Below, one piece after another: positions 1-64,000 of a stretch of DNA of 64,000 bases. The stretch spans positions 1,867,001 through 1,931,000 of the forward strand of contig NZ_CP045696.1 of assembly GCF_009676955.1 (NCBI RefSeq), given 5' to 3'. The notes beneath the pieces were generated by a model. That model was not told the DNA's origin and made no database searches. It worked only from the letters and a program-made list of their open reading frames with translations. The DNA comes from Sodaliphilus pleomorphus. Lineage in GTDB: Bacteria; Bacteroidota; Bacteroidia; Bacteroidales; Muribaculaceae. A program made the position numbers and the translations under genes. How positions within the stretch are numbered: the first letter of the stretch is position 1; every line of letters starts with the position of its first letter.

Positions 1-1
1 C

Positions 2-820
2 ATCACGGCTCTGTGCCTCGTGTTTGCGGTGGTCATCTTCTTCTGGATGGCCTTCCAGCAAAACGGCCTCACGCTCACGCTCTTTGCCGATGAGTTCACG
101 GCCAAGACCTCGTCGGGCTTGCAGAGCATGGCCTTCGACGTGTGGAACCTGGTGTTGCTCATCTTCATCGTCTATGCTCTCTTTGGTCTTTTCCAGAGCA
201 AGCATGCCAAGGGGCGTGTGATCTCGGCCCTGGTCATCGTGGCCAGTGCCGCGGTGCTCGTCTACCGCTACATGCACCTCGCAGGCAGCATCGACATTGC
301 AGCCCCCATCTTCCAGCACTTCAACCCCTGCTTTGTGGTGATGCTCACGCCGGTGAGCATAGCACTCTTCGGCTCGCTGGCCAAGAAGGGCAAGGAGCCC
401 AGCGCCCCGCGCAAGATTGCACTGGGCATGCTCGTGGCAGCCGCAGCCTATGTGATCATGATGGTGGGCTCGATAGGCCTGCTCTCGCCTGCCCAGCAGA
501 AGGTGGCAGGCGACGCAGCTACATTTGCCTCGCCCAACTGGCTCATCTTTACCTATATGACCCTCACCTTCGGCGAACTGCTGTTGTCGCCCATAGGCAT
601 CTCGTTTGTGAGCAAGGTGGCACCGCCCAAGTACAAAGGCATGATGATGGGCGGGTGGTTTGTGGCCACCGCCGTGGGCAACCTGCTGGTGAGTGTGGGT
701 GGCTTCTTGTGGGGCAGCCTGCCGCTGTGGAGCGTGTGGTGCGTCTTTGTGGTGCTGTGCCTGCTCTCGGCGCTGTTCATGTTTGCTATCATGAAGCGGC
801 TTGAGAAGGTGGCCAAGTGA
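2..820 (+). CDS. POT-family peptide:H+ symporter, C-terminal part (5' end outside window)
   Basis: The reading frame is open from the first bases of the window, so only the C-terminal part (about 272 residues) is seen. It contains several hydrophobic membrane segments and the stretch FWMAFQQNG, which resembles the proton-dependent oligopeptide transporter (PTR2/POT) family of Bacteroidales. The family imports di- and tripeptides through the inner membrane using the proton gradient. The protein ends with a short basic tail after its last helix. A strong hairpin followed by a T-run lies about 55 bp downstream. Family call is from memory of sequence patterns; substrate is inferred. Confidence 0.8.
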   Translation: MTALCLVFAVVIFFWMAFQQNGLTLTLFADEFTAKTSSGLQSMAFDVWNLVLLIFIVYALFGLFQSKHAKGRVISALVIVASAAVLVYRYMHLAGSIDIAAPIFQHFNPCFVVMLTPVSIALFGSLAKKGKEPSAPRKIALGMLVAAAAYVIMMVGSIGLLSPAQQKVAGDAATFASPNWLIFTYMTLTFGELLLSPIGISFVSKVAPPKYKGMMMGGWFVATAVGNLLVSVGGFLWGSLPLWSVWCVFVVLCLLSALFMFAIMKRLEKVAK

Positions 821-873
821 GGCGTCGCGTGAGACGTTGCGACAACAACACACACACAAAACATACAAACCCC

Positions 874-931
874 GCGTGTGACACTGGCGAGCGTGCAACT
901 GCTGCATGCCGGCGTCACACGCTTTTTTTTT
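874..931 (+). terminator. Rho-independent terminator after the peptide transporter
   Basis: A 9-bp perfect stem (GCGTGTGAC at 874-882 with GTCACACGC at 914-922) is followed directly by a run of nine T. It sits between the transporter stop and the start of the esterase gene. Confidence 0.75.
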
Positions 932-952
932 ATTTACAATGCACACGACACG

Positions 953-2302
953 ATGAGAAGACATATACTCGCAATTGCAATGGCAATAACGACGATAGCG
1001 GGCGCTGCGGGCGCCCATGTGATGATCGACGGCAAGCTGCAAGGCTCGGCCATATACCCGGGCACCGAGCACGCCTATCAGGTCTACGTGCCCGAGCAGT
1101 ACACAGGCAAGCAGGCTGCCTGCCTCTATGTGGGGCTCGACGGGGTGCTGTGCGATGCCCCGCGCGTGCTCGACAGCCTCATCGCCGCGGGCAAGATGCC
1201 TGTGACGATAGGGGTGTTTTTGCAGCCTGGAGTGGTGAAGAACGCGCGCGGCGAGGTGGTGCGCTACAACCGCAGCTACGAGTTTGACTCGCCCACTGCC
1301 GTCTTTGCCACTTTTCTCGACCGCGAGGTGCTGCCGGCCATCGAGGGCACGGTCACGCCCGACGGGCGGGTGATAAAGCTCTCGGGGCGGGCCCAGGACC
1401 GCGCGATATTCGGCTTGAGCAGCGGCGGCATTGCTGCCTTCACGGCGGCATGGCACTGGCCCTGGCAGTGGGGGCGTGTGTTCAGCGGTGTGGGCACCTT
1501 TGTGGGCATGCGCGGCGGCAACGACCTGCCCAAGATGGTGCGCAAGACCGAGCCCAAGCCCATCAAGGTGTTTCTGCAAGATGGCACCGCCGATGCCTGG
1601 AATGCGCTTTTCGGGCACTGGTATGAGGGCAACCGCATGCTGGCCTCGGCGCTCGACTTTGCGGGCTACGATGTGAAGTGCGACTGGAGCGACTGCGGCC
1701 ACAACGTGACGCGGGCCACCCAGATTTTTGCCAGTGTCATGACCTGGCTGTGGCAGGACTGGCCAGCCGCTATCGTGGCGGGCACCACGCGCAACGACAT
1801 GCTTGCCGCCCTGCTTGTGCCAGGCAGCAACTGGGTGCCGGGCAGCATCGCTGGCGGTCACGCCGGGCCACCCCGGCACATGGCTGTGTACCCCGACGGC
1901 AGCCTCATGGCCAAGGCCGTGCCGGGCAGCAACTGCTTGCAGCAATGGGTGGTTGAGAACGGGCATGTGATGCACGGCGAGCCTTTCTACTGGCTCGAGA
2001 GCTATGGCAACGCGCAGCTGCACACGGGCGGCATGGCCTATGACAGCAAGGGTAACCTGTGGGTGGTGACCGATGCAGGCATCCAGGTGTGCGACCACAA
2101 CGGCCGCGTGCGGGGCATCGTCGACCTGCCTGAGGGCCTCGACGGCGATGTGAGCAATGTCGACATCGCAATCTTGCCGCGGGCTGTGAGGCTCACGGCG
2201 ACAGGACAGGCGCATGAGGCTGCCTGCCCCACGTGGACGCGCGAGTTCAATGTGGAGCCTCCTGTCGCGGGCGTGCGGCCGCCCTCGCAGGGACAAGGAT
2301 GA
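953..2302 (+). CDS. Secreted Fes-like esterase with C-terminal beta-propeller-like region
   Basis: Start chosen at the ATG at 953 because it opens a signal peptide (MRRHILAIAMAITTIAG); an upstream GTG frame has no such feature. Residues about 40-265 match the enterochelin-esterase-like alpha/beta-hydrolase family: nucleophile serine in GLSSGG, a later DGTADAW that may carry the acid, and a histidine in DCGHN. Residues about 280-445 contain a repeat-poor SMP-30/gluconolactonase-like section (GGMAYDSKGNLWVVTDAGIQVCDHNG). The ending GVRPPSQGQG is typical of related proteins, so the gene seems intact. Such proteins usually act in the periplasm on ester-linked substituents of polysaccharides; the substrate here is unknown. 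Confidence 0.75.
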   Translation: MRRHILAIAMAITTIAGAAGAHVMIDGKLQGSAIYPGTEHAYQVYVPEQYTGKQAACLYVGLDGVLCDAPRVLDSLIAAGKMPVTIGVFLQPGVVKNARGEVVRYNRSYEFDSPTAVFATFLDREVLPAIEGTVTPDGRVIKLSGRAQDRAIFGLSSGGIAAFTAAWHWPWQWGRVFSGVGTFVGMRGGNDLPKMVRKTEPKPIKVFLQDGTADAWNALFGHWYEGNRMLASALDFAGYDVKCDWSDCGHNVTRATQIFASVMTWLWQDWPAAIVAGTTRNDMLAALLVPGSNWVPGSIAGGHAGPPRHMAVYPDGSLMAKAVPGSNCLQQWVVENGHVMHGEPFYWLESYGNAQLHTGGMAYDSKGNLWVVTDAGIQVCDHNGRVRGIVDLPEGLDGDVSNVDIAILPRAVRLTATGQAHEAACPTWTREFNVEPPVAGVRPPSQGQG

Positions 2303-2549
2303 ACGCTGCCCCCATGTGCGACGGCGGAGACAAAGCCGTGTGCCCCCTGCAAGCCGCCCCGGCATGGGGGCGAAACCAAGTGGCTCGGCGCCTGCCTGGC
2401 CTGGCTGCAATAGTCTTTGTACCGTTGTGGCAGGCATCGGTGTATAGAGCAGAACGCCTTGGCGAAAACTCTTGGGGTGAGCAATGACGAAATCAAGAAA
2501 AACATTTTTCTTTTTTGAAAAAATAGTGCGTATTTAATATCTTTTTTGT

Positions 2550-2557
2550 TATATTTG
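2550..2557 (+). promoter_or_regulatory. Bacteroidetes -7 box upstream of abiEi
   Basis: TATATTTG fits the TA-nn-TTTG consensus, 18 bp before the AbiEi start codon. The local sequence becomes sharply AT-rich from about 2490, marking the beginning of the acquired segment. Confidence 0.6.
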
Positions 2558-2574
2558 CATCAAAACCGCCCAAT

Positions 2575-3381
2575 ATGACATTGCGAAAATGGATTGAAGA
2601 CAGGGCTATTCATGGTTATCCCACGTTTTCTGTCGAGGATGTGAGAGCAACGGGTTTGTGCTCTTCAGAGCAGATTCTTCAGAATGAACTCTCAAGACTA
2701 TGTTTAAACAAGACCATAGCCAATGTATATAGAGGATATTATGTAATCATCCCTGTCCACTATGTATTGCGCGGTTCGGTACCTGCGACTTATTATATCG
2801 ACCAGTTAATGGCTTATCTTAAAAAGCCTTACTATGTGTGTATGCTTAGTGCCGCAGAGCTGCTGGGTGCTGCTCACCAGCGTCCCCAGCAATTCTCAAT
2901 TATGACGATTTTCCCAAAGCGTCGCATTGTTTCTACTCGTAATGTGACCATTGAGTGGTTTTATCGAAACACACTGCCACCAGAGGAGGCCTTTGTCACG
3001 AAGAATACAGAAACGGGCACTATCTGTATATCTAATCCTCTGCTGACGGCTGCCGACCTTGTACAGTATCAGCAACATGTGGGAGGACTGTCGCGAGTTG
3101 CTACCATACTTGAAGAACTCTCAGAGCAGATCGACGTGAAAAAGCAATTTACTCCGCTTGTAGCCTGTGTGAAAAAAGTCGTGTGGCAACGACTTGGCTA
3201 TTTGCTTGAAAATGTTGTCGAACAAAAGAAGCTGGCAGATGACTTGTATGAGCAGTTGAGTGCATCGTCAGGTTATCTCAAATATCAACCTTTGAGCACA
3301 TCGGCTGTTGATCGTTCATCTCTGAGAGATAGCCGATGGAAAATTAATATCAACATAGTAATAGAAACAGACGATATATGA
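2575..3381 (+). CDS. abiEi: AbiEi-family antitoxin of a type IV toxin-antitoxin system
   Basis: 268 residues. The N-terminal part is a winged-helix-like domain typical of AbiEi (FSVEDVRATGLCSSEQ, then NVYRGYYVI), followed by the AbiEi core region (YYVCMLSAAELLGAAHQ). In this family the antitoxin represses its own operon and neutralises the paired nucleotidyltransferase. The stop overlaps the start of the next gene by 4 bp (ATGA), so the two are translationally coupled. Base composition is clearly more AT-rich than the neighbours, which suggests horizontal acquisition. Family assignment is strong because both partner genes are present in the standard order. Confidence 0.85.
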   Translation: MTLRKWIEDRAIHGYPTFSVEDVRATGLCSSEQILQNELSRLCLNKTIANVYRGYYVIIPVHYVLRGSVPATYYIDQLMAYLKKPYYVCMLSAAELLGAAHQRPQQFSIMTIFPKRRIVSTRNVTIEWFYRNTLPPEEAFVTKNTETGTICISNPLLTAADLVQYQQHVGGLSRVATILEELSEQIDVKKQFTPLVACVKKVVWQRLGYLLENVVEQKKLADDLYEQLSASSGYLKYQPLSTSAVDRSSLRDSRWKININIVIETDDI

Positions 3382-4181
3382 TAAACAGAACGGCGATACA
3401 ACAATGGAGTAAGTGTGCTCCGTGGATTGATAATGCCCAGGTGGAACAGGACCTGATAATATGCCGTGCCTTGGTTGCCATCTTTAGCGATGAGTTCTTG
3501 GCATCTCAGTTGGCATTCCGAGGTGGAACCGCCCTGCACAAACTCTATCTTTCACCTCCGCCACGATACAGTGAGGACATTGATCTGGTTCAGATTGCTC
3601 CAGGACCTATCAAGCCTGTCATGTACCGATTAGGGGAAGTCCTTGACTGGCTGCCAGAGAGAGTGACCAAGCAGAAACGGTACAACAACACGATGTTGTT
3701 CAGGGTGGAATCTGAAATACCGCCTGTAGTACAGATACGCCTGAAAGTTGAAATCAATTGCTTCGAACATTTTAACGTACTTGGACTGGCAAAGATCCCG
3801 TTCAAAGTTGAAAACTCATGGTTCGCTGGCGAGGCCCAACTCACATCCTATCATTTCGAAGAATTGCTGGGTACCAAACTTCGTGCTCTTTACCAGCGAA
3901 AGAAAGGCCGTGATCTTTTTGACCTTTATATCGCCTTGCAACGAAAAACTGTAGACGTTGACAGAGTCCTGCAATGTTACAGAAAATATATGGAGTTTGT
4001 GGTTGACAAGGTACCATCTTATAAGCAGTTTGTAAACAACATGCAGAAGAAAATGGAGGATCCTGAGTTTACTGGCGACACGCAGTCGCTCTTGCGTCCT
4101 GGCATCACGTTCGATGCGAGCGATGCATATCAGCTCATTTATGAGACCTTTATAGCGAAGATGGCAGGAAGAAGGGATTGA
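3378..4181 (+). CDS. abiEii: AbiEii-family nucleotidyltransferase toxin
   Basis: 267 residues. The AbiEii/AbiGii nucleotidyltransferase signature is visible near residues 50-75: FRGGTALHKLYL followed by PPRYSEDIDLV, giving the G-G-T and D-x-D metal-binding elements. A later KLRALYQRKKGRDLFDLY matches the conserved C-terminal motif of the family. These toxins transfer nucleotides to target RNA and cause growth arrest, giving phage abortive infection in some hosts. It overlaps abiEi by 4 bp. All key residues are present, so the toxin is probably functional. Confidence 0.88.
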   Translation: MINRTAIQQWSKCAPWIDNAQVEQDLIICRALVAIFSDEFLASQLAFRGGTALHKLYLSPPPRYSEDIDLVQIAPGPIKPVMYRLGEVLDWLPERVTKQKRYNNTMLFRVESEIPPVVQIRLKVEINCFEHFNVLGLAKIPFKVENSWFAGEAQLTSYHFEELLGTKLRALYQRKKGRDLFDLYIALQRKTVDVDRVLQCYRKYMEFVVDKVPSYKQFVNNMQKKMEDPEFTGDTQSLLRPGITFDASDAYQLIYETFIAKMAGRRD

Positions 4182-4306
4182 ATTCCCTGCGCTGCTAAGG
4201 AGGTTTTTCGGTTACTCAAAGGCTAACAACATAGTTAGGTGACTCCTATAGCCTGTGACGGGCTTCAACTCATGCATCGATGGTCTTGATCTTTCAAGGC
4301 TAAAAA

Positions 4307-4346
4307 CATCTTGTGCCACGGCCTGCAAAGGCTATGTCACAAGATG
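4307..4346. terminator. Hairpin between convergent genes (candidate bidirectional terminator)
   Basis: CATCTTGTG (4307-4315) pairs perfectly with CACAAGATG (4338-4346), with an inner GGCC/GGCT pairing. It lies between the 3' ends of abiEii and the rhodanese gene. There is no long T-run, so terminator function is inferred from position. Confidence 0.4.
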
Positions 4347-4374
4347 CTGAATGGTTTGGCAACGACGGCGGCGG

Positions 4375-4761
4375 CTACTTTACAATCTTCTTGTCGGCTA
4401 CCTTCCAGTCGTTGATGCCGCCGGCGAGGTTGGTCACCTTGAAGCCAGCGTCGGCCAGCTGCTGGGCGGCGCGGGCACTGCGCTTGCCGCTGCGGCAATA
4501 CACTGCCACGGGTTTGCGACGGTCGAGCCGCGCCCGGGCCACGTCGATGAAGTCGTCGGCCTGCATGTCGATGTTTTGCGCGCCGTCGAGGTGGCCGTCG
4601 AGATACTCGGCCGGCGTGCGCACGTCGACGAGCTGCACCCCTGGCCGGGCGACGAAGGTCTCAAACTTGTCGACGCCCAGGGTGGTGAAGTTGAGGTTGC
4701 TCGAGCACGAGCCCAGCAACATGCCTAAGAGGCTTATCATGAGTAGAATGCGGGTTTTCAT
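4375..4761 (-). CDS. Rhodanese-domain lipoprotein
   Basis: 128 residues. The N terminus is a lipoprotein signal with the lipobox region LLGSC. The rhodanese domain follows (residues about 40-125) with the active-site loop CRSGKR; the cysteine is the usual persulfide-carrying residue. Single-domain periplasmic rhodaneses handle sulfane sulfur, but the partner here is unknown. The start overlaps the stop of the preceding gene by 4 bp, so the two form an operon. Confidence 0.85.
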   Translation of the reverse strand: MKTRILLMISLLGMLLGSCSSNLNFTTLGVDKFETFVARPGVQLVDVRTPAEYLDGHLDGAQNIDMQADDFIDVARARLDRRKPVAVYCRSGKRSARAAQQLADAGFKVTNLAGGINDWKVADKKIVK

Positions 4762-5294
4762 CGGCGGTCGCGTCGTGGGCTCACCGGGTGGGTGATGATT
4801 TGTAAAAATGCCTTGCCGCGGCGGGGGCGCACGGCCTTCTCAGGGTCTTCAAACATGGCCTCGTTCTCGTCGATGTACTTGTGCCACTTGTCCTCGAGCA
4901 TGTCGGCCAGCTTGGGCTCCAGGATTTGGCCCGAGTGTCCCGAGTCCCACACAAAGCCCGGCAGGTCGCGCTGCAGCTCGGCAGTGGTGATGATGGGGGC
5001 CTTGTCGGGATTGATGATGATGTCGGGCTCCATGTCCATGTAGAACACTTGACGGCCCTTCCCGCTCCAGTCCTCGGCCTCGAAGGGCTCGCTCGAGAGC
5101 ACACCCTTCATCACGATGCCCGTGTTGCCCTCGCCCACGCGCACCAGGTAGAAGCGGTCGCAGGCCTGGGCATGTTCCCAGTCCCACACGCTCCAGTTGA
5201 AGTACTCCTCGATGCAGTTTTTCATGCTCTGCTCGTAGTCGTGCATGTTGACCGACGATATCGAGGGATTCCACATCAGTATTATCGTATTCAT
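4758..5294 (-). CDS. Conserved hypothetical protein, possibly PUA/EVE-like fold
   Basis: 178 residues, no signal peptide. Features include MWNPSISS at the N terminus, NWSVWDWEHA, and FYLVRVGEGNTGIVMKGV. That aromatic-rich small beta pattern recalls EVE/PUA-like domains, but this is only a suggestion. The C-terminal 20 residues are basic. It is the first gene of a two-gene operon with the rhodanese lipoprotein (4-bp overlap). Function unknown. Confidence 0.6.
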   Translation of the reverse strand: MNTIILMWNPSISSVNMHDYEQSMKNCIEEYFNWSVWDWEHAQACDRFYLVRVGEGNTGIVMKGVLSSEPFEAEDWSGKGRQVFYMDMEPDIIINPDKAPIITTAELQRDLPGFVWDSGHSGQILEPKLADMLEDKWHKYIDENEAMFEDPEKAVRPRRGKAFLQIITHPVSPRRDRR

Positions 5295-5338
5295 AGCTTA
5301 TAGGTTTTAGCACTCGTTGTTAAGTCGAGTTTTGATTA

Positions 5339-5352
5339 CTACAAATATAATG
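5339..5352 (-). promoter_or_regulatory. -7 box for the 5294-4375 operon
   Basis: Read on the minus strand this is TTATATTTGTAGT, matching TA-nn-TTTG about 45 bp upstream of the start codon at 5294, in an AT-rich intergenic region. Confidence 0.55.
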
Positions 5353-5426
5353 AATAAGCCCTTGAGTTGCACGCCGAGGGGTATTAAAAATTTTAAAAAC
5401 TATTGTCGCGGTTTGCCAGCTGTGGG

Positions 5427-6467
5427 TCAGGGCAGGGCCTCGAGCAGGCGCTCTACGAGGCGGGGCATGGCATAGCGGTCACGGTCGCGCTCCTCGATCC
5501 AGAAGTAGCCGGGGGGCAAGGCTGGCCTGCTGCCGGTGGCCAGCAGGTAGAAGTCGGCATAGATGGTGCGGTGCGTGAGCTGGTGCTTCACGGCGTGGCA
5601 CAGCTCCACGGGGCCGACGCCGGGTGCGATGTCGAGGTGCGGCATGCCGCGAAGCTCGCCGGCCGCAGTGGCCGTGGCCGACTCGTACAGCACCGGCTCG
5701 TAGAGGCCTTGCCATATATCGCCGGCCTCGCGGCGGTGAATGGCGGTGCACCCGTCGCAACGCAGGTACACATACTGGAAGTAGCGCGTGGTCACACGCG
5801 CGCTCTTGAGCTTAGCGGGCAACTGGTCTACCCGGTGGCTGTGCAGGGCCTCGCAGGTGTCCTCCAGCGGGCACTGGCTGCAGCGGGGCGACCTGGGCGT
5901 GCAGCAGGTGGCCCCGAAGTCCATCATGGCCTGGTTGAACGCGGCGGCCTGGTCCACTGGCAGCAGGCTCTGGGCCAGGGCTGCAAAGGTCTTGCGGCCC
6001 GCCGTCGTGTCGATGGGGGTGTCGATGCCATAGTGGCGCGAGAGCACGCGGTAGACGTTGCCGTCGACTGTGGCCACCGGCCGTCCGAAGGCTATCGAGG
6101 CAATGGCGGCAGCCGTGTAGTCGCCCACGCCCTTGAGGGCTTTCAGCCCCTTGAAGTCGGCCGGGAAGCCGCCCATGGCCACCACTTGGCGTGCAGCTGC
6201 AAGCAGGTTGCGGGCACGGCTGTAGTAGCCCAGTCCCTGCCACATGAGCAGCACCTCGTCTTCGCTGGCCGCGGCCAGGTCGCCCACTCGCGGCCAGCGG
6301 TGCACAAAGCGTTGCCAGTAGTCGCGTCCCTGGTCGATGCGCGTCTGCTGCAAGATGACCTCGCTCAGCCATATAGCATAGGGGTCGCGCGTGTGGCGCC
6401 ACGGCAGGTCGCGGCCGTTGAGGCGGTACCAGTGCAAAATGCGCGCCTGGAAACTGTCGTTGCTCAT
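5427..6467 (-). CDS. mutY: Adenine DNA glycosylase MutY
   Basis: 346 residues from the ATG at 6467, which overlaps the folK stop by 4 bp; an open frame continues upstream but reads antisense to folK. MutY removes adenine mispaired with 8-oxoguanine. Visible features: helix-hairpin-helix LKGVGDYTAAAI, catalytic Glu in SEVILQQT, catalytic Asp in VDGNVYRV, and the 4Fe-4S loop with cysteine spacing C-x6-C-x2-C-x5-C (from TCCTPRS to LEDTC). A NUDIX-like 8-oxoG recognition domain occupies the C-terminal third. Length is normal for the family. Confidence 0.93.
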   Translation of the reverse strand: MSNDSFQARILHWYRLNGRDLPWRHTRDPYAIWLSEVILQQTRIDQGRDYWQRFVHRWPRVGDLAAASEDEVLLMWQGLGYYSRARNLLAAARQVVAMGGFPADFKGLKALKGVGDYTAAAIASIAFGRPVATVDGNVYRVLSRHYGIDTPIDTTAGRKTFAALAQSLLPVDQAAAFNQAMMDFGATCCTPRSPRCSQCPLEDTCEALHSHRVDQLPAKLKSARVTTRYFQYVYLRCDGCTAIHRREAGDIWQGLYEPVLYESATATAAGELRGMPHLDIAPGVGPVELCHAVKHQLTHRTIYADFYLLATGSRPALPPGYFWIEERDRDRYAMPRLVERLLEALP

Positions 6468-6922
6468 GACTCGAAGGTGGCCGGTCGCAGCTGGCGCAGC
6501 GGCGTGAGGAAAAACGGGCGTTCCATGAGGTGGGGGTGGGGCACCGTGAGGCCGGGCTCGTCGATGGTCACCTGCTGCCAGCGTGAGTGCCGGCCGTGGG
6601 TAGCGGTGTCTTGCTCGATATAGACGATGTCGATGTCGACCAGGCGGTCGATGTAGTGGCCCGCAGCGTCGCGGTGGCAGGGGCTGCCCAGCTGTGCCTC
6701 GATGCCGTGTATCCAGTCGAGCACCTGGCGCGCTGTCTTGCTTGTGGTGAGGGCCACGCCCACGTTGAGAAAGTCGTGGGGCGAGTCGAAGCCCCAGGCC
6801 CGCGACTGCACAATCGAAGAAACCTGACACCCGCCAGTGCCTGCACTGAGCAGGGCAATGGCGCGCATCAGGTTGCTATGGCGGTCACCCAGATTGGTGC
6901 CGATGTTGAGATAATATTTCAA
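6464..6922 (-). CDS. folK: 2-amino-4-hydroxy-6-hydroxymethyldihydropteridine pyrophosphokinase FolK
   Basis: 152 residues. FolK transfers pyrophosphate from ATP to the pterin in folate synthesis. Matches include the N-terminal LNIGTNLGDR, the central DIDIVYIEQD, and VPHPHLMERPFFLTPL, which carries the family signature PHP-x4-R. The first codon is TTG at 6920-6922, lying directly after the TAG stop of the upstream dipeptidase gene with no gap. The stop overlaps mutY by 4 bp. The three genes therefore read as one tight unit. Confidence 0.9.
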   Translation of the reverse strand: MKYYLNIGTNLGDRHSNLMRAIALLSAGTGGCQVSSIVQSRAWGFDSPHDFLNVGVALTTSKTARQVLDWIHGIEAQLGSPCHRDAAGHYIDRLVDIDIVYIEQDTATHGRHSRWQQVTIDEPGLTVPHPHLMERPFFLTPLRQLRPATFES

Positions 6923-8371
6923 CTACTTGATGTGCTTTAAGATGTCGAGCAGATGATCCCACACCAGCTTCACTGTGGGAATGTAGAGGCACTCGTCGGG
7001 CGTGTGCACGTTGCGCAATGTGGGGCCAAACGAGATCATGTCCATGTCGGGGTAGCGCTCGGCAAAGAGGCCGCACTCGAGGCCGGCATGTATGCCTATC
7101 ACCTTGGGCTCCTTGTGGAACAGGCGCTCATACGACTCCTTGGCAATCTCCACGAGCTTGCTGCCGGGCTTCATGGGCCAGGCGGGGTTGGCCTCGTTGT
7201 GCACAATGTTGTAGGCGCCGGCCAGGCGGAATGCTGCCTCGACGGTGTTGCACATGTTGAGCAGGTTGCTGTTCACGCTGCTGCGCTGCAGCGATATCAC
7301 CTTCAGGTAGTCGGTGCCGGTCTCCACCACCGACACGTTGCTCGAGGTCTCGACAAGCCAGCTTATTTCCTCGGCCTGGCTCATGGCATACACGCCGTTG
7401 TCGACAGCCTGCAGGGCCATGACGATGTTGCGGCCTTGCTCGCGTGGCAGCACCTGCTCGACGGGAGCGCTCGACAGGGCAAATTGCATGTTGGTATCGG
7501 TCACAAAGTACTCGTTTTTCACGTCGGCCTGGAATTTCTCCCAGTCCTTGCGCACCTGCTCCACCATGCCGCCGGGCACAGCTGCCACCACCTTGCCGTC
7601 GCGCGGAATGGCGTTGTGCATCTTGCCCGAGTCGAAGCTGGCAAGCCTCAGGTCGAGCTTGTCTTGCTCGATGTAGAGGAAGCGGGCCAGTATCTTGATG
7701 GCGTTGGCACGCTTCTTCTCGATGTCGTCGCCCGAGTGGCCGCCGTTGAGGCCCTTGAGCGAGAGCAGGATGAAGTCGTAGCCGGCAGGAGCGTCCTCGC
7801 GGGCAAAGTTGAATGTGGCCTCGGTGCCGCAGCCGCCAGCGCAGCTTATGAAGATCTCGCCCTCGTCCTCGCTGTCGAGGTTGATGAGGTACTTGCCGCT
7901 CATGAAGTCGCTCTTCATGCCTATGGCACCCGAGAGCTCGGTCTCCTCGTCGCGGGTAAACACGCACTCGATGGGCCCGTGCTCGATGTCGTCGCTGGCC
8001 AGGATGGCCAGCTCTATGGCGTCGCCTATGCCGTCGTCGGCACCCAGCGTGGTGCCCTTGGCACGCAGCCAGTCGCCGTCGACGTAGGTCTGGATGGGGT
8101 CGTTGTAGAAGTCGAAGTCAACGTCGACGAGCTTGTCGCACACCATGTCCATGTGGCTTTGCAGCACCACGGTGGGGCGGTCTTCGTAGCCCTTGGTGGC
8201 AGGCTTCTTGATGAGCACGTTGCCAGTCTCGTCGACTACTGTCTCAAGGCCGTGGTTCTTGCCGAAGTCCTTGAGATATTCAATCATTTTCTCCTCGTGC
8301 TTTGACGGGCGAGGAATCTTGTTGATTTGAGCAAACTGATCGAAAACGATCTTGGGTTCTAATTTTGCCAT
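6923..8371 (-). CDS. pepD: Cytosol nonspecific dipeptidase (aminoacyl-histidine dipeptidase) PepD
   Basis: 482 residues from the ATG at 8371 (MAKLEPKIVFDQF). A second possible start lies 21 codons upstream. M20-family metallopeptidase features: SHMDMVCDK (His/Asp zinc ligands), TLGADDGIG, FTRDEETELSGA with the catalytic Glu, and NLDSEDEGE. The C-terminal HAGLECGLFAER provides the last metal ligand. It hydrolyses Xaa-His and other dipeptides in the cytoplasm. The stop abuts the folK start. Confidence 0.93.
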   Translation of the reverse strand: MAKLEPKIVFDQFAQINKIPRPSKHEEKMIEYLKDFGKNHGLETVVDETGNVLIKKPATKGYEDRPTVVLQSHMDMVCDKLVDVDFDFYNDPIQTYVDGDWLRAKGTTLGADDGIGDAIELAILASDDIEHGPIECVFTRDEETELSGAIGMKSDFMSGKYLINLDSEDEGEIFISCAGGCGTEATFNFAREDAPAGYDFILLSLKGLNGGHSGDDIEKKRANAIKILARFLYIEQDKLDLRLASFDSGKMHNAIPRDGKVVAAVPGGMVEQVRKDWEKFQADVKNEYFVTDTNMQFALSSAPVEQVLPREQGRNIVMALQAVDNGVYAMSQAEEISWLVETSSNVSVVETGTDYLKVISLQRSSVNSNLLNMCNTVEAAFRLAGAYNIVHNEANPAWPMKPGSKLVEIAKESYERLFHKEPKVIGIHAGLECGLFAERYPDMDMISFGPTLRNVHTPDECLYIPTVKLVWDHLLDILKHIK

Positions 8372-8418
8372 AATATTTTGATTTAAAAGATTAAGTATTC
8401 CTTTTTTTTTCACTGTCA

Positions 8419-8856
8419 TCAATCCTGCTGCATCGCGGCCTGGGCGGCACAGCGTGGACACAACCCCTTGACCAGGTAGTTGACCCCTCGCACCCGGTAG
8501 CCGGCAGGCAGCTGCACCTGGGGCACGTGCACCTGGCTCAGGCAGAAGGTGCGGTTGCAGCGCTCGCAGTAGAAGTGCACGTGGCGGTCGCTGTCGTGCT
8601 CGTCGCCGGTGCCGTGGCACAGCTCATACTTGGCACTGTCGCTGCCGTCCTCGATCACGTGCACCAGCCCGTGCTCCTTGAAGGTGGCCAGCGTGCGGAA
8701 GATGCTGCTCTTGTCGATGGTGGCGATGCCCACCTCGAGATCGCTCAGCGACAGCGGGTTGCTGGCCTGGGCCAGAGCGCCCGCGATGATGATGCGGTTG
8801 GCCGTGGGCTTCACGCCATGGCGCTGCAGCATGTCCAGTATCTCGTTGCTATTCAT
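8419..8856 (-). CDS. Fur-family metal-responsive transcriptional regulator
   Basis: 145 residues from the ATG at 8856. N-terminal winged helix (residues about 1-80) with the recognition region IDKSSIFRTLATFKEHGLV. C-terminal metal-binding domain with HDSDRHVHFYCERC and CPRC, giving the two CxxC structural zinc pairs and a histidine-rich sensing site. It could be Fur, PerR or Zur; the sequence alone does not decide. Its start overlaps the end of the gldE-like gene by 8 bp, so the two are co-transcribed. Confidence 0.88.
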   Translation of the reverse strand: MNSNEILDMLQRHGVKPTANRIIIAGALAQASNPLSLSDLEVGIATIDKSSIFRTLATFKEHGLVHVIEDGSDSAKYELCHGTGDEHDSDRHVHFYCERCNRTFCLSQVHVPQVQLPAGYRVRGVNYLVKGLCPRCAAQAAMQQD

Positions 8857-10162
8857 CGTGCACCTCCTTGTCGTTGTTGCCGCTGGCCACCACGCGCACC
8901 AGCTCGATGCGGGCGGCCGACTTGCGCAGCACCGTGAGGGTGTAGCCGCCCTCAACCTCGATATGGTCGCCCTCGTTGGGCATGGCCTCCAGCTCGTGCA
9001 GGATGAGGCCGGCTATCGTCTGGTACTCGTCGCTCTCGGGCAAGTCGAGGTGAAACTCCTCGTTGATTTCTTCTATCTCCTTGCGCCCCGAGAACTCGTA
9101 GGTGTTGTCGCCTATTTGGCGGGCAACGAGCTTGTTGCGGTTGCGGTCGTGCTCGTCCTCGATGTCGCCAAATATTTCCTCGACCAGGTCCTCGAGCGTG
9201 ACCATGCCGGCTGTGCCGCCAAACTCGTCGACCACGATGGCCATCGACCGCTTCTCGTGCAGCAGGTTCTGCATCATCACCTTGGCAAGCATCGTCTCGG
9301 GGGCAAAAAGCACCGGCTTCACCTGGTCTTTCCAGTTCACGTCGGTCACAAAGAGCTCGCTCACCGAGATGAAGCCCAGCACGTTGTCGATGTCGTCGTG
9401 ATACACCACCAGCTTGCTCAGCCCCGTCTTGCCGAAGAGCTGCACCAGGTCGTCGCGGGTGGTGTCGGCGATGTCGACGCCCACAATCTCGTTGCGGGGC
9501 ACCATGCAGTCGCGCAGGTGGGTGTCGCTGAAGTCGAGCGCGTTTTCAAATATCTTCATCTCGCGGTCCACCTCCACGTTCTCGTCTTCTTTCTTGTCGA
9601 TGTTCTCCTGCAAGTAGGCGTCGAGCTCCTCGAGGCTGAGCGACCCTATCTCGCTCTTGTCGGCCTTGATGCCCAGCAGCCGCATCACGCCCTGCGATAT
9701 CCACTCGGTGAACTTGGATATGGGATACAGCACCAGGTAGCACATGAAAAGCGGCAGCGAGAACATGCGCAGCGAGTAGTTGGGGTTGATGCGGAAGATG
9801 GCCTTGGGCAGAAACTCGCCGGTGATGAGAATGACCACCGTCGAGATGAGCGTGATGAGCAGCAGCATCAGCACCTCGTTGCTGCCCACGGCGGTGTGCT
9901 TGAGCGGCTCGGTGAGCAATGCCGACATGGCGATCGAGTAGACCACGTTGACCACGTTGTTGCCTATGAGCAACGTCGAGATAAACATGTCGCTGTGGTT
10001 GTAAAACACGTGGATGATGCGGTTGATGAGGCCCGACTTTTTCACATCGATCTCGACCCGCACTTTGTTGGCCGAGACAAATGCGATCTCCATACCCGAG
10101 AAAAAGGCCGAGAGGAGGATCGACACCACCATCACTATAATCCATGCACTGCTGCTTTCCAT
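8849..10162 (-). CDS. gldE: HlyC/CorC (CNNM)-family membrane protein, GldE-like
   Basis: 437 residues. Order of domains: DUF21/CNNM transmembrane region (residues about 5-185, starting [23 protein letters not shown] split around the membrane face), two CBS repeats (about 205-330, including [14 protein letters not shown]), and a CorC_HlyC C-terminal domain (about 345-430, [15 protein letters not shown]-type sequence). Bacteroidetes homologues are annotated GldE after the gliding protein, though gut species do not glide; an ion-transport role is more likely. It overlaps the Fur-family gene at its 3' end. Confidence 0.82.
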
Positions 10163-10171
10163 ATTCTAATT

Positions 10172-10185
10172 GCAAAAATACAACT
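10172..10185 (-). promoter_or_regulatory. -7 box upstream of the gldE-like gene
   Basis: Minus-strand GTATTTTTGCAAT fits TA-nn-TTTG about 15 bp upstream of the start codon at 10162. Confidence 0.45.
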
Positions 10186-10341
10186 TTTTCTCAATATTCC
10201 ACGCCCATGTGACGCATAAAACACCACAACCCTCGTCGTCGCGCTGGCTGCATGCTCCCACGGGGGGTGGGCCGCAACTGTGGCACGAATGTTGTAAGAG
10301 CTATAGTTGTAGACAAGTGTTGCGATGTAACTTCGTTTTTT

Positions 10342-10824
10342 ATGCGCAAAGACAAGAAATACCTGCTCGGCCATCCGCTCTACCGTTTCATGCAGCGGTC
10401 GGAGAAGTGGATGGACCGCTACTTTGTCGACCCGCTGCTGGGCTTGCTCCTGCCCGGGGGGTGGGGCGACGCGCTGTCGGGCCTGCTCGCGCTGCCGGCC
10501 ATCTACTACAGCCTGTGGGTGGTGCGGTCGGTGCCGCTCACGCTCGCCGTCACGCTCAACGTGCTCGCCGACGTCGTTCTGGGCCTGCTGCCCTTCATGG
10601 CCGGCGACGTGATCGACTTTTTCTTCCGCTCCTATGGCCGCAACATGCGGCTCATCACTGGCTACGTCAACGGCGACAAGCAGGTGGTGGCCCACGTGAG
10701 GCGCAAGGCCGCCCTCTCGGCTGTTGCCATCGTTGTGCTGCTGGCGCTCCTCGTCGTGCTCATGTGGCTGGCCTGGCAGCTCGGCCAGTGGGTCTGGCAG
10801 TGGTTGCAGCAAGCCCTGCAGTAG
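10342..10824 (+). CDS. DUF4112 membrane protein
   Basis: 160 residues from the ATG at 10342 (MRKDKKYLLGHPLYRF). Two to three hydrophobic segments are visible (residues about 48-100 and 132-155), with VLADVVLGLLPFMAGDVIDF between them, the part most characteristic of DUF4112. Function unknown; inner-membrane location is inferred. It is divergent from the gldE-like gene and borders the type I RM island. Confidence 0.75.
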   Translation: MRKDKKYLLGHPLYRFMQRSEKWMDRYFVDPLLGLLLPGGWGDALSGLLALPAIYYSLWVVRSVPLTLAVTLNVLADVVLGLLPFMAGDVIDFFFRSYGRNMRLITGYVNGDKQVVAHVRRKAALSAVAIVVLLALLVVLMWLAWQLGQWVWQWLQQALQ

Positions 10825-10836
10825 CGCTGCCGGCCG

Positions 10837-10931
10837 CTACCTCGCCACCATTTTGCCAAAGGGCGCCACAGCCAGCCCCATGAGGCTGATGTGCATCTTG
10901 CCCCAGGGGTTGCCCACGATGGTGAATAGCG
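10837..10931 (-). pseudogene. C-terminal fragment of a YccF-like (DUF307) membrane protein gene, left half
   Basis: Minus-strand translation reads FTIVGNPWGKMHISLMG then LAVAPFGKMVAR and a stop at 10837-10839. This matches the C-terminal half of YccF proteins (consensus like TIIGIPFG...LALFPFGK). The upstream part is missing here but a matching N-terminal fragment lies at 16573-16696 in the same orientation, on the other side of the RM genes. The gene was probably split by insertion of the island. Confidence 0.6.
10898..10925. repeat. 28-bp direct repeat, left copy (RM island boundary)
   Basis: TTGCCCCAGGGGTTGCCCAC continuing to GATGGTGA. The copy at 16573-16600 is identical except for one base (27/28). 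The repeat encodes TIVGNPWG of the split yccF-like gene, so it looks like a duplicated insertion target. Confidence 0.75.
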
Positions 10932-10933
10932 CC

Positions 10934-10977
10934 GCTACAGGAAATTTTTGTGGTTACCCACACATTTTTCCTGTAGC
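10934..10977. repeat. 44-bp imperfect palindrome at the island edge
   Basis: GCTACAGGAAA (10934-10944) pairs with TTTCCTGTAGC at the other end (to 10977); inner arms TTTTGTGG and CCACACAT pair partly. It sits just inside the left direct repeat. It could be a terminator or the remnant of a mobile-element end. Confidence 0.5.
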
Positions 10978-11107
10978 ACATCTTCAATTGGATTGTTTGT
11001 TGTATCTTTGCATATAGAAGCTATATGTATTGATTTTTAGCACTTTAAGACTAATGCTTTTTCTTGAATCACACAAGAAATGCGGCTTCTTTTTTAGTTA
11101 ATATGCA

Positions 11108-12262
11108 TTATTCAGGATAGATAAAATCGGATGTAGGCATTGTTGACTCCATTGGCATAAACACAATTTTACCTCTTGTCCAATTCCATGATGCAGGCAA
11201 TTCAAATGGTATTTCCTCTGTTATATCTTCACAATGTTTGCCTACCTGCTCATAATACTTGTTATCGTCACCTTTGAAGATAACACTATCGTTGAGGGCT
11301 GACTTCTTTAGCTTGCCTTTTTTAACAAGTTTCTGCTTCTCTGTTTTTATCTGTTCAAGCAGTTCTTGCGCTGTTCCTTCTTCTGCAATTTGTGGTACAA
11401 GTCTCCCTTGAATTGCCTCTTGCAGAATGGATTTTTTCAGACACTCAGATAGTGAAACGTTGAGCAAATCAAGGTTATATTGTGAAATAGAATATTTATC
11501 TACACTTGGTAGTACTTCCTTAATTTTGTCAACAATTCGCATTTGCTCCTCAAAAGGGGCAATAGGAACTAAAAGCTGAGATACCTTTTCAGCATTAATG
11601 TTACATTGCTGTACCCCAATAGTCTTGACTTCCTTACAATAGGAACGCACATATGGCGATGAAAAAATATAATTCAGATACTCAGAGTTAGTCTTTATAG
11701 GACGAAGTAAAATAAGATATCCTGCGTAAATAACATGCCTGTTTCCTTTGAATATTGCTGTCTTGCCGACCAGTTCAGCACTATTTGTTCTATTGAACAA
11801 CAAGTCTCCATCTTGCAGTAGATATTTTCTATTATCCTCTACATTATTGCTAAAAACTAATTTGTCATAAACCACTTCGCCATCTTGAATGTTACCCATA
11901 CGTAAAACAGGAACATCTCCATTTGATAATGATTTACTTGATGTTCCATATTTGGGCGGATAAATAACATCTCTCAATCTGCACCATTCCCACCCCTCTG
12001 GTATCTCAAACGGTATCTCCTTATCTATGCACTTCACCTCTCCCGTGGCAAGCATCTTCTCATAATAGGAATTGTCCTCACCACGGTAGATGATAGATGC
12101 GTTCTTGTCTCGCTTGATTTTCTTCTCTTTTATCAGGTGTTCTTTCTCCTGACGAATCTTTTCAAGCAGTACGCTTGCTGGTTCGTCATTGGGGTCTTGG
12201 GGCACAAGTTTTCCTTGTATAGCCCATTGCAGTATGCTGTTTTTTAATTGCTTCCCGTTCAT
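11108..12262 (-). CDS. hsdS: Type I restriction-modification specificity subunit HsdS, half-size
   Basis: 384 residues. N-terminal conserved region (NSILQWAIQGKLVPQDP), target-recognition domain 1 (about 95-265), then the central conserved region (KSILQEAIQGRLVPQ) and only about 25 residues of what should be domain 2 (FELPASWNWTRGKIVFMP) before the stop. The first 90 residues and residues about 275-365 are internal repeats, as expected for HsdS. A full subunit would have a second recognition domain of about 150 residues and a last helix. Half-size HsdS can dimerise in some systems, so activity is possible. AT-rich. Confidence 0.82.
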   Translation of the reverse strand: MNGKQLKNSILQWAIQGKLVPQDPNDEPASVLLEKIRQEKEHLIKEKKIKRDKNASIIYRGEDNSYYEKMLATGEVKCIDKEIPFEIPEGWEWCRLRDVIYPPKYGTSSKSLSNGDVPVLRMGNIQDGEVVYDKLVFSNNVEDNRKYLLQDGDLLFNRTNSAELVGKTAIFKGNRHVIYAGYLILLRPIKTNSEYLNYIFSSPYVRSYCKEVKTIGVQQCNINAEKVSQLLVPIAPFEEQMRIVDKIKEVLPSVDKYSISQYNLDLLNVSLSECLKKSILQEAIQGRLVPQIAEEGTAQELLEQIKTEKQKLVKKGKLKKSALNDSVIFKGDDNKYYEQVGKHCEDITEEIPFELPASWNWTRGKIVFMPMESTMPTSDFIYPE

Positions 12263-12277
12263 TCTGTTCTAATTGAT

Positions 12278-12552
12278 TTAGAAGTTTTCATCTTTTTGTT
12301 TCTCCTGCTGGTAGAACTGATAGAGTTTCTTCCCAATCTTGTCTTTCTTGAATGTTCGCTCATGATTCATCGGTGTCATAGACAAACGTAGTTTTCCTCT
12401 GTTATTGCAGCAGGAATATAGTTGACATCCTGAGTGGTTTTGCTCGCCTCATTTATAAGGTGAGCAAATTGCAACTTAAACTCTTTCAGTGACTTACCCT
12501 TACATAAAACATATCCGTTATGCTTTAATTCTTCGCTATTTTTGAGGGGGGT
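12278..12552 (-). pseudogene. Degenerate ORF between hsdM and hsdS
   Basis: Minus-strand frames read SEELKHNGYVLCKGKSLKEF, then LQFAHLINEASKTTQDVNYI up to a stop, and in the next frame GKLRLSMTPMNHERTFKKD down to a stop at 12278. The two pieces join if a frameshift near 12372 is assumed. There is no start codon directly after the hsdM stop. I do not recognise the family; it may be the remnant of an accessory gene of the RM operon. Confidence 0.45.
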
Positions 12553-12553
12553 A

Positions 12554-14062
12554 CTAATCCTTGCTGATTTCTATTCCTAATATCCGCTGTATTTCTGCCA
12601 ACGTCTTGTCGATCTCGTGGTCGAGAGCCTTGCGCTTCTTGAAGTAGTCGGCGAGGAGTTCGGCAGGAGGAAGTATTTCTTCTTCGTCCTTTGGGAACTT
12701 GCATTGGTCGAAGTTACAATCCATGTCAAGAAGCTGCTGCGCAGTAAAACAGCGTGATTTCTCATCGTTGTTCTCTGCATCCACAATCTCTTGTCGATTA
12801 GTCCACCAGTCGATGATTGGCCGACAGTGTTCAGCTCGCATGGGCTTTGTCTTAGAGAAATGTTTATAGCCTTCTGGCATGTCAAGACGATAGAACCATG
12901 TTTCTTTCGTGCTAAATCCCTCTTCTGCGCCTTCTGCCTTTTCATTGTTGAAGAAAAGGATATTGGTGGCAATTGATGTGTAAGGTGCAAAAATGCTACC
13001 AGGCAATCGGATAATAGTGTGAAGGTTGAACTCACGAAGCAGTTTTTCCTTGATTGCCAGTTTCGCATTGTCGGCGCCAAACAGGAAACCGTCTGGAAGG
13101 ATAACCGCAGCACGGCCTTTTTCGGCAAGACGATACATGATAAGAACCATAAATAGGTCGGCTGTCTCGCTGGAACTCAAATCAGATGGGAAGTGCTGCT
13201 TTATGTCATTTTTCTCGCTACCTCCGTATGGTGGATTCATAAGTATGACATCGAACTTGTCTTCATCTGTGTAATTAAGCACATCCTTTGTCAGAGAATT
13301 GTCGTGCATCACTCTTGGAGAATCAATGTCATGCAGGAGCATATTTGTGACGCACAGCATATAAGGGAATTGCTTTTTTTCAATGCCATAGACTGAATTT
13401 TCATATTCCTCTTTATCTTCTGCCGTCCTCACCTTCTTGTCAAGAGCTTTTAGCCAGCTCGTTATAAAGCCACCGGTACCACAGGCAAAGTCTGCCATCT
13501 TTTCACCAACTTTAGGGTCGATAATTTCTGCCATGAAGTCGGTCAAGGCACGTGGTGTATAGAACTCACCTGCAGAGCCTGCCGACTGCATCTCTTTCAG
13601 GATGGACTCATAAATCTCACCGAAAGCATGGCTTTCTTCATAGTTGCCCAGGTCAAGTTGGTCAATGACATTGATAACCTGGCGAAGCAAAACGCCATCC
13701 TTCATATACTGGTTGGCATCCTCAAAAGTAGTACGAACGATGGCACTACGCATCGGCGTTGAAGGATTAACCTCCAATCCTTTCAACGTGGGGAATAGCG
13801 TATTATTAACGAAATCCAATAAGGCATCGGCAGTTATCGTTTCACCTTCACCATTATCTTTCGCCCAGTTGCGCCATCGGCAATTCTCAGGTATGAACGA
13901 CTTATAATTATCTTCATTAAACTCCCAATCGTTTTCCTTCTCATCATATACTTTCAAAAACAACATCCATGCAATTTGCTCGATACGCTGGGCATCGCCA
14001 TTGATACCTGCATCGTTGCGCATGATGTTTCTGATGCTCTTTACAAAATTGTTAAGTGCCAT
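12554..14062 (-). CDS. hsdM: Type I restriction-modification DNA methyltransferase subunit HsdM
   Basis: 502 residues. Helical HsdM N-terminal domain (about 5-130), then the N6-adenine methyltransferase domain: EFYTPRALTDFMAEI, SAM-binding motif ADFACGTGGF and catalytic NPPYGG. The pathway methylates adenine in the sequence set by HsdS to protect the host. The start lies 6 bp after the hsdR stop, so the genes are one operon. No broken motifs. Composition is AT-rich compared with the backbone. Confidence 0.95.
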   Translation of the reverse strand: MALNNFVKSIRNIMRNDAGINGDAQRIEQIAWMLFLKVYDEKENDWEFNEDNYKSFIPENCRWRNWAKDNGEGETITADALLDFVNNTLFPTLKGLEVNPSTPMRSAIVRTTFEDANQYMKDGVLLRQVINVIDQLDLGNYEESHAFGEIYESILKEMQSAGSAGEFYTPRALTDFMAEIIDPKVGEKMADFACGTGGFITSWLKALDKKVRTAEDKEEYENSVYGIEKKQFPYMLCVTNMLLHDIDSPRVMHDNSLTKDVLNYTDEDKFDVILMNPPYGGSEKNDIKQHFPSDLSSSETADLFMVLIMYRLAEKGRAAVILPDGFLFGADNAKLAIKEKLLREFNLHTIIRLPGSIFAPYTSIATNILFFNNEKAEGAEEGFSTKETWFYRLDMPEGYKHFSKTKPMRAEHCRPIIDWWTNRQEIVDAENNDEKSRCFTAQQLLDMDCNFDQCKFPKDEEEILPPAELLADYFKKRKALDHEIDKTLAEIQRILGIEISKD

Positions 14063-14068
14063 ATCTGG

Positions 14069-16420
14069 TTATGCTATGCTGCTATAAATTAAACTTTCAA
14101 GTTCCTTCACTGCTGAAAAATACTGCTGGTTGCCACCAAAGAATTTTGCTATGTTGGCTGGTGAACCCATTTGCCGGAACGGATCAAGGCGTAGAACCGT
14201 TCTATTCTCCAACTGGGTAATACCATCATTGGCATATTTATCGAGCAATGCTTCCAGTACCTTCCGGGCTTCGGCACCATACTTGTTGAAGATGTCGCGC
14301 TTCTTCACGTTCTCAGCACGTTCACGTCGAGTCAACGGCTTCTTCCCATAAGCGATATGACAGATGAAATCGAAATCATCAACGTCATCCATATTCCTGT
14401 CATGTTTCAACGCTTGCAGGTCAATACCGCTTTCACGGAGTAGGTCTGTAATTTCAGCCTTCTTATCAGCTTTATTCCATCTGTGAATAAAGTCATCAAG
14501 ATTGGCGTAGGTGTTGTTGATGTTCTTTCGGGTATAATCTGTGATGCTCTCTGTGCGAAGAAGTTTGCCGTTGGTATCATATACAGACACTACTTTGTTG
14601 ATAACCTTAACCGTGCATCCATCCTTATCAACAATAGGTTTAGGCGGGCGTTCCGGCTCGGGTTCGCTCACATCCATTGGCTCTTCCTCAATCACTGGAT
14701 AAGGCTTTGGTGTGCCTTTTACATAATTGTCGTTAACCTCAATCGGACCATCCCAGTCGGGGTCGGCAAACAAACGTGTCACATTACGAAAATCCATGAT
14801 TGTGAAATGGGTCTTACCTTCTTTTTCACGGATTCTGGTTCCACGGCCCACAATTTGCTTAAACTCTGTCATAGAACCGATGCGCTGGTCAAGTACAATG
14901 AGTTTAACCATTTTGCAATCTACTCCAGTAGAGAGCAACTTACTTGTAGTGGCGATAACGGGGTACTTGGAAGCGACGGAAATAAAGTAGTCAAGTTTTG
15001 ACTGCCCATAAGGGTCGCTGCCTGTGATACGCACTACATAATCTGGGTTTTTCTTGCACATGTCGGAATTTTCATTGACAAGTGCCGTGCGCATACGGTC
15101 GGCATGGTCTTCGTCGGCACAGAACACAATGGTCTTTGCCATCCTATCTGTGCTCTTCAAGTACTGGGTTATCTCATGTGCAACCTCTCTGATTCTATCT
15201 TCTATGATGATATTGTAATCATAGTCAGAGTTATTATAGATGCGGTCTTCTATGAGGTTGCCGTTTATGTCTCTTTGTCCTTTAACTGGTCGCCATTCAT
15301 CACCAATGTTGGTTGTAATGTTTACAACCTTGAAAGGCGCAAGGAAACCATCTTCAATACCTTCCTTTAGGCTATATGTATAGATAGGCTTCCCAAAATA
15401 ACTGATGCTGGACTGGTATTTTGTTTCCTTTGGGGTTGCAGTCATACCCAGTTGAATTGCACCATCAAAGTATTCCAGTATTTCACGCCAGTTGCTATCA
15501 TCTTTGGCACTTCCGCGATGGCACTCGTCAACGATGACCATATCAAAGAACTCTGGCTTAAACAGCTCCTTGTAGTTCTGTTTCCCTTCTTTCCCAATTA
15601 GCTGCTGGTAAAGAGAGAAATATACTTCGTATGCTAAGTGTCCACCATGTGTATCAATGTCGCTCTGATAATCTACTTTATGGATTGTACTTGACAGGGG
15701 CTTAAAGTCTTGCTGAATAGACTGGTCAACCAAAACATTTCGGTCAGCCAGATACAAGACTTTCTTTACTAAACCAGCTTTGAGAAGACGATAAACTATT
15801 TGGAAAGCAGTATATGTCTTACCCGTTCCTGTCGCCATGACAAGCAACAAGCGGTTTCTACCTTGTGCAACCGCATTGACGGTACGGTTCACGGCGTTAC
15901 GCTGGTAGTATCGAGGTGGGAAAATGTCTTGTCCTGTGCAGTACGGCTGATCGATGATTTTCTTTTCTTCATCCGAGAAGCCTTTACCACCATTACTCTC
16001 AGTAAGGAATCGAGCATATAATTCTTCTTTCGTTGGAAAGGCATCCATCGAGAAAGAACGTTCCTTTCCTGTCAGGAAATCATATTCTTGATAACCTTGG
16101 CCATTGGAACTGAAAGCAAAAGGAATATCCATCATTTGGGCATATTCCTTTGCCTGTTGCATTCCAAATGAGACTGTATGATTTGCGTCCTTGGCTTCAA
16201 CAATGGCAATGGGGGTGGCACGATTGTAATAAAGCATATAGTCTGCAAACTTAGCTTTACCACGAGCCACTAAATTTCCTCTAAGGTTAATCTTGCCATC
16301 TGTAAGTTTAACCTTAGTCTCCATAGTTATGTCTTCTACCGACCATCCCTTTTTTAGTATGGATGGAGTGATGTACCGTAGTTTTATGTCTTCTTCAGAC
16401 AGTGCCAGTATATTATCCAT
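14069..16420 (-). CDS. hsdR: Type I restriction endonuclease subunit HsdR
   Basis: 783 residues from the ATG at 16420 (a TTG two codons upstream is less likely). N-terminal nuclease-type HSDR_N region with IAIVEAKD (the E-x-K of the PD-ExK site), SF2 helicase motor with Walker A ATGTGKT and DECHRGS, helicase motif VI region QIVGRGTRIREKEG, and an EcoEI-type C-terminal domain. It cuts unmethylated DNA after ATP-driven translocation. First gene of hsdR-hsdM-hsdS; about 780 residues is normal for the EcoEI-like subtype. Confidence 0.95.
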   Translation of the reverse strand: MDNILALSEEDIKLRYITPSILKKGWSVEDITMETKVKLTDGKINLRGNLVARGKAKFADYMLYYNRATPIAIVEAKDANHTVSFGMQQAKEYAQMMDIPFAFSSNGQGYQEYDFLTGKERSFSMDAFPTKEELYARFLTESNGGKGFSDEEKKIIDQPYCTGQDIFPPRYYQRNAVNRTVNAVAQGRNRLLLVMATGTGKTYTAFQIVYRLLKAGLVKKVLYLADRNVLVDQSIQQDFKPLSSTIHKVDYQSDIDTHGGHLAYEVYFSLYQQLIGKEGKQNYKELFKPEFFDMVIVDECHRGSAKDDSNWREILEYFDGAIQLGMTATPKETKYQSSISYFGKPIYTYSLKEGIEDGFLAPFKVVNITTNIGDEWRPVKGQRDINGNLIEDRIYNNSDYDYNIIIEDRIREVAHEITQYLKSTDRMAKTIVFCADEDHADRMRTALVNENSDMCKKNPDYVVRITGSDPYGQSKLDYFISVASKYPVIATTSKLLSTGVDCKMVKLIVLDQRIGSMTEFKQIVGRGTRIREKEGKTHFTIMDFRNVTRLFADPDWDGPIEVNDNYVKGTPKPYPVIEEEPMDVSEPEPERPPKPIVDKDGCTVKVINKVVSVYDTNGKLLRTESITDYTRKNINNTYANLDDFIHRWNKADKKAEITDLLRESGIDLQALKHDRNMDDVDDFDFICHIAYGKKPLTRRERAENVKKRDIFNKYGAEARKVLEALLDKYANDGITQLENRTVLRLDPFRQMGSPANIAKFFGGNQQYFSAVKELESLIYSSIA

Positions 16421-16457
16421 ATGCAACTTCCGATAAGTGTATATTATGGAGATATAT

Positions 16458-16467
16458 TACAAAGATA
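16458..16467 (-). promoter_or_regulatory. -7 box for the hsdRMS operon
   Basis: Minus-strand TATCTTTG (plus CAAAGATA at 16460-16467) is a good Bacteroidetes -7 box, about 40 bp upstream of hsdR. Confidence 0.6.
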
Positions 16468-16572
16468 CTTGTTTTTTGCGAAAAAGAGTCCTTTGCATTC
16501 CGTTTTATATTTAATGCTGATTATTCAGACGTAGATTCCAAAACGAAGTGCAACATTGAGGAGGCTACATTA

Positions 16573-16600
16573 TTGCCCCAAGGGTTGCCCACGATGGTGA
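16573..16600. repeat. 28-bp direct repeat, right copy (RM island boundary)
   Basis: Same as 10898-10925 with one base changed (CCCCAAGGG for CCCCAGGGG). Together the copies bracket about 5.65 kb holding the RM operon. Confidence 0.75.
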
Positions 16601-16696
16601 GCATGAGCAGCAGCGATGACATCCATGGTGATGCCCAGACCGCCGCACAGGAGCCAGAAGAGATTGGCAAGCGTTCTTATTTCGATTTATTGTTGC
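16573..16696 (-). pseudogene. N-terminal fragment of the YccF-like gene, right half
   Basis: The minus strand reads IEIRTLANLFWLLCGGLGIT, then shifts frame to SSLLLMLTIVGNPWGNN. This is the N-terminal half of a YccF protein (usual form LGNLLWLIFGGL). The expected ATG is an ATC, and one frameshift lies near 16625, so the fragment is decayed. Its C-terminal half is at 10837-10931. The 16421-16813 interval otherwise holds only the hsdR promoter and a terminator. Confidence 0.6.
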
Positions 16697-16753
16697 ACAT
16701 TTTGCCACAAAGAAAGATAGCAACTGTCTCCCAACCATCACCACAAAAACAAG

Positions 16754-16794
16754 CACAAAGCCCTGGAAGCTACCAGGGCTACCAGGGCTTTGTG
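16754..16794 (-). terminator. Terminator downstream of the M6 metalloprotease gene
   Basis: A 13-bp perfect stem: CACAAAGCCCTGG (16754-16766) with CCAGGGCTTTGTG (16782-16794). On the minus strand it is followed by a T-rich stretch (TGTTTTTGTGG). Confidence 0.75.
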
Positions 16795-16813
16795 GGCACG
16801 GGTTGCACTCCCG

Positions 16814-19309
16814 CTATTGCAGGATGATGTGGATGAGCGCGGTCACGTCGGTCACGTTTAGACTGCCATCGCCATTGAGGTCACCTGCCTCCAAGTCGAG
16901 TTGCCCGTTTCCTAAAATGGCATTAATGATGACCGATACATCGGTCACATTTACCTGGCCGTCGCCGTTCAGGTCACCCCGCAGGCCAGTGCCTTGCAGG
17001 TTGACCATGAGCTGCTGGCTCCAGGGAGAGAGCGAGCCGTCGGGGTACACGGCCTGCACCTGGCAGGCATAGGTACGGTTGCTGTCAAGGCCTTGCACTG
17101 TGTAGCAAGTGTCGGCAATGTTGCCCACCGAGAGCTGCGTCGAGTCGGGCACTGCTACTGGAAGGCCCGCCATGAGGCTGGCCGCGACATCGCCGGCATA
17201 GATGTCTACATGCTTGAGTTGCACGCGCTTCTTGGCCTCGGTGTTTTCTATTTTCAGCACATTGCTGGTTGTGCCTTGGCCCGTGAGCTTGAAAATATAC
17301 ACCGAGTCGTTGCTGGCAAGCGTTTCGGCATGGGTGTCAATCGCATTGCCGCTCTCGTCGAGCCAGGAGACTTTCATGGCCACGCCCTTGTCGTAGCCAT
17401 AGGCCCTTGCTGCAACCGCCACTGTAGTGACCCCGTTGCAAGCTGTGAGGTCGATTTCAGGACTGGAGATGCTGCCGCATTGCTGTGAGGTGCCCAAGCG
17501 CAGATAGCCCTTGTCCTTATAGGTGCCCTTGTTGCTCTCGGTCCAGGTGGTTGCGCCGTCGGCGAGATTTTCGGTGATTATCTTCCAGCTCGACGGAGCT
17601 TGCTTGGAGTCGTAGAGCCACAGCGTGTAGTGTGCCTGTGTGCTGTCGACCGGTTGCCAGTGGGCGGTGAATGATGATGCCGTGAGCTGGGTGGGGGTGG
17701 TCAATACAGGCCGGTCGTGCTTCTCGACTTTCTTAATGTACCAAAACGATGCTGTCCCGTCGGCGTTTAGGTTGATGTCGGTGACGGGCTTGCCCAGCAT
17801 GCCGGCATTGCCGTCGATGGTGCCGTCGGCAGCGAGGTAGAGATCGGCCTTGGGTGCCGACCCGTCGGTAAAGCTGTGATTGCTCTTGCCGTAGAGGTCG
17901 GTCGACACGGTGGCATGACTGGCTACGGCATCGGCCGGGACAAAGGTCATGAGTTGCACTTTCTCGTTGTTGACCGTGTTTTTGTCCCACCTGCTGGGCA
18001 CATAACTCACATGGGTGATGAGCACGCCCTCGTCGGGGATGTAGCTGTCCCAACCTTGCTTGGCCCGGTTTTCGAGAATGTAGTACTCGTTGCTGTTGAG
18101 CTCGCTGGTGATTTTCACAGCCACGTCGGTCGAGTCGCTGCCCTGATTAAACCTGGGCAGCACATATCGTGTGTTGCCCACAGGTGTGGCCAGGTCGAGC
18201 CATCCCATGTAGTTTTTCTCATAGGCATTGTAGCCAATGGGAGTGTAGCCGCCGTTGTTGTAGCATCCATAGTCGAGCAGGCTCCAGCAGTCCATGCCCA
18301 CATATCCAAACATGTAGGTGGTTTCGTAGAAATCGGGCAGACCCAGGCAATGTGAAAACTCGTGGCAGAAGGTGCCTATTCCGTCCATCTTTGTGCCGCT
18401 GTCGTCGGAACCGTTGACCTCGTTGAACACTGCAAACTTGTCGACCTTGGTGCCTGCATAGGTGAGTGCGCCTGGGCCGTCGCCATAGTGTGCTGCCTCG
18501 GTCAGGTTCCACTGGCAGGGCCAGATGGAATTGGGCACAGTGAGCGCGGCTTGGGCCTCACCCACGCCGGCATACACGACGATAACCACATCGCAGTCGC
18601 CGTCGCCGTTGTTGTCGTAGTCGGTCCAGTTTATCTTTCCTTCGGCTTGTGCTTTCTCACAAGCTTCGGCCACCATGCGGGCCACGCCTGCATCCTTGGC
18701 AGCAGTGCCACTGTCTTTTCCATAGGTCTCTCGTGTGTTGTCGAGCGTGTAGATGCCAAACACATCGAAGCGCGGATTGTACTTGCCGTTGGACTGGTCT
18801 TGAAAATACTGGTTCACGCTGGCAGCACCTTGCGTGTACTGGGCCACAAAGTCGTCTTTGGTGTGCGACATGGCCTTGTCCTTGTATTGCACAAGCAGGA
18901 TGGGTATGCGCGGGCTGCCGCTGTGAGGCACCTGGCTGTGCAGTCGTTGCGCATTCACGGCTTTTATCAATCGGCGTGCAGGCTCATTCATCAGTGTGCC
19001 CAACTTGAGCTGCCGGGCTTCCCGGGCAAGAAACGATTTCTCGATTGCACTGCGCAGCTCTGGGTCATGGGCCATCACCGTAGTAGGGCCGTCTGCCGTA
19101 AGATAGCAGTAGCTGCCTGAGCTGTCCTTGGCCACAGCGAGGCCGTCGCGGGTGACAATGACGTGGCCAAACTCGTCGCCGGCCACGCCGAGTGTGAGCT
19201 GCGACCCATCGGGCTGGGTCACCTCTACACGCTGCCGCATGGCTGGCACCGCAAGCGCAGTGCTGCATGCCCAAAGCAGAGCTCCTGTTGCAAGTAATAT
19301 TTTTTTCAT
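16814..19309 (-). CDS. Secreted M6-family (immune inhibitor A-like) metalloprotease with dockerin-like C terminus
   Basis: 831 residues. Signal peptide (MKKILLATGALLWACSTALA), a propeptide-like region, then the M6 catalytic domain with the zinc site HEFSHCLGLPD at residues 316-326 (H-E-x-x-H with a downstream GLPD). A fibronectin-III-like segment follows (about 560-760). The last 55 residues carry two D-x-N-x-D-G type repeats (GDLNGDGQVNVTDVS and GDLNGDGSLNVTDVT), as in type I dockerins. Related Bacteroidales proteins are exported proteases. It lies downstream of a large secreted protein on the same strand with a hairpin between them. Confidence 0.88.
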   Translation of the reverse strand: MKKILLATGALLWACSTALAVPAMRQRVEVTQPDGSQLTLGVAGDEFGHVIVTRDGLAVAKDSSGSYCYLTADGPTTVMAHDPELRSAIEKSFLAREARQLKLGTLMNEPARRLIKAVNAQRLHSQVPHSGSPRIPILLVQYKDKAMSHTKDDFVAQYTQGAASVNQYFQDQSNGKYNPRFDVFGIYTLDNTRETYGKDSGTAAKDAGVARMVAEACEKAQAEGKINWTDYDNNGDGDCDVVIVVYAGVGEAQAALTVPNSIWPCQWNLTEAAHYGDGPGALTYAGTKVDKFAVFNEVNGSDDSGTKMDGIGTFCHEFSHCLGLPDFYETTYMFGYVGMDCWSLLDYGCYNNGGYTPIGYNAYEKNYMGWLDLATPVGNTRYVLPRFNQGSDSTDVAVKITSELNSNEYYILENRAKQGWDSYIPDEGVLITHVSYVPSRWDKNTVNNEKVQLMTFVPADAVASHATVSTDLYGKSNHSFTDGSAPKADLYLAADGTIDGNAGMLGKPVTDINLNADGTASFWYIKKVEKHDRPVLTTPTQLTASSFTAHWQPVDSTQAHYTLWLYDSKQAPSSWKIITENLADGATTWTESNKGTYKDKGYLRLGTSQQCGSISSPEIDLTACNGVTTVAVAARAYGYDKGVAMKVSWLDESGNAIDTHAETLASNDSVYIFKLTGQGTTSNVLKIENTEAKKRVQLKHVDIYAGDVAASLMAGLPVAVPDSTQLSVGNIADTCYTVQGLDSNRTYACQVQAVYPDGSLSPWSQQLMVNLQGTGLRGDLNGDGQVNVTDVSVIINAILGNGQLDLEAGDLNGDGSLNVTDVTALIHIILQ

Positions 19310-19359
19310 GTAATTTGTAGAATGGTTGTTGGTTGTTGTGTGTGTATTCTAAACAAAAC

Positions 19360-19397
19360 CAATTGGGCTGTTCTCCCTGGCGAGGGCAGCCCAATTG
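19360..19397 (-). terminator. Hairpin terminator between the 1508-residue gene and the metalloprotease gene
   Basis: CAATTGGGCTG (19360-19370) pairs perfectly with CAGCCCAATTG (19387-19397). On the minus strand the stem is followed by GGTTTTGTTTAG, a T-rich tail. Confidence 0.7.
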
Positions 19398-19467
19398 TGT
19401 TGTGTAGAATGGCTGGAGAAGCGGGCACCGCAAGAGAGGGCGGTGCCCACTTTGTGCACAGCCGGTG

Positions 19468-22400
19468 CTATCTCACATAGACCTTTGCAGCGGTGTAACC
19501 GTCGACCTTGACGATATACACGCCGGTCGACAGGTTCACAGTCTCGCGTGAAGCGCAATTTGCCTTGGCAAATGCCTGTGTGCCTGCCACAGTGTACACG
19601 TCGACTGTTCTGCCCACTGCGCCCATGATGATGACACACTGGTTGCCTCCCACGATTTTCACACCATTGATAGCGGCATTCACGCTCTCAAGGCCTGTAG
19701 GCTCTACAACAGCCACGTTGGAGTGGCCCGACTCGCCCTCGTTGTAGAGCGCGGTCACCGTGTAGGTGAGCGACCCTGCGGGAGCCGACTCGTCGCTATA
19801 GGCGGTAGTCGAGGTCCTCCCCACTATCTCATTGTTGCGATACACATTGTAGCCCTCTATCTTGAGGTTGCTGGCATCGCGAGTGTATTGCACATCGTCG
19901 AGCATCATCACGGCTTGGCCTGTAGCCACAAAGCGAATTGCAAAATACTTGGCATCGGCAGGCAAGGTGAAGGTGTGTTGTGCCCAGTCGGCTCCGTCGA
20001 GCGAATCGGCTCTCACAAGGCTGAAGTCGTCGATGTTGTTTCCCGATTTCGAGGCAAGCAGCTCAACATGTGCGCTGGCGTCATCGGCCTTCATGTGCAT
20101 GGTAAAGAAACTTACTTCGGTGCCGCCTTTCACAAGTGGAGAAATCAGCCAGTTGTCGGCAAGAGGTGTCTGTTGATTGTAGGGAGAACTTGGGTAGTAG
20201 CCGTCGCCGCCAAACGAAATCAAGTACTGGTTGCCACTCTTGGCTTTCCACATGTCGTCGGTCAAGCCCAGCAGGGTAGGATTAAACACTTGGTAGGCAT
20301 TGGGCTTGTACTCTCCGGCATAGTCGTTTACACCATTGGGGGCAAGAGTGTTCTGCCCGTCGGCGTCATATACTTTCCAGTCGCCTATGCCATCAACTGC
20401 AAGAGGCTGATAATCTTCAAAGCTATCGGTCACCGGCAGCTGGCCGTTGCCAGTGTTGGGCGCGTTGAAGGTGAGCTCGATTGCATTTGACTGCTCGCTG
20501 GCCTGCAACCCGGTGGGGGCAGGCAGTGCCGAGTTGCGTTGTGCAAAGACTGTGGCGACCGGCGTCGTGTCGTTGAGGGCGTTTTCGTCGCCGGCAGCTG
20601 TCACCACCACTTTGAAGTTGTAGTTCTGGCCGCACTCATCGGTGTTGAAGGTCTTCTTAAACACATGTTCAAAGCTCTGCTCGGTCTTCAACTCGGTGCC
20701 AGTCACATTTTCCACTTCCTTGTCGTTGCAATACAGTGCCACCTTGTAGCCGCTGGCTGTGTTCAAGCCGCGGTTGGTGACCTGGGCTTTGAGTTCTATT
20801 TCCCTGCCTGCCTTGGCCACAGTCGTCGAGGGCTTGATGCTCACGGCTTGGAGGTCGTTGTTGAGATAGTCTTCCAGCTTCACCTGATCGATGAAGTAGT
20901 AGTGACTCTTGCCCAGGTCGGAGTGCCCAAGTAACGAAAGTCCCACTCGCTTCAATCCCTTGAGCTTGGTGAGCGGCACGCGCACCAGGGTCCAGCCGTC
21001 GTTGGCATTGGCACGTATTGTGTCGCTCATGGCAACGTAGTCGCTGCCGTTGGTGGTGCCTTCTACGATGAGCCACACGTCGTCGGGCAGCTTGGTGTTT
21101 TGATACATGTAGAAGGAGAGCACTGGATTGCTGAGTGCTGTGATGTCAATCACGGGGCTCTTGAAGCGGCACTTGGCCTCAACATCGAGCACCGAGTAGC
21201 GGTTGCAGAAGAGCAGGTCGCCGCGGTCGTTGTCGTAGGGCTGCACAGTTTCGTCGAAAGAGCCATCGTCGAAGTACCAGCAATTGCCCAGGTCGTTGTC
21301 GACAAGCACCTCGTCTTTCCATTTGCCGAGGTCTTCTCTCTGCCAGGCCCAGGTCATGGTCCAGGGTGCCGCATAGGGCTTGCCCATTGGGATCGTTGTC
21401 GATGTGAGGGCCGACGTGCCTTGCTCGTTCACAGCCTTGACCTTGAGGGTTTTCCACTCGCCCGACGTGGTGCTCACGTTGCCTGTCAGGTCGGCGTCGT
21501 AGGTGGTCTCCAGCACGCCGCTGTCGACTTCTTTCTCGTCCCAGTCGTAATCGCCGGTGGTAATTGTATAGGTGAGCTTTGAAAGGTCGATAGCGCCGCC
21601 GTGCAAGCCCGTAGTGGGTGCTGCCCAAGTGAGCCGCACTGTGTTGCTGTCGCTTGTCCACACAGCTTTGAGATGTGACACAGCGCCGGGAATGTCGTAG
21701 CCGGCGTAGCGTGTCACTTCAGTGCGCCAGCCGTCTCCGGCATTGTTGAACGGCACTATGGTATACACGTTGTTGCCCGCCTTGGCGGCGTCGTCGGTAA
21801 AGGTGTATTGGGTGCCGGCTTTCACGTTGTCGTCGGTCTTGATGAGCACGGTGTCGCGATAAATCTTCAAGCCAAGCGATGATATTGAAGCCCCGGCTAT
21901 AGTCTTGGTGGGCGTGACCATCGAGAGCTTGACTTTAAGCTCGCTGCCTGTTGACGTGGCTGAAAGTTGGGTTACCGAGTCGGGACCGGCGGTGGCAGCA
22001 AACTCGTAGAGGCGTATCGAGTCGAGATTGCACAGCGCTTGCTCACTCACCGTGTGGAATCCAATGTGGTTCTTGCCCGATGCCTCGGGAATGAAGTAAT
22101 CGACATGATTTTGGAATGGTACCGAACCTGTGTAGTCTTTAAGTTGCTCGATCACTTGGCCTTGGGCAGTTGCAGTGTTGCTCGTGCCGCAGGTCACGGT
22201 AAACGTCTGCGGATTGAAAAACGAAGGCATCAGGGCATAGCTCAATTTATAGACGTGTTGGTTGTCGAGCATGATGGCAGGGCTTATTGCCCAGTCGTCG
22301 CCCCCCTCGCTGTTTTGAATGTAGCCATCTTGTTGTGATTCTCCAATGTAATGGAAAGTATTGCCATCGCCGTTGGCATCGATCACTGTCCACAACGGGA

Positions 22401-23994
22401 AGTTGTAAGCGTTGGAGAAGTATTCCTCGTAGGGTGGGGTGAAGGGCTGGCCGTGCACCACGGCATTGGTCCATGCGGGCTTGCCCTCGTTGTCATCTAC
22501 CTTGGCAATGATCTTGTAGCTGTAGTTGTTCATCACCGAGCCCACGTTCTCACTATGTGTGGTGGAACCGATGTTGTGGGCAACCAGCACCGAATCGGGG
22601 AATCGATACACGTCATACTTGAGGTTCTCGGCGTCGAGATAACCGCCATGCACGCTCTGTGTGGGGGCAGTCCAGGCAACTGTGGCTTGATTGCTGTCGT
22701 CGATGGTGAGCGTGGCACCCGTCGATGCAGCAGGATCGTCTTTGCCGGCATAGGTCTTGATGAGTGTGCGGGGGCCGCGTCCTGCATCGTTCACGGCCCG
22801 TGCTGCGATGGTGTAGCGACCGCGAGCCGGGAAGGTGTAGTGAAATGATCCATTTGCGCCCGGAGCAACGCTTTGTGTGGCTATAGTGTCGTCGCCAGCC
22901 ATGAGCAGCACGTCGACATTGCCAGCCAGGGTGCTGCCGTCGTAGGCCTTGGAAGGAGCGGTATAGCTGATGGTGCATGAAAGCGAACCAGGGTTGTCAT
23001 AGGCCAGGCTGGCTGCTGGCATGGCAGCCGGGGCCTTGTCGGCGGCAAGGGGGTTCTTGATAAACATGCCTGTGATCTCGATGGGAGATGAAAACTTCTT
23101 GATTAAGGTCATTTTGCCCGTAGCTGGGTCGATTGAGTAAAGTATCGACAACAACGACGACGAGGATTCGTCAATGTGGAACGACGCCCACAAATACCGG
23201 TTGTTGACTGCATCGAAAGCAGCCGACTGGGCAAATGCTGGAGTGAAGCCCACATTTTTTATGGTTGTTGCCTCTCCTGTTTTTACGTCAATCTTGCTGA
23301 AATTGCCCGAGTCATCAACGCCATAGAGATTGCCTTTGTTGTCAAAAGCGAGTGCAAACATCGATGTCGTGGGTGCTATCGACTTGTAGCTCCAATCGTC
23401 GGTATTGAAGACTACCAGATTGTAGCTCTCCCATCGCCCCGTCGAGGTGTTGACGATGCCATATACTTTCTCGGTAAGGGGGTCGAAGGCCATGCCGTTG
23501 CACAGTTCGGGATTTGACCTTCCCTTGTCGACTACACTCTCGATTTGCCAGGTGCTGGCATCGTAGGTGTACCAGTGACTCTTGGTGTCGGTGCTGACAT
23601 CGTAGACCATGGTATAGTACTTGCCGTCGCCGTAGGTGCCGAAGTTTCCAAAGCCCTCGCCTGTCTTCACTGCAGTGAATGTTGACGTTGAGCTGGCAGG
23701 AAACTTGTACATGCCATGAGGGATTGTCTTGCCTTTGTTGTTGTCGACGACAATGCCATAGAGCATGGTGGCGCTTGCTTCGGCCAGAGATGGAGCCTTG
23801 GAATCGCCCTTGTTGAGCAACTTGCCCAGACTGCTCCAGTTGCCGGCTACGGCTGTGCCCGACTGAACTGCCGTGCTGCCTGGCCCGTGCTGGACACGGT
23901 CGACTGGTCTTGACTGCAGAAACTCGCCTTGACCTATCGCCAGGCCCGAGGCTACAGTGACTGCAATAATTGCAGAAAGTAGTTTATGATTCAT
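19468..23994 (-). CDS. Large secreted multidomain protein (fn3, choice-of-anchor J) with T9SS-like C-terminal domain
   Basis: 1508 residues from the ATG at 23994 (MNHKLLSAIIAVTVAS, signal peptide); nine in-frame upstream codons exist but spoil the signal. An N-terminal region of about 330 residues resembles a beta-propeller (DNKGNLYGVDDSGNFSKIDV). Then come alternating fibronectin-III-like modules and choice-of-anchor-J-like modules (for example YFSNAYNFPLWTVIDANGDG and DNWLISPLV), a CARDB-like module, and an ending like a T9SS sorting domain (STGVYIVKVDGYTAAKVYVR). Likely on the cell surface or released; ligand unknown. It may be co-regulated with the next gene upstream. Confidence 0.8.
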   Translation of the reverse strand: MNHKLLSAIIAVTVASGLAIGQGEFLQSRPVDRVQHGPGSTAVQSGTAVAGNWSSLGKLLNKGDSKAPSLAEASATMLYGIVVDNNKGKTIPHGMYKFPASSTSTFTAVKTGEGFGNFGTYGDGKYYTMVYDVSTDTKSHWYTYDASTWQIESVVDKGRSNPELCNGMAFDPLTEKVYGIVNTSTGRWESYNLVVFNTDDWSYKSIAPTTSMFALAFDNKGNLYGVDDSGNFSKIDVKTGEATTIKNVGFTPAFAQSAAFDAVNNRYLWASFHIDESSSSLLSILYSIDPATGKMTLIKKFSSPIEITGMFIKNPLAADKAPAAMPAASLAYDNPGSLSCTISYTAPSKAYDGSTLAGNVDVLLMAGDDTIATQSVAPGANGSFHYTFPARGRYTIAARAVNDAGRGPRTLIKTYAGKDDPAASTGATLTIDDSNQATVAWTAPTQSVHGGYLDAENLKYDVYRFPDSVLVAHNIGSTTHSENVGSVMNNYSYKIIAKVDDNEGKPAWTNAVVHGQPFTPPYEEYFSNAYNFPLWTVIDANGDGNTFHYIGESQQDGYIQNSEGGDDWAISPAIMLDNQHVYKLSYALMPSFFNPQTFTVTCGTSNTATAQGQVIEQLKDYTGSVPFQNHVDYFIPEASGKNHIGFHTVSEQALCNLDSIRLYEFAATAGPDSVTQLSATSTGSELKVKLSMVTPTKTIAGASISSLGLKIYRDTVLIKTDDNVKAGTQYTFTDDAAKAGNNVYTIVPFNNAGDGWRTEVTRYAGYDIPGAVSHLKAVWTSDSNTVRLTWAAPTTGLHGGAIDLSKLTYTITTGDYDWDEKEVDSGVLETTYDADLTGNVSTTSGEWKTLKVKAVNEQGTSALTSTTIPMGKPYAAPWTMTWAWQREDLGKWKDEVLVDNDLGNCWYFDDGSFDETVQPYDNDRGDLLFCNRYSVLDVEAKCRFKSPVIDITALSNPVLSFYMYQNTKLPDDVWLIVEGTTNGSDYVAMSDTIRANANDGWTLVRVPLTKLKGLKRVGLSLLGHSDLGKSHYYFIDQVKLEDYLNNDLQAVSIKPSTTVAKAGREIELKAQVTNRGLNTASGYKVALYCNDKEVENVTGTELKTEQSFEHVFKKTFNTDECGQNYNFKVVVTAAGDENALNDTTPVATVFAQRNSALPAPTGLQASEQSNAIELTFNAPNTGNGQLPVTDSFEDYQPLAVDGIGDWKVYDADGQNTLAPNGVNDYAGEYKPNAYQVFNPTLLGLTDDMWKAKSGNQYLISFGGDGYYPSSPYNQQTPLADNWLISPLVKGGTEVSFFTMHMKADDASAHVELLASKSGNNIDDFSLVRADSLDGADWAQHTFTLPADAKYFAIRFVATGQAVMMLDDVQYTRDASNLKIEGYNVYRNNEIVGRTSTTAYSDESAPAGSLTYTVTALYNEGESGHSNVAVVEPTGLESVNAAINGVKIVGGNQCVIIMGAVGRTVDVYTVAGTQAFAKANCASRETVNLSTGVYIVKVDGYTAAKVYVR

Positions 23995-24033
23995 AAGTTG
24001 TGATTTTGGGTTGTGAAACAAAAAAATTCTGTC

Positions 24034-24041
24034 ACAAAGTT
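24034..24041 (-). promoter_or_regulatory. -7 box for the 1508-residue gene
   Basis: Minus-strand TAACTTTG is a perfect Bacteroidetes -7 box, 40 bp upstream of the start at 23994. Confidence 0.65.
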
Positions 24042-24113
24042 AGAGCAACCGCTATGAACATGTAACAAAAATAAAGTGGCAACGTGTTCAAGATATAAAA
24101 AATGAACAAAAAA

Positions 24114-25838
24114 TCACCTGTTTTTATCCGATTTCTCAATCTTGATGTATTCCGACGGAGTGAGCCCGGTCACACGTTTGAACGATGCAATAAATGTGGT
24201 GCGCGACTTGATGCCCACGCTGTTGGCAAGGCCCTCGATAGTGAGATTGCCGTATTTGGATTCTTGACTCATGCGCCTGATGGCTTCCTTGATGCGATAC
24301 TCGTTGAGCAACCGGCTGAAGTTGCTGCGGTGCATCACCTTGATCACTGTTGACACGTCGCGTTGCTTGGCACTGACAAGTTCTGCAAGGCGTTTGGCTG
24401 TAAAATCGGGCAAGCATATGGTGGCAGTATCGTCCATTACCGTCTTGATGCGTTTGCCCAAGTCTTGCATTTCCTCGTTGCTCATGGAGCAGGCTTTGTG
24501 CTCGTTGTCGTCGTGTTTTGTGGCCGCCGGTGTGCCGTCACTGTCGTCGCTTGCCAGGGTGATCTCATCATCGAGCTCCTCGCCTGAGTTGTCATGGTCG
24601 ACGAGGCCACGTGCCCGACGATAAAGCACCATGTTTTTACGCCGCAACTGCCGGTTCTTGTTGAAAAGCAAAAACAGGAAAAACACGACAATGGCAACGA
24701 CAAGCACTGCCACGAGCGTGATCATCGTCTGTACCCGGTGTCGCTCTTTCATGGCTCTGATTTGGTCTTGGCTTTTCTCGAGCTCATAGCCAAAGCGCAT
24801 CTCGCCCTCCGAGCGTGTCTGCTGGTAGTTAAGAATGGTGTCTTTCAAGTCGTAATACCTGATGCGGTAGTGCTCGGCTTTTTTCTTGTCGTTGAGGTTG
24901 GTGTAAATCGTGGCATAATTGTTGTAAACCTGCAGCCGGGCATCGTTCATGCCATATTTTACGGCTATCCTCTCGGGCTCCTCGAGACACTGCAGCGCCT
25001 TGGCATAGTCCTTTTCCCCATAGTACACGTTGGCCATGCCCAAGTAGGACATGTAGCGCATGCGAGAGTTGGTGAAATTGTCATCGAGCAGCATGATGAT
25101 TTCTCTGTACTTGGCAATCGCCAATTGGTGCTCCCCCTCATTTTGTGCCGCGAGCGCGTGGTAGAGCAGGCGCGAGCAGTAACGGAAAGACCGCTTGGTC
25201 GTGCAAGGCAGCTTCTGAATAAACTCCCACTGCCTGGCAATAATGCCAGGCCTGTTGATGTTGAAGGCTATTATTGACAGGTTGATAAAGCTGTGATCAA
25301 TAATGTGATCGTTGTGCTGGCGGCAGGCCAGGGCAAATGCCTTTTTGAAAAAACTCACAGCTCGGTCTCTCGACACGCTGTCGCGGGTCTGTATCGAGAG
25401 GTCCATATACATGGTGCCGAAGTTGTAATATATCATGGGCACTTCCTTGCCCATGTCTTTGGCAATGTCCATGGCCGAGTAGAGACTGTAGAAGGCCTCC
25501 CTATAGTCGTTGTAGGTGAGGAAGTAGACCTGCCACTTGCCCAAGAAGCCATCGAGGCAAGCACGCTTCTCGGCTTGAGGAAGGCTTGAGCTCCACCTGT
25601 TGGCTACAATGGTGTAGCACACCAGTGCGCTGTCGGGCATGCGCCGCTCAAATAGGTACTCTTTGCCTTTCCTCAGCAAGAGGGCCGACGACTCTTCGGC
25701 CCACTTTGTGTGGAAGAGCCTTGCGGCTCTCGCAGTAGTAGCTGTTGCCGCTATGAGCAGCGTGACTATGGCCGACCATATGTAGCAATATCGTGTCACC
25801 AGTGCAAATATAAGGAAAAATTGTTGAAAACGCATCAT
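24114..25838 (-). CDS. Membrane-anchored TPR sensor with AraC-type DNA-binding domain
   Basis: 574 residues. Signal or membrane segment near residues 10-35, then TPR-like helices (about 60-320), a membrane-spanning segment (TLVAVLVVAIVVFFLFLLF, about 370-392), an acidic linker and a C-terminal AraC HTH pair (ADFTAKRLAELVSAKQRDVS and GLANSVGIKSRTTFIASFKR). This is a common Bacteroidales layout in which periplasmic TPRs sense a signal and the cytoplasmic HTH binds DNA. The adjacent secreted protein genes on the same strand are probable targets; this is inferred from position only. Confidence 0.82.
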   Translation of the reverse strand: MMRFQQFFLIFALVTRYCYIWSAIVTLLIAATATTARAARLFHTKWAEESSALLLRKGKEYLFERRMPDSALVCYTIVANRWSSSLPQAEKRACLDGFLGKWQVYFLTYNDYREAFYSLYSAMDIAKDMGKEVPMIYYNFGTMYMDLSIQTRDSVSRDRAVSFFKKAFALACRQHNDHIIDHSFINLSIIAFNINRPGIIARQWEFIQKLPCTTKRSFRYCSRLLYHALAAQNEGEHQLAIAKYREIIMLLDDNFTNSRMRYMSYLGMANVYYGEKDYAKALQCLEEPERIAVKYGMNDARLQVYNNYATIYTNLNDKKKAEHYRIRYYDLKDTILNYQQTRSEGEMRFGYELEKSQDQIRAMKERHRVQTMITLVAVLVVAIVVFFLFLLFNKNRQLRRKNMVLYRRARGLVDHDNSGEELDDEITLASDDSDGTPAATKHDDNEHKACSMSNEEMQDLGKRIKTVMDDTATICLPDFTAKRLAELVSAKQRDVSTVIKVMHRSNFSRLLNEYRIKEAIRRMSQESKYGNLTIEGLANSVGIKSRTTFIASFKRVTGLTPSEYIKIEKSDKNR

Positions 25839-25932
25839 GGCCTTGGCAGCGATTGTGCCTTGGTTTTGTGCCAGGTGGAGGGTTGGGTGAAAAAAACTTG
25901 GGGATGCAGGGTGCAGTGTCGCGCAAAATCGT

Positions 25933-25940
25933 TAACTTTG
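25933..25940 (+). promoter_or_regulatory. -7 box for ridA
   Basis: TAACTTTG, matching TA-nn-TTTG, about 48 bp before the ridA start. Confidence 0.6.
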
Positions 25941-25988
25941 AAGCAACATTCACTTAAAACTATTTATCGTTATAAACAATCACCAACT

Positions 25989-26378
25989 ATGAAAGCAACC
26001 AGCACCACCAGCGCACCGGCAGCCATCGGCCCCTACAGCCAGGCCATCGTGACGGGCAATTTAGTCTTTGTGAGCGGGCAGCTGCCCATCGATCCTGCAA
26101 CCGGCAGTTTTGCCCAGGGCGGCATCAAGGAGCTCACACGCCAGAGTCTCACCAACATGGCCCACATCCTCAGGGCGGCCGGGACCGACATGGCCCACGT
26201 GGTGAAGACCACTGTGTTTCTTGCCGACATGGACGACTTTGCCGGCATGAACGAGGTGTATTCCACCTTCTTCTCCCAGCCTTTCCCTGCCCGTTCGGCC
26301 ATTGCCATCAAGACCCTGCCCAAGAATGCACGGGTTGAGATTGAGTGCATTGCCGAGATTGCGCCCACGCGCGATTGA
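25989..26378 (+). CDS. ridA: RidA-family enamine/imine deaminase
   Basis: 129 residues from the ATG at 25989; the frame extends upstream without a coding signal. RidA (YjgF/YER057c/UK114) proteins hydrolyse reactive 2-aminoacrylate and related enamines in the cytoplasm. Clear family elements: AIGPYSQAIVTGNLVFVSGQ split by the usual loop, then PKNARVEIECIAEI, which contains the substrate-contacting Arg and Glu. Length is normal. The gene stands alone on the plus strand. Confidence 0.93.
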   Translation: MKATSTTSAPAAIGPYSQAIVTGNLVFVSGQLPIDPATGSFAQGGIKELTRQSLTNMAHILRAAGTDMAHVVKTTVFLADMDDFAGMNEVYSTFFSQPFPARSAIAIKTLPKNARVEIECIAEIAPTRD

Positions 26379-26531
26379 ACATTGGGCATGACCGCCACTG
26401 TGCGCTCTCGCTGTCGCGGCGACGTCGAGGACCAGGAGACCTGCGGCGCCGGCTGGGTGTTGTCACGCCGCATCGGTGGGGGGTGAGAAATTTTTCAGCA
26501 CATGAGGCTCAACGTCCCAGCATGACAATGA

Positions 26532-26560
26532 CTGCCCGGGGGCATCGCGCTCCCGGGCAG
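26532..26560. terminator. Hairpin between ridA and the capsid-like gene
   Basis: CTGCCCGGG (26532-26540) pairs with CCCGGGCAG (26552-26560). On the plus strand a short T-rich segment follows further on; terminator role is inferred from its position between convergent genes. Confidence 0.45.
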
Positions 26561-26614
26561 CCTTGCTGCTTTTCATGGCTGGGTTATAGAAAGAAAATGA
26601 AGGTAGATGTGCGA

Positions 26615-28021
26615 TTATTGCATCACCACACGCATGTGGGCCTTGGGATAGCGCAGCACCAGGCAGCTGGCCTCGGTGAGCACCAGGGCATCGACGTTGC
26701 GGCGGCCGCTCTTCTTCAAGTCGAGACTCTCGCTCGAGAAGGGGATGTGGCTGTACTTCTGCAAGTAGTCGGGGTCGATGACGATGCCGTTGTCGGGCAT
26801 GTCGACCTCGTCGAAGATCTCGCTCAGCATCACATAGAGGGTGCCAAACTTGCTGCGCAACTGCGAGAAGTCGATGCCCCACTTCACCACGTTGTCGCCG
26901 GCGGTCACCACCTTGCTGTAGTCCATCTTGTTGAGGCGGCTGATGAGGCCGCTGCCGCCTATGAGCACCTTGCGCTTGCTGCCGGCGTTGCCGGTGAAGG
27001 CCTCGCGCATGAGGTCGACGATGCCGTCCTGGTTGAGGGCGTTTTCGCCGTAGTTAAACTGCTTGCCGGCCTGAAACCACACGCCGCCAGTGAGCATGAT
27101 GTTTTCTTTCTTGGCCGGGTCCCACAGCTTGCGTTTCACCCCGAAGAGGAACGACTTCTCCATGCCCAGGCGCATGTCGTAGATGGCGGCCTCCTCCTGG
27201 TCGGTCATGCTCCAGTCCACCTCTTTGCTTGACAGCTTCTGCAGGGTGCTCTGCTCGACCTGCATCTTGAAGATCTGGCAGTAGTTTTGCGCCTTGCGGG
27301 GCAGTGCCTCAAATTGCGGCGACTGCACGTCGAGCTCGCTGGCGGCGCGACCCATGCGCACGAGTGCGGTGCCTGCCTCGATCGAGGGCACACAGCCCTG
27401 GGCGTCGCCTATTTTCTTGCCGTTGACGGCCATCACCGTGATGGCGCCCTCGTCGGTCTTCGACACCACATAGAGCACCAGGTCGTGCTTGCTCTCGGTC
27501 ACGCCGTCGGGCTCGTAGCCAAACACGCCTTTCACCAGTATGGTGTCGCTCACGTCGAATATCTCGTCGTCGCTTGTGCTCAGCTTCACCTTCACGGCAT
27601 CGGTGGTGGCCGCCGCCTCGGTGGTGGAGGGCTCGGTGTAGGTCCTGGTCACGGTTGCGCTGGTGGCCTTGGTGTCGACGTTGTAGTAGTCGACGACCAT
27701 CGAACCGGCGTGCTTGCTGCCGGCGCAGCGCGAGAGCTGGTCGATGGGCGTGGCCATGGGGCGTATTTTCACAATTTGCCGGTCGATCTCGTTGAGCAGC
27801 AGCTCGGGCGAGCCGGCTCGGGCGAGGTCGGTGGTGAGCGGCCCGTCGACTACATGCTTGCCGCCTGCCACGCCCGTGATCAGGGCCATGGCCACCATGG
27901 GCGACTGGCCGTGGCTCTTCTTGCAGGAAATGAGCAGCAAGAACAGGGTGACTAGCAGGATGATGATGAGCTTGCTGTTTTGCTTTATCCAGCGCAGTTT
28001 CTCGAGAATTTTGTTTTTCAT
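26615..28021 (-). CDS. SU10/HK97-type major capsid-like protein with N-terminal membrane or lipoprotein anchor
   Basis: 468 residues. Residues 1-38 contain a hydrophobic segment ending in LLISCKK, which could be a membrane helix or a lipobox cysteine. From about residue 78 the sequence resembles SU10-like (DUF5309-type) phage major capsid proteins: LLNEIDRQIVKIRPMATPID, FKMQVEQSTLQKL, MRLGMEKSFLFGVKRK, VLIGGSGLI and a C-terminal LVLTEASCLVLRYPKAH. There are no portal, terminase, tail or integrase genes around it. Fold call is from memory of such sequences; the anchor is seen directly. An internal ATG (MVAMALI) could give a soluble form. Confidence 0.62.
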   Translation of the reverse strand: MKNKILEKLRWIKQNSKLIIILLVTLFLLLISCKKSHGQSPMVAMALITGVAGGKHVVDGPLTTDLARAGSPELLLNEIDRQIVKIRPMATPIDQLSRCAGSKHAGSMVVDYYNVDTKATSATVTRTYTEPSTTEAAATTDAVKVKLSTSDDEIFDVSDTILVKGVFGYEPDGVTESKHDLVLYVVSKTDEGAITVMAVNGKKIGDAQGCVPSIEAGTALVRMGRAASELDVQSPQFEALPRKAQNYCQIFKMQVEQSTLQKLSSKEVDWSMTDQEEAAIYDMRLGMEKSFLFGVKRKLWDPAKKENIMLTGGVWFQAGKQFNYGENALNQDGIVDLMREAFTGNAGSKRKVLIGGSGLISRLNKMDYSKVVTAGDNVVKWGIDFSQLRSKFGTLYVMLSEIFDEVDMPDNGIVIDPDYLQKYSHIPFSSESLDLKKSGRRNVDALVLTEASCLVLRYPKAHMRVVMQ

Positions 28022-28092
28022 AATCGTTGTGTGTGTGTTGTGGTTGATTTAAAGTTTTGTAACTGAGTGGGTGCGGGTTGCCTGCAGCTCTT

Positions 28093-28407
28093 TCAGGAGT
28101 CCCACACGCTGCGGCGCGTGTAGCGCGGGAAGTGCGGCGACGGGGCGTCGCTTTCGAGTTCGGCCTCGGTCACGGGGTCGAGGGGGCGGGTGAGCAGTTC
28201 GATTTTCTCGTTGCGCCCGCGCCGGTAGCCAGCGGTGTCGGCGTTTTTCACTTGCTCGTCGATGATTTCCATGACGCGGCTGGCCACGTCGCGGTCGAGC
28301 CCCAAGCGGCCTATGGCTTGCTCGGCGTCATGGCACGGGGTCGCCGGCTGGGGCTCTTGGGTCGCTTGGCGAGGCGCTTGCTCGCTTTTGGGTTGTGTGT
28401 TTTCCAT
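28093..28407 (-). CDS. Small hypothetical protein, first gene of the capsid-like gene pair
   Basis: 104 residues from the ATG at 28407 (MENTQPKSEQAPRQ). The first 40 residues are Pro/Gln/Glu-rich and probably disordered; residues about 45-65 could be helical (LDRDVASRVMEIIDEQVK); the last 20 are basic and aromatic. No family recognised. It lies 71 bp upstream of the capsid-like gene on the same strand behind a shared -7 box, so a scaffold or partner role is possible but unproven. Confidence 0.6.
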   Translation of the reverse strand: MENTQPKSEQAPRQATQEPQPATPCHDAEQAIGRLGLDRDVASRVMEIIDEQVKNADTAGYRRGRNEKIELLTRPLDPVTEAELESDAPSPHFPRYTRRSVWDS

Positions 28408-28452
28408 AATGTGATTTTTGATTGTGTGTGTTGTGTGTCGGTATTGACGATG

Positions 28453-28460
28453 CAAAGGTA
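28453..28460 (-). promoter_or_regulatory. -7 box for the small ORF and capsid-like gene
   Basis: Minus-strand TACCTTTG followed by CAT, a good Bacteroidetes -7 box, about 45 bp upstream of the start at 28407. Confidence 0.6.
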
Positions 28461-28608
28461 TAATGCTGCCGCCCGCGCGTCACATGACGAAATGTGACAC
28501 CCTGGCAACGCCCTGATGCCCAATTGGGAATGAGGGCCAAAGCCGTCTCGGCTGGTTGTGTGTTGTGCTTGAAATGTGCTGGCCAGTCGGGACCTGACAG
28601 GATCACAT

Positions 28609-29649
28609 TTAGAACAACTCAAGTTTCCACGACACGCCCACGTCGAGCATGTGCTCCTTGTCGCGCATCACCGGGCTGGGAGCGCCGTTGCGCCCCCACG
28701 AGTAGCGGTAGTTCACGTGCAGGCGCACGCTCTCGTTCTTGAGCGGAAACACCTCGACGCCGGCACCCACGCTGGTGAGGTCGGTGCCCGTGGCCACGGC
28801 CATGTCGCCCTCGCGGCCCGAGTGGTTGTTGTCGTAGGTGACCTTGCCCCAGGCCTTCAAGTAGGGCGAGGGCTGGTAGTCGACACGGCCCATCACCGAG
28901 TAGTCCTTCATCAAGTAGCGGTGGTGGCCTGTCGAGCGGTTGGCCACGTCGAGGTTGATGCTGGCCTGCGGCGTGATGTCGACAGTGGTGCCCAGACACA
29001 CATAGTTGATGTAGTGCCCGGGCCGGTACTCATAGAGGTTGGCCGACCACGAGGTGTGTACCGGGCCGTGGTGGCCGTACCACATGAGGCACCCGCCCCA
29101 CATGGCCTTGTCGCTGCCCGTGGCGTGGTGATAGGCGTGGGCAAAGGGGCTGCGCACCACCTGCAGATACACCTGGTCGGCCTTGCTCGTGGAGTTCCAC
29201 TGCACATAGCCGCCCCACTGGTAGCAGGGAAACTGATAGGCAAACTCCGAGACTTGCATGATGTCGATGGGCGCGGGGTCAAACTCCCAGCACCCCACCA
29301 GCACGGCCCACTTGCCGGCCATCACCTCCCAGTTGGGGCTCAAGCGGCAGGCCAGGTAGAGCCAGTCGGTTTGGTCGACCCACTTGCTGCGGTCAAGTCC
29401 GTTGAAGCGCTGGCGATACTTGTAGCTCAAGCGCCGGGCCAGGGTGCCCCGCACATAGAGGTCGGCAATGGTGCACTTGAGGCCGCTGGTGCCGCGGTCG
29501 CGCTGGCCGTCGACCTGGTCGAGGCGGTAGTCGCCCCGGGCCTCGAGGCGGGCGTCGATGTCCCACGCCGGCTCGTCGCCGGCTTGCATGACCGCCGGGC
29601 ACAGCAGCACCGCGGCGGCGGCAATGAGTGTAGCAAGGTGTCGTCGCAT
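28609..29649 (-). CDS. Outer-membrane porin, OprO/OprP-like
   Basis: 346 residues. Signal peptide (MRRHLATLIAAAAVLLCPAVMQA) followed by alternating amphipathic strands typical of a beta-barrel (LEARGDYRLDQVDGQRDRG, YKYRQRFNGLDRSKWVDQTD, HVNYRYSWGRNG). It ends with an aromatic residue (SWKLELF), the usual barrel-assembly signal. Bacteroidetes members of the phosphate-selective-porin-like family share this length. Its start is only 3 bp from the stop of the YitT gene, so both probably share a transcript. Confidence 0.82.
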   Translation of the reverse strand: MRRHLATLIAAAAVLLCPAVMQAGDEPAWDIDARLEARGDYRLDQVDGQRDRGTSGLKCTIADLYVRGTLARRLSYKYRQRFNGLDRSKWVDQTDWLYLACRLSPNWEVMAGKWAVLVGCWEFDPAPIDIMQVSEFAYQFPCYQWGGYVQWNSTSKADQVYLQVVRSPFAHAYHHATGSDKAMWGGCLMWYGHHGPVHTSWSANLYEYRPGHYINYVCLGTTVDITPQASINLDVANRSTGHHRYLMKDYSVMGRVDYQPSPYLKAWGKVTYDNNHSGREGDMAVATGTDLTSVGAGVEVFPLKNESVRLHVNYRYSWGRNGAPSPVMRDKEHMLDVGVSWKLELF

Positions 29650-29652
29650 GGC

Positions 29653-30633
29653 TTAGTGTTGTGAGAGTGAGAGCAGACTCTTTTTGTTCCACAGCCCATA
29701 CACGGCGCTCACCTGGTCGCTGGTCATAAACGACTCGATGTGCTCCTTGTGCATGAAGTCGATCAGGCGCGAGAAGTCGTCTTCCGAGAGCACGATCTCG
29801 AGCTGCACGTGCTTCTGGCCCTTGTAGCCGCCCGTCACCTCGTGCAGGGTGCAGCCGCGATTGATGGTGTTGATTACAAAGTCTACGATCTTCTTGTAGT
29901 CGTCGGTGATGATATACACGCGTATGCGCGAGTTGATGCTTGCCATGAAGTAGTTTACCACCAGGCCGTTGATCCACGTGCCCACCAGGCCCATGATGAC
30001 CAGGCTCACGTCGTTGATCAAGAAGGCCGAGCAGCATATGGCCCCGCCCCCTATCGTGACCGACGTGCCCAGGCTCACGTGGCAATACTTGTTGATGATC
30101 TTGGCCAGGATGTCGAGCCCGCCCGTCGAGGCGTTGATGCTGAACAGTATCGACTGCGACACGCTCAGCACCAGCACAAAGCACAGCAGGTCGAACCACG
30201 GGTTGGCGATCACCTGCCCCGTGCCCTGTATCGTGACAGCAAAGAGCGACTCCTTGATGGGGCACACTGCCCCCAGAAAGTCGATCATGGGGCCCAGAAT
30301 GAGGGCCGTGTACACCGTCTTGGCCCCAAACTCGTTGCCGATGAGCACAAATGCAAGCAGCAGCAAGATGGCGTTGATGATAAATATCATGGTGCCCACC
30401 GACAGGAAGGGCACAAACTTGGCAATCACGAGCGACAAGCCGGTGATCGAGCCCACGATGAGGTGACTGGGAATGAGAAAGAAATATACCGAGCACGAGG
30501 CAACAAACATGCCCGCGGTCATGACGACCAGGTCGAACCAGAACTTCTTGGTGGCAACTTGCGCTCTTAGTGTTTTCAACAGGGAGGCGCCGAGCTGGCA
30601 CAAGGAGCTGCTGTTTAGCTTTAGAGGTTTCAT
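29653..30633 (-). CDS. YitT-family (DUF2179) membrane protein
   Basis: 326 residues. Five to six predicted membrane helices in the N-terminal two thirds (SCSVYFFLIPSHLIVGSITG, FVLIGNEFGAKTVYTALIL), then a cytoplasmic DUF2179 ferredoxin-like domain (about 240-320, RVYIITDDYKKIVDFVIN, LHEVTGGYKGQKHVQLEIVL). Function is unclear; homologues occur across bacteria. It is the first gene of a likely two-gene operon with the porin. Confidence 0.88.
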   Translation of the reverse strand: MKPLKLNSSSLCQLGASLLKTLRAQVATKKFWFDLVVMTAGMFVASCSVYFFLIPSHLIVGSITGLSLVIAKFVPFLSVGTMIFIINAILLLLAFVLIGNEFGAKTVYTALILGPMIDFLGAVCPIKESLFAVTIQGTGQVIANPWFDLLCFVLVLSVSQSILFSINASTGGLDILAKIINKYCHVSLGTSVTIGGGAICCSAFLINDVSLVIMGLVGTWINGLVVNYFMASINSRIRVYIITDDYKKIVDFVINTINRGCTLHEVTGGYKGQKHVQLEIVLSEDDFSRLIDFMHKEHIESFMTSDQVSAVYGLWNKKSLLSLSQH

Positions 30634-30683
30634 TTTTGGATGGTTTGTTAAGATTTATCTATGCAAAATTGCAACTTTGCTTT

Positions 30684-30691
30684 CAAAATTA
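30684..30691 (-). promoter_or_regulatory. -7 box for the yitT-porin operon
   Basis: Minus-strand TAATTTTG about 50 bp upstream of the start at 30633. The 30634-30984 gap is AT-rich and otherwise shows no gene, only promoter-like sequence and the 3' side of the HpaII remnant. Confidence 0.45.
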
Positions 30692-30984
30692 CAAGTTATT
30701 ACCCAAAAATCTTTAGCCCTTCGTGCCTTTTTGTTTAACTCGTTGATTCCTATTATTATAACTGTACTTTCAAATTGAAAAAAAACCACCTGTTATGTGT
30801 TATTGTTTGTAATGTTTTGTGGGCTCTGTGTTAAGAATCCAAGTCAAAATGCCGTGGCGTTTTTTTTTCTTTTCATCATGCGTGAAGCTGCTCAATCACA
30901 TCATCGTGGGAGCAATGTGTGGAATTGCTGGTTGTGAGACAACCAATCGCAGAATTAGCAATTTTTTGAAAACAGCGCTCGTTG

Positions 30985-31734
30985 TCACTTTGCGCTCAGG
31001 TCTCTCATGCGCACTTGCAGGTTCAGCTTCAGCCAGTATTGCCCGCCTTCTACATACACCCAGCCATAGTTGAAATCTTTCTTGGCACTTGGTCTCACGT
31101 GCCCAGGGTGGCTGGCGTCTTCGTTTGTTGCAGGTTGCTCAAAATAGGTGGAATCGAGCAGATAATTCAAAAACCTGTTTTGCTCATAGATGTGATAGCA
31201 AGCTCCTGGCGCATTAGCTTTGGCTTTGCACTCGATGGCATCGTAGACGCCTGTCCATGCGTCTTCCGTAGTCATGCCCATGGCACATGCTTGCAGAAAC
31301 CGCATGATCTTAGATTCATAGAAAGGCTGCCCATGGCTCAGGTTGAAATGCAGCGGATTGGTTTCGTTCAATTTCTCCACACACCGCCTCACCGTGTTCA
31401 GCTTGTGCCGGTATTTGGCAAGCAGCATTTCGCCCATCACCGTGGGCATGCCCATGTCGATCATCAGCAGGTTTTGATAAAATTTAGGCGACTGCACTCC
31501 GCTGAACTTAATCGTGGCGCCATATTCGTTTTCCAGCCTGAAGATGCGCGCTGTGATTTTGCCCTCTTTGGCGTTGTAGGTCTCCTTGTTAAACGCTTCC
31601 ATGTCGAAATGGGTATTGCTGGGAAACGTAATATTATAAATGAAGTTCGTGCCCTTCCCCGCATTAAACAGCGTGGCAATTTCTCCAATCATCGATTTTA
31701 TGTTTAAGCCTGAGGCCTGATCTAATTCTTTCAT
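30985..31734 (-). pseudogene. N-terminally truncated HpaII-family restriction endonuclease
   Basis: 249 codons. The opening LDQASGLNIKSMIGEIATLF then NAGKGTNFIYNI corresponds to the mid part of HpaII-type enzymes, which are about 350 residues long (family pattern LGFSIKS...TLLNA...TNFIY). The end YWLKLNLQVRM matches the family C terminus. About 100-130 N-terminal residues are absent: a stop codon lies about 21 codons upstream and the space beyond is a terminator of the next gene. No cytosine methyltransferase is found within this window. It is most likely a decaying remnant; a shortened active form cannot be excluded. Confidence 0.6.
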
Positions 31735-31810
31735 TGCAATTGATTGTATTGGGTAAGTTTCTGCATGTAAAAACGAGACTTTGTGTGATTTTATTATGGT
31801 TGTTTACAGC

Positions 31811-31846
31811 AATGGGGCTGGGCCGGAACAGGCACAGCCCCATTGG
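31811..31846 (-). terminator. Terminator downstream of the 33935-31887 gene
   Basis: AATGGGGCTG pairs perfectly with CAGCCCCATT across a 12-14 nt loop. It lies 40 bp past the stop of the secreted-protein gene on the minus strand and just upstream of the HpaII remnant. Confidence 0.65.
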
Positions 31847-31886
31847 TGCTACGGGGTTGAAGCTCTTAGGCTTTTTTTTGGGGGGG

Positions 31887-33935
31887 TCACTTGATGAGCT
31901 TGGCGGCCTGTGTGGTGCCGTCGGTGTAGTCGATGCGCTTGATCACGAGGCCTGTGGCCTGGCTGCTCACCTGGCGTCCCTGCAGGTCGTAGTAGGTCAC
32001 GCGCTTCACCGTCTTGGCGCTGAGCACGCCGTCGACGCCGGTCATTGCCTCGACCTCGACGGGGCAGGCGATGTAGTTTTGATACCAGTGCGGGTCGTTG
32101 GTGGGCATCTTGCGGGCGATGCGGGCAGGCATCATGGCTGGTGCCGTGCGTTGGCGCGGAGTGGCGGCGGTGGTGAGGGCCGGGGCGCCGACGCCTGAGG
32201 GCTGCTCCCAAGGCTCGAGCTGCTTGAAGACGGCTCGCATGTTATACTCCTTGCCCTCGGTGAAGACGGCGGTGCTGCCCAGGTAGCGGCGATCGAGCCT
32301 CACTTGCTGGAAGAGGCTGCCGTCCTGGTTGTAGCCCACGAGATACTCGGCGCCCTGGGCATCTTTCTTGTAGAAGCCCTTGATCCAGGCCACCTGGTTG
32401 CCGTTGGCGTTGAGCGAGTCGGGGGCGGCCAGGTTATAGTGCATGTAGGCAATGTCGGGCATCTCGACGCCGGCCAGCTCTTGGGGGGCCTTGTCGAGCA
32501 CGAGGCGCGGGTTGGTGAGGTTGCTGTAGAGCGTGCCCTCGACACTGCGCGGTGCGATGGCCTTCATGGCGCTCAGCTTGTTGTAGAGCTGGGTGTCGCT
32601 GCCGCAGTCGATGGCGATGAAGTCGGGATCCCACGCTTGCCACCAGGTGTAGCCCCAGTCGGCATAGAGGTCGATGAGCACCATGGTAGCGTTGTCGGTC
32701 AAGTACACCAGGTTCTTGCTGGCGACCTCGGGCTCGATGGCTGCGGGGGTTGGGATGACATAGAGGGTGTCGGCCAGCTGGTAGCGGGTGCTGTCCTGGC
32801 CCTGGTACCACACCTTCCACAGGCGGGTCGACCAGTCGTAGGCCGTGAACTTGGTGGGCTGGAATTGCGCCTTGTTGTTGTAGATGTGGAGCACGCCCTC
32901 GACGCTGTAGTGCTGGGTGGTGTCGGTGGGCAGGTCGATGCCAAACTTGTTGTAGCAGGGCATGGTGAAAGTGCCCTCCTGCATGTCGGCGTTCACGCCG
33001 TGCTCGGTGATGGTGAAGTTGCCCTTGCTGTCGGCGCTGCTCACAGTCACATTCTTGAAGTAGTCGTAGTCGCCCTCATAGCCTTGTGGCGCGTCGATGA
33101 AGACGCCCAGGTAGCCGCTCATGTCGAAGGGGGCCGAGTCGGTGCTGTCGGCTTGCTGTGTCGCTGCCGTGAAGCCTGTGGGCTCGATGATCTCGCACAT
33201 GCCCATGGTGGTGGTCTTGGTGCCCTTCCAGCCGGCGGGCACGATGTCGCCCTGCTTGTAGCCGAGGCCCACGTTGCCATGCACCAGCGCGCTGTAGCCG
33301 TAGTGGTCGCTCGGGTCGTAGCAGCGCAAATACAGGTACTCGCCCCACTGGTAGCACACGATGGCCTCGCCGGTGAAGGTGAACTGGGTGCCGTCGGCAA
33401 TGGTGTCGCGCAGCATCTTCAGGGTGGCCAGCGTCACGCCGGTTGCGGTGGTGTCGGGCTGGGTGCCTCCGCCCTCGCCATAGGTCACCAGCACCGAGTC
33501 GAGCCGCATTTGGGCGCCCACGGTGTAGACTACCGGGCTGGCACTGCCTGCCCACTTGTTGCCCGTGAAGGTGCCGCTGCTGGCCTCGGGCTCGGTCCAC
33601 TTGCTGTTGTAGAAGGTGACGCCTGTCACGCTCTTGCCCGCGGGGGCGGCGATGGTGATGGTGCCGCTGTACACGCGCAGCTGCACGTTGCCGTAGTAGT
33701 CGCTGTAGAGGCGGTTGGTCATGTTGGTGGTGCTGGGGCTCACTGTGAAGGTGACGCCGTCGACCGTGGCCGTCTTGGTGGCAGTGATGTCGCCGGCGTT
33801 GCTACTGCTCGACGATGGCGCGGTGAGGCCGAGAAGGGCGGCGCCGTTTTGGGCAAAGTTGAACATTGCACTTTCGGCTGCCCACGCTGTCGCTGCGATT
33901 GCAGCGAGCGTCGCTAAGGTGATGATTTTTTTCAT
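31887..33935 (-). CDS. Secreted hypothetical protein with T9SS-like C-terminal tail
   Basis: 682 residues. Signal peptide (MKKIITLATLAAIAATAWAA), an N-terminal beta-rich domain (GVTFTVSPSTTNMTNRLY), an OB-fold-like region (TFTGEAIVCYQWGEYLYLRC), and a C-terminal VTYYDLQGRQVSSQATGLVI tail like a T9SS sorting domain. No enzymatic motif recognised; DUF-type Bacteroidales surface proteins have similar layouts. The tail DNA is almost the same as that of the adjacent gene at 34147. Confidence 0.7.
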   Translation of the reverse strand: MKKIITLATLAAIAATAWAAESAMFNFAQNGAALLGLTAPSSSSSNAGDITATKTATVDGVTFTVSPSTTNMTNRLYSDYYGNVQLRVYSGTITIAAPAGKSVTGVTFYNSKWTEPEASSGTFTGNKWAGSASPVVYTVGAQMRLDSVLVTYGEGGGTQPDTTATGVTLATLKMLRDTIADGTQFTFTGEAIVCYQWGEYLYLRCYDPSDHYGYSALVHGNVGLGYKQGDIVPAGWKGTKTTTMGMCEIIEPTGFTAATQQADSTDSAPFDMSGYLGVFIDAPQGYEGDYDYFKNVTVSSADSKGNFTITEHGVNADMQEGTFTMPCYNKFGIDLPTDTTQHYSVEGVLHIYNNKAQFQPTKFTAYDWSTRLWKVWYQGQDSTRYQLADTLYVIPTPAAIEPEVASKNLVYLTDNATMVLIDLYADWGYTWWQAWDPDFIAIDCGSDTQLYNKLSAMKAIAPRSVEGTLYSNLTNPRLVLDKAPQELAGVEMPDIAYMHYNLAAPDSLNANGNQVAWIKGFYKKDAQGAEYLVGYNQDGSLFQQVRLDRRYLGSTAVFTEGKEYNMRAVFKQLEPWEQPSGVGAPALTTAATPRQRTAPAMMPARIARKMPTNDPHWYQNYIACPVEVEAMTGVDGVLSAKTVKRVTYYDLQGRQVSSQATGLVIKRIDYTDGTTQAAKLIK

Positions 33936-33974
33936 GCGATTGATGGTTTTGGTTATTATTGGGGTATACTGTTA

Positions 33975-33982
33975 CAAAGGTA
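33975..33982 (-). promoter_or_regulatory. -7 box for the 33935 gene
   Basis: Minus-strand TACCTTTG about 40 bp upstream of the start codon, in an AT-rich spacer. Confidence 0.6.
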
Positions 33983-34079
33983 TGTATTTCTATTGTAAAT
34001 TCAAAAATTTTTTCAACCTACGGCAATTGGTGGAATTGGATTGAGCAATAGGCTCTTAACCGCTTCGGCCCATGAAAAA

Positions 34080-34109
34080 AGGCAGGGCGCTGCTGCCGCA
34101 GCGCTCTGC
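34080..34109 (-). terminator. Terminator after the 35832-34147 gene
   Basis: GGCAGGGCGCTG pairs with CAGCGCTCTGCC (one mismatch) with a run of A on the plus strand (T-run on the minus strand) beside it. Confidence 0.7.
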
Positions 34110-34146
34110 CTTGATGCACATGTGCAATAGGGCACAACGGGTTGTT

Positions 34147-35832
34147 TTATTTCACGACCTTGCTTGTGGTGTTGCTGCCATCGGTGTAGTCGATGCGCTC
34201 GATCACGAGGCCTGTGGCCTGGCTGCTCACCTGGCGCCCCTGCAGGTCGTAGTAGCTCACGCGCTTGACGGTGCGGGCTGCGCCAGTCACGCTCTCGATG
34301 CCGGTGGTGGAGTCGACCCACACGACGGCCGACTTGCGCTCCTGGCCGCCGCCGCGGTATATGCTCTGCACGCCCAGCTTGGTCCAGTTCTTGTCGTAGA
34401 AGTAGATGGTGTGCTGGCCGCCGCTCAAGAAGATGTCGTAGTTGCTGTCGCTGAAACCGTAGGGTATCTCGCTCATGTCGGTCTTCAGGCCGGTGTAGAG
34501 GGCGGGCGTGAAGGTGTAGACCGAGTCGTTGTAGTAGATGCAGTAGTACAGGTTGTTGGTGTTCAGGTCATCGCCGTCGACATCGACCGTGGGGATGGTG
34601 AACTTGAGCACGTCGAAGCGGGTGGAGCGGGTCACATCGTCGATCGAGAACACAGGGTTGGCCGGCGTCATGGGCTCGTCGTTGACCTCCTCCATGAGTG
34701 GGGCTACATATTCCTTCACGATGTAGAGGTTGTTGCGGCCGCAGTTGATGATGAGCGAGGCAGGGTAGGGCGCAAAGATGCTGTCGCCCTCGGCCGAGAA
34801 GTTGAGGGTGAGCTTGCTGGTCTTGTTGTAGTTGAAATACTTGGTGGTGCCTGCGCTGTCGACATAGGCGTTGCCCGTGAGGGCGTAGATGTGGGAGTTG
34901 TAGTTCTCGTCGACACCCAGATACTGGCCCGATGGCACCTCGAGGTTCATGGTCGAGGCGTTGGCGTTGATCTTGATCAGGGCGTTGGGCAGGCCGTCTT
35001 CGAGGTGGTCGACATAGATGGTGTTTCCTACCATCTCGTCATCGACATCGACCACGGCATAGGCGTTGACCATGGTCGTGGTCGTGGAGTCGAGCTTCTC
35101 AGGGCTGGCAATGTGGGTCACCTTCACAAGCGAGGTGTCGATGCCCTGGGTCTGGTCTTTGTTGATGCTGACTGGCTTGTCGGGGTTCACGGTGTAGACG
35201 ATGCTGTAGTCGCCCATGTAGAACCAGCTGCCGGTGGCGTCGGCAAAGCCCACCAGGCAGTCGTCGACCTGACGCAGGGTGTCGTTTTTCCAGGTAAACT
35301 TGATGCCGCTCTTGGTCGAGTCGACCACATAGGTGTCGCCTGCCTGGTCATAGGTCATGCGTTGCACATAGTAGGGGTCGCCGGCATCGATGGCATAGAT
35401 TTGCGGGGTGATCATCTCGATGGTGTCGGCCGCAAGTTTCTTGCACTTGACCCAGGGGGTGCCCAGGGACCACACATAGGCTTGCGAGATGGGGCCTTTC
35501 ACATAGACGTAGCCGTCTTTGCCCTCGACCACGCCGCCCAGGCCGCCGTCGACCACCTGAGTGTAGGCCGAGCCCCAGCCCAGGCCGAAGCTGTTGGAGT
35601 TGACATACATGTTGTCGAGCAGCCGACCCTCGGGAGCTGCGGTGATGGGTTTCTCGTCGGTGGCCTTGCGGGCGGCCTTGCGCACGAGGCCGCGTTCTTG
35701 CAGCTGGCCGAGCGTGACGGCCTGCTTCTTGAACGGGGTGCCGTTGACTCGGGCATGAGCGGGACCTAAGCCTTGGGCCTGCGCTGCCATGCACAAGAGC
35801 GATGTGATAAACAGGGTAGCAATTTTTTTCAT
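34147..35832 (-). CDS. Secreted hypothetical protein with T9SS-like C-terminal tail (neighbour of 31887)
   Basis: 561 residues. Signal peptide (MKKIATLFITSLLCMAAQAQ), a long beta-rich middle without a recognised domain (LGWGSAYTQVVDGGLGGVVE; DLNTNNLYYCIYYNDSVYTF), and the tail VSYYDLQGRQVSSQATGLVI typical of T9SS cargo. The body does not resemble the neighbour, although the last 35 residues are nearly identical. Surface or released location is inferred. Confidence 0.7.
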   Translation of the reverse strand: MKKIATLFITSLLCMAAQAQGLGPAHARVNGTPFKKQAVTLGQLQERGLVRKAARKATDEKPITAAPEGRLLDNMYVNSNSFGLGWGSAYTQVVDGGLGGVVEGKDGYVYVKGPISQAYVWSLGTPWVKCKKLAADTIEMITPQIYAIDAGDPYYVQRMTYDQAGDTYVVDSTKSGIKFTWKNDTLRQVDDCLVGFADATGSWFYMGDYSIVYTVNPDKPVSINKDQTQGIDTSLVKVTHIASPEKLDSTTTTMVNAYAVVDVDDEMVGNTIYVDHLEDGLPNALIKINANASTMNLEVPSGQYLGVDENYNSHIYALTGNAYVDSAGTTKYFNYNKTSKLTLNFSAEGDSIFAPYPASLIINCGRNNLYIVKEYVAPLMEEVNDEPMTPANPVFSIDDVTRSTRFDVLKFTIPTVDVDGDDLNTNNLYYCIYYNDSVYTFTPALYTGLKTDMSEIPYGFSDSNYDIFLSGGQHTIYFYDKNWTKLGVQSIYRGGGQERKSAVVWVDSTTGIESVTGAARTVKRVSYYDLQGRQVSSQATGLVIERIDYTDGSNTTSKVVK

Positions 35833-35920
35833 AAGCGATAAAAGTTTGATATGATTGATAAATGTGAATGTGCTTTGCCGTGTTTTGTTTCATATTGTTG
35901 CCACACGGGGGTGTTTTGTG

Positions 35921-35928
35921 CAAAGATA
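35921..35928 (-). promoter_or_regulatory. -7 box for the 35832 gene
   Basis: Minus-strand TATCTTTG, about 90 bp upstream of the start. Confidence 0.55.
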
Positions 35929-35998
35929 CAACTTTTCTTGAATTATAATGTTTTTTTTGTCATAAAATGAAATTTTTCGTGATACCGCTTTATTTCAT

Positions 35999-36006
35999 TA
36001 TCTTTG
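35999..36006 (+). promoter_or_regulatory. -7 box for the carboxynorspermidine synthase gene
   Basis: TATCTTTG followed by CA, 50 bp upstream of the start at 36057, facing away from the -7 box at 35921. Confidence 0.65.
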
Positions 36007-36056
36007 CACAAGAGTAGAACTCAGGAAAAAAACAATTTAACACAACAATACAGCAC

Positions 36057-37265
<1,209 letters not shown>

Positions 37266-37297
37266 AGCGTCTCGCTCGCGCGTGCGCAACGATTTTT

Positions 37298-37335
37298 CAC
37301 GGCTGCCCGGGAGCTTCGCCCCCCGGGCAGCCGTG
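37298..37335 (+). terminator. Rho-independent-like terminator after the carboxynorspermidine synthase gene
   Basis: A 14-bp perfect stem, CACGGCTGCCCGGG (37298-37311) with CCCGGGCAGCCGTG (37322-37335), 33 bp past the stop. On the plus strand no T-run follows; a T-run precedes it. Confidence 0.65.
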
Positions 37336-37419
37336 CTCGTGTTGTGGCAATGTACAAAACACTGTGCCCGCACATCAAGAAAGAGCATGCTGCAGCATGG
37401 ATGTTTCATTATTTATGCC

Positions 37420-37427
37420 TACATTTG
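37420..37427 (+). promoter_or_regulatory. -7 box for the fucosidase gene
   Basis: TACATTTG followed by CAATG, 77 bp before the fucosidase start. Confidence 0.55.
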
Positions 37428-37503
37428 CAATGTTATAGAAATTAAATGTTGTCTATGTGCCATGACAAGCTGGCAAAGTATGAATTTAAAATATCAAAAA
37501 AGC

Positions 37504-38892
37504 ATGAAACCATCATTTTTTACCCACATGGTTCTGTCGGCCCTGTTGGTTGTTACTGTCGCAACTACGGTGCACGCCCAGAAATCCATGGCGCCCCGTG
37601 AAGCCTCAGGCACCAACAACGCCATTGCCGACAGCAATGTGCTCGCCAAGCTCGAAAGATGGAAAGACTTGAAATTTGGCGTGCTGTTTCATTGGGGCGT
37701 CTACACCACGCAAGGCATCCCCGAGTCGTGGAACCTGTGCTCAGAGAGGTGGATCGACACCCGCCCTGCAGGCTCAAAGTATGACGAATACAAGAGTTGG
37801 TACTTCGGGCTGAGCGAGAAGTTGAATCCCACGCAATTCAACCCCGACCAGTGGGCAACTGCAATGGAAGATGCCGGCATGAGATACATGATCTTCTCTA
37901 CCAAGCACCATGACGGCTTCTGCATGTTCGACACCAAGGAGACTGATTACAAGATCACCAACGGCCCGTTTGCAAGCAACGACAGCGCCGACGTCACCCG
38001 GTTTGTACTTGACGCCTTCCGCAATCATGGCTTCATGGTGGGCTGCTACTTCTCTAAGCCCGACTGGCACTGCCAGTGGTTTTGGAACCCGTATTACGCC
38101 ACCCCCGACCGGTATGTGAACTACGACACCATTCAGCATGCCGACTGGTGGCAAAATTTCAAGCGCTACACTCAAAACCAGCTGCACGAGCTCACCCACA
38201 ATTATGGCAACATCGACTTGCTATGGCTCGATGGCGGTTGGGTCAAAGGCAGTGTCTTCAACCTCGACAGTTTAGTCACCAGCTTTAGGGCAACAACCCA
38301 GAAAGGCCTGTTGTGCATCGATCGCACTGCCGGCCACAACGAGGACTACAAGACGTGGGAAAACACCCTCCCCGACAAGCAGCTGCCCTACGCTTGGGAG
38401 TATGTGGCCAAGCTCTCCAGCATGTGGCCCTGGTCGCGTAACAATGATATTTACTTGAAGTCGAGGGCTACAATAGTCAACACGCTCATCGAGGTGATTG
38501 CCAAGGGTGGCAATTTCCTGCTGGGCGTTGGGCCCGACCCGCGCGGCCTCATCACCGACGCCACTGTAGTTCGCCTCAAGGAAGTGGGGCAGTGGGTAAA
38601 GGCCAACAGCGAAGCCATCTACAACACACGCCCCACACCCGTATACAACAGCGGCAATGTGTGGTTTACCGCCAACAAAGACCTGCGCACGCTCTATGCC
38701 TTTTATGCGCTCCCCAGCGATGCAACGCTGCCCAGTGTCGTTACATGGACGGGTAATGTGCCTGTGGGTAAAATGACTGTTGTGAGCACTGGCAAAGACG
38801 TGAAATATGAGGTCTCGGGCCAAGAGGTCTCGGTCACTCTCCCGGCCGGCATGCCTCAAGAAAGCTTTGCCTTGAAATTTACGATAAAATAG
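37504..38892 (+). CDS. Secreted alpha-L-fucosidase, GH29
   Basis: 462 residues from the ATG at 37504, chosen because it opens a signal peptide (MKPSFFTHMVLSALLVVTVA). GH29 retaining fucosidases release L-fucose from host or dietary glycans. Family landmarks: FGVLFHWGVYT near the N terminus, the substrate-site FSTKHHDGFCMFDTKET, and NIDLLWLDGGW where the aspartate is the likely nucleophile. A beta-sandwich tail follows (KMTVVSTGKDVKYEVSGQEV). Periplasmic or surface location inferred. A hairpin terminator lies 30 bp downstream. Confidence 0.9.
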   Translation: MKPSFFTHMVLSALLVVTVATTVHAQKSMAPREASGTNNAIADSNVLAKLERWKDLKFGVLFHWGVYTTQGIPESWNLCSERWIDTRPAGSKYDEYKSWYFGLSEKLNPTQFNPDQWATAMEDAGMRYMIFSTKHHDGFCMFDTKETDYKITNGPFASNDSADVTRFVLDAFRNHGFMVGCYFSKPDWHCQWFWNPYYATPDRYVNYDTIQHADWWQNFKRYTQNQLHELTHNYGNIDLLWLDGGWVKGSVFNLDSLVTSFRATTQKGLLCIDRTAGHNEDYKTWENTLPDKQLPYAWEYVAKLSSMWPWSRNNDIYLKSRATIVNTLIEVIAKGGNFLLGVGPDPRGLITDATVVRLKEVGQWVKANSEAIYNTRPTPVYNSGNVWFTANKDLRTLYAFYALPSDATLPSVVTWTGNVPVGKMTVVSTGKDVKYEVSGQEVSVTLPAGMPQESFALKFTIK

Positions 38893-38921
38893 CTCCTGGC
38901 GCTCTTAACAGCGTCTACACA

Positions 38922-38961
38922 ACAGGCATGCCTCCCGAAGTTGCAGGCATGCCTGTTTTTG
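38922..38961 (+). terminator. Rho-independent terminator after the fucosidase gene
   Basis: ACAGGCATGCCT (38922-38933) pairs perfectly with AGGCATGCCTGT (38945-38956), followed by TTTT. Confidence 0.8.
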
Positions 38962-39004
38962 TCACAACCCTTGCCCCTTTCTCTCCTGCATGGGAGGCAA
39001 AAGC

Positions 39005-40951
39005 CTATTGCTTGTAGACGATCTTCTCGCCCCTGGAGGTGATGTAGACCTGGCCAGGCTCAGGGTTGGGAACACGCACGCCTCGCAGGTCGTAGAAGAT
39101 GGGAGCGGCCGATTGGGGCGATGCCTTGATGTCGTTGACCGCCGACTGCTCGTTGAATCTCATGCATGAGAGGTTGATGCCGGTCACCGAACTGTCGTTG
39201 AACAACCTGGCCAGTTCTTGAGTCGCCGCTTGGCACTCATAGGGCACAGCGGTCGTGTTGCCGGTGCAGGTGTTGCTAAACATGCCACGCATGTCGGCGC
39301 TCACGGGCAAATTGAGCGGGCCGAGGTTGAGCCCGTTGAGCGAAACGCAACCCGCAAACATGTTGCGCACATTGGTCACCGACTCGGTTTCCCACCCCGT
39401 AAAGTCAACGCTCTTGACTGCGTGGCACATCTCCAGCATCGCGCTCAGGTCGGTCACTCCAGTTGTGCGCATCTGCGACAGGTCGGCTTTTTCCATCTTG
39501 TCGAGGCCTGCCAGCAAGCCGGCAAGCGAGTAGTTGCGGCGCTCATGTTGGCCGTCGTCGCTGTAGTGGTTGAAGTCGGGCAAGGGGTCGTTGTTGAGCC
39601 ACTGCAGGGTGCCATCGGTATAGTAACCCCCGGCTGCGCGATTGAGCTGCGCCTTGAAGCCTGGCGCAAGTCCTACATGACACACGCCGGCTACTGAATC
39701 GTAGGTATAGGTATAGAAAGCACCGCGATTGGCAGCACTCACCGAGTCAAACTGCAGCGCTGCCAGGTTGATTTGTGTCACAGCCGGGTCGTTGAGCACA
39801 CTGGCCTGTGCGGCGTTGGCGGCAATGCCTGGCATGGGCTGTGAAGTGGCACTGGCCGAGCAAGTGCCTGCAAGCATGCCTCGCAGCTCCTGGGGGGCGC
39901 ACAGCGTGAAGCTGTTGAGGTCGAGAAAAAGAAGCGAGTCGCAATTTTCTATCATGTAGCGCATGTCGGCCACCTGGCGGGTGTCAAAGCCATTGAGGTT
40001 TACACGCTTGAGCGACTTGCAGCCCTCAAGCATTTCAAACATGTTGATTACCGCATGGGTGTCTATTTGGCTCAAGTCGAGCGTGGATAGCGACGCGCAG
40101 CCTTTCAACATGTAGCTCATGTCGGTCACCCGGCGGGTGTCAAAGCTGCTTAGGTCGATCGTGCTGAGCTGGCTGCATCCTGCCAGCATCTCGCTCATGT
40201 TGGTCACCTGGCGGGTGTCGAAGTTGCTCAAGTTGGCGCTGCTCAAGCTGGCACAGTAGCCCAGCATGCCACTCATGTCGGTTACGGCATGGGTGTCGAG
40301 TGTCGACAGATTGATGTGCGTGAGTGATCGGCAGCCCCACAGCATGTTGCGCATGGTGGTGACGGCCGGTGTCTTGAAGCCGTTTCCCAGCTGCAGCGAC
40401 TGCAAGGCGCTGCAACAACACAGCATGTAGCTCATGTCGGTCACCTGGCGGGTGTCGAAGCTGCTCAAGTCAATCTCGGTGAGCGACTCGCACAGGTAGA
40501 ACATGTGGTTCATGTAGGTCACCCGGCGTGTGTCGAGATGGGACAGGTCCACCTTGCGCATCGAGCGGCAATTCCAAAACAGGTTGCTCATCACAGTCAC
40601 GTCGTGGGTGTGCATGCTCGTGAGGTCGATCTCTTGCATGTTTTCCAAGCCATAGAATAGCGAGTCGAGCGAGAAAGCAAGACTGCCGTGCATGCCGTCG
40701 GTATAGCTGTGGTCAAAGTCGGGCACAGGGTCGCCTGTAGCCCATGTGGCAAGGCGGCCGCCAGTACTCTTGTCGAGTTGAGCCCTGAATTCGGGGGTGA
40801 GCCTCACCTTGTAGAGGTTGGCTTCGGGCACATAGCTATAGGTGTAAAAACCTGTTGCACCTTTGCAAAAAGGGATGGCGGCCACAATCGTTGCTGCGAG
40901 CAACAGGCCGCGCAGCGCAAATCTCGTCGCCGCAGTTTTGATATGTCTCAT
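39005..40951 (-). CDS. BspA/DUF285-type leucine-rich repeat surface protein
   Basis: 648 residues from the ATG at 40951 (signal peptide RGLLLAATIVAAIPFCKG); a longer in-frame start at 40999 is less likely. Residues about 95-340 hold about nine tandem repeats of roughly 24 residues with the pattern LxxIDLSxFDTRxVTDMSxM, the DUF285 type of BspA family. A second, shorter repeat block follows (about 460-590). The C terminus IFYDLRGVRVPNPEPGQVYI resembles a T9SS-like sorting tail. BspA-type proteins mediate adhesion; ligand unknown here. Confidence 0.85.
   Translation of the reverse strand: MRHIKTAATRFALRGLLLAATIVAAIPFCKGATGFYTYSYVPEANLYKVRLTPEFRAQLDKSTGGRLATWATGDPVPDFDHSYTDGMHGSLAFSLDSLFYGLENMQEIDLTSMHTHDVTVMSNLFWNCRSMRKVDLSHLDTRRVTYMNHMFYLCESLTEIDLSSFDTRQVTDMSYMLCCCSALQSLQLGNGFKTPAVTTMRNMLWGCRSLTHINLSTLDTHAVTDMSGMLGYCASLSSANLSNFDTRQVTNMSEMLAGCSQLSTIDLSSFDTRRVTDMSYMLKGCASLSTLDLSQIDTHAVINMFEMLEGCKSLKRVNLNGFDTRQVADMRYMIENCDSLLFLDLNSFTLCAPQELRGMLAGTCSASATSQPMPGIAANAAQASVLNDPAVTQINLAALQFDSVSAANRGAFYTYTYDSVAGVCHVGLAPGFKAQLNRAAGGYYTDGTLQWLNNDPLPDFNHYSDDGQHERRNYSLAGLLAGLDKMEKADLSQMRTTGVTDLSAMLEMCHAVKSVDFTGWETESVTNVRNMFAGCVSLNGLNLGPLNLPVSADMRGMFSNTCTGNTTAVPYECQAATQELARLFNDSSVTGINLSCMRFNEQSAVNDIKASPQSAAPIFYDLRGVRVPNPEPGQVYITSRGEKIVYKQ
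39955..40640 (-). repeat. Tandem ~72-bp DNA repeats encoding the DUF285 units
   Basis: About nine copies of a near-identical 72-bp unit (core GCTCATGTCGGTCACCTGGC on the plus strand) lie inside the BspA-type gene. The arrangement would favour copy-number change by recombination. Confidence 0.7.
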
Positions 40952-41094
40952 TGTATTGTCTTTAGCTGTTTTAAGAAAACAAAAATAAGTATTTAACATG
41001 GAAGTTCAAAGCTTTTTTTCAGGCGATTGTCAATTGTCTCTATCAGAGCAGTGTCTCGTGGGTGAAACGGTGAGGGGTGGGGGTGTGCCGAGGC

Positions 41095-41682
41095 TCAGCG
41101 CTTGAGCTCAACGCCCAGGTTCACGTGGTCGTAGTTGCGGGCCAGAGCGGCCAAGTCGGCCAGGTGCCTGTTGTGCACAATCGAGCTGGCCAGTTGCAGG
41201 AGCCGGAGCATGTGGTCGGTCTCAATGGTGAGCCCCAGGCGCTTGCCCGCTTTCACGTGGCACGTCACAGGCAGGCGGTGCCAGTACAGGGTGAGCAAGC
41301 CCTGGGCGGGCGAGTACACATAGCGCCCGCGGGCCACGTCGCCCATGCCGCGCACCCACAAGGCATAGTTGCCCTGGGCATCGAGCCGCAAGGCTGCCTG
41401 CTTGCCCGAGAGGTGCAGCTTGCGGTATATTTTCTTCAAGCTGCGCTTCACCTTGCCCTTCACGATGGGCTTGCCCAGCGACGACACCACATTGCGCCCC
41501 GCCAGCTCCACGGCCGGGCCGGCATAGTGCCAGCTGCCTGCCACCGCCGCGTTGCGGCGTGCCACGGCCTGCATCGAGTCGACAGCCGGCGAGGCCGCCA
41601 GGTCGTCGTACACATAGTCCTGTGCCTGCGCCGTCACAGCAGCCAGGAGCATCAAGGCAAGAGCGAGCGCATATCGTGTCAT
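41095..41682 (-). CDS. DUF4923-like secreted protein
   Basis: 195 residues from the ATG at 41682 (signal peptide MTRYALALALMLLAAVTAQA). Sequence such as AAVAGSWHYAGPAVELAGRN and then KIYRKLHLSGKQAALRL resembles DUF4923 of Bacteroidales. No catalytic residues recognised. Faces away from the DUF2851 gene with about 90 bp between the starts. Confidence 0.6.
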   Translation of the reverse strand: MTRYALALALMLLAAVTAQAQDYVYDDLAASPAVDSMQAVARRNAAVAGSWHYAGPAVELAGRNVVSSLGKPIVKGKVKRSLKKIYRKLHLSGKQAALRLDAQGNYALWVRGMGDVARGRYVYSPAQGLLTLYWHRLPVTCHVKAGKRLGLTIETDHMLRLLQLASSIVHNRHLADLAALARNYDHVNLGVELKR

Positions 41683-41772
41683 GGCACAAAAGTAATAAAA
41701 ATAGAGTGAAGTCATGAAAAAAAATTGCCTTCAACACATGCCTGAGCAACAAGAAATCACTAAATTCGCATT

Positions 41773-43059
41773 GTGGAAAAACTCATGCAATACATATGGC
41801 AGCACCGCCTGTACCGCAACAGCGACATGGTGACCAACGACGGGCTCAAGGTGCGTGTGATCGACCCTGGACTGCTCAACACCGACGCGGGCCCCGACTT
41901 CTTCAACGCCAAGATCGAGATCGACGGGCACCTGTGGGCCGGCAACGTGGAGCTGCACGTGCGTGCCACCGACTGGAAACGCCACGGCCACGACCGTGAC
42001 AAGGCCTACGACAGCGTGATACTGCACGTGGTGGGCAAGGACGACGCCCCCGTGTACCGCACCAGCGGCGAGCGCATACCCCAGGTGGTGCTCGAGGTCT
42101 CGCCACTGTTCAACCAGAGCTACGACAGGCTGGTCAACGCCCGCGACGAGATACCCTGCGCTGCCAGCCTCAGGCAGGTGCCCCACCTCACCATCACCGA
42201 GTGGGTCGAGGCGCTGGCCTTTGAGCGGCTGCACAACAAGGTAGAACGCATAGGCCAGCTGCTGGAGCTCTACCACGGCAGTTGGGAAGACGTGTGCTAT
42301 GTGACCCTGGCGCGCAACCTGGGCTTCGGCATCAACAACGAGGCCTTTGAGCGGCTGGCCCGCCGCACGCCCTTGCGCCTGCTGGCCAAGCACAGCGACT
42401 CGCTGCTGCAAGTCGAGGCTCTGCTCTTCGGGCAGGCGGGCCTGCTCGATGCCGCGGCACAGGGCACCGACAGCTACTACCAGCACCTGTGCAGCGAGTA
42501 TGCCTTCCTGGCCAATAAGTTCCAGCTGCAGCCCATGGAACGAGAGTCGTGGAAGTTGTTCCGTATACGCCCGCAAAATTTCCCCTATCGCCGCATTGCC
42601 ATGCTGGCCCACTACATCGAGGGCGGCTTCAGCCTCATGAGCAAGCTCCTCGAGGCCGATGGCGAGAAAGCGCTGAGAGACCTGTTCACTGTCGAGCTCA
42701 CCGGCTACTGGGCCAATCACTACAGCTTTGGCAAGCCCAATGCAAGGCCCAGCAGGGCGCTGAGCGACAACTCGATCGACATTGTGCTCATCAACACCGT
42801 GGCCCCCCTGTACTGCGCCTGTGGCGAGATCACCGGCGAGAGCCGGCTCGCCGACAAGGCCATCGCCCTGCTCGAGAGCCTCAAGAGCGAGCGCAACGCT
42901 ATCGTCGACAAGTTTACCTATGCCGGCATCGACAGCCCCGACGCGCTCACCTCGCAAGCCTTGATCGAACTCAAGCGCGAGTATTGCGAGGCCCGCAAGT
43001 GCATCTATTGCAAAATAGGCCACTACCTGCTGAGCGAGGCCGCCCGGTCTAAAACTTAA
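41773..43059 (+). CDS. DUF2851 family protein
   Basis: 428 residues. Start taken as GTG at 41773 because family members begin MEKL-xQYIW; an ATG lies four codons later. Typical stretches: GLLNTDAGPDFFNAKIEIDG, VELHVRATDWKRHGHDRD, FRIRPQNFPYRRIAMLA, and CIYCKIGHYLL with a paired cysteine motif at the C terminus. Bacteroidetes carry this single-copy gene; its role is unknown. The retron region begins shortly downstream. Confidence 0.88.
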   Translation: MEKLMQYIWQHRLYRNSDMVTNDGLKVRVIDPGLLNTDAGPDFFNAKIEIDGHLWAGNVELHVRATDWKRHGHDRDKAYDSVILHVVGKDDAPVYRTSGERIPQVVLEVSPLFNQSYDRLVNARDEIPCAASLRQVPHLTITEWVEALAFERLHNKVERIGQLLELYHGSWEDVCYVTLARNLGFGINNEAFERLARRTPLRLLAKHSDSLLQVEALLFGQAGLLDAAAQGTDSYYQHLCSEYAFLANKFQLQPMERESWKLFRIRPQNFPYRRIAMLAHYIEGGFSLMSKLLEADGEKALRDLFTVELTGYWANHYSFGKPNARPSRALSDNSIDIVLINTVAPLYCACGEITGESRLADKAIALLESLKSERNAIVDKFTYAGIDSPDALTSQALIELKREYCEARKCIYCKIGHYLLSEAARSKT

Positions 43060-43136
43060 CACAAGAGGGCCAAGAGACCTTGGTTGCTCAACACCCGATC
43101 GAGACTTTTTCAATCACATTACCTAAACGCTGCGAC

Positions 43137-44195
43137 ATGCCATCCAACAAGAATGCACTCACCCGAATCGTACTGCTCGACAAGCTGCTTGCCGACCGCT
43201 ATCATGCCTATTCCATACATGACATGACCCTCTGTCTTGAGCGGGAGTTGCCCAAATACGGGCAAGTGGGCGGTGTGAGCAAGCGCTGTGTCGAGAAGGA
43301 TATCGAGTATCTGGAGTATAACTTCCCGATACCGATAGAGCTTGAACGCTACACGGTAGATGCTCAAAGCGCGGCTACCGACAAGGTCTATAAAAAGAGA
43401 TGCCTGCGCTACAGCGACCCCACCTTCTCCATCTTCAAGGGAAAACTCACCGCCGAGGAGAAGGGAATCCTCACCACGGCTCTTGCGACCATCGGCTCCT
43501 TCGACGGACTCGACGGTTTCGGGTGGCTCGACGACCTGAACAAGCGGCTTGGACTCGTCGAGCAACAGCCCGTGATTCAATTGTCGAAAAACCTGCTCGA
43601 AAACAAGACGCTCATGGCCGAGGCTTTTTCTGCAATCCAAGCGCACGCGGTGGTCAAGTTGCAATACAAGCGGTTCGATGCATCGCACATGTGCGAGGTC
43701 ATCATATCGCCCTACTTGCTTAAAGAGTATAACCAGCGGTGGTACTTGATAGGGGCTGCCTACGACACTGGCCGTGTGCTCAATTTTGCACTCGACCGCC
43801 TTGTGTCGATCGCCGTGCTGCCGGGTTATGAGTACCGGCAGGCGCCTGCCGACTTGCTGGAGCGTTATGAAGACATCGTCGGGATCACTTACTACGAGGG
43901 TGCACAGCTGTACAAGATTGTCTTTTGGGTCTCCGACAAGTCGGCACCCTATGTCGCTACCAAGCCGTTGCATGGGTCTCAAATCAGATACAAGGGGGAG
44001 CGTGAAGCCGCCCTGCGCCAGCAGTATCAAGCACCGCCTCAAGGTGCCTTGTTCTCGATAGCTTGCATGGAGAATTATGAGCTCATACGCGAGCTGTGCT
44101 CTTATGGCGGGGAGTTGAAAGTGCTCTCGCCCCAGCCCATAATCGACGCAGTGACGAGCAGAATAAAGGAGATGGCCACACTTTACGGCTTGTGA
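43137..44195 (+). CDS. WYL-domain transcriptional regulator
   Basis: 352 residues from the ATG at 43137. N-terminal winged-helix region (RIVLLDKLLADRYHAYSIHD; GGVSKRCVEKDIEYLEYNF) and a C-terminal WYL domain (VVKLQYKRFD ... YNQRWYLIGAAYDTG, then NFALDRLVSIAVLPG). WYL proteins bind nucleic-acid or nucleotide signals and often control defence genes. It is the first gene of the plus-strand block that leads to the retron. The link to the retron is inferred from position. Confidence 0.88.
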   Translation: MPSNKNALTRIVLLDKLLADRYHAYSIHDMTLCLERELPKYGQVGGVSKRCVEKDIEYLEYNFPIPIELERYTVDAQSAATDKVYKKRCLRYSDPTFSIFKGKLTAEEKGILTTALATIGSFDGLDGFGWLDDLNKRLGLVEQQPVIQLSKNLLENKTLMAEAFSAIQAHAVVKLQYKRFDASHMCEVIISPYLLKEYNQRWYLIGAAYDTGRVLNFALDRLVSIAVLPGYEYRQAPADLLERYEDIVGITYYEGAQLYKIVFWVSDKSAPYVATKPLHGSQIRYKGEREAALRQQYQAPPQGALFSIACMENYELIRELCSYGGELKVLSPQPIIDAVTSRIKEMATLYGL

Positions 44196-44222
44196 GCGAA
44201 CATAGCATTCGCATCGACGACC

Positions 44223-44230
44223 TATCTTTG
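44223..44230 (+). promoter_or_regulatory. -7 box for the WG-repeat gene
   Basis: TATCTTTG followed by CAT, 25 bp before the start codon at 44255. Confidence 0.6.
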
Positions 44231-44254
44231 CATCGAAATTTAAAAACAACCCCT

Positions 44255-44698
44255 ATGGACGACAAGCAATATCGACGCACAAAACCACCCATCAATTCTC
44301 GCATCACAGTAGTTCAGAACAGCGACTACAAGTGGGGCGCGATCGACGAGCAGGGCAATGTGGTCGTCCCCTTCGGCAAATATGCCTGGATTGATGGTTT
44401 CCAGAATGGATTGGCCAAGGTCATAGGCTACAACGACTCCATGTCGCCCAACATAGTCCTGCATTTTACTAATTGGGGCGATGATAATGACATGGCCGAC
44501 GACACCCGAGTTGCCGCGCAGGGTATCGTCAACGAGGCTGGCGACGAGGTGCTCCCATTGGAATACAACATCTGGAAGTTCTACGGCAAGGATTACCCTA
44601 CCATAAAGTACTTTAAAGGTGAAGAAGAGCACACGGCGACTTTCCAGTCGCTCAATCCTTCACTTGCCACCGAGAAGAAAAATAACAAGAGTGAATGA
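44255..44698 (+). CDS. WG-repeat-containing small protein
   Basis: 147 residues from the ATG at 44255. Two or three WG-type repeats are visible: YKWGAIDEQGNVVVPFGKYA, then GLAKVIGYND, and AQGIVNEAGDEVLPLEYN. WG repeats are thought to bind proteins. No signal peptide is present. It lies between the WYL regulator and the retron RNA gene on the same strand, separated from the retron by about 60 bp. Function unknown; it may be part of the retron locus. Confidence 0.75.
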   Translation: MDDKQYRRTKPPINSRITVVQNSDYKWGAIDEQGNVVVPFGKYAWIDGFQNGLAKVIGYNDSMSPNIVLHFTNWGDDNDMADDTRVAAQGIVNEAGDEVLPLEYNIWKFYGKDYPTIKYFKGEEEHTATFQSLNPSLATEKKNNKSE

Positions 44699-44721
44699 AC
44701 ATAGAGTTCGCACACGTTGCG

Positions 44722-44729
44722 TAACTTTG
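44722..44729 (+). promoter_or_regulatory. -7 box for the retron ncRNA
   Basis: TAACTTTG followed by CATAG, 31 bp before the start of the a1 repeat. It predicts a transcript start at about 44737. Confidence 0.65.
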
Positions 44730-44736
44730 CATAGTA

Positions 44737-44980
44737 ATCGAAAGAGAACAGAGAACATTGAAGTATTGGGCTAAAGAAACATTTTGAACCTGCCCGGCGA
44801 TTGGTCGGGTACTTTCCCCTCGGGGAATTTCCAACGGTCAGTTGGCTCTGGGCACTTATCACATCATCAAGCTGATGTGATAGTGCGTATGAATCTGGGA
44901 AAATTACACCCTCCTATGTCATAGAGTTAATTTCTCAGCCAAAGCGAAACAAAGAAAATAGTCTTGGCCCAATGCTTCTT
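44737..44980 (+). ncRNA. Retron msr-msd non-coding RNA
   Basis: a1 at 44760-44774 (GAAGTATTGGGCTAA) pairs with a2 at 44964-44978 (TTGGCCCAATGCTTC) in 15 continuous base pairs, two of them G-U. Inside are msr-like hairpins at 44791-44811 (stem UGCCCG/CGGGUA) and 44814-44827 (TTCCCC/GGGGAA), a 5-bp hairpin at 44831-44845 (CCAAC/GTTGG), and a strong 14-bp stem with one bulged base at 44852-44886 (GCACTT...TGATGTGATAGTGC), fitting the msd. The G at 44776 just after a1 is a candidate branching guanosine. The reverse transcriptase start codon lies 30 nt after a2. The msr/msd boundary is inferred. Confidence 0.8.
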
Positions 44981-45008
44981 TTTTATTTTTTTTTTTCTAC
45001 CTGATAGA

Positions 45009-46643
45009 ATGGATAAAGAACTGCTGATAAGTAAAATACGCAACACCACCACACGGTGGAAACTGCTGGATCTGCTCAACGAAATCAAGGCCGACCTGGC
45101 AGGCACGGCCGCCTATCCATTCACCATGAGCAAGATGATGCGCCTGTGCAATCCCAGGATAGGCTTAGATCGTTACCACTCATTTGAGATACCCAAAAAG
45201 TCGGGAGGAGTCAGGTTGATTTTTGCCCCCGAGGGCAACCTGAAGTGGATGCAGCTGTGCCTCAACGAGATTTTCAAGGCACTCTACACGCCTTCGCCCT
45301 ATGCTATGGGATTTACCCAAGGGCGCTCGATCGTGAGCAATGCCGTGCGGCACTTGCATCAGAACTATGTGTTCAACATCGACTTGTGCGACTTTTTTCC
45401 GAGCATCAGCCAGGCACGCGTGTGGAAGCGCTTGCAATTGCCGCCGTTCAATTTTACCAAAGATGTGGCCAGCGTGGTTGCCGGGTTGTGCTCGATTAGG
45501 ATGCTGGATATAGTCGACGGCAACGTGCGGCTCGTCTCCTACAAGCTGCCTCAAGGCGCCCCCACATCGCCGTTGCTCACCAATGCAATATGCGACACGC
45601 TCGACCGGCGGCTGGCGGGGCTTGCACGGCGGTTTGGCCTGCACTACACCAGGTATGCCGACGACATCACATTCAGCTCGATGCACAATGTGTATCAGGA
45701 TGGCAGCCCGTTCAGGCACGAACTGGAGCGCATCGTCTCGGGGCAGCATTTCAAGATCAATGCCAAGAAAACCCGCCTCAACCACCGTGGCGAGCGCCAG
45801 GAGGTGACTGGCCTCACCGTGGGCGAGAAGGTGAACGTTGCCCGCCGCTATGTAAAGGACGTGAGGGCCATTCTTCACATCTGGGAAAGATATGGCATGA
45901 ATGCGGCTGTTGCAAAGTTTTATCCTCGATACAAGACCGAGAAGGGCTCTCTCCACAACGGCGACCCCGACATGGAGAATGTGATCGCGGGGAAACTTTG
46001 CTACCTGAAGATGGTGAAGGGCCAGCACGACCCGGTTTATGTCAAGTTGCAGGAGCAGTTCGACCGTCTCACCAGTGCAAAGCCCGAAGCTCATGACCTC
46101 GAAATAAGCTGGGAGTATCTCCAGACCCTGCCCACGAGCGACTTTGAGGCTCAGCTCGGCGTCAAGATTGACTATGGCATTTCCAATCTTGGCAAGCAGT
46201 ATGCCAGCTTTGTCTTCAACGGCAAGAAAATTTATGCGTCGGTGAGCCGTAACATCTCAATCAGCAATCTTCCCAAAAGCTTGTACATCTCCCTGTGCCG
46301 CCAAATTGATTACAAGGTGAAATATACCGGCGAAGCAAGCCAGCGACATGCCGTGATAGATCCCGGCACGCCTTACGGGCGCATGATGCTCGGTTGTCCG
46401 CTGCCCGAAGACCTGGCTGTGAGATACATCTATGTGGTGCACAGGGCTCTTCCCAAGGACAAGCCGTTGAAGTATGTGCACACCCCGCAAGTCGCCCCCG
46501 AGCTAAAAGACATAGTGGGCAAACTCAATGAGCTCATGCCGGGTGCACTCACTGCCGACGGCGCCCTGCTGGCCGGTGATAGACCCAAAGACACCTTGAC
46601 GCAACTTGTCGAGTCGGGTTTCGACCTCTCAATCCTACCGTGA
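45009..46643 (+). CDS. Retron reverse transcriptase with a ~190-residue C-terminal extension
   Basis: 544 residues from the ATG at 45009 (upstream frame is a T-rich artefact). RT motifs in order: FAPEGNLKWMQ, NAVRH at 111-115 (the retron NAxxH motif), VFNIDLCDFFPSI (motif A, 121-133), LPQGAPTSPLLTNAICD (motif B), YADD at 216-219 (catalytic) and VTGL at 266-269 (retron motif 7 VTG). About 190 further residues (from about 355) have no recognised domain, making it larger than classical retron RTs of about 320 residues. It copies the msd from the upstream RNA. The next gene starts 1 nt after its stop. Confidence 0.9.
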   Translation: MDKELLISKIRNTTTRWKLLDLLNEIKADLAGTAAYPFTMSKMMRLCNPRIGLDRYHSFEIPKKSGGVRLIFAPEGNLKWMQLCLNEIFKALYTPSPYAMGFTQGRSIVSNAVRHLHQNYVFNIDLCDFFPSISQARVWKRLQLPPFNFTKDVASVVAGLCSIRMLDIVDGNVRLVSYKLPQGAPTSPLLTNAICDTLDRRLAGLARRFGLHYTRYADDITFSSMHNVYQDGSPFRHELERIVSGQHFKINAKKTRLNHRGERQEVTGLTVGEKVNVARRYVKDVRAILHIWERYGMNAAVAKFYPRYKTEKGSLHNGDPDMENVIAGKLCYLKMVKGQHDPVYVKLQEQFDRLTSAKPEAHDLEISWEYLQTLPTSDFEAQLGVKIDYGISNLGKQYASFVFNGKKIYASVSRNISISNLPKSLYISLCRQIDYKVKYTGEASQRHAVIDPGTPYGRMMLGCPLPEDLAVRYIYVVHRALPKDKPLKYVHTPQVAPELKDIVGKLNELMPGALTADGALLAGDRPKDTLTQLVESGFDLSILP

Positions 46644-46644
46644 T

Positions 46645-47490
46645 ATGGCAGAGCAGAACAAAGACAACCTGAGGAAGTTGTTGCGCTTCCTCGATGCAGA
46701 GATTATCCACAAGCCAGAGAACCGCTGGTTTGTGGATGAATTGCGCAGTGCTTTGCCTCGGGGTGCTGTTGTGGAAAGCGGCGCTTGCAGCTCATCGGTC
46801 AAAAAAATCGAGAAGTATCTGGCCCTTGACTACAAACTGGACCACGCCCAGGCGGCGCTCGACTATTCCTCGATCAAGGACGACTATATGCGACAATGCT
46901 TTGAGGCCGATTGCCGCGAGATGCTGCGTTTCCGCTTCGGCCTCAGGGGGCACTGCATCGATTTCGGGGAGTTTTGCCGCTTTGCCCAGATTCAGGCCGA
47001 GCGGCTACTCAACATGTACTATAGTACCAAGGGCACGCTGCCCGAGATAAAAGCCTACATCAAGAAATATAATGAAGAAGCGGCCTGGATTGATCATGGC
47101 AAAACGCTGGAGGACATCAGTTATTCGGTTAAACTGTGGGCATTTACCCATGAGTATAAGCTGCAACCTCTATTCAGAACGCTCGACAATGTGCGGAAAG
47201 TGAGAAACACCCACAGCCACGGCTCGACCTCAAGCGCCGACGAGCAATTCTTCCAGAGTCACTACACCATGCTTGTAGAAGCCGGTTACCCTCTACAGCC
47301 CAGTTGCCGTGTCGATTGGGAAGCCCTGAAAAATGACAAGTCGAAAAACGAGATTTACTTCAACACCATAAGGTACACCTCCGAGCACAAGCGATACATC
47401 GACTTGTGCTGGCAACGCCGCCAGCCCTTCGATGAAGTGATCAAGGCGCTCGAGGAGCTCATCCTTCAGGTCACGGCTCACACAAACTGA
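46645..47490 (+). CDS. Retron-associated protein with HEPN-like RNxxxH motif (candidate effector)
   Basis: 281 residues. The start ATG is 1 nt after the RT stop, so the genes are surely co-expressed. The protein appears mostly helical and soluble, with no signal peptide. Residues 187-192 read RNTHSH in the context VRKVRNTHSHGS, fitting the HEPN ribonuclease active-site motif (R-N-x3-H), preceded by a helical stretch (LQPLFRTLDNVRKV). No ATPase, transmembrane or protease motif is visible. I do not recognise a named family. If it is the effector, the expected role is RNA cleavage after phage sensing, held in check by the RT-msDNA complex; this is inference. Confidence 0.6.
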   Translation: MAEQNKDNLRKLLRFLDAEIIHKPENRWFVDELRSALPRGAVVESGACSSSVKKIEKYLALDYKLDHAQAALDYSSIKDDYMRQCFEADCREMLRFRFGLRGHCIDFGEFCRFAQIQAERLLNMYYSTKGTLPEIKAYIKKYNEEAAWIDHGKTLEDISYSVKLWAFTHEYKLQPLFRTLDNVRKVRNTHSHGSTSSADEQFFQSHYTMLVEAGYPLQPSCRVDWEALKNDKSKNEIYFNTIRYTSEHKRYIDLCWQRRQPFDEVIKALEELILQVTAHTN

Positions 47491-47641
47491 GCCTGAAATA
47501 TATGTTGAGAGGCTAAAAATAACAAGGGGCAAATGGCTGTTGTGGTTGAAGAATAAAAGAATGCATGCCTTTGTAGTTTTTTTTAATGAATGATTTGAGC
47601 GAAACTTCAACCCCCACTGTTGCCTGTTTTGTTTTTTTTGT

Positions 47642-47649
47642 TAAATTTG
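47642..47649 (+). promoter_or_regulatory. -7 box for the LRR protein gene
   Basis: TAAATTTG, 108 bp upstream of the start at 47758. The 47491-47757 interval is AT-rich and shows nothing else. Confidence 0.55.
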
Positions 47650-47757
47650 TGGCCGATACAGAGACCCACCTTAAAACATGTCGTTGCAAGGCATTTGCGG
47701 GCTCGGCCGCGCTCCGACTGTGTAGTTATTAACCCACGAGCCCGAAGAAGACTATCT

Positions 47758-49410
47758 ATGAATTTCAAATCTCTACTGCTCTCAATTCTACTCATTGTGC
47801 CCTTCGGCCTGAATGCACAAACTATCGAGAACGGTGTGCTCACCAACTGTACAGGCCTCTCGGGCGAATACACCATCCCCGACGGCGTGAAGGAAATAGG
47901 CGAGGGCGCATTCTTCTATTCCGGCGTTACCAAGGTGCATGTGCCTGCCTCGGTCGAGGTCATAGGCAAATCGGCCTTCTACATGTCCTACTCGCTGCAG
48001 AGCGTTGACTTTGCCGCTGGCAGCAAGCTCAAGACCGTGAGAGACCTGGCTTTCTCCGAGTGCACGCAGCTGCAGCAAATCGAGCTGCCTGCCAGCGTCG
48101 ACTCGCTGGGTGCCAACGCGTTCACCTTCTGCGACGGGCTGCGCAAGGTGACGCTGCCCGCGAGCCTGAAACGGCTGTGCTACGGCACCTTCTCGAGCTG
48201 CGTCGCCCTCACGCGCATTGTGGTGCCCCCGGCCTGCAAGGTTATCGATGAGTTTGCCTTTGGCAATTGCACCGGCCTGAGCTATGCCGACGTGCAGGGC
48301 GCCGACACCATCTCGACCAAGGCCTTCTACCACTGCTCGGTGCTCTCGACCCTGAAGCTGCCCGAGACGCTCAAGGCCATAGGCGACAGCGCCTTCATGC
48401 GTTGCGAGGCTCTTGCCACCATCACCCTTCCCGCCTCGCTCGAGCGGGCTGGCGACAAGATGTTTTTGCGTTGCCCCTACTTCGAGGGCTTCACAGTTGC
48501 CCAGGGCAACGCCCACTTTGTGGCCGAGAACGGCGTGCTCTACTCCAAGGACAAAACGGTGCTCTATGAGTGCCCGCAACTCTACACGGCCGATGTGTTT
48601 ACTGTGCCTGCCACGGTCAAGACCATCAGGCCCAAGGCTTTCTTCGAGTGCAATGCAGTCAAGGGCATCAGCCTGCCCGCCACCATCGAGGGCATAGGGC
48701 TGGGCGCACTGTCCAACAACGGCATCGCCGCCTTCGACTTTGCGGGCAACGACATGTATCCCGTGCACGACGGCATGATCTATGCCCGCCTCAAGTCGCT
48801 CGACGGGTTGGCGCTGCTGGCCGCTCCGTGCCAGAGCCCGAAGACCGATGTCGTGCTGCTGCCCGGCACAGTATATATTGCCGACTATGCCCTGGCCTAT
48901 AGCAAGAACTTGAACAACGTGACCATGCCCGAGAACCTGAAATATGTGGGTCCCTATGCCTTCTACAACGACCAGGCCTTGCAAAATGTGACCTGCTATG
49001 CCGTCGAGGCACCCCAATTGCTCGACAACGCCTTCGGCGATGTGCCCTTCAACAAGGTGTATCTTCACATCAAGCCAGGCAGCTACAATTCCTACCAGGC
49101 AGCCGGATGGCTCTTCCTCATGGGCGACGACATCACGGGCGACTACCCCTATGTTGACCCTGCCACTGGCCTCAATGCCATTGCCGCCACTGGCGATGCC
49201 ATTGCGGTGAGCCGCCGTGGCGATTGCGTGGTCGTGGCGGCTGCCCAGCCCATCGCCACCGTCGCGGTCTATGACATTGCCGGCCGCCTCGTGGGTGCCG
49301 CCTCGGCTCATGGCCAGAACACTGCCACGGTGCAGGCCGTCGACAATGCAGGCGTGCGCGTGATGCGCGTAGTCTTCACCAGTGGCAAGCGAGCCACGGT
49401 CAAGTTCTAA
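47758..49410 (+). CDS. BspA-like leucine-rich repeat secreted protein (LRR_5 type)
   Basis: 550 residues from the ATG at 47758 (signal peptide MNFKSLLLSILLIVPFGLNA). LRR_5-type repeats of about 23 residues fill residues 35-435 (GVKEIGEGAFFYSGVTKVHV; SVEVIGKSAFYMSYSLQSVD), as in BspA surface proteins. The C terminus VAVYDIAGRLVGAASAHGQN resembles a T9SS-like sorting domain. Surface adhesion role is inferred from the family. Confidence 0.85.
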   Translation: MNFKSLLLSILLIVPFGLNAQTIENGVLTNCTGLSGEYTIPDGVKEIGEGAFFYSGVTKVHVPASVEVIGKSAFYMSYSLQSVDFAAGSKLKTVRDLAFSECTQLQQIELPASVDSLGANAFTFCDGLRKVTLPASLKRLCYGTFSSCVALTRIVVPPACKVIDEFAFGNCTGLSYADVQGADTISTKAFYHCSVLSTLKLPETLKAIGDSAFMRCEALATITLPASLERAGDKMFLRCPYFEGFTVAQGNAHFVAENGVLYSKDKTVLYECPQLYTADVFTVPATVKTIRPKAFFECNAVKGISLPATIEGIGLGALSNNGIAAFDFAGNDMYPVHDGMIYARLKSLDGLALLAAPCQSPKTDVVLLPGTVYIADYALAYSKNLNNVTMPENLKYVGPYAFYNDQALQNVTCYAVEAPQLLDNAFGDVPFNKVYLHIKPGSYNSYQAAGWLFLMGDDITGDYPYVDPATGLNAIAATGDAIAVSRRGDCVVVAAAQPIATVAVYDIAGRLVGAASAHGQNTATVQAVDNAGVRVMRVVFTSGKRATVKF

Positions 49411-49468
49411 GCCTCCAGGCAAGTGAGACACAGCAGCGTGGGGCATGGCCCCATGCCGCCTTCCTCGT

Positions 49469-49504
49469 CGAGGGCACATGGGCGCCGCCGCCCTTGTGCC
49501 CTCG
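49469..49504 (+). terminator. Hairpin terminator after the LRR protein gene
   Basis: CGAGGGCACA (49469-49478) pairs with TGTGCCCTCG (49495-49504), with an inner GGGCG/CGCCC stem. A short T-rich stretch follows. Confidence 0.6.
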
Positions 49505-49557
49505 TCGTCTTGCAGCTATTTTGGCGGCGCGATACAAGCCAAGTGCAGGAAAATAGC

Positions 49558-49565
49558 TAAATTTG
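49558..49565 (+). promoter_or_regulatory. -7 box for the aroQ operon
   Basis: TAAATTTG, 26 bp upstream of the aroQ start. Confidence 0.6.
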
Positions 49566-49591
49566 CACCCGGTTTTAAACACATCACGCGT

Positions 49592-50029
49592 ATGAAAATA
49601 TCGATTATCAACGGGCCCAATCTCAACCTGGTGGGCGTGCGCGAGCCCGAAATCTACGGGCACCGGTCGCTGAGCGAGTATCTCGACAACCTCGTGGGGC
49701 TGTATCCCGGTGTCGACTTCGACCTCTTCCAGAGCAACCACGAGGGCGCCATCATCGACGAGATACAGCGCGTGGGCTTCGACCACGACGGCATCGTGCT
49801 CAATGCCGGGGCCTACACCCACTACTCCATTGCCATAGCCGACGCCCTGCGGGCCGTGACAGCTCCTGCCATCGAGGTGCACATCAGCGACACGCAGGCA
49901 CGCGAGCCCTACCGCCACGTGTCGATGATAAAAGAGGCCTGCGTGGCCGTGATAGCCGGCTACGGCCTCGACTCCTACCGCCGAGCCGTCGACTGCCTGC
50001 TCGAGATGAAAAACACTGCCAAGCCATGA
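49592..50029 (+). CDS. aroQ: 3-dehydroquinate dehydratase, type II
   Basis: 145 residues from the ATG at 49592. The enzyme removes water from 3-dehydroquinate in the shikimate pathway. Type II family signatures: N-terminal ISIINGPNLNLVGVREPEIYG (tyrosine and arginine of the flexible loop), LNAGAYTHYSIAIADAL, and EVHISDTQAREPYR. Length is normal for the dodecameric class. The stop overlaps the O-methyltransferase start by 4 bp. Confidence 0.95.
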   Translation: MKISIINGPNLNLVGVREPEIYGHRSLSEYLDNLVGLYPGVDFDLFQSNHEGAIIDEIQRVGFDHDGIVLNAGAYTHYSIAIADALRAVTAPAIEVHISDTQAREPYRHVSMIKEACVAVIAGYGLDSYRRAVDCLLEMKNTAKP

Positions 50030-50664
50030 CCGAGCAACTCGAAGACTACATCCTGCGCCACATCGACCCTGAGCCGTCCCACCTCTACAAGCTCGACCGC
50101 GACACCCACATCAGGCTGCTCTACCCGCGCATGTGCTCGGGCCACATGCAGGGGCGCCTGCTCAAGATGCTGGTGCGCATGATACGGCCCCGGCGTGTGC
50201 TTGAGCTGGGCACCTACTCGGGCTACTCGGCCCAGTGCCTGGCCGAGGGCTTGCTCGACGACGGTGCCGTGGTGCACACCATCGAAATTGAGGACGAGCT
50301 CGAGGACTTCCTGCGCGAGCACTTCGCCCAGTGCCCATGGGGCAACCGCATCAAGCTGCACATAGGCGATGCCGAGCAGATACTGCCCGCCATCGACGAG
50401 ACGTTTGACCTCGTGTTTATCGACGCCAACAAGCGCCAGTATCCCGACTACTACAGACTGGTGATGCCGCACGTGCGACAGGGCGGCTTCATCGTGGCCG
50501 ACAACACCCTGTGGGACGGCAAGGTGGCCGAGCACCCCGCCAAGGCCCCCGACGCCCAGACCGCGGGCATCATGCGCTTCAACGACATGGTGGCCAGCGA
50601 CCCGGGCGTGGAAAAGGTGATTGTGCCGCTGCGCGACGGCCTCACCATCATCTACAAGAAATAG
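50026..50664 (+). CDS. Class I SAM-dependent O-methyltransferase
   Basis: 212 residues. Caffeoyl-CoA-type O-methyltransferase fold: SAM-binding LELGTYSGYSAQCLAEGL, TIEIEDELEDF, FDLVFIDANKRQYPDYY, and VADNTLWDGKVA (metal-binding aspartate and asparagine). The substrate is unknown. It overlaps aroQ by 4 bp and lies ahead of rbfA, so it may be translated from the same transcript. Confidence 0.9.
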   Translation: MTEQLEDYILRHIDPEPSHLYKLDRDTHIRLLYPRMCSGHMQGRLLKMLVRMIRPRRVLELGTYSGYSAQCLAEGLLDDGAVVHTIEIEDELEDFLREHFAQCPWGNRIKLHIGDAEQILPAIDETFDLVFIDANKRQYPDYYRLVMPHVRQGGFIVADNTLWDGKVAEHPAKAPDAQTAGIMRFNDMVASDPGVEKVIVPLRDGLTIIYKK

Positions 50665-50693
50665 ACCTACTTGCGATTGTTGAAGATTTAGTG

Positions 50694-50701
50694 TAAATTT
50701 G
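50694..50701 (+). promoter_or_regulatory. -7 box for the rbfA operon
   Basis: TAAATTTG followed by CGG, 33 bp before the rbfA start. Confidence 0.6.
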
Positions 50702-50734
50702 CGGTCAGAACACAAAAAAAACACTTCACACACA

Positions 50735-51091
50735 ATGCAATCGACCAGAATAGAAAAAATACAGCGGCTCATCCAGAAGGAGTTGAGCGAAATCTTCCGC
50801 CTCGAGACCTCCAAGACCCACGGCACCCTGGTGAGCGTGAGCCAGGTGCGCGTGTCGCCCGACCTGAGTGTGGCCCGCGTGCACCTGAGCGTGTTTCCCA
50901 GCGAGCAAGGCGCCACTATCGTCAAGAACGTGAACGACAACGAGAAGCCCATACGCTACGACCTGGCTCAGCGCGTGCGCTACCAGTTGCGCAAGTGCCC
51001 CGAGCTCAACTTCTATCTCGACGACTCGCTCGACTACATTCAGCACATCGACGACCTGCTGGCCAAGGATAAAAACCAAGACAAGGAGTGA
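50735..51091 (+). CDS. rbfA: Ribosome-binding factor A
   Basis: 118 residues from the ATG at 50735. RbfA binds the 30S subunit and aids 16S rRNA 5' processing. Family pattern: RIEKIQRLIQKELSEIF, LVSVSQVRVSPDLSVARVHL (the KH-type strand-helix core), and LRKCPELNFYLDDSLDY. The stop overlaps the GTG start of the next gene by 4 bp. Confidence 0.93.
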   Translation: MQSTRIEKIQRLIQKELSEIFRLETSKTHGTLVSVSQVRVSPDLSVARVHLSVFPSEQGATIVKNVNDNEKPIRYDLAQRVRYQLRKCPELNFYLDDSLDYIQHIDDLLAKDKNQDKE

Positions 51092-52314
51092 ATCTCGAAA
51101 CCAAAATAGCGCTGCGCTACCTCAAGTCGAAGAAGACGCACAACGCGGTCAACATCATCAGCATCATCTCGGTGCTGGGCGTGGTGGTGGCCACAGCCGC
51201 CTTGGTGTGCGTGCTCAGCGTGTTCAACGGCTTCCACGGGCTCATCGAGAGCAAGCTCTCGAAGCTCGACCCCGAGATTGCCATTCAGCCTGCCGCGGGC
51301 AAGGTCATGCCCGACGGCGACAGCGTGGTGCGGGTGGTGCGACGCATCCCGGGCGTGCAACAGGCCATGCCGGTAGTCGTCGACAATGCCCTGGCCATCT
51401 TTGCCGATTTCCAGATGCCCGTGCGCCTGAAGGGCGTGCCCGACGACTACAACAAGATGACCGCCATCGACAGCATCATCGTCGAGGGCGACTTCCAGCT
51501 GCGCGATCAGGTGTCGCGCTACGCCGTGCTGGGTGCCGGGCCGGCCATGACCCTCAACGCCCGCCCGGGCTACCTGCGCGAGCTGCAGCTCTATGCGCCG
51601 CAACGCCAGGGCGCGGTCAACATCAACGACCCGATGAATGCTTTTACCAACGACTCGGTCTTTGTGGCAGGCGTGTTCCAGGTGCAACAGAAGAGTTATG
51701 ACCAAGACCTCATCTACGTGCCCATCGACCTGGCACGCGAGCTCTTCGACTATGATACCCAGGCCACGCAAGTCGAGCTCAAGCTCGCTCCCGGTGCCCA
51801 CGAGCGCCAGGTGATGCAGCAGGCAAGCCAGGCCCTGGGCCCGGGCTACACGGTCAAGAACCGGCTCATGCAGCAAGCATCGTCGTTCAAGATGGTGAAC
51901 ATGGAGAAGTGGATCACCTTCCTGCTGCTCGCCTTCATCCTGGTCATTGCCACGTTCAACGTCATCAGCACGCTGTCGCTGCTCATCATCGAGAAAGACG
52001 AGAGCATCAGGACCCTGCGCAGCCTGGGTGCCACCAACAAGCAGATTACCCGCATCTTTGTGATCGAGGGCTGGCTCATTGCCCTCCTGGGCGCTGTGGC
52101 GGGCGTGATTTTAGGGCTGGCGCTGTGCCTGTGCCAGCAGCAGTATGGCTGGCTCAAGCTGAGCAGCAGCACCGATGCCGTCATCGTGCAGGCCTATCCC
52201 GTGCAGGTGATGTGGAGCGATGTGCTCGTGGTGTTTCTCCTCGTGGCAGCCGTGGGCTTGCTCACGTCGCTGGTCACCTCGCTCACCATGCGCCGCCGGC
52301 TGGAAAAAGACTGA
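51088..52314 (+). CDS. FtsX-like ABC permease, LolC/LolE type
   Basis: 408 residues starting with GTG at 51088 (in GTGA overlapping the rbfA stop). N-terminal helix (NIISIISVLGVVVATAALVC), a long periplasmic MacB-like domain (about 45-250) and three C-terminal helices (WITFLLLAFILVIATFNVIS, IFVIEGWLIALLGAVAGVIL). This is the layout of LolC/E lipoprotein-release permeases. The matching LolD ATPase is not in this stretch. Confidence 0.88.
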   Translation: MNLETKIALRYLKSKKTHNAVNIISIISVLGVVVATAALVCVLSVFNGFHGLIESKLSKLDPEIAIQPAAGKVMPDGDSVVRVVRRIPGVQQAMPVVVDNALAIFADFQMPVRLKGVPDDYNKMTAIDSIIVEGDFQLRDQVSRYAVLGAGPAMTLNARPGYLRELQLYAPQRQGAVNINDPMNAFTNDSVFVAGVFQVQQKSYDQDLIYVPIDLARELFDYDTQATQVELKLAPGAHERQVMQQASQALGPGYTVKNRLMQQASSFKMVNMEKWITFLLLAFILVIATFNVISTLSLLIIEKDESIRTLRSLGATNKQITRIFVIEGWLIALLGAVAGVILGLALCLCQQQYGWLKLSSSTDAVIVQAYPVQVMWSDVLVVFLLVAAVGLLTSLVTSLTMRRRLEKD

Positions 52315-52317
52315 CCC

Positions 52318-53370
52318 ATGCGCAAGTTTTACAATGTGAAAGATGACCTGAACAACGTGCTGGGCGCCATCGGTCGCTTTGCCCGTGCCGCTGTGAGCAA
52401 CAAGCAGCTGCTGGCGCTCGTGCTGCTGGCGCTGGTGTCGCTGGTCTCGGTCGTGGTCCTCTACTTCAGCGACTACCGCTATTCACACGGGCCGTGGCGC
52501 ACCTACGAGTCGGGCTTGTTTAGCGTGAACGAGGACCGCAACGAGAAATTTGAAAAATTTGTTTTCCCCGACACCATAAGGCGCGAAATCGAGAAACGCA
52601 ACGGCGGCAGACTGCTGTGCGCCTACCAGAAGTCGTATGTGAGCGACGATGGCGATGTGCAAGAGATACAGCACATCAACGTGTTCGACTTGAGCGCGCT
52701 CTTCAACCACATCTTCACCACCGAGGCCAGAGTGTATCGTCGCTATCTCGACAACCACCGCTTCAACAACAAGGAATATGAGTCGATGCGCATAGGCGAC
52801 ATTCACGGTCACCCGGCGCTGGCCTACAAAGCCCGCCGGCGCGATGACGGAGGGTTCTACTCGATGGGTGTGATTGTGTGCGCCCACCGCAAGGCCTACA
52901 TCTTTGAGGATTATTCTCACTACAGCCCCTATGCCGACTGGCAAAACGATGAGCGCACCTACTATTTCCCGCAGGCACAGCGCTATCCGCAAAATTTCAC
53001 TGTCGACGACATGTATCGCATCGAGACGCGGTTTTTCATCACCACCTTTGTGCTGTATCTTGTGTTCTACGCCACCTTTGTCGCGGCCTACCGCATGTTT
53101 ACCCGCGGCTTCCACACCCACGGGCAGCCGCCTGCCCCCATCCTGAACCGGCAGGCCAAGCAGCGCCACGATCTCATGGTCACGGTGTGTGCGATAGTGG
53201 CTATCATCATGATGGTGATGCTTGTAGCCTTCTGGCAGTTCAGGGGTACCAAGGTGTTGCAGTCGGTGGCCTATGTGGTGGCCGGACTCATGCAATTGTC
53301 GATAAACCTGCCCATTCTCATTCACCTCTATCGCAAGGCGCGGCTGCCGAAGCCGGCGAGCAGGTTGTGA
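52318..53370 (+). CDS. Membrane protein of unknown function
   Basis: 350 residues, beginning 3 bp after the permease stop. One hydrophobic helix near residues 33-52, a large soluble domain (about 55-235) with HINVFDLSALFNHIFTT, then a helix (RFFITTFVLYLVFYATFVAA) and two more at the C terminus. I recognise no family. The last 53 bp overlap the 3' end of the next, oppositely transcribed gene. Confidence 0.7.
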   Translation: MRKFYNVKDDLNNVLGAIGRFARAAVSNKQLLALVLLALVSLVSVVVLYFSDYRYSHGPWRTYESGLFSVNEDRNEKFEKFVFPDTIRREIEKRNGGRLLCAYQKSYVSDDGDVQEIQHINVFDLSALFNHIFTTEARVYRRYLDNHRFNNKEYESMRIGDIHGHPALAYKARRRDDGGFYSMGVIVCAHRKAYIFEDYSHYSPYADWQNDERTYYFPQAQRYPQNFTVDDMYRIETRFFITTFVLYLVFYATFVAAYRMFTRGFHTHGQPPAPILNRQAKQRHDLMVTVCAIVAIIMMVMLVAFWQFRGTKVLQSVAYVVAGLMQLSINLPILIHLYRKARLPKPASRL

Positions 53371-54835
53371 GCACACGCTTGTCGCCATAGTCGGCCTCGA
53401 GCGGCGTGAGCTTGTAGAGCTTGGCGCCGCTGTCGAGCACCACGGGCTCCTCTATCCAGATGCGTCCGCGGCGGTCGCGGCAGGCACGCAGGTCGATGCC
53501 CTCGTAGGTGTGAATCACGCCCGTAGCCCTGCTCTTGCTGCCCAGGTGGCAGCGAGGCGTGACCCATGCATTTTCTCTGGCCGTCAACGGTGCCGCACTG
53601 GCGGGCAGTATCACCAGCTGGCGGCTCTGGGCTGCTGTGGCCGCCCAGTGCTGGCGCACTGTGGCCAGTGTCCACACGTCGTCGCTGTCGGGCACGCCGC
53701 GTTGCTTGCCCAGTGTGAGCCAGGGCACATCGCAGTCGCTGGTGTAGTCGCCCATGACGATGCCGCAGCTCGAGGCCCTGTACTTGGCAAGCATGTCGCG
53801 CACCTCGCCGTTGAGGCGGTACTGCCATTGCGCAAAGCACATGAGATGAGCCAGCCCGAAGATCCACAGCCCACATGCCGCTACTGGCAGTAGCCTCGAC
53901 ACTCTTGAGCGGCTGCCGGGCAACATGCGCACGAGGGCAATGAGTGAGAAAAGCTGAGCAAACCACCCCGTGCGCCCTATTGTGCCCGACACCAGGCAGA
54001 AGGGCACCGCAAAGGTGGCTGCAAGCATCCACACCAGCCACGGCGAGCGGCACAACTGTGCCAGCGCATCGCGGCCGCGGGCAGTGAGGGCCATCGCCAC
54101 CACCGCAGCAAGCAGCAGCACGTAGTAGTAGAGTGAGGTGACTGTGATTTCGGCCACCGTCCACTCGGCAGTGCCCCGGTGCTCGACAAATCGCTTCCAG
54201 ATGCCGGGCGAGGCCACAACAAAGAGCGCCCCCAGCGTGAAGCACACGAGCCACGCAACGTTGACACGTTCCTTGCGCCACACGGCCACCCACAGGGCCA
54301 GGCACAGGGGCACGCCGCAGCCCTCGTGCATGGCGCCTGCCACGAAACACAGCAGGCCGCCTGCCACCGTCTGCCAGGACCGCCACCGCTTGCGGCTCAA
54401 CATGAGCATGCTCGCCATGAGGCACAAGGCTGCGGCCCACACATAGTTGAGCTGGCAGTCGTAGAGCAGTATCGAGTCGGGCCAGGGCAGGGTAGTGAGC
54501 ACCAAGCCATATATCACGATGCGCGCCCACGGGTTGCGCACCCCGGCGCAGCGGGCGGTGGCCCAGTGCAGGGCTGCCACCATGAGGGCGAGCAGCGCCG
54601 TGGTCGCCACGCGCGGCAGCAAGCCCGTGAACCACGGCATGAGTATGTTGGCCATGCGCCCGTTGGTGCTCAGCCAGTGCACCGCTGCATAGTAGGGATA
54701 GGCCAGCAACGGGCCTTTGCGCGACAAGGCCGTGAGCCATCGGTGGCTGAAGACGATGTCGTCGCCCACGAGGTTCCAGCCGTAGAATGCCACTGCCGCT
54801 GCCGCCGCAATGGCGCCCAGCAGCATCCACGACAT
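53318..54835 (-). CDS. Multi-spanning membrane protein, DUF6056-like
   Basis: 505 residues from the ATG at 54835 (MSWMLLGAIAAAAAV); the longer upstream frame has no helix signal. About eleven hydrophobic segments are visible. Residues 20-60 (VGDDIVFSHRWLTALSRKG; HWLSTNGRMANILMPWF) resemble the DUF6056 family, seen in cell-envelope polysaccharide loci. The C-terminal 100 residues are soluble (RATGVIHTYEGIDLRACRDR). Its 3' end overlaps the convergent gene at 52318 by 53 bp. Confidence 0.65.
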   Translation of the reverse strand: MSWMLLGAIAAAAAVAFYGWNLVGDDIVFSHRWLTALSRKGPLLAYPYYAAVHWLSTNGRMANILMPWFTGLLPRVATTALLALMVAALHWATARCAGVRNPWARIVIYGLVLTTLPWPDSILLYDCQLNYVWAAALCLMASMLMLSRKRWRSWQTVAGGLLCFVAGAMHEGCGVPLCLALWVAVWRKERVNVAWLVCFTLGALFVVASPGIWKRFVEHRGTAEWTVAEITVTSLYYYVLLLAAVVAMALTARGRDALAQLCRSPWLVWMLAATFAVPFCLVSGTIGRTGWFAQLFSLIALVRMLPGSRSRVSRLLPVAACGLWIFGLAHLMCFAQWQYRLNGEVRDMLAKYRASSCGIVMGDYTSDCDVPWLTLGKQRGVPDSDDVWTLATVRQHWAATAAQSRQLVILPASAAPLTARENAWVTPRCHLGSKSRATGVIHTYEGIDLRACRDRRGRIWIEEPVVLDSGAKLYKLTPLEADYGDKRVLTTCSPASAAAPCDRGE

Positions 54836-54912
54836 GTATTTCGACAACGTTTTCAAGGCGTAAAGCTGTGATTCTTGAAAAAAAAGGACTGCCCTCCCGG
54901 AGGGAGGGGGAT

Positions 54913-56742
54913 TTAAAACTTCTGCATATCCACCAGGTGCTTGTAGACACCGCCGCGGGCTATGAGCTCGTCGTGGGTGCCGCGCTCCACGATTTTGCCC
55001 TCTTGCAGCACGCATATCGTGTCGGCATTTTTGATCGTCGACAGGCGGTGGGCAATTACCAGCGTGGTGCGGCCGCTCATGAGGTGGTCGAGGGCCTCCT
55101 GCACCAGGTGCTCACTCTCGGTGTCGAGTGCCGAGGTGGCCTCGTCGAGAATGAGGATGGGGGGATTCTTGAGTATGGCACGGGCAATGCTCAGGCGTTG
55201 CCGCTGTCCGCCCGAGAGGTTGGCGCCGCGGTCGCCTATGTTGGTGTCAAAACCCTTCTCGGTGGCCATGATGAAGTCGTAGGCGTTGGCAATCTTGGCA
55301 GCGTTCACTACCTCCTCGTCGGTAGCACTGTCGACGCCGAAGGTGATGTTGTTGTAGATGGTGTCGTTGAAGAGAATGGCCTCCTGGTTCACATTGCCCA
55401 TGAGGGCACGCAGGTCGTGCTTGGTGAATTGTCTGATGTCGGTGCCGTCGATCATGATCGAGCCCTCCTGCACGTCGTAGAAGCGTGGCAGCAAGTCGGC
55501 CAGCGTTGTCTTGCCGCTGCCGCTCTGTCCCACCAGGGCCACGGTCTTGCCGCGAGGTATGTCGAGGTCGACGCCGTCGATCACCCACTTCTCGCCGTAG
55601 CGGAATCGCACGCCCTCGTACTTGATGCCTTGCCTCATCTGGGTGAGGGGCACGGGGTGCTCGGGGTCGGCGAGGTTGTTCTGGGCCTTGAGTATCATGT
55701 CGATGCGCTGCATCGAGGCCAGGCCGCGCTGTATCGAGTAGCTGGCCTTGGAGAAATCCTTGGCCGGATTGATGATGCTGTAGAACACCACCATGTAGTA
55801 GATGAAGGTGGGGGCCGAGATGGTCGACTGGTCGGCCAGGATGAGGGTGCCGCCAAACCATAGCACGATGCCTATGGTGAACGTGCCCAGAAACTCGCTC
55901 ATGGGGTGGGCGAGCTCGTAGCGGCGGTTCATGCCGCGGCTCATGAGCCTGAAGTCCTCGTTCTCGCGCCCGAAGCGGCGCTTCACTTTCTCCTCGGCAT
56001 TGAAGGCCTTGATGATGCGCAGCCCGCCTATGGTCTCCTCGATGTTGCTCAGCAACACGCCCCACTGGTTCTGCACGTTGAGCGACTTGCGCTTGAGCAT
56101 CTTGCCCACCCGGCCCATGATGGTGCCTGCCAGGGGCAGCAGCACGAGCACAAAGAGCGTGAGCTGCCAGCTGAGCGCGATCATCATGCCCAGGCACACG
56201 ATGATCATGATGGGGTTCTTAAACATCATGTCGAGGCTGGCCATGATGGAGTTCTCCACCTCGGTCACATCGCCGCTCATGCGTGCCATCACGTCGCCCT
56301 TGCGCTCATTGCTGAAGAAGCCTATGGGCAGCGACACAATCTTGGCATATATCTTGTTGCGCAGGTCGCGCACCACGCCGGTGCGTATCGTTATCATGTT
56401 GAACGCGGCCAGGTAGGCACTGCCCGTCTTCACGCCTGCAAGCACCACCAGCGCGAGGGCGATGGCGGCCAGGGCCACGCTCTTGCCATAGGTGGAGATG
56501 ATGCATTGCACATAGTAGTAGAAGTCGTTCACAACCACCGCCTTTACCGAGCCGGTTCCCCAGGGCATGAATTGATACACCGTGTGGTTGAGGCCGAAGA
56601 GCATCTCCAGTATAGGGATGAGCAAGGCAAAGGAGAAGAGCGTGAAAAACGCCGCCATGATGTTGAAAAACACGTTGAACACGATATACCACTTGTAGGG
56701 CGGTATGAAACGGCGCAACATCGCGAAAAAGTCTTTAAACAT
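54913..56742 (-). CDS. ABC exporter (MsbA-like) with fused membrane and ATPase domains
   Basis: 609 residues. Six transmembrane helices in the first 330 residues, then a nucleotide-binding domain: Walker A GQSGSGKTTL, signature LSGGQRQRLSIARA, Walker B ILILDEATSALD, and H-loop VIAHRLSTI. Homologues in this phylum export lipid A core or other lipids; the cargo is not shown by the sequence. The start lies 35 bp past the upp stop, so upp and this gene may be co-transcribed. Confidence 0.9.
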   Translation of the reverse strand: MFKDFFAMLRRFIPPYKWYIVFNVFFNIMAAFFTLFSFALLIPILEMLFGLNHTVYQFMPWGTGSVKAVVVNDFYYYVQCIISTYGKSVALAAIALALVVLAGVKTGSAYLAAFNMITIRTGVVRDLRNKIYAKIVSLPIGFFSNERKGDVMARMSGDVTEVENSIMASLDMMFKNPIMIIVCLGMMIALSWQLTLFVLVLLPLAGTIMGRVGKMLKRKSLNVQNQWGVLLSNIEETIGGLRIIKAFNAEEKVKRRFGRENEDFRLMSRGMNRRYELAHPMSEFLGTFTIGIVLWFGGTLILADQSTISAPTFIYYMVVFYSIINPAKDFSKASYSIQRGLASMQRIDMILKAQNNLADPEHPVPLTQMRQGIKYEGVRFRYGEKWVIDGVDLDIPRGKTVALVGQSGSGKTTLADLLPRFYDVQEGSIMIDGTDIRQFTKHDLRALMGNVNQEAILFNDTIYNNITFGVDSATDEEVVNAAKIANAYDFIMATEKGFDTNIGDRGANLSGGQRQRLSIARAILKNPPILILDEATSALDTESEHLVQEALDHLMSGRTTLVIAHRLSTIKNADTICVLQEGKIVERGTHDELIARGGVYKHLVDMQKF

Positions 56743-56777
56743 ACATCAATGCTGTTGGAGGGGTGGAAGATGTGTGA

Positions 56778-57434
56778 TTATTCCTTTTCGCCATATACCA
56801 GGTCGCCCGCGTCGCCCAGGCCGGGCACGATGTAGCTGTGCTCGTTGAGCTCGTGGTCGATGTCGCAGGTCCATATCGTGGTTTTGTCGAGGGGCAGGCG
56901 TTGCCCTATGTAGTCGATGGCCTGGTCGGTGGCAATGACGCTGGCCACGTGCACGTGGGCCGGGTGACCCTTGGTCATGAGTGCCTGGAAGGCGAGCTCC
57001 ATCGAGCTGCCGGTGGCCAGCATGGGGTCGACGATGAGCAGCACCTTGTCGTCGATGCGCGGGCAGGCAATATACTCGATGTGGACGTTGAAGTCGTTGG
57101 TCTTCTCGATATACTTGCGATAGGCCGAGACAAAGCCGTTCTCGGCTTGGTCAAAGTAGCTCAAGAAGCCCTCGTGAAATGGCAGACCGGCGCGCAAGAT
57201 GGTGGCCAGCACGAGCTTGTCGGCAATCACGTGGGTGCGTGCCACGCCCAGGGGGGTGGCGGTGTCGCGGGTCTCATAGTCAAGGCGCTTTGATATCTCG
57301 TAGGCCATGATTTGGCCCAGGCGTTGGATGTTGGTGCGGAAGCGCAGCCGCTCCTTCTGGAGCTCCTTGTCGCGTATCTCGCTCATAAACTGGCTCACGA
57401 GCGAGTTCTGGTCGCAAAGGTTGATGATTTCCAT
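56778..57434 (-). CDS. upp: Uracil phosphoribosyltransferase
   Basis: 218 residues. The enzyme converts uracil and PRPP to UMP. Visible elements: N-terminal RTNIQRLGQIMAYEISKRL, ATILRAGLPFHEGFLSYF, the PRPP loop LLIVDPMLATGSS, and uracil-site YIVPGLGDAGD. It is a typical bacterial upp length. Confidence 0.93.
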   Translation of the reverse strand: MEIINLCDQNSLVSQFMSEIRDKELQKERLRFRTNIQRLGQIMAYEISKRLDYETRDTATPLGVARTHVIADKLVLATILRAGLPFHEGFLSYFDQAENGFVSAYRKYIEKTNDFNVHIEYIACPRIDDKVLLIVDPMLATGSSMELAFQALMTKGHPAHVHVASVIATDQAIDYIGQRLPLDKTTIWTCDIDHELNEHSYIVPGLGDAGDLVYGEKE

Positions 57435-57503
57435 TGTATTTCTTTCTTATTCTATATTATCGTTACAAGTAAAAAAAGCGTAATCGTTCAAAGCTGTGGG
57501 GGG

Positions 57504-58451
57504 TCATGCCTCGTGCCGGGTGGCACAGTAGGCATCGAGTATCTTGACCGACTGGGCGCGGTCGCGGGTGAGCTGGGCACGCAGCTCCTCGATGCTGCCC
57601 AGCTTGAACTCGAGCCGCAGAAACTTGATAAACTCAAGCTTGATGGGCATGCCGTAGATGTCGCCGTCGAAGTCGAAAATGTTTACCTCGATCGACAGGC
57701 GGTGGCCGTTGTGCATCGTGGGCCTCACGCCCACATTGACCATGCCCTTGAGGTGCTTGCCGGCCACGTCGACCATCACGGCATAGGCGCCGCGGTGGGG
57801 CAGGATGAGAGTGGGGTCGAGCTCGCCCACGTTGGCCGTGGGAAAGCCTATGCCGCTGCCGTTGTGAAAGCCGTGCACCACCTTGCCTGCCAAACTGTAG
57901 GGGTGCCCCATGCAGTGCATGGCGTCGTCGACCTTGCCCGAGGCAATGAGCTTGCGTATGATCGACGAGCTCACCGGGGCATAAGCCCCAAGATACTCGG
58001 GGGCTTTCACAATGTCGACGCCCAGCTCACGACCGTGCCGCACATAGTCGGCAAAGGTCTCTTGCTTGTTGTGCCCGAAGTGGTGGTCGTAGCCGGCCAC
58101 GAGAGCAGCCACCCCGTAGCGGTCGCGCAGCAGCTCGATGAAGCGGCTGCTGTCGAGCAGCGAGAGCTCGCGGGTGAAGTCGAGCAGCACCGTGCAGTCG
58201 ATGCCGTGGCGCGCGATGAGCTTGAGCTTGTCGTCGACGGTCATTATCATCTTGATTCCAGCCTCGGGGTGCAACACGGCCTGCGGGTGCTGGGCAAAGG
58301 TGACTACTGCCGACTCGAGCCCGCGCTGCCGCGCTTGCTCCTTGAGAAAGTCGAGCAGGGTGGCGTGGCCCAGGTGCACGCCGTCAAACATGCCAATGGT
58401 GGCTATTGTCGTGCCTGGCTCCAGTTGTGTGTCGCTGCCTATTATCTTCAT
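57504..58451 (-). CDS. ribF: Bifunctional riboflavin kinase/FAD synthetase RibF
   Basis: 315 residues. FAD-synthetase domain first (TIATIGMFDGVHLGHATLL containing the nucleotidyltransferase HxGH site; VAALVAGYDHHFGHNK), then the riboflavin kinase beta-barrel (GIGFPTANVGELDPTLILPH; MVNVGVRPTM; EVNIFDFDGDIYG). It makes FMN and FAD from riboflavin. The stop lies 70 bp from upp. Confidence 0.93.
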   Translation of the reverse strand: MKIIGSDTQLEPGTTIATIGMFDGVHLGHATLLDFLKEQARQRGLESAVVTFAQHPQAVLHPEAGIKMIMTVDDKLKLIARHGIDCTVLLDFTRELSLLDSSRFIELLRDRYGVAALVAGYDHHFGHNKQETFADYVRHGRELGVDIVKAPEYLGAYAPVSSSIIRKLIASGKVDDAMHCMGHPYSLAGKVVHGFHNGSGIGFPTANVGELDPTLILPHRGAYAVMVDVAGKHLKGMVNVGVRPTMHNGHRLSIEVNIFDFDGDIYGMPIKLEFIKFLRLEFKLGSIEELRAQLTRDRAQSVKILDAYCATRHEA

Positions 58452-58464
58452 GATAGCGCGGGGG

Positions 58465-59313
58465 TCACTGGTTGGCAGCGTTGATCTGTTTCTTCATGAT
58501 GCGCATGGTGTCGTTGCACAGCTTGATAAACACCTCGCGGTTCTTCAAGAGGGTAGAGGCCTTGATTTGCTTGTCGGCGCCCTTGAAGATGAAGCCCGTG
58601 TCGCTCGAGTTGATGGCCCGCATCATGGCTTGTGCGCCCTTCTCGGTCTTGTCGAGCTGGCTCATGTGCAGGTCGAGCTTGTCGAAGAAGCGGTTCATCC
58701 TCACCATGCTCAGGCTCACCAGCGAGGGGTCGACGCTGTTCACGCTGATGCGCTGCGTGCGCAGCACGGTGCTCAGGTATATCGAGAACAGCGACAGCGC
58801 GAGCTTGCTTTGGGCAAAGGCGGCGATGGGCATGAAGTTGTTCACCGCCGGGAACTCGTAGGGCAGCGACACCATGTGGCGGCTCAGCGAGGTAGTGAAG
58901 ATGATGCGCCCGCCCTCGACCATGAGCGGCTTCACCAGCAGCGAGAGCAGCACGGTGCTCAAGAAGTTGACTTGCACCAGCTTCTCGTAGCCGTCGGGCG
59001 AAATCTCGCTCTTGCGCGAGATGTAGCTGGCGTTGTTCACCAGCACGGCCACGGGGCGGTTGAGCTTTTTGAGCTCGTCGACAAAGTCCCTCACGCCGGC
59101 AAAGGAGCCCAGGTCGAGATGCAGCGAGTAGATGTTTTTGTTCAGCGTCTTGATTTGCAACTCGCGGGCAACCTCATCGCTGCGCTGGGTGTTGTAGCAG
59201 GCCATCACGATGGGATGCCCTTGCTCGGCCAGGCGGCGGGTCACCACAGTGCCCATGGCATCGGTGGCGCCGGTGATGATGTAGAGTGCCTTCTTGTTAT
59301 CTTCTTGTATCAT
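58465..59313 (-). CDS. Short-chain dehydrogenase/reductase with altered active site
   Basis: 282 residues. Rossmann start TGATDAMGTVVTRRLAEQG, NNASYISRK loop, and the catalytic helix FAQSKLALSLFS. The usual SDR pattern Y-x3-K becomes F-x3-K here, so the catalytic tyrosine is replaced by phenylalanine (codon TTT). The rest of the fold is intact, so the protein may be a weak or non-canonical oxidoreductase. It resembles retinol-dehydrogenase-type SDRs. The gene lies 13 bp upstream of ribF. Confidence 0.82.
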   Translation of the reverse strand: MIQEDNKKALYIITGATDAMGTVVTRRLAEQGHPIVMACYNTQRSDEVARELQIKTLNKNIYSLHLDLGSFAGVRDFVDELKKLNRPVAVLVNNASYISRKSEISPDGYEKLVQVNFLSTVLLSLLVKPLMVEGGRIIFTTSLSRHMVSLPYEFPAVNNFMPIAAFAQSKLALSLFSIYLSTVLRTQRISVNSVDPSLVSLSMVRMNRFFDKLDLHMSQLDKTEKGAQAMMRAINSSDTGFIFKGADKQIKASTLLKNREVFIKLCNDTMRIMKKQINAANQ

Positions 59314-59394
59314 AAAAAATTATATAGTTGTTTTATCTTTATGTTTTCTCCTGTGGTCTTGAGGCAGGCGTGGCGCGGCCGCCTCGCAGCAGGC

Positions 59395-60363
59395 CTATTG
59401 CTGAATGCTGTAGATGAAGTTGGCCACCGTCTGGCCCACAGCCTTGAGCGTGCCCTTGTCGATGTTGTCGAGCGTGTCGTGGGTGGTGTGCCAGCCACTG
59501 AAGAAGCCCGATGGCGATTGACGCATGTCGACGATGTCGACACAGGGTATCTGGTTGTCGATGAGCGGCTTGTGGTCGTCGGTCACATAGCCCAGCTTTT
59601 GGGCGATGAAGTACTTGCCATAGCCCGCGTCGGCAGCTGTGGCCCATATGCTCTCGACCAGCGACGGGGCGGCGTCGACCGAGAAGCCTTCCTGGTAGAA
59701 GGTGGCACCCTTGGCGCCCACCATGTCGAGCAAGATGCCATACATGGGAGCATAGTAGGGCACGTGAGTGTGGTGCACCCAGTATTGCGTGCCCAGCGCC
59801 CAGCTCTCGTCGATTGAGTCGGTGCCCCAGTCCTCGGCATCGTCGAGCAGGATGTCGACGCCCACGCCCGGGCGCTTCTGCTTCATGATGCGGGCCAGCT
59901 CGAGCAGCACAGCCACGCCGCTGGCAGCATCGTTGGCGCCCATCACAGGCATGTGACGCTTGGCCGGGTCGGGGTCGTTGTCGGCCCAGGGACGGCAATC
60001 CCAGTGAGCCATGAGCAGAATGCGCTTCTCGGCATCGGGATTGATCACGCCTATATAGTTGGTGGCGTGCAGCACCTTGCCGTCGTGGGTGGTGAGGTCG
60101 GCATGCTGCGTGTACACCGTGTCGCAGTATCGGGCGAGCTGCGCCTCGAGATAGGCCCCGCACTGCTCATGGGCGGGAGTCGAAGGCACGCGGGGGCCGA
60201 AGTCGCACTGTGCCTTCACGTGGGCATAGGCGCTGTCGGCGTTAAAGTTCACCACGGCCTGGGCGGGAGCATCGCTCGCCTCGCGGGCCGCGTCTTGCTT
60301 GCCGCCACAGCTTGCAAGCAAGGCTGCTGCGGCGACTATCGAGATAAAATCAAGCATTTTCAT
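59395..60363 (-). CDS. M28-family zinc peptidase (glutaminyl-cyclase-like) lipoprotein
   Basis: 322 residues. Lipoprotein signal with AAAALLASCGGK. Zinc ligands in the M28 order: MAHWDCRPW, GANDAASGVA, LLDDAEDWG, and the last His/Asp in SGWHTTHDTLDN. The FGPRVPSTPAHEQCG N-terminal motif is typical of bacterial glutaminyl-peptide cyclotransferase-like enzymes, which form N-terminal pyroglutamate in the periplasm. Bacteroidetes members may do this on exported proteins. Confidence 0.87.
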   Translation of the reverse strand: MKMLDFISIVAAAALLASCGGKQDAAREASDAPAQAVVNFNADSAYAHVKAQCDFGPRVPSTPAHEQCGAYLEAQLARYCDTVYTQHADLTTHDGKVLHATNYIGVINPDAEKRILLMAHWDCRPWADNDPDPAKRHMPVMGANDAASGVAVLLELARIMKQKRPGVGVDILLDDAEDWGTDSIDESWALGTQYWVHHTHVPYYAPMYGILLDMVGAKGATFYQEGFSVDAAPSLVESIWATAADAGYGKYFIAQKLGYVTDDHKPLIDNQIPCVDIVDMRQSPSGFFSGWHTTHDTLDNIDKGTLKAVGQTVANFIYSIQQ

Positions 60364-60385
60364 CAGTCCATTCTATTTGAATTTA

Positions 60386-60393
60386 CAAAAGTA
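60386..60393 (-). promoter_or_regulatory. -7 box for the M28 peptidase gene
   Basis: Minus-strand TACTTTTG about 23 bp upstream of the start codon at 60363. The 60364-60675 gap otherwise holds the plus-strand promoter below and a region (60420-60560) of unclear origin. Confidence 0.45.
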
Positions 60394-60641
60394 CTAAAAA
60401 AACTTTGTTCTCTCCCCCCTTAAAATAAAAAACTGATTTTAAGCCCAAAGTTTCGGGGCAGGGGAGCGTAATCCAATAGTTGACGTGAGTGATACACTAA
60501 ACGCACAACAGAGGGCAGGGCACAGAATCCCCCGTTCGTTTTAGTATTAGCGATGGCGAGGACAATCAGAGTTGTAGGGGGGCTGTGTCGTGATAGCATA
60601 GGTTTATTTAGAAAACATACTGCTAATCCGTTTATCTTTTG

Positions 60642-60649
60642 TACATTTG
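60642..60649 (+). promoter_or_regulatory. -7 box for the AlbA_2 protein gene
   Basis: TACATTTG, 26 bp before the start at 60676. Confidence 0.55.
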
Positions 60650-60675
60650 CGAAATTAATATTAAGTGGAAGCAAC

Positions 60676-62346
60676 ATGACTAAGCAAGAAATATCAGAAT
60701 ATATACGTACCCAATTCCCCAAAGAAAATGAGAGTTGTGACTGGAAAGAGTATAAGAATTTGCAAAATAGTCTTTGCGGTCATGAAGGTGACGATGTGGT
60801 TTCCTATGTATCTGCTATCTCTAATATGAATGGTGGTGCCATTGTTGTAGGCATTCAGGATAAGACTTTTGAAGTTGTTGGAATTCAAAATTTTGGGAAC
60901 TACAACATCGAATCAGCGAAGGCTCGTATTGCTGAGAAATGTCGGAATCTTCCAACTGAAAATCTAGAAATTACAGAATTGAAGGCAGACGATACCGATA
61001 CTGTTGTTTGGATCATATCTGTTCCCAAGCATAGACCAAAGTTGCCGGTCTATGCTCATAATAAAGCTTGGCAGAGAATTGGTGACTCTTTGATTGAAAT
61101 GAAAGAAGAAAGGTTGCAGTCAATTCTCTCAGAGCTGTTAATTACGGACGATTGGAGTGTGGCTATTGTTCCTAATGCCACTTTGGATGATTTGGATTCT
61201 GAAGCAATAGAAAAAGCAAGAAAGGAATATACTGTTCGTAATCCATACCGAAAAGCTGAAATTTCAGCATGGGATAATAAGAAGTTCCTTGATAAAGCAA
61301 AAATAACAATAAATGGAAAAATAACGAGAGCAGCATTGGTACTATTAGGAAAAGAAGAGAGCGAGTATCTGCTTAGCCCTTATGTTGCTTGTATTCGATG
61401 GTCTTTACGTTCTGTAGGGTCTATGCAAAATAAAGACTATGAAATATTGACAATGCCATTGCTATTGAGTGTTGATAAGCTGTATAACAAAGTTCGCAAT
61501 GTAAAATACCGACTTGTAAGGCCAGACTCCCTTTTTCCTGAGGAAATGTTGCGGTATGATATGTTTAACATACGTGAGCCACTGAATAATGCTATTGCAC
61601 ATCAGGACTATACAAAATGTGCAAGAATAGAAGTAGTGGAATATGAAGATGATCATATTATTTTCCAAAATTATGGTGATTTTTTGCCTCAAAATGTTGA
61701 AAATGTTGTCATTAAGGATTGCCCGGAGTCAGTATATCGTAATCGTTTCCTTGTAGAAGCGATGCGTAATCTGAATATGATTGAGACTGAAGGTGGTGGC
61801 ATTAAAAAGATGTTTGTTAACCAACGTATGAGATTCTTCCCGATGCCGGAATACGATTTGTCTGATGGAAAGGTTAGGGTAACTATTACAGGTAAGGTAA
61901 TTGATGAAAACTTTGCCCGAATACTGGCAGATAACCCAAACCTTGGTCTTGAAGATATTATGTTGCTTGATAAAGTACAGAAACAGAAAACAATTACGGA
62001 CGATCAGTTGGTTTATCTAAGGAAACATAAATTCATCGAAGGGCGTAAGCCTCATTTCTTTTTGGCTCATAAAGTCGTGTCGAGAACAAGGAGTACTAAG
62101 ATGAAAAGTCAATATATTAAGAATAGAAGCTTTGATGATGAATATTTTATGAAATTGATAGTTGAATATCTGAAAAAGTTTGGTAAAGCTTCACGCAAGG
62201 ATATCAATGAGTTGCTCATGGATAAATTATCGGATGTTTTGGATAGCACGCAAAAGAGGCATAAGATAGATTATCAATTGAAGAAGCTTAAAGATTCAGG
62301 AAAAATTAATTTTGGTGAAGACCACAAGTGGATTCTTGCTGAATAA
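60676..62346 (+). CDS. Schlafen AlbA_2 / HATPase-type ATP-binding protein
   Basis: 556 residues from the ATG at 60676. Residues about 15-130 are a Schlafen AlbA_2 domain (ESCDWKEYKN; VSAISNMNGGAIVVGIQDKT). Residues about 250-420 contain an HATPase_c_4-type region (NNAIAHQDYTKCARIEVVEY; NLNMIETEGGGIKKMFVNQR), the typical domain pair of these putative transcriptional or defence regulators. The C-terminal part has winged-helix-like helices (DEYFMKLIVEYLKKFGKASRKD). Notably AT-rich, so likely acquired. Role unknown; homologues appear near defence genes. Confidence 0.85.
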   Translation: MTKQEISEYIRTQFPKENESCDWKEYKNLQNSLCGHEGDDVVSYVSAISNMNGGAIVVGIQDKTFEVVGIQNFGNYNIESAKARIAEKCRNLPTENLEITELKADDTDTVVWIISVPKHRPKLPVYAHNKAWQRIGDSLIEMKEERLQSILSELLITDDWSVAIVPNATLDDLDSEAIEKARKEYTVRNPYRKAEISAWDNKKFLDKAKITINGKITRAALVLLGKEESEYLLSPYVACIRWSLRSVGSMQNKDYEILTMPLLLSVDKLYNKVRNVKYRLVRPDSLFPEEMLRYDMFNIREPLNNAIAHQDYTKCARIEVVEYEDDHIIFQNYGDFLPQNVENVVIKDCPESVYRNRFLVEAMRNLNMIETEGGGIKKMFVNQRMRFFPMPEYDLSDGKVRVTITGKVIDENFARILADNPNLGLEDIMLLDKVQKQKTITDDQLVYLRKHKFIEGRKPHFFLAHKVVSRTRSTKMKSQYIKNRSFDDEYFMKLIVEYLKKFGKASRKDINELLMDKLSDVLDSTQKRHKIDYQLKKLKDSGKINFGEDHKWILAE

Positions 62347-62353
62347 TGTAGAA

Positions 62354-62397
62354 TTCAGCAAATTTTCAGCAATTTTTCGGCAGATTTTCAGCAAAAT
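62354..62397. repeat. Four 11-bp tandem repeats after the AlbA_2 gene
   Basis: Units TTCAGCAAATT, TTCAGCAATTT, TTCGGCAGATT and TTCAGCAAAAT lie head to tail, beginning 7 bp after the stop codon. No coding role seen. Confidence 0.8.
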
Positions 62398-62494
62398 AAG
62401 TATGTAACAGACTGATAGCTAGTACTTACATAATTAAAAGAAATGTTGAATCTGTGTGTTATTTCGGCAAGAAGAGCTTAAAAGAAATAACGAT

Positions 62495-62708
62495 ACTGTT
62501 TCTTTGAGTGTGTCTGAAGGGAGACACAAAAACAGGACCTGCCCGTTTTGCGCAGGTCCCCATAAGCTTGTAAAAATTAGATGACTTAAACTCAAAATCT
62601 AAAAAATGCTTCTTACAAAGGAACAAAGATAAATATGTATCTTTTGCATCGTCATTCGAGGCCTACAGGTGTGTATGAACTCGCCTCAGACACACTCGCT
62701 GAAACACT
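62495..62708. repeat. Imperfect 29-bp inverted repeats bounding a 214-bp segment
   Basis: ACTGTTTCTTTGAGTGTGTC continuing TGAAGGGAG (62495-62523) matches the reverse complement of 62680-62708 at about 23 of 29 positions, with a perfect 12-bp core GAGTGTGTCTGA. The segment could be a MITE-like element or a large hairpin. Nothing coding is visible inside; it holds the hairpin at 62535-62559. Confidence 0.55.
62535..62559 (+). terminator. Hairpin downstream of the AlbA_2 gene
   Basis: GGACCTGC (62535-62542) pairs with GCAGGTCC (62552-62559). No clear T-run; possible terminator for the AlbA_2 gene or for the region on the minus strand. Confidence 0.45.
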
Positions 62709-62713
62709 ACCAT

Positions 62714-63076
62714 TCATTGTACCTGTAGTTTAGTTGTTTTAATGATGTTTTGAGTTCTGTATCTTGCTATGATGATAGGCGTATCTAAATGATCAAGCGG
62801 TATTACACTTGATTGCTGTATATTCCCACTAAAAATTGATTTGCCATGTATATCAAAAATAGAAAGATATAATAGCTTGGGGGTATTTACATGTAATCTC
62901 TTGTTCCTGATGTGTAGGCTTATTTTATCAAGGCCTATTTCCTCGAGTGCCGACGCTTTCAAAAGCTCGTCTAAGTCCGTCTTCTCAATATAATCGTTTA
63001 TGGAGTAGATTGGGGAGCATATCCTGGTTCCATCGTAGAGAAGTGCGCAAAGTCTAAAATAGGTGCCCCAGTAAAA
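62714..63076 (-). pseudogene. C-terminal fragment of a T9SS-type secreted protein
   Basis: About 120 codons on the minus strand, open between a stop at 63077 and the stop at 62714, with no ATG start. It reads FYWGTYFRLCALLYDGTRIC, then SPIYSINDYIEKTDLDELLK, and ends KLLYLSIFDIHGKSIFSGNI with a T9SS-like sorting tail (YLSIFDIHGKSIFSG). The first part resembles the last strands of an fn3 module. It is the remnant of a larger surface protein next to the inverted-repeat element. Confidence 0.5.
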
Positions 63077-63242
63077 TCAAAATAAAAATTGATTTTCTGC
63101 ATTAAAATTATGCTTGGCCAAGGCAGTGTAAAAACGCGAGAGGAGCAGGATGGGAAACAATTACGATGATTTTCGGGGAAGATTGGGCACAGTATTGTGT
63201 AGTTTTTTACCACATTGTTGCGTCATAGGGAATAAAAAGGTT

Positions 63243-63250
63243 TAACTTTG
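63243..63250 (+). promoter_or_regulatory. -7 box for the ABC ATPase operon
   Basis: TAACTTTG followed by TGTG, 68 bp before the start at 63318. Confidence 0.55.
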
Positions 63251-63317
63251 TGTGCACACACGGCGGGCACTCGAGGTTGTGACCGTAATTTTTAATTAAC
63301 GACAAATTAAACAAACA

Positions 63318-64000
63318 ATGGATTTTATCGAAGTAAGCGATGTAGTGAAGCAATATTCTGGGCACTTGGCACTCGACCACGTGAGCGTGCACGTGCCGCA
63401 GGGCTGCATCTACGGTCTGCTCGGGCCCAATGGTGCCGGCAAGACGACGCTCATACGCATCATCAACATGATCACGCGCCCCGACAGCGGCCAGGTGCTG
63501 CTCGACGGCAAGCCCCTCGAGCCTGCCGACGTGGCCCGCATAGGCTACCTGCCTGAGGAGCGCGGACTGTACAAGAAAATGAAGGTGGCCGACGAAATTG
63601 TGTACCTGGCACGCCTCAAGGGGCTCGACAAGGCCACGGCCGTGCAGCGCACTCGCCAGTGGCTCGAGCGGTTCGGGCTCACCGACTGGGCCGGCAAGAA
63701 GGTGGAGTCGCTCTCCAAGGGCATGCAGCAGAAGGTGCAGTTCATTGCCACTGTGCTCCACGAGCCACGGCTGCTCATCTTCGACGAGCCTTTCTCGGGC
63801 TTCGACCCGGTCAACGCCGAGCAGCTCAAGCAGGAGATACTGCACCTGCAGCAAGAGGGTGCCACCATCCTGTTCTCGACCCACAACATGGAGAGTGTAG
63901 AAGAGGTGTGCCAGCGCATCACGCTCATCAACCACTCGCGTGTGGTGCTCGAGGGCGATGTGGAGGCCATCAAGCAGCAACACAAGCAAAACCTGTTTGA
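63318..64000 (+). CDS. ABC transporter ATP-binding protein (3' end outside window)
   Basis: First about 227 residues. Walker A GLLGPNGAGKTTLIR, Q-loop region IGYLPEERGLYKKM, signature LSKGMQQKVQFIA, Walker B RLLIFDEPFSGFDP and H-loop ILFSTHNM. This matches the NatA-type ATPases that pair with a NatB/YhaP-like permease; the permease would be downstream outside the window. Sodium or drug export is inferred. Confidence 0.88.
   Translation, partial: MDFIEVSDVVKQYSGHLALDHVSVHVPQGCIYGLLGPNGAGKTTLIRIINMITRPDSGQVLLDGKPLEPADVARIGYLPEERGLYKKMKVADEIVYLARLKGLDKATAVQRTRQWLERFGLTDWAGKKVESLSKGMQQKVQFIATVLHEPRLLIFDEPFSGFDPVNAEQLKQEILHLQQEGATILFSTHNMESVEEVCQRITLINHSRVVLEGDVEAIKQQHKQNLF

Follow-up and report, generated by a model that had tools for sequence, protein, structure and literature searches.

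A retron locus of Sodaliphilus pleomorphus with a predicted HEPN-type effector supplied in trans

The window of our study, that is, the whole stretch of 64,000 nt that was analysed, comes from the Bacteroidota organism Sodaliphilus pleomorphus (GCF_009676955.1, NZ_CP045696.1, positions 1,867,001-1,931,000). The unit at 44737-47490 of this window consists of an RNA, a retron-type reverse transcriptase (RT), and a partner gene: the structured and conserved RNA lies 5' of the RT, and an effector modelled as all-helical follows directly 3' of it. An earlier note on this DNA had described the unit as complete and compact; the RNA, the RT, and the effector are all present, but judging from gene order in related loci, the conserved neighbourhood also takes in a WYL regulator and, often, a gene for a WG-repeat protein. 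The features are as follows.

43137-44195, + strand: WYL-domain transcription regulator (WYL + WCX), 352 aa, ATG at 43137
44255-44698, + strand: WG-repeat protein, 147 aa (Pfam WG_beta_rep, E 1.3e-9)
44722-44729, + strand: Bacteroidota-type -7 box TAACTTTG, 5' of the retron RNA
44737-45008, + strand: retron ncRNA gene (msr-msd), placed by fold z, 19-locus alignment, and covariance model; both ends approximate
44760-44777, + strand: a1, 5' arm of the terminal inverted repeat, by pairing with a2
44780-44787, + strand: conserved CATTTTGA box, its TTT nearly invariant in alignment A8
44791-44811, + strand: msr stem-loop 1, with compensatory changes
44814-44827, + strand: msr stem-loop 2, predicted fold
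44831-44845, + strand: stem-loop 3 (CCAAC/GTTGG), predicted fold
44852-44886, + strand: long hairpin, putative template of the msDNA stem, predicted fold
44949-44958, + strand: conserved ACAAAGAAAA, from the alignment, just 5' of a2
44962-44978, + strand: a2, 3' arm of the terminal inverted repeat, by pairing with a1
45009-46643, + strand: retron RT, 544 aa; RT domain (about aa 1-360), small beta-rich domain (about 368-434), and a C-terminal tail ending in LVESGFDLSILP
46645-47490, + strand: effector, 281 aa; N-terminal two-helix hairpin (aa 3-36, the proposed dock) and a HEPN-like domain with R187, N188, and H192

The Bacteroidota -7 consensus is TAnnTTTG, and the -7 box that had been assigned to the RNA gene is present. 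As a lone match it is weak, because TAnnTTTGC occurs 19 times in the window against 6.9 expected. TAnnTTTG was found 150-300 nt 5' of the RT in 19 of the 25 loci examined, a raw count taken without a shuffle control, and a scan for terminators and promoters gave nothing above chance. The WYL regulator, whose start codon was inferred from relatives, matches Pfam WYL (E 1.4e-10) and WCX (E 2.9e-8); a same-strand relative precedes the RT in 12 of 17 loci with HEPN-type effectors, in 3 of 5 with HisKin-conflict (HisKin) effectors, and in 0 of 5 other RT loci. The regulator is not specific to retrons, since members of its WYL subfamily also lie ahead of other genes, in genomes in which no close RT was found. 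WG-repeat relatives lie 5' of the retron in 7 of the 17 HEPN loci (the window, L048-L051, L058, and L030).

For the RNA at 44737-45008, the folding energy is -88.3 kcal/mol (z = -4.9, 200 shuffles). The a1/a2 duplex of the window has an energy of -23.4 kcal/mol; over 19 loci, with the a1/a2 boundaries chosen by eye, the mean is -32.8 kcal/mol for each arm with its own partner versus -15.5 with partners from other loci, and 0 of 10000 permutations paired equally well. Stem-loop 1 reaches a covariation score of 0.474 versus 0.260 for shuffled alignments, with slid versions at no more than 0.145, and weaker measures are unremarkable, as its pairs changed on both sides were matched by 56/500 and 41/500 shuffles in two analyses. 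These results bear out the RNA gene that had been claimed upstream of the RT. G 44786 in the CATTTTGA box is a candidate priming guanosine, and the folding model makes the hairpin at 44852-44886 the likely msd; L048-L050 have a hairpin at the corresponding place, differing from the window's in sequence and length.

A covariance model of the RNA (R1) matched a single place, that of the retron RNA, whether run on the window or on the entire genome. Among 29 sources other than the window, R1 recovered three held-out ones at E < 0.01 (L078, L055, and L043) and matched two weakly (L101, E 0.52; L040, E 0.75); it missed L039, L041, L044, L057, L060, L071, and L079, among others, despite the presence of sequence 5' of their RTs, and several further missed sources have no sequence there at all. 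L055, L057, and L060 were left out of the model, L055 having previously been part of the first alignment (A2). Rfam gave 0 matches. The earlier note had named lack of conservation of the RNA in homologous loci as grounds for refutation; the RNA is conserved in them.

The last nucleotide of the RT stop codon is 46643 and the effector opens with an ATG at 46645, which agrees with the cotranscribed gene that had been placed 1 nt downstream. In our scan of genome contigs the RT stands immediately 5' of the effector in 13 of 13 loci, to which a class search added 5 of 5 further ones; the same scan contained a single natural RT-HEPN fusion (L068). Relatives of the effector were also sought in phages and plasmids, with no match, and in viral contigs, where 78 stretches fitted the search pattern and 0 proved to be a relative.

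The window effector matches 0 families in Pfam, NCBIfam, and PADLOC, in line with the previous observation that it lacks the ATPase, HNH, transmembrane, nucleoside deoxyribosyltransferase, and protease motifs associated with known retron types. Over 15 members of its family, NCBIfam returned a single, meaningless match (E 0.093), and PADLOC returned CARF_HEPN_CSX20 (E 0.0067) and Cas7g (E 0.041), neither of which we rely on. Its AlphaFold2 model is all-helical (pLDDT 84.4), with R187-N188 closing a long helix; Foldseek found nothing at E <= 0.001 in PDB or BFVD, the weak fold matches being HepS (9oij) and MtlR (6kcr), with E values of no better than about 1-4, and the family profile found no chain of a HEPN protein among PDB sequences. 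The HEPN motif R-phi-x3-H is nevertheless present in 15/15 members of alignment A4, where R187-N188-xxx-H192 is invariant at a mean column identity of 37%. The window protein reads RNTHSH at 187-192; in a single sequence such a motif is weak evidence, RN...H also turning up in 2.8% of 20000 shuffles of the effector. All 24 HEPN-type effectors carry RN followed by H after two or three residues (RNxxxH in 19, RNxxH in 5). The L054 effector scores 24.7 bits against Pfam DUF4145, above the cut-off of 23.1, and only 3 of 15 members match this family with an E value of 1 or less, which for two of the three exceeds 0.03; DUF4145 is listed among the HEPN families in the excerpted text of PMC3710099. 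When the effector family was aligned with nine DUF4145 domains, hhalign placed motif on motif at P = 0.0016 (the best of 20 column shuffles reached 0.11), its own probability being only 15.8%, and these nine domains carry GNxxxH, not RNxxxH. The suggestion of a possible novel effector stands in that no library names the window protein, and falls short in that its family has the HEPN motif, effectors of the HEPN kind being known already from type IX retrons (as given in excerpts of PMC13405049).

With a retron-class RT, a structured ncRNA bearing a1/a2 before it, and an associated effector all found at this locus, we consider it to be a retron with a predicted HEPN-type ribonuclease toxin supplied in trans, at a probability of roughly 0.7. 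An unlikely alternative is that the all-helical effector is no nuclease, its RN...H being structural, and that it acts by binding, for instance as a scaffold or as an inhibitor of translation or replication. The missing significant fold match, the window protein's lack of a family match, and the low hhalign probability speak for such an effector, but the invariance of the motif in 15/15 members amid otherwise diverged columns and the L054 score above the cut-off of a Pfam HEPN family speak against it, and the joint invariance of R and H would be hard to explain without catalysis.

The RT also resembles known retron types, whose definitions beyond the PADLOC names are general knowledge. The RT carries NAVRH (NAxxH) at residues 111-115, YADD at 216-219, and VTG at 266-268, exactly where these hallmarks had been reported, and their residues are invariant in 16 aligned RTs. 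Its best phmmer match is Ec67/Eco2 (E 6.6e-39). For the RT domain, PADLOC ranks RT-Protease_XI highest (348 bits, aa 41-362 only), then RT-TIR_XII, RT-Toprim_I-C, and RT_XIII. This order would favour an ordinary member of one of these four types, with an effector that has degenerated or been displaced, a possibility that we regard as quite improbable: Pfam finds RVT_1 only, the C-terminal domain of the RT (A9) has no PDB relative, and the effector fits no PADLOC accessory model. Type XI fails on its fused protease, the protease half being absent because only positions 23-326 of the 510 of the RT-Protease_XI profile match, with 327-510 unmatched. The fused TIR of type XII (best stretch, profile 41-337 of 475) and the fused Toprim of type I-C (24-317 of 529) are likewise missing; L047, by contrast, matches the whole RT-Toprim I-C profile. 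Type XIII is defined by its accessory proteins, of which the effector matches none. Type IX was set aside since no winged-helix gene lies between the RNA, RT, and effector and RT_IX scores 145 bits against 348 for XI. A search of genomes with the PADLOC XI family returned mostly unrelated proteases, through its protease half. That the RT is of a non-retron kind, for example a DRT or Abi defence RT beside an unrelated RNA, is scarcely tenable: DRT and AbiA systems also combine RTs with RNAs or HEPN domains (excerpts of PMC3710099, PMC8934634), but retron models dominate in PADLOC, the a1/a2 inverted repeats flank the RNA, and the RT model (AlphaFold2, pLDDT 69) has retron RTs at Foldseek ranks 1-14 in the PDB and DRT9 at rank 37, which upholds the original assignment of the locus to the retrons.

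The nearest RT domains to that of the window thus belong to types XI (RT-protease), XII (RT-TIR), and I-C (RT-Toprim, Eco2/Ec67), all single-gene systems in PADLOC with the effector fused to the RT, whereas the window supplies its HEPN-like protein in trans and L068 represents the fused form. According to the available portion of PMC13405049, the RT and RNA of the type IX retron-Kva2 hold a HEPN ribonuclease, and tRNA is cleaved on activation; the window shares with it a retron RT and RNA accompanied by an effector that is HEPN-type by prediction. Kva2 encodes its winged-helix protein separately, and its HEPN protein, of 19 kDa, lacks the canonical motif (H64/R122), while the window has no such gene within the unit and an effector of 281 aa with RNxxxH. 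DUF4145 and other HEPN families, as covered in part of PMC3710099, share with the effector, as modelled, a purely helical make-up and a conserved motif whose last residue is H, and differ in that the DUF4145 model does not recognise the window protein. AbiA, an RT with a C-terminal HEPN domain, likewise joins the two functions (excerpts of PMC3710099 and PMC8934634), but its RT is of the Abi class, where the window has an RT of the retron class accompanied by an msr-msd RNA. WYL regulators of the CapW/BrxR/DriD type adjoin defence systems, as the WYL gene does here, and DriD is a sensor of single-stranded DNA (excerpts of PMC12340889, PMC9122601, PMC9122588); the excerpts of PMC12340889 and PMC9122601 contain no WYL regulator tied to a retron operon.

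In a retron with a HEPN-type toxin in trans, the RT would copy the RNA into msDNA, and the RT-msDNA particle would keep the HEPN protein inactive, the C-terminal tail of the RT gripping the N-terminal helical hairpin of the effector. A phage protein that disturbs the msDNA might then release or activate a HEPN dimer, which would cut RNA, possibly tRNA if type IX is a guide, and thereby arrest the growth of the infected cell. Operon expression would be controlled by the upstream WYL protein, which may respond to single-stranded DNA. If true, retrons would have reached HEPN ribonucleases by a second, independent route and with the canonical motif, in a close RT clade where most classified members have fused effectors; the use of HEPN proteins by retrons is already known as a kind, since type IX effectors of this sort have been described (PMC13405049, in excerpt). 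Current models would call this RT type XI (RT-protease) despite the absence of the protease.

Close RT relatives carry either HEPN or HisKin-conflict effectors. We tentatively propose, at slightly less than even odds, a new Bacteroidota retron type in which an RT-RNA chassis offers a C-terminal tail as socket for a matching N-terminal plug of the effector, an arrangement that would let canonical HEPN RNases and effectors of the histidine-kinase-like (HisKin-conflict) kind replace one another on the same sensor, and in which the WYL regulator may sense single-stranded DNA. The similarity of RT C-terminal tails correlates with that of effector N-termini (r = 0.72; 0.58 given RT-core identity) in a Mantel test whose p-values are optimistic because related sequences are not independent, and from which L078 was left out for having no adjacent effector. 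This co-variation suggests a plug-in docking pair and, if it holds, would give a testable answer to how toxins are exchanged while control is kept. In the tree, the clustering of effector labels does not exceed that of shuffled labels at the 5% level (72/500 and 68/500 shuffles as low), a pattern that may fit exchange and equally a lack of tree resolution. Searching the organism's own genome for HisKin returned nothing, and neither did the controls of that search. Five HisKin loci in the tail analysis (L032, L034, L035, L039, and L041) lack a close N-terminal partner, and a single N-terminal type occurs together with two visibly distinct tail types.

The retron locus described here may be a new retron type with plug-in effectors, a reading to which we give a probability somewhat below one half (about 0.45). 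Its arrangement was not found in the literature examined, a set of papers that did not include the main retron classification paper. The genome that carries it consists of one contig of 3.34 Mb. The coordinates and RT motifs proposed for the locus in an earlier note, including the partner gene placed 1 nt after the RT stop, are correct, and the residues of the three motifs are invariant in 16 aligned relatives.

Elements of the retron locus and its upstream regulator gene
43137-44195, + strand (same strand as the retron): WYL gene, upstream of the retron
44760-44777: a1, 5' arm of the inverted repeat
44791-44811: stem-loop 1, in the RNA
44962-44978: a2, 3' arm of the inverted repeat
45009-46643, + strand: RT, 544 aa; NAVRH 111-115, YADD 216-219, VTG 266-268
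46645-47490, + strand: effector gene, 281 aa; start 1 nt after the RT stop

PADLOC placed RT-Protease_XI first for this RT (348 bits, a match limited to RT residues 41-362, which align to positions 23-326 of the 510-position profile), followed by RT-TIR_XII (312), RT-Toprim_I-C (285), and RT_XIII (263); the RT_IX score was 145 bits. The nearest solved structures by sequence are Ec67/Eco2 (E 6.6e-39) and Ec86, and in the comparison of the predicted structure with known ones, ranks 1-14 were all retron RTs and rank 15 was a group II intron RT. The last 180 residues, for which Pfam and PDB searches returned no relative, comprise a predicted small beta-rich domain (~368-434, with pLDDT values in the 70s) and a tail modelled with low confidence. 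Two additional, distant RT-like matches are present in the same genome (G000:C1:2649655-2650146, E 2.9e-8; 355147-355623, E 6.6e-5).

The census of effectors was based on an RT search across 200 relatives, so the loci were not chosen by effector. RT matches of any kind were found in 45 relatives, 15 of them at E <= 1e-60; downstream of these 15 RTs we identified a HEPN-type protein in 7 cases and a HisKin-conflict protein (Pfam PF22561) in 6, and for the remaining 2, one of which sits close to the end of its contig, the gene that follows was not recognised as an effector. When 46 RT cores were placed in a tree, the HEPN and HisKin labels interleaved, with 6 label changes, at least 3 of which are forced by well-supported branches; L105 (HEPN) and L041 (HisKin) are sisters (100/86), and the window RT clusters with L048-L050 (100/100). 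Same-clade RTs followed by a HisKin-conflict protein occur at L032, L034, L035, L039, L041, L043, L044, and L071, the last two as RT-HisKin fusions. This protein is usually followed by a receiver-like protein of ~200 aa with no Pfam match (in L034, with a VIIVDDRPERRK-type start), and such loci resemble a retron coupled to a two-component-like module. One MAG (JAAVDT01) carries this retron type at two separate loci on different contigs, L048 and L049, reflecting either two copies or mixed strains.

The window effector has no family match in PADLOC or Pfam. A five-member effector alignment, run once against 84,980 species genomes, returned 13 loci, all 13 with a retron RT directly upstream of the effector. 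Across 15 aligned effectors, R187, N188, and H192 are invariant, as are F107, C111, Q117, E119, and N123 on an earlier helix; the motif reads RNxxxH in 19 and RNxxH in 5 of 24 HEPN-type loci. The model that AlphaFold2 built from 14 sequences is helical throughout (pLDDT 84.4), with R187-N188 at the end of helix 174-191, and fold searches of structure databases gave no significant match. The L054 effector, 33-34% identical to the window protein, matches DUF4145 (24.7 bits, cut-off 23.1) over a span that includes the motif, and DUF4145 is counted among the HEPN families (PMC3710099). When the effector family was compared with nine DUF4145 domains by hhalign, P was 0.0016 with the motifs in register, at a probability of only 15.8% and with the nine domains reading GNxxxH; the controls gave 0.11 (best of 20 column shuffles), 0.61 (reversed family), and at least 0.23 (three other alignments). 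We consider the effector HEPN-like with fair, not full, confidence. At L068:505-2163, counterparts of the window's RT and effector genes are naturally fused, with one ORF of 552 aa encoding both the retron RT and a HEPN-like domain (RNDESH).

RT tails and effector N-termini were taken from 30 loci (24 HEPN, 6 HisKin). Their similarities are correlated (r = 0.72, Mantel p 0.0001), also with RT-core identity removed (0.58, p 0.0005), and the correlation of tail with toxin domain is nearly gone after accounting for the N-terminus (0.14, p 0.016). The effectors of L036 and L060 are of one HEPN subtype but differ in their N-termini, each of which goes with its matching RT tail, and L103 (HEPN) and L043 (HisKin) have the N-terminus in common (similarity 0.45, against 0.03 for the toxin domains) along with RT tails of one kind. 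Counting against such pairing, no close N-terminal partner was found for five HisKin loci, and one N-terminal kind occurs with tails of two kinds. The N-terminus is modelled as a two-helix hairpin (3-21 and 24-36), which we infer to be bound by the RT tail.

HEPN retron effectors are already known from type IX; in the Kva2 retron, a HEPN RNase is reported to be held in check until infection releases it (PMC13405049). By analogy, the most likely mechanism here is that an RT-msDNA particle would restrain the putative HEPN RNase, which would be set free on infection, the presumed trigger. Unlike Kva2, the window retron would do so with no winged-helix partner and through a different connection. 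The analysis shows the parts of the locus, their conservation, and their co-occurrence; msDNA, binding, RNase activity, and the trigger belong to the proposed mechanism.

The RNA region has a folding z-score of -4.9, and the region upstream of the RT was aligned from 19 loci (17 HEPN, 2 HisKin). With arms picked by eye, a1/a2 pairing averages -32.8 kcal/mol for own partners versus -15.5 for those of other loci; in 14 of the 19 loci the best partner of a1 is the a2 of that locus, in 4 it is the second best and in 1 the third, and the observed sum was matched by 0 of 10000 permutations. In stem-loop 1, 87.6% of cells are paired versus 75.8% in shuffles, 24 versus 7.6 are changed on both sides, and the covariation score is 0.474 versus 0.260 (slid versions at most 0.145); a repeat on 16 rows gave 89.1% paired, 22 versus 7.8, and 0.543 versus 0.294. 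The covariance model of this region has a single hit in the window, which is also the only one genome-wide and is the site of this RNA, used in training; the model recovers the held-out L078 (E 6e-7), L055 (0.0038), and L043 (0.0077), each upstream of an RT, and missed other held-out sources. The long hairpin at 44852-44886 is probably the msd, on which msDNA would be produced.

Among HEPN loci, 12 of 17 have a WYL relative no more than 4.3 kb upstream, compared with 3 of 5 for HisKin and 0 of 5 for other RT loci, counts that include both L048 and L049 from one MAG. WYL proteins in general are common, and 96 of the 101 genomes of the genus contain some match. A strong relative (E < 1e-60) is present in 16, and these include 10 of the 11 genomes of the genus whose RT match reaches E <= 1e-60. 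The strong relative is not always adjacent to the RT (~4 kb downstream in G012; another contig in G099, G074, and G003), and in other places members of this subfamily stand ahead of ATPase-like and other genes, identified by reading sequences. The WYL proteins DriD (PMC12340889) and PafBC (PMC11804915) are reported to respond to single-stranded DNA, and one may speculate about a link between the WYL regulator and msDNA. The WYL regulator and the WG-repeat gene (43137-44698) are conserved retron neighbours, and a second TAnnTTTGC box (44223-44231) stands ahead of the WG gene.

The region is flanked by a DUF2851 gene and a type II dehydroquinase-like gene, the latter named from its sequence without a family search. 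Since these genes are 6.5 kb apart here versus ~1 kb in four congeners (G015, G038, G039, and G047, with one 319-330-aa ORF between) and ~2.9 kb in G040, the retron block is a variable insert. As read from the sequences, HAD-like and phosphoribosyltransferase-like genes follow the effector at L031:5416-6743 and a WYL gene at L115 and L116. Two window stretches of low G+C (11001-17000 and 60001-63000; 0.35-0.45 versus ~0.58 around) are possibly acquired segments.
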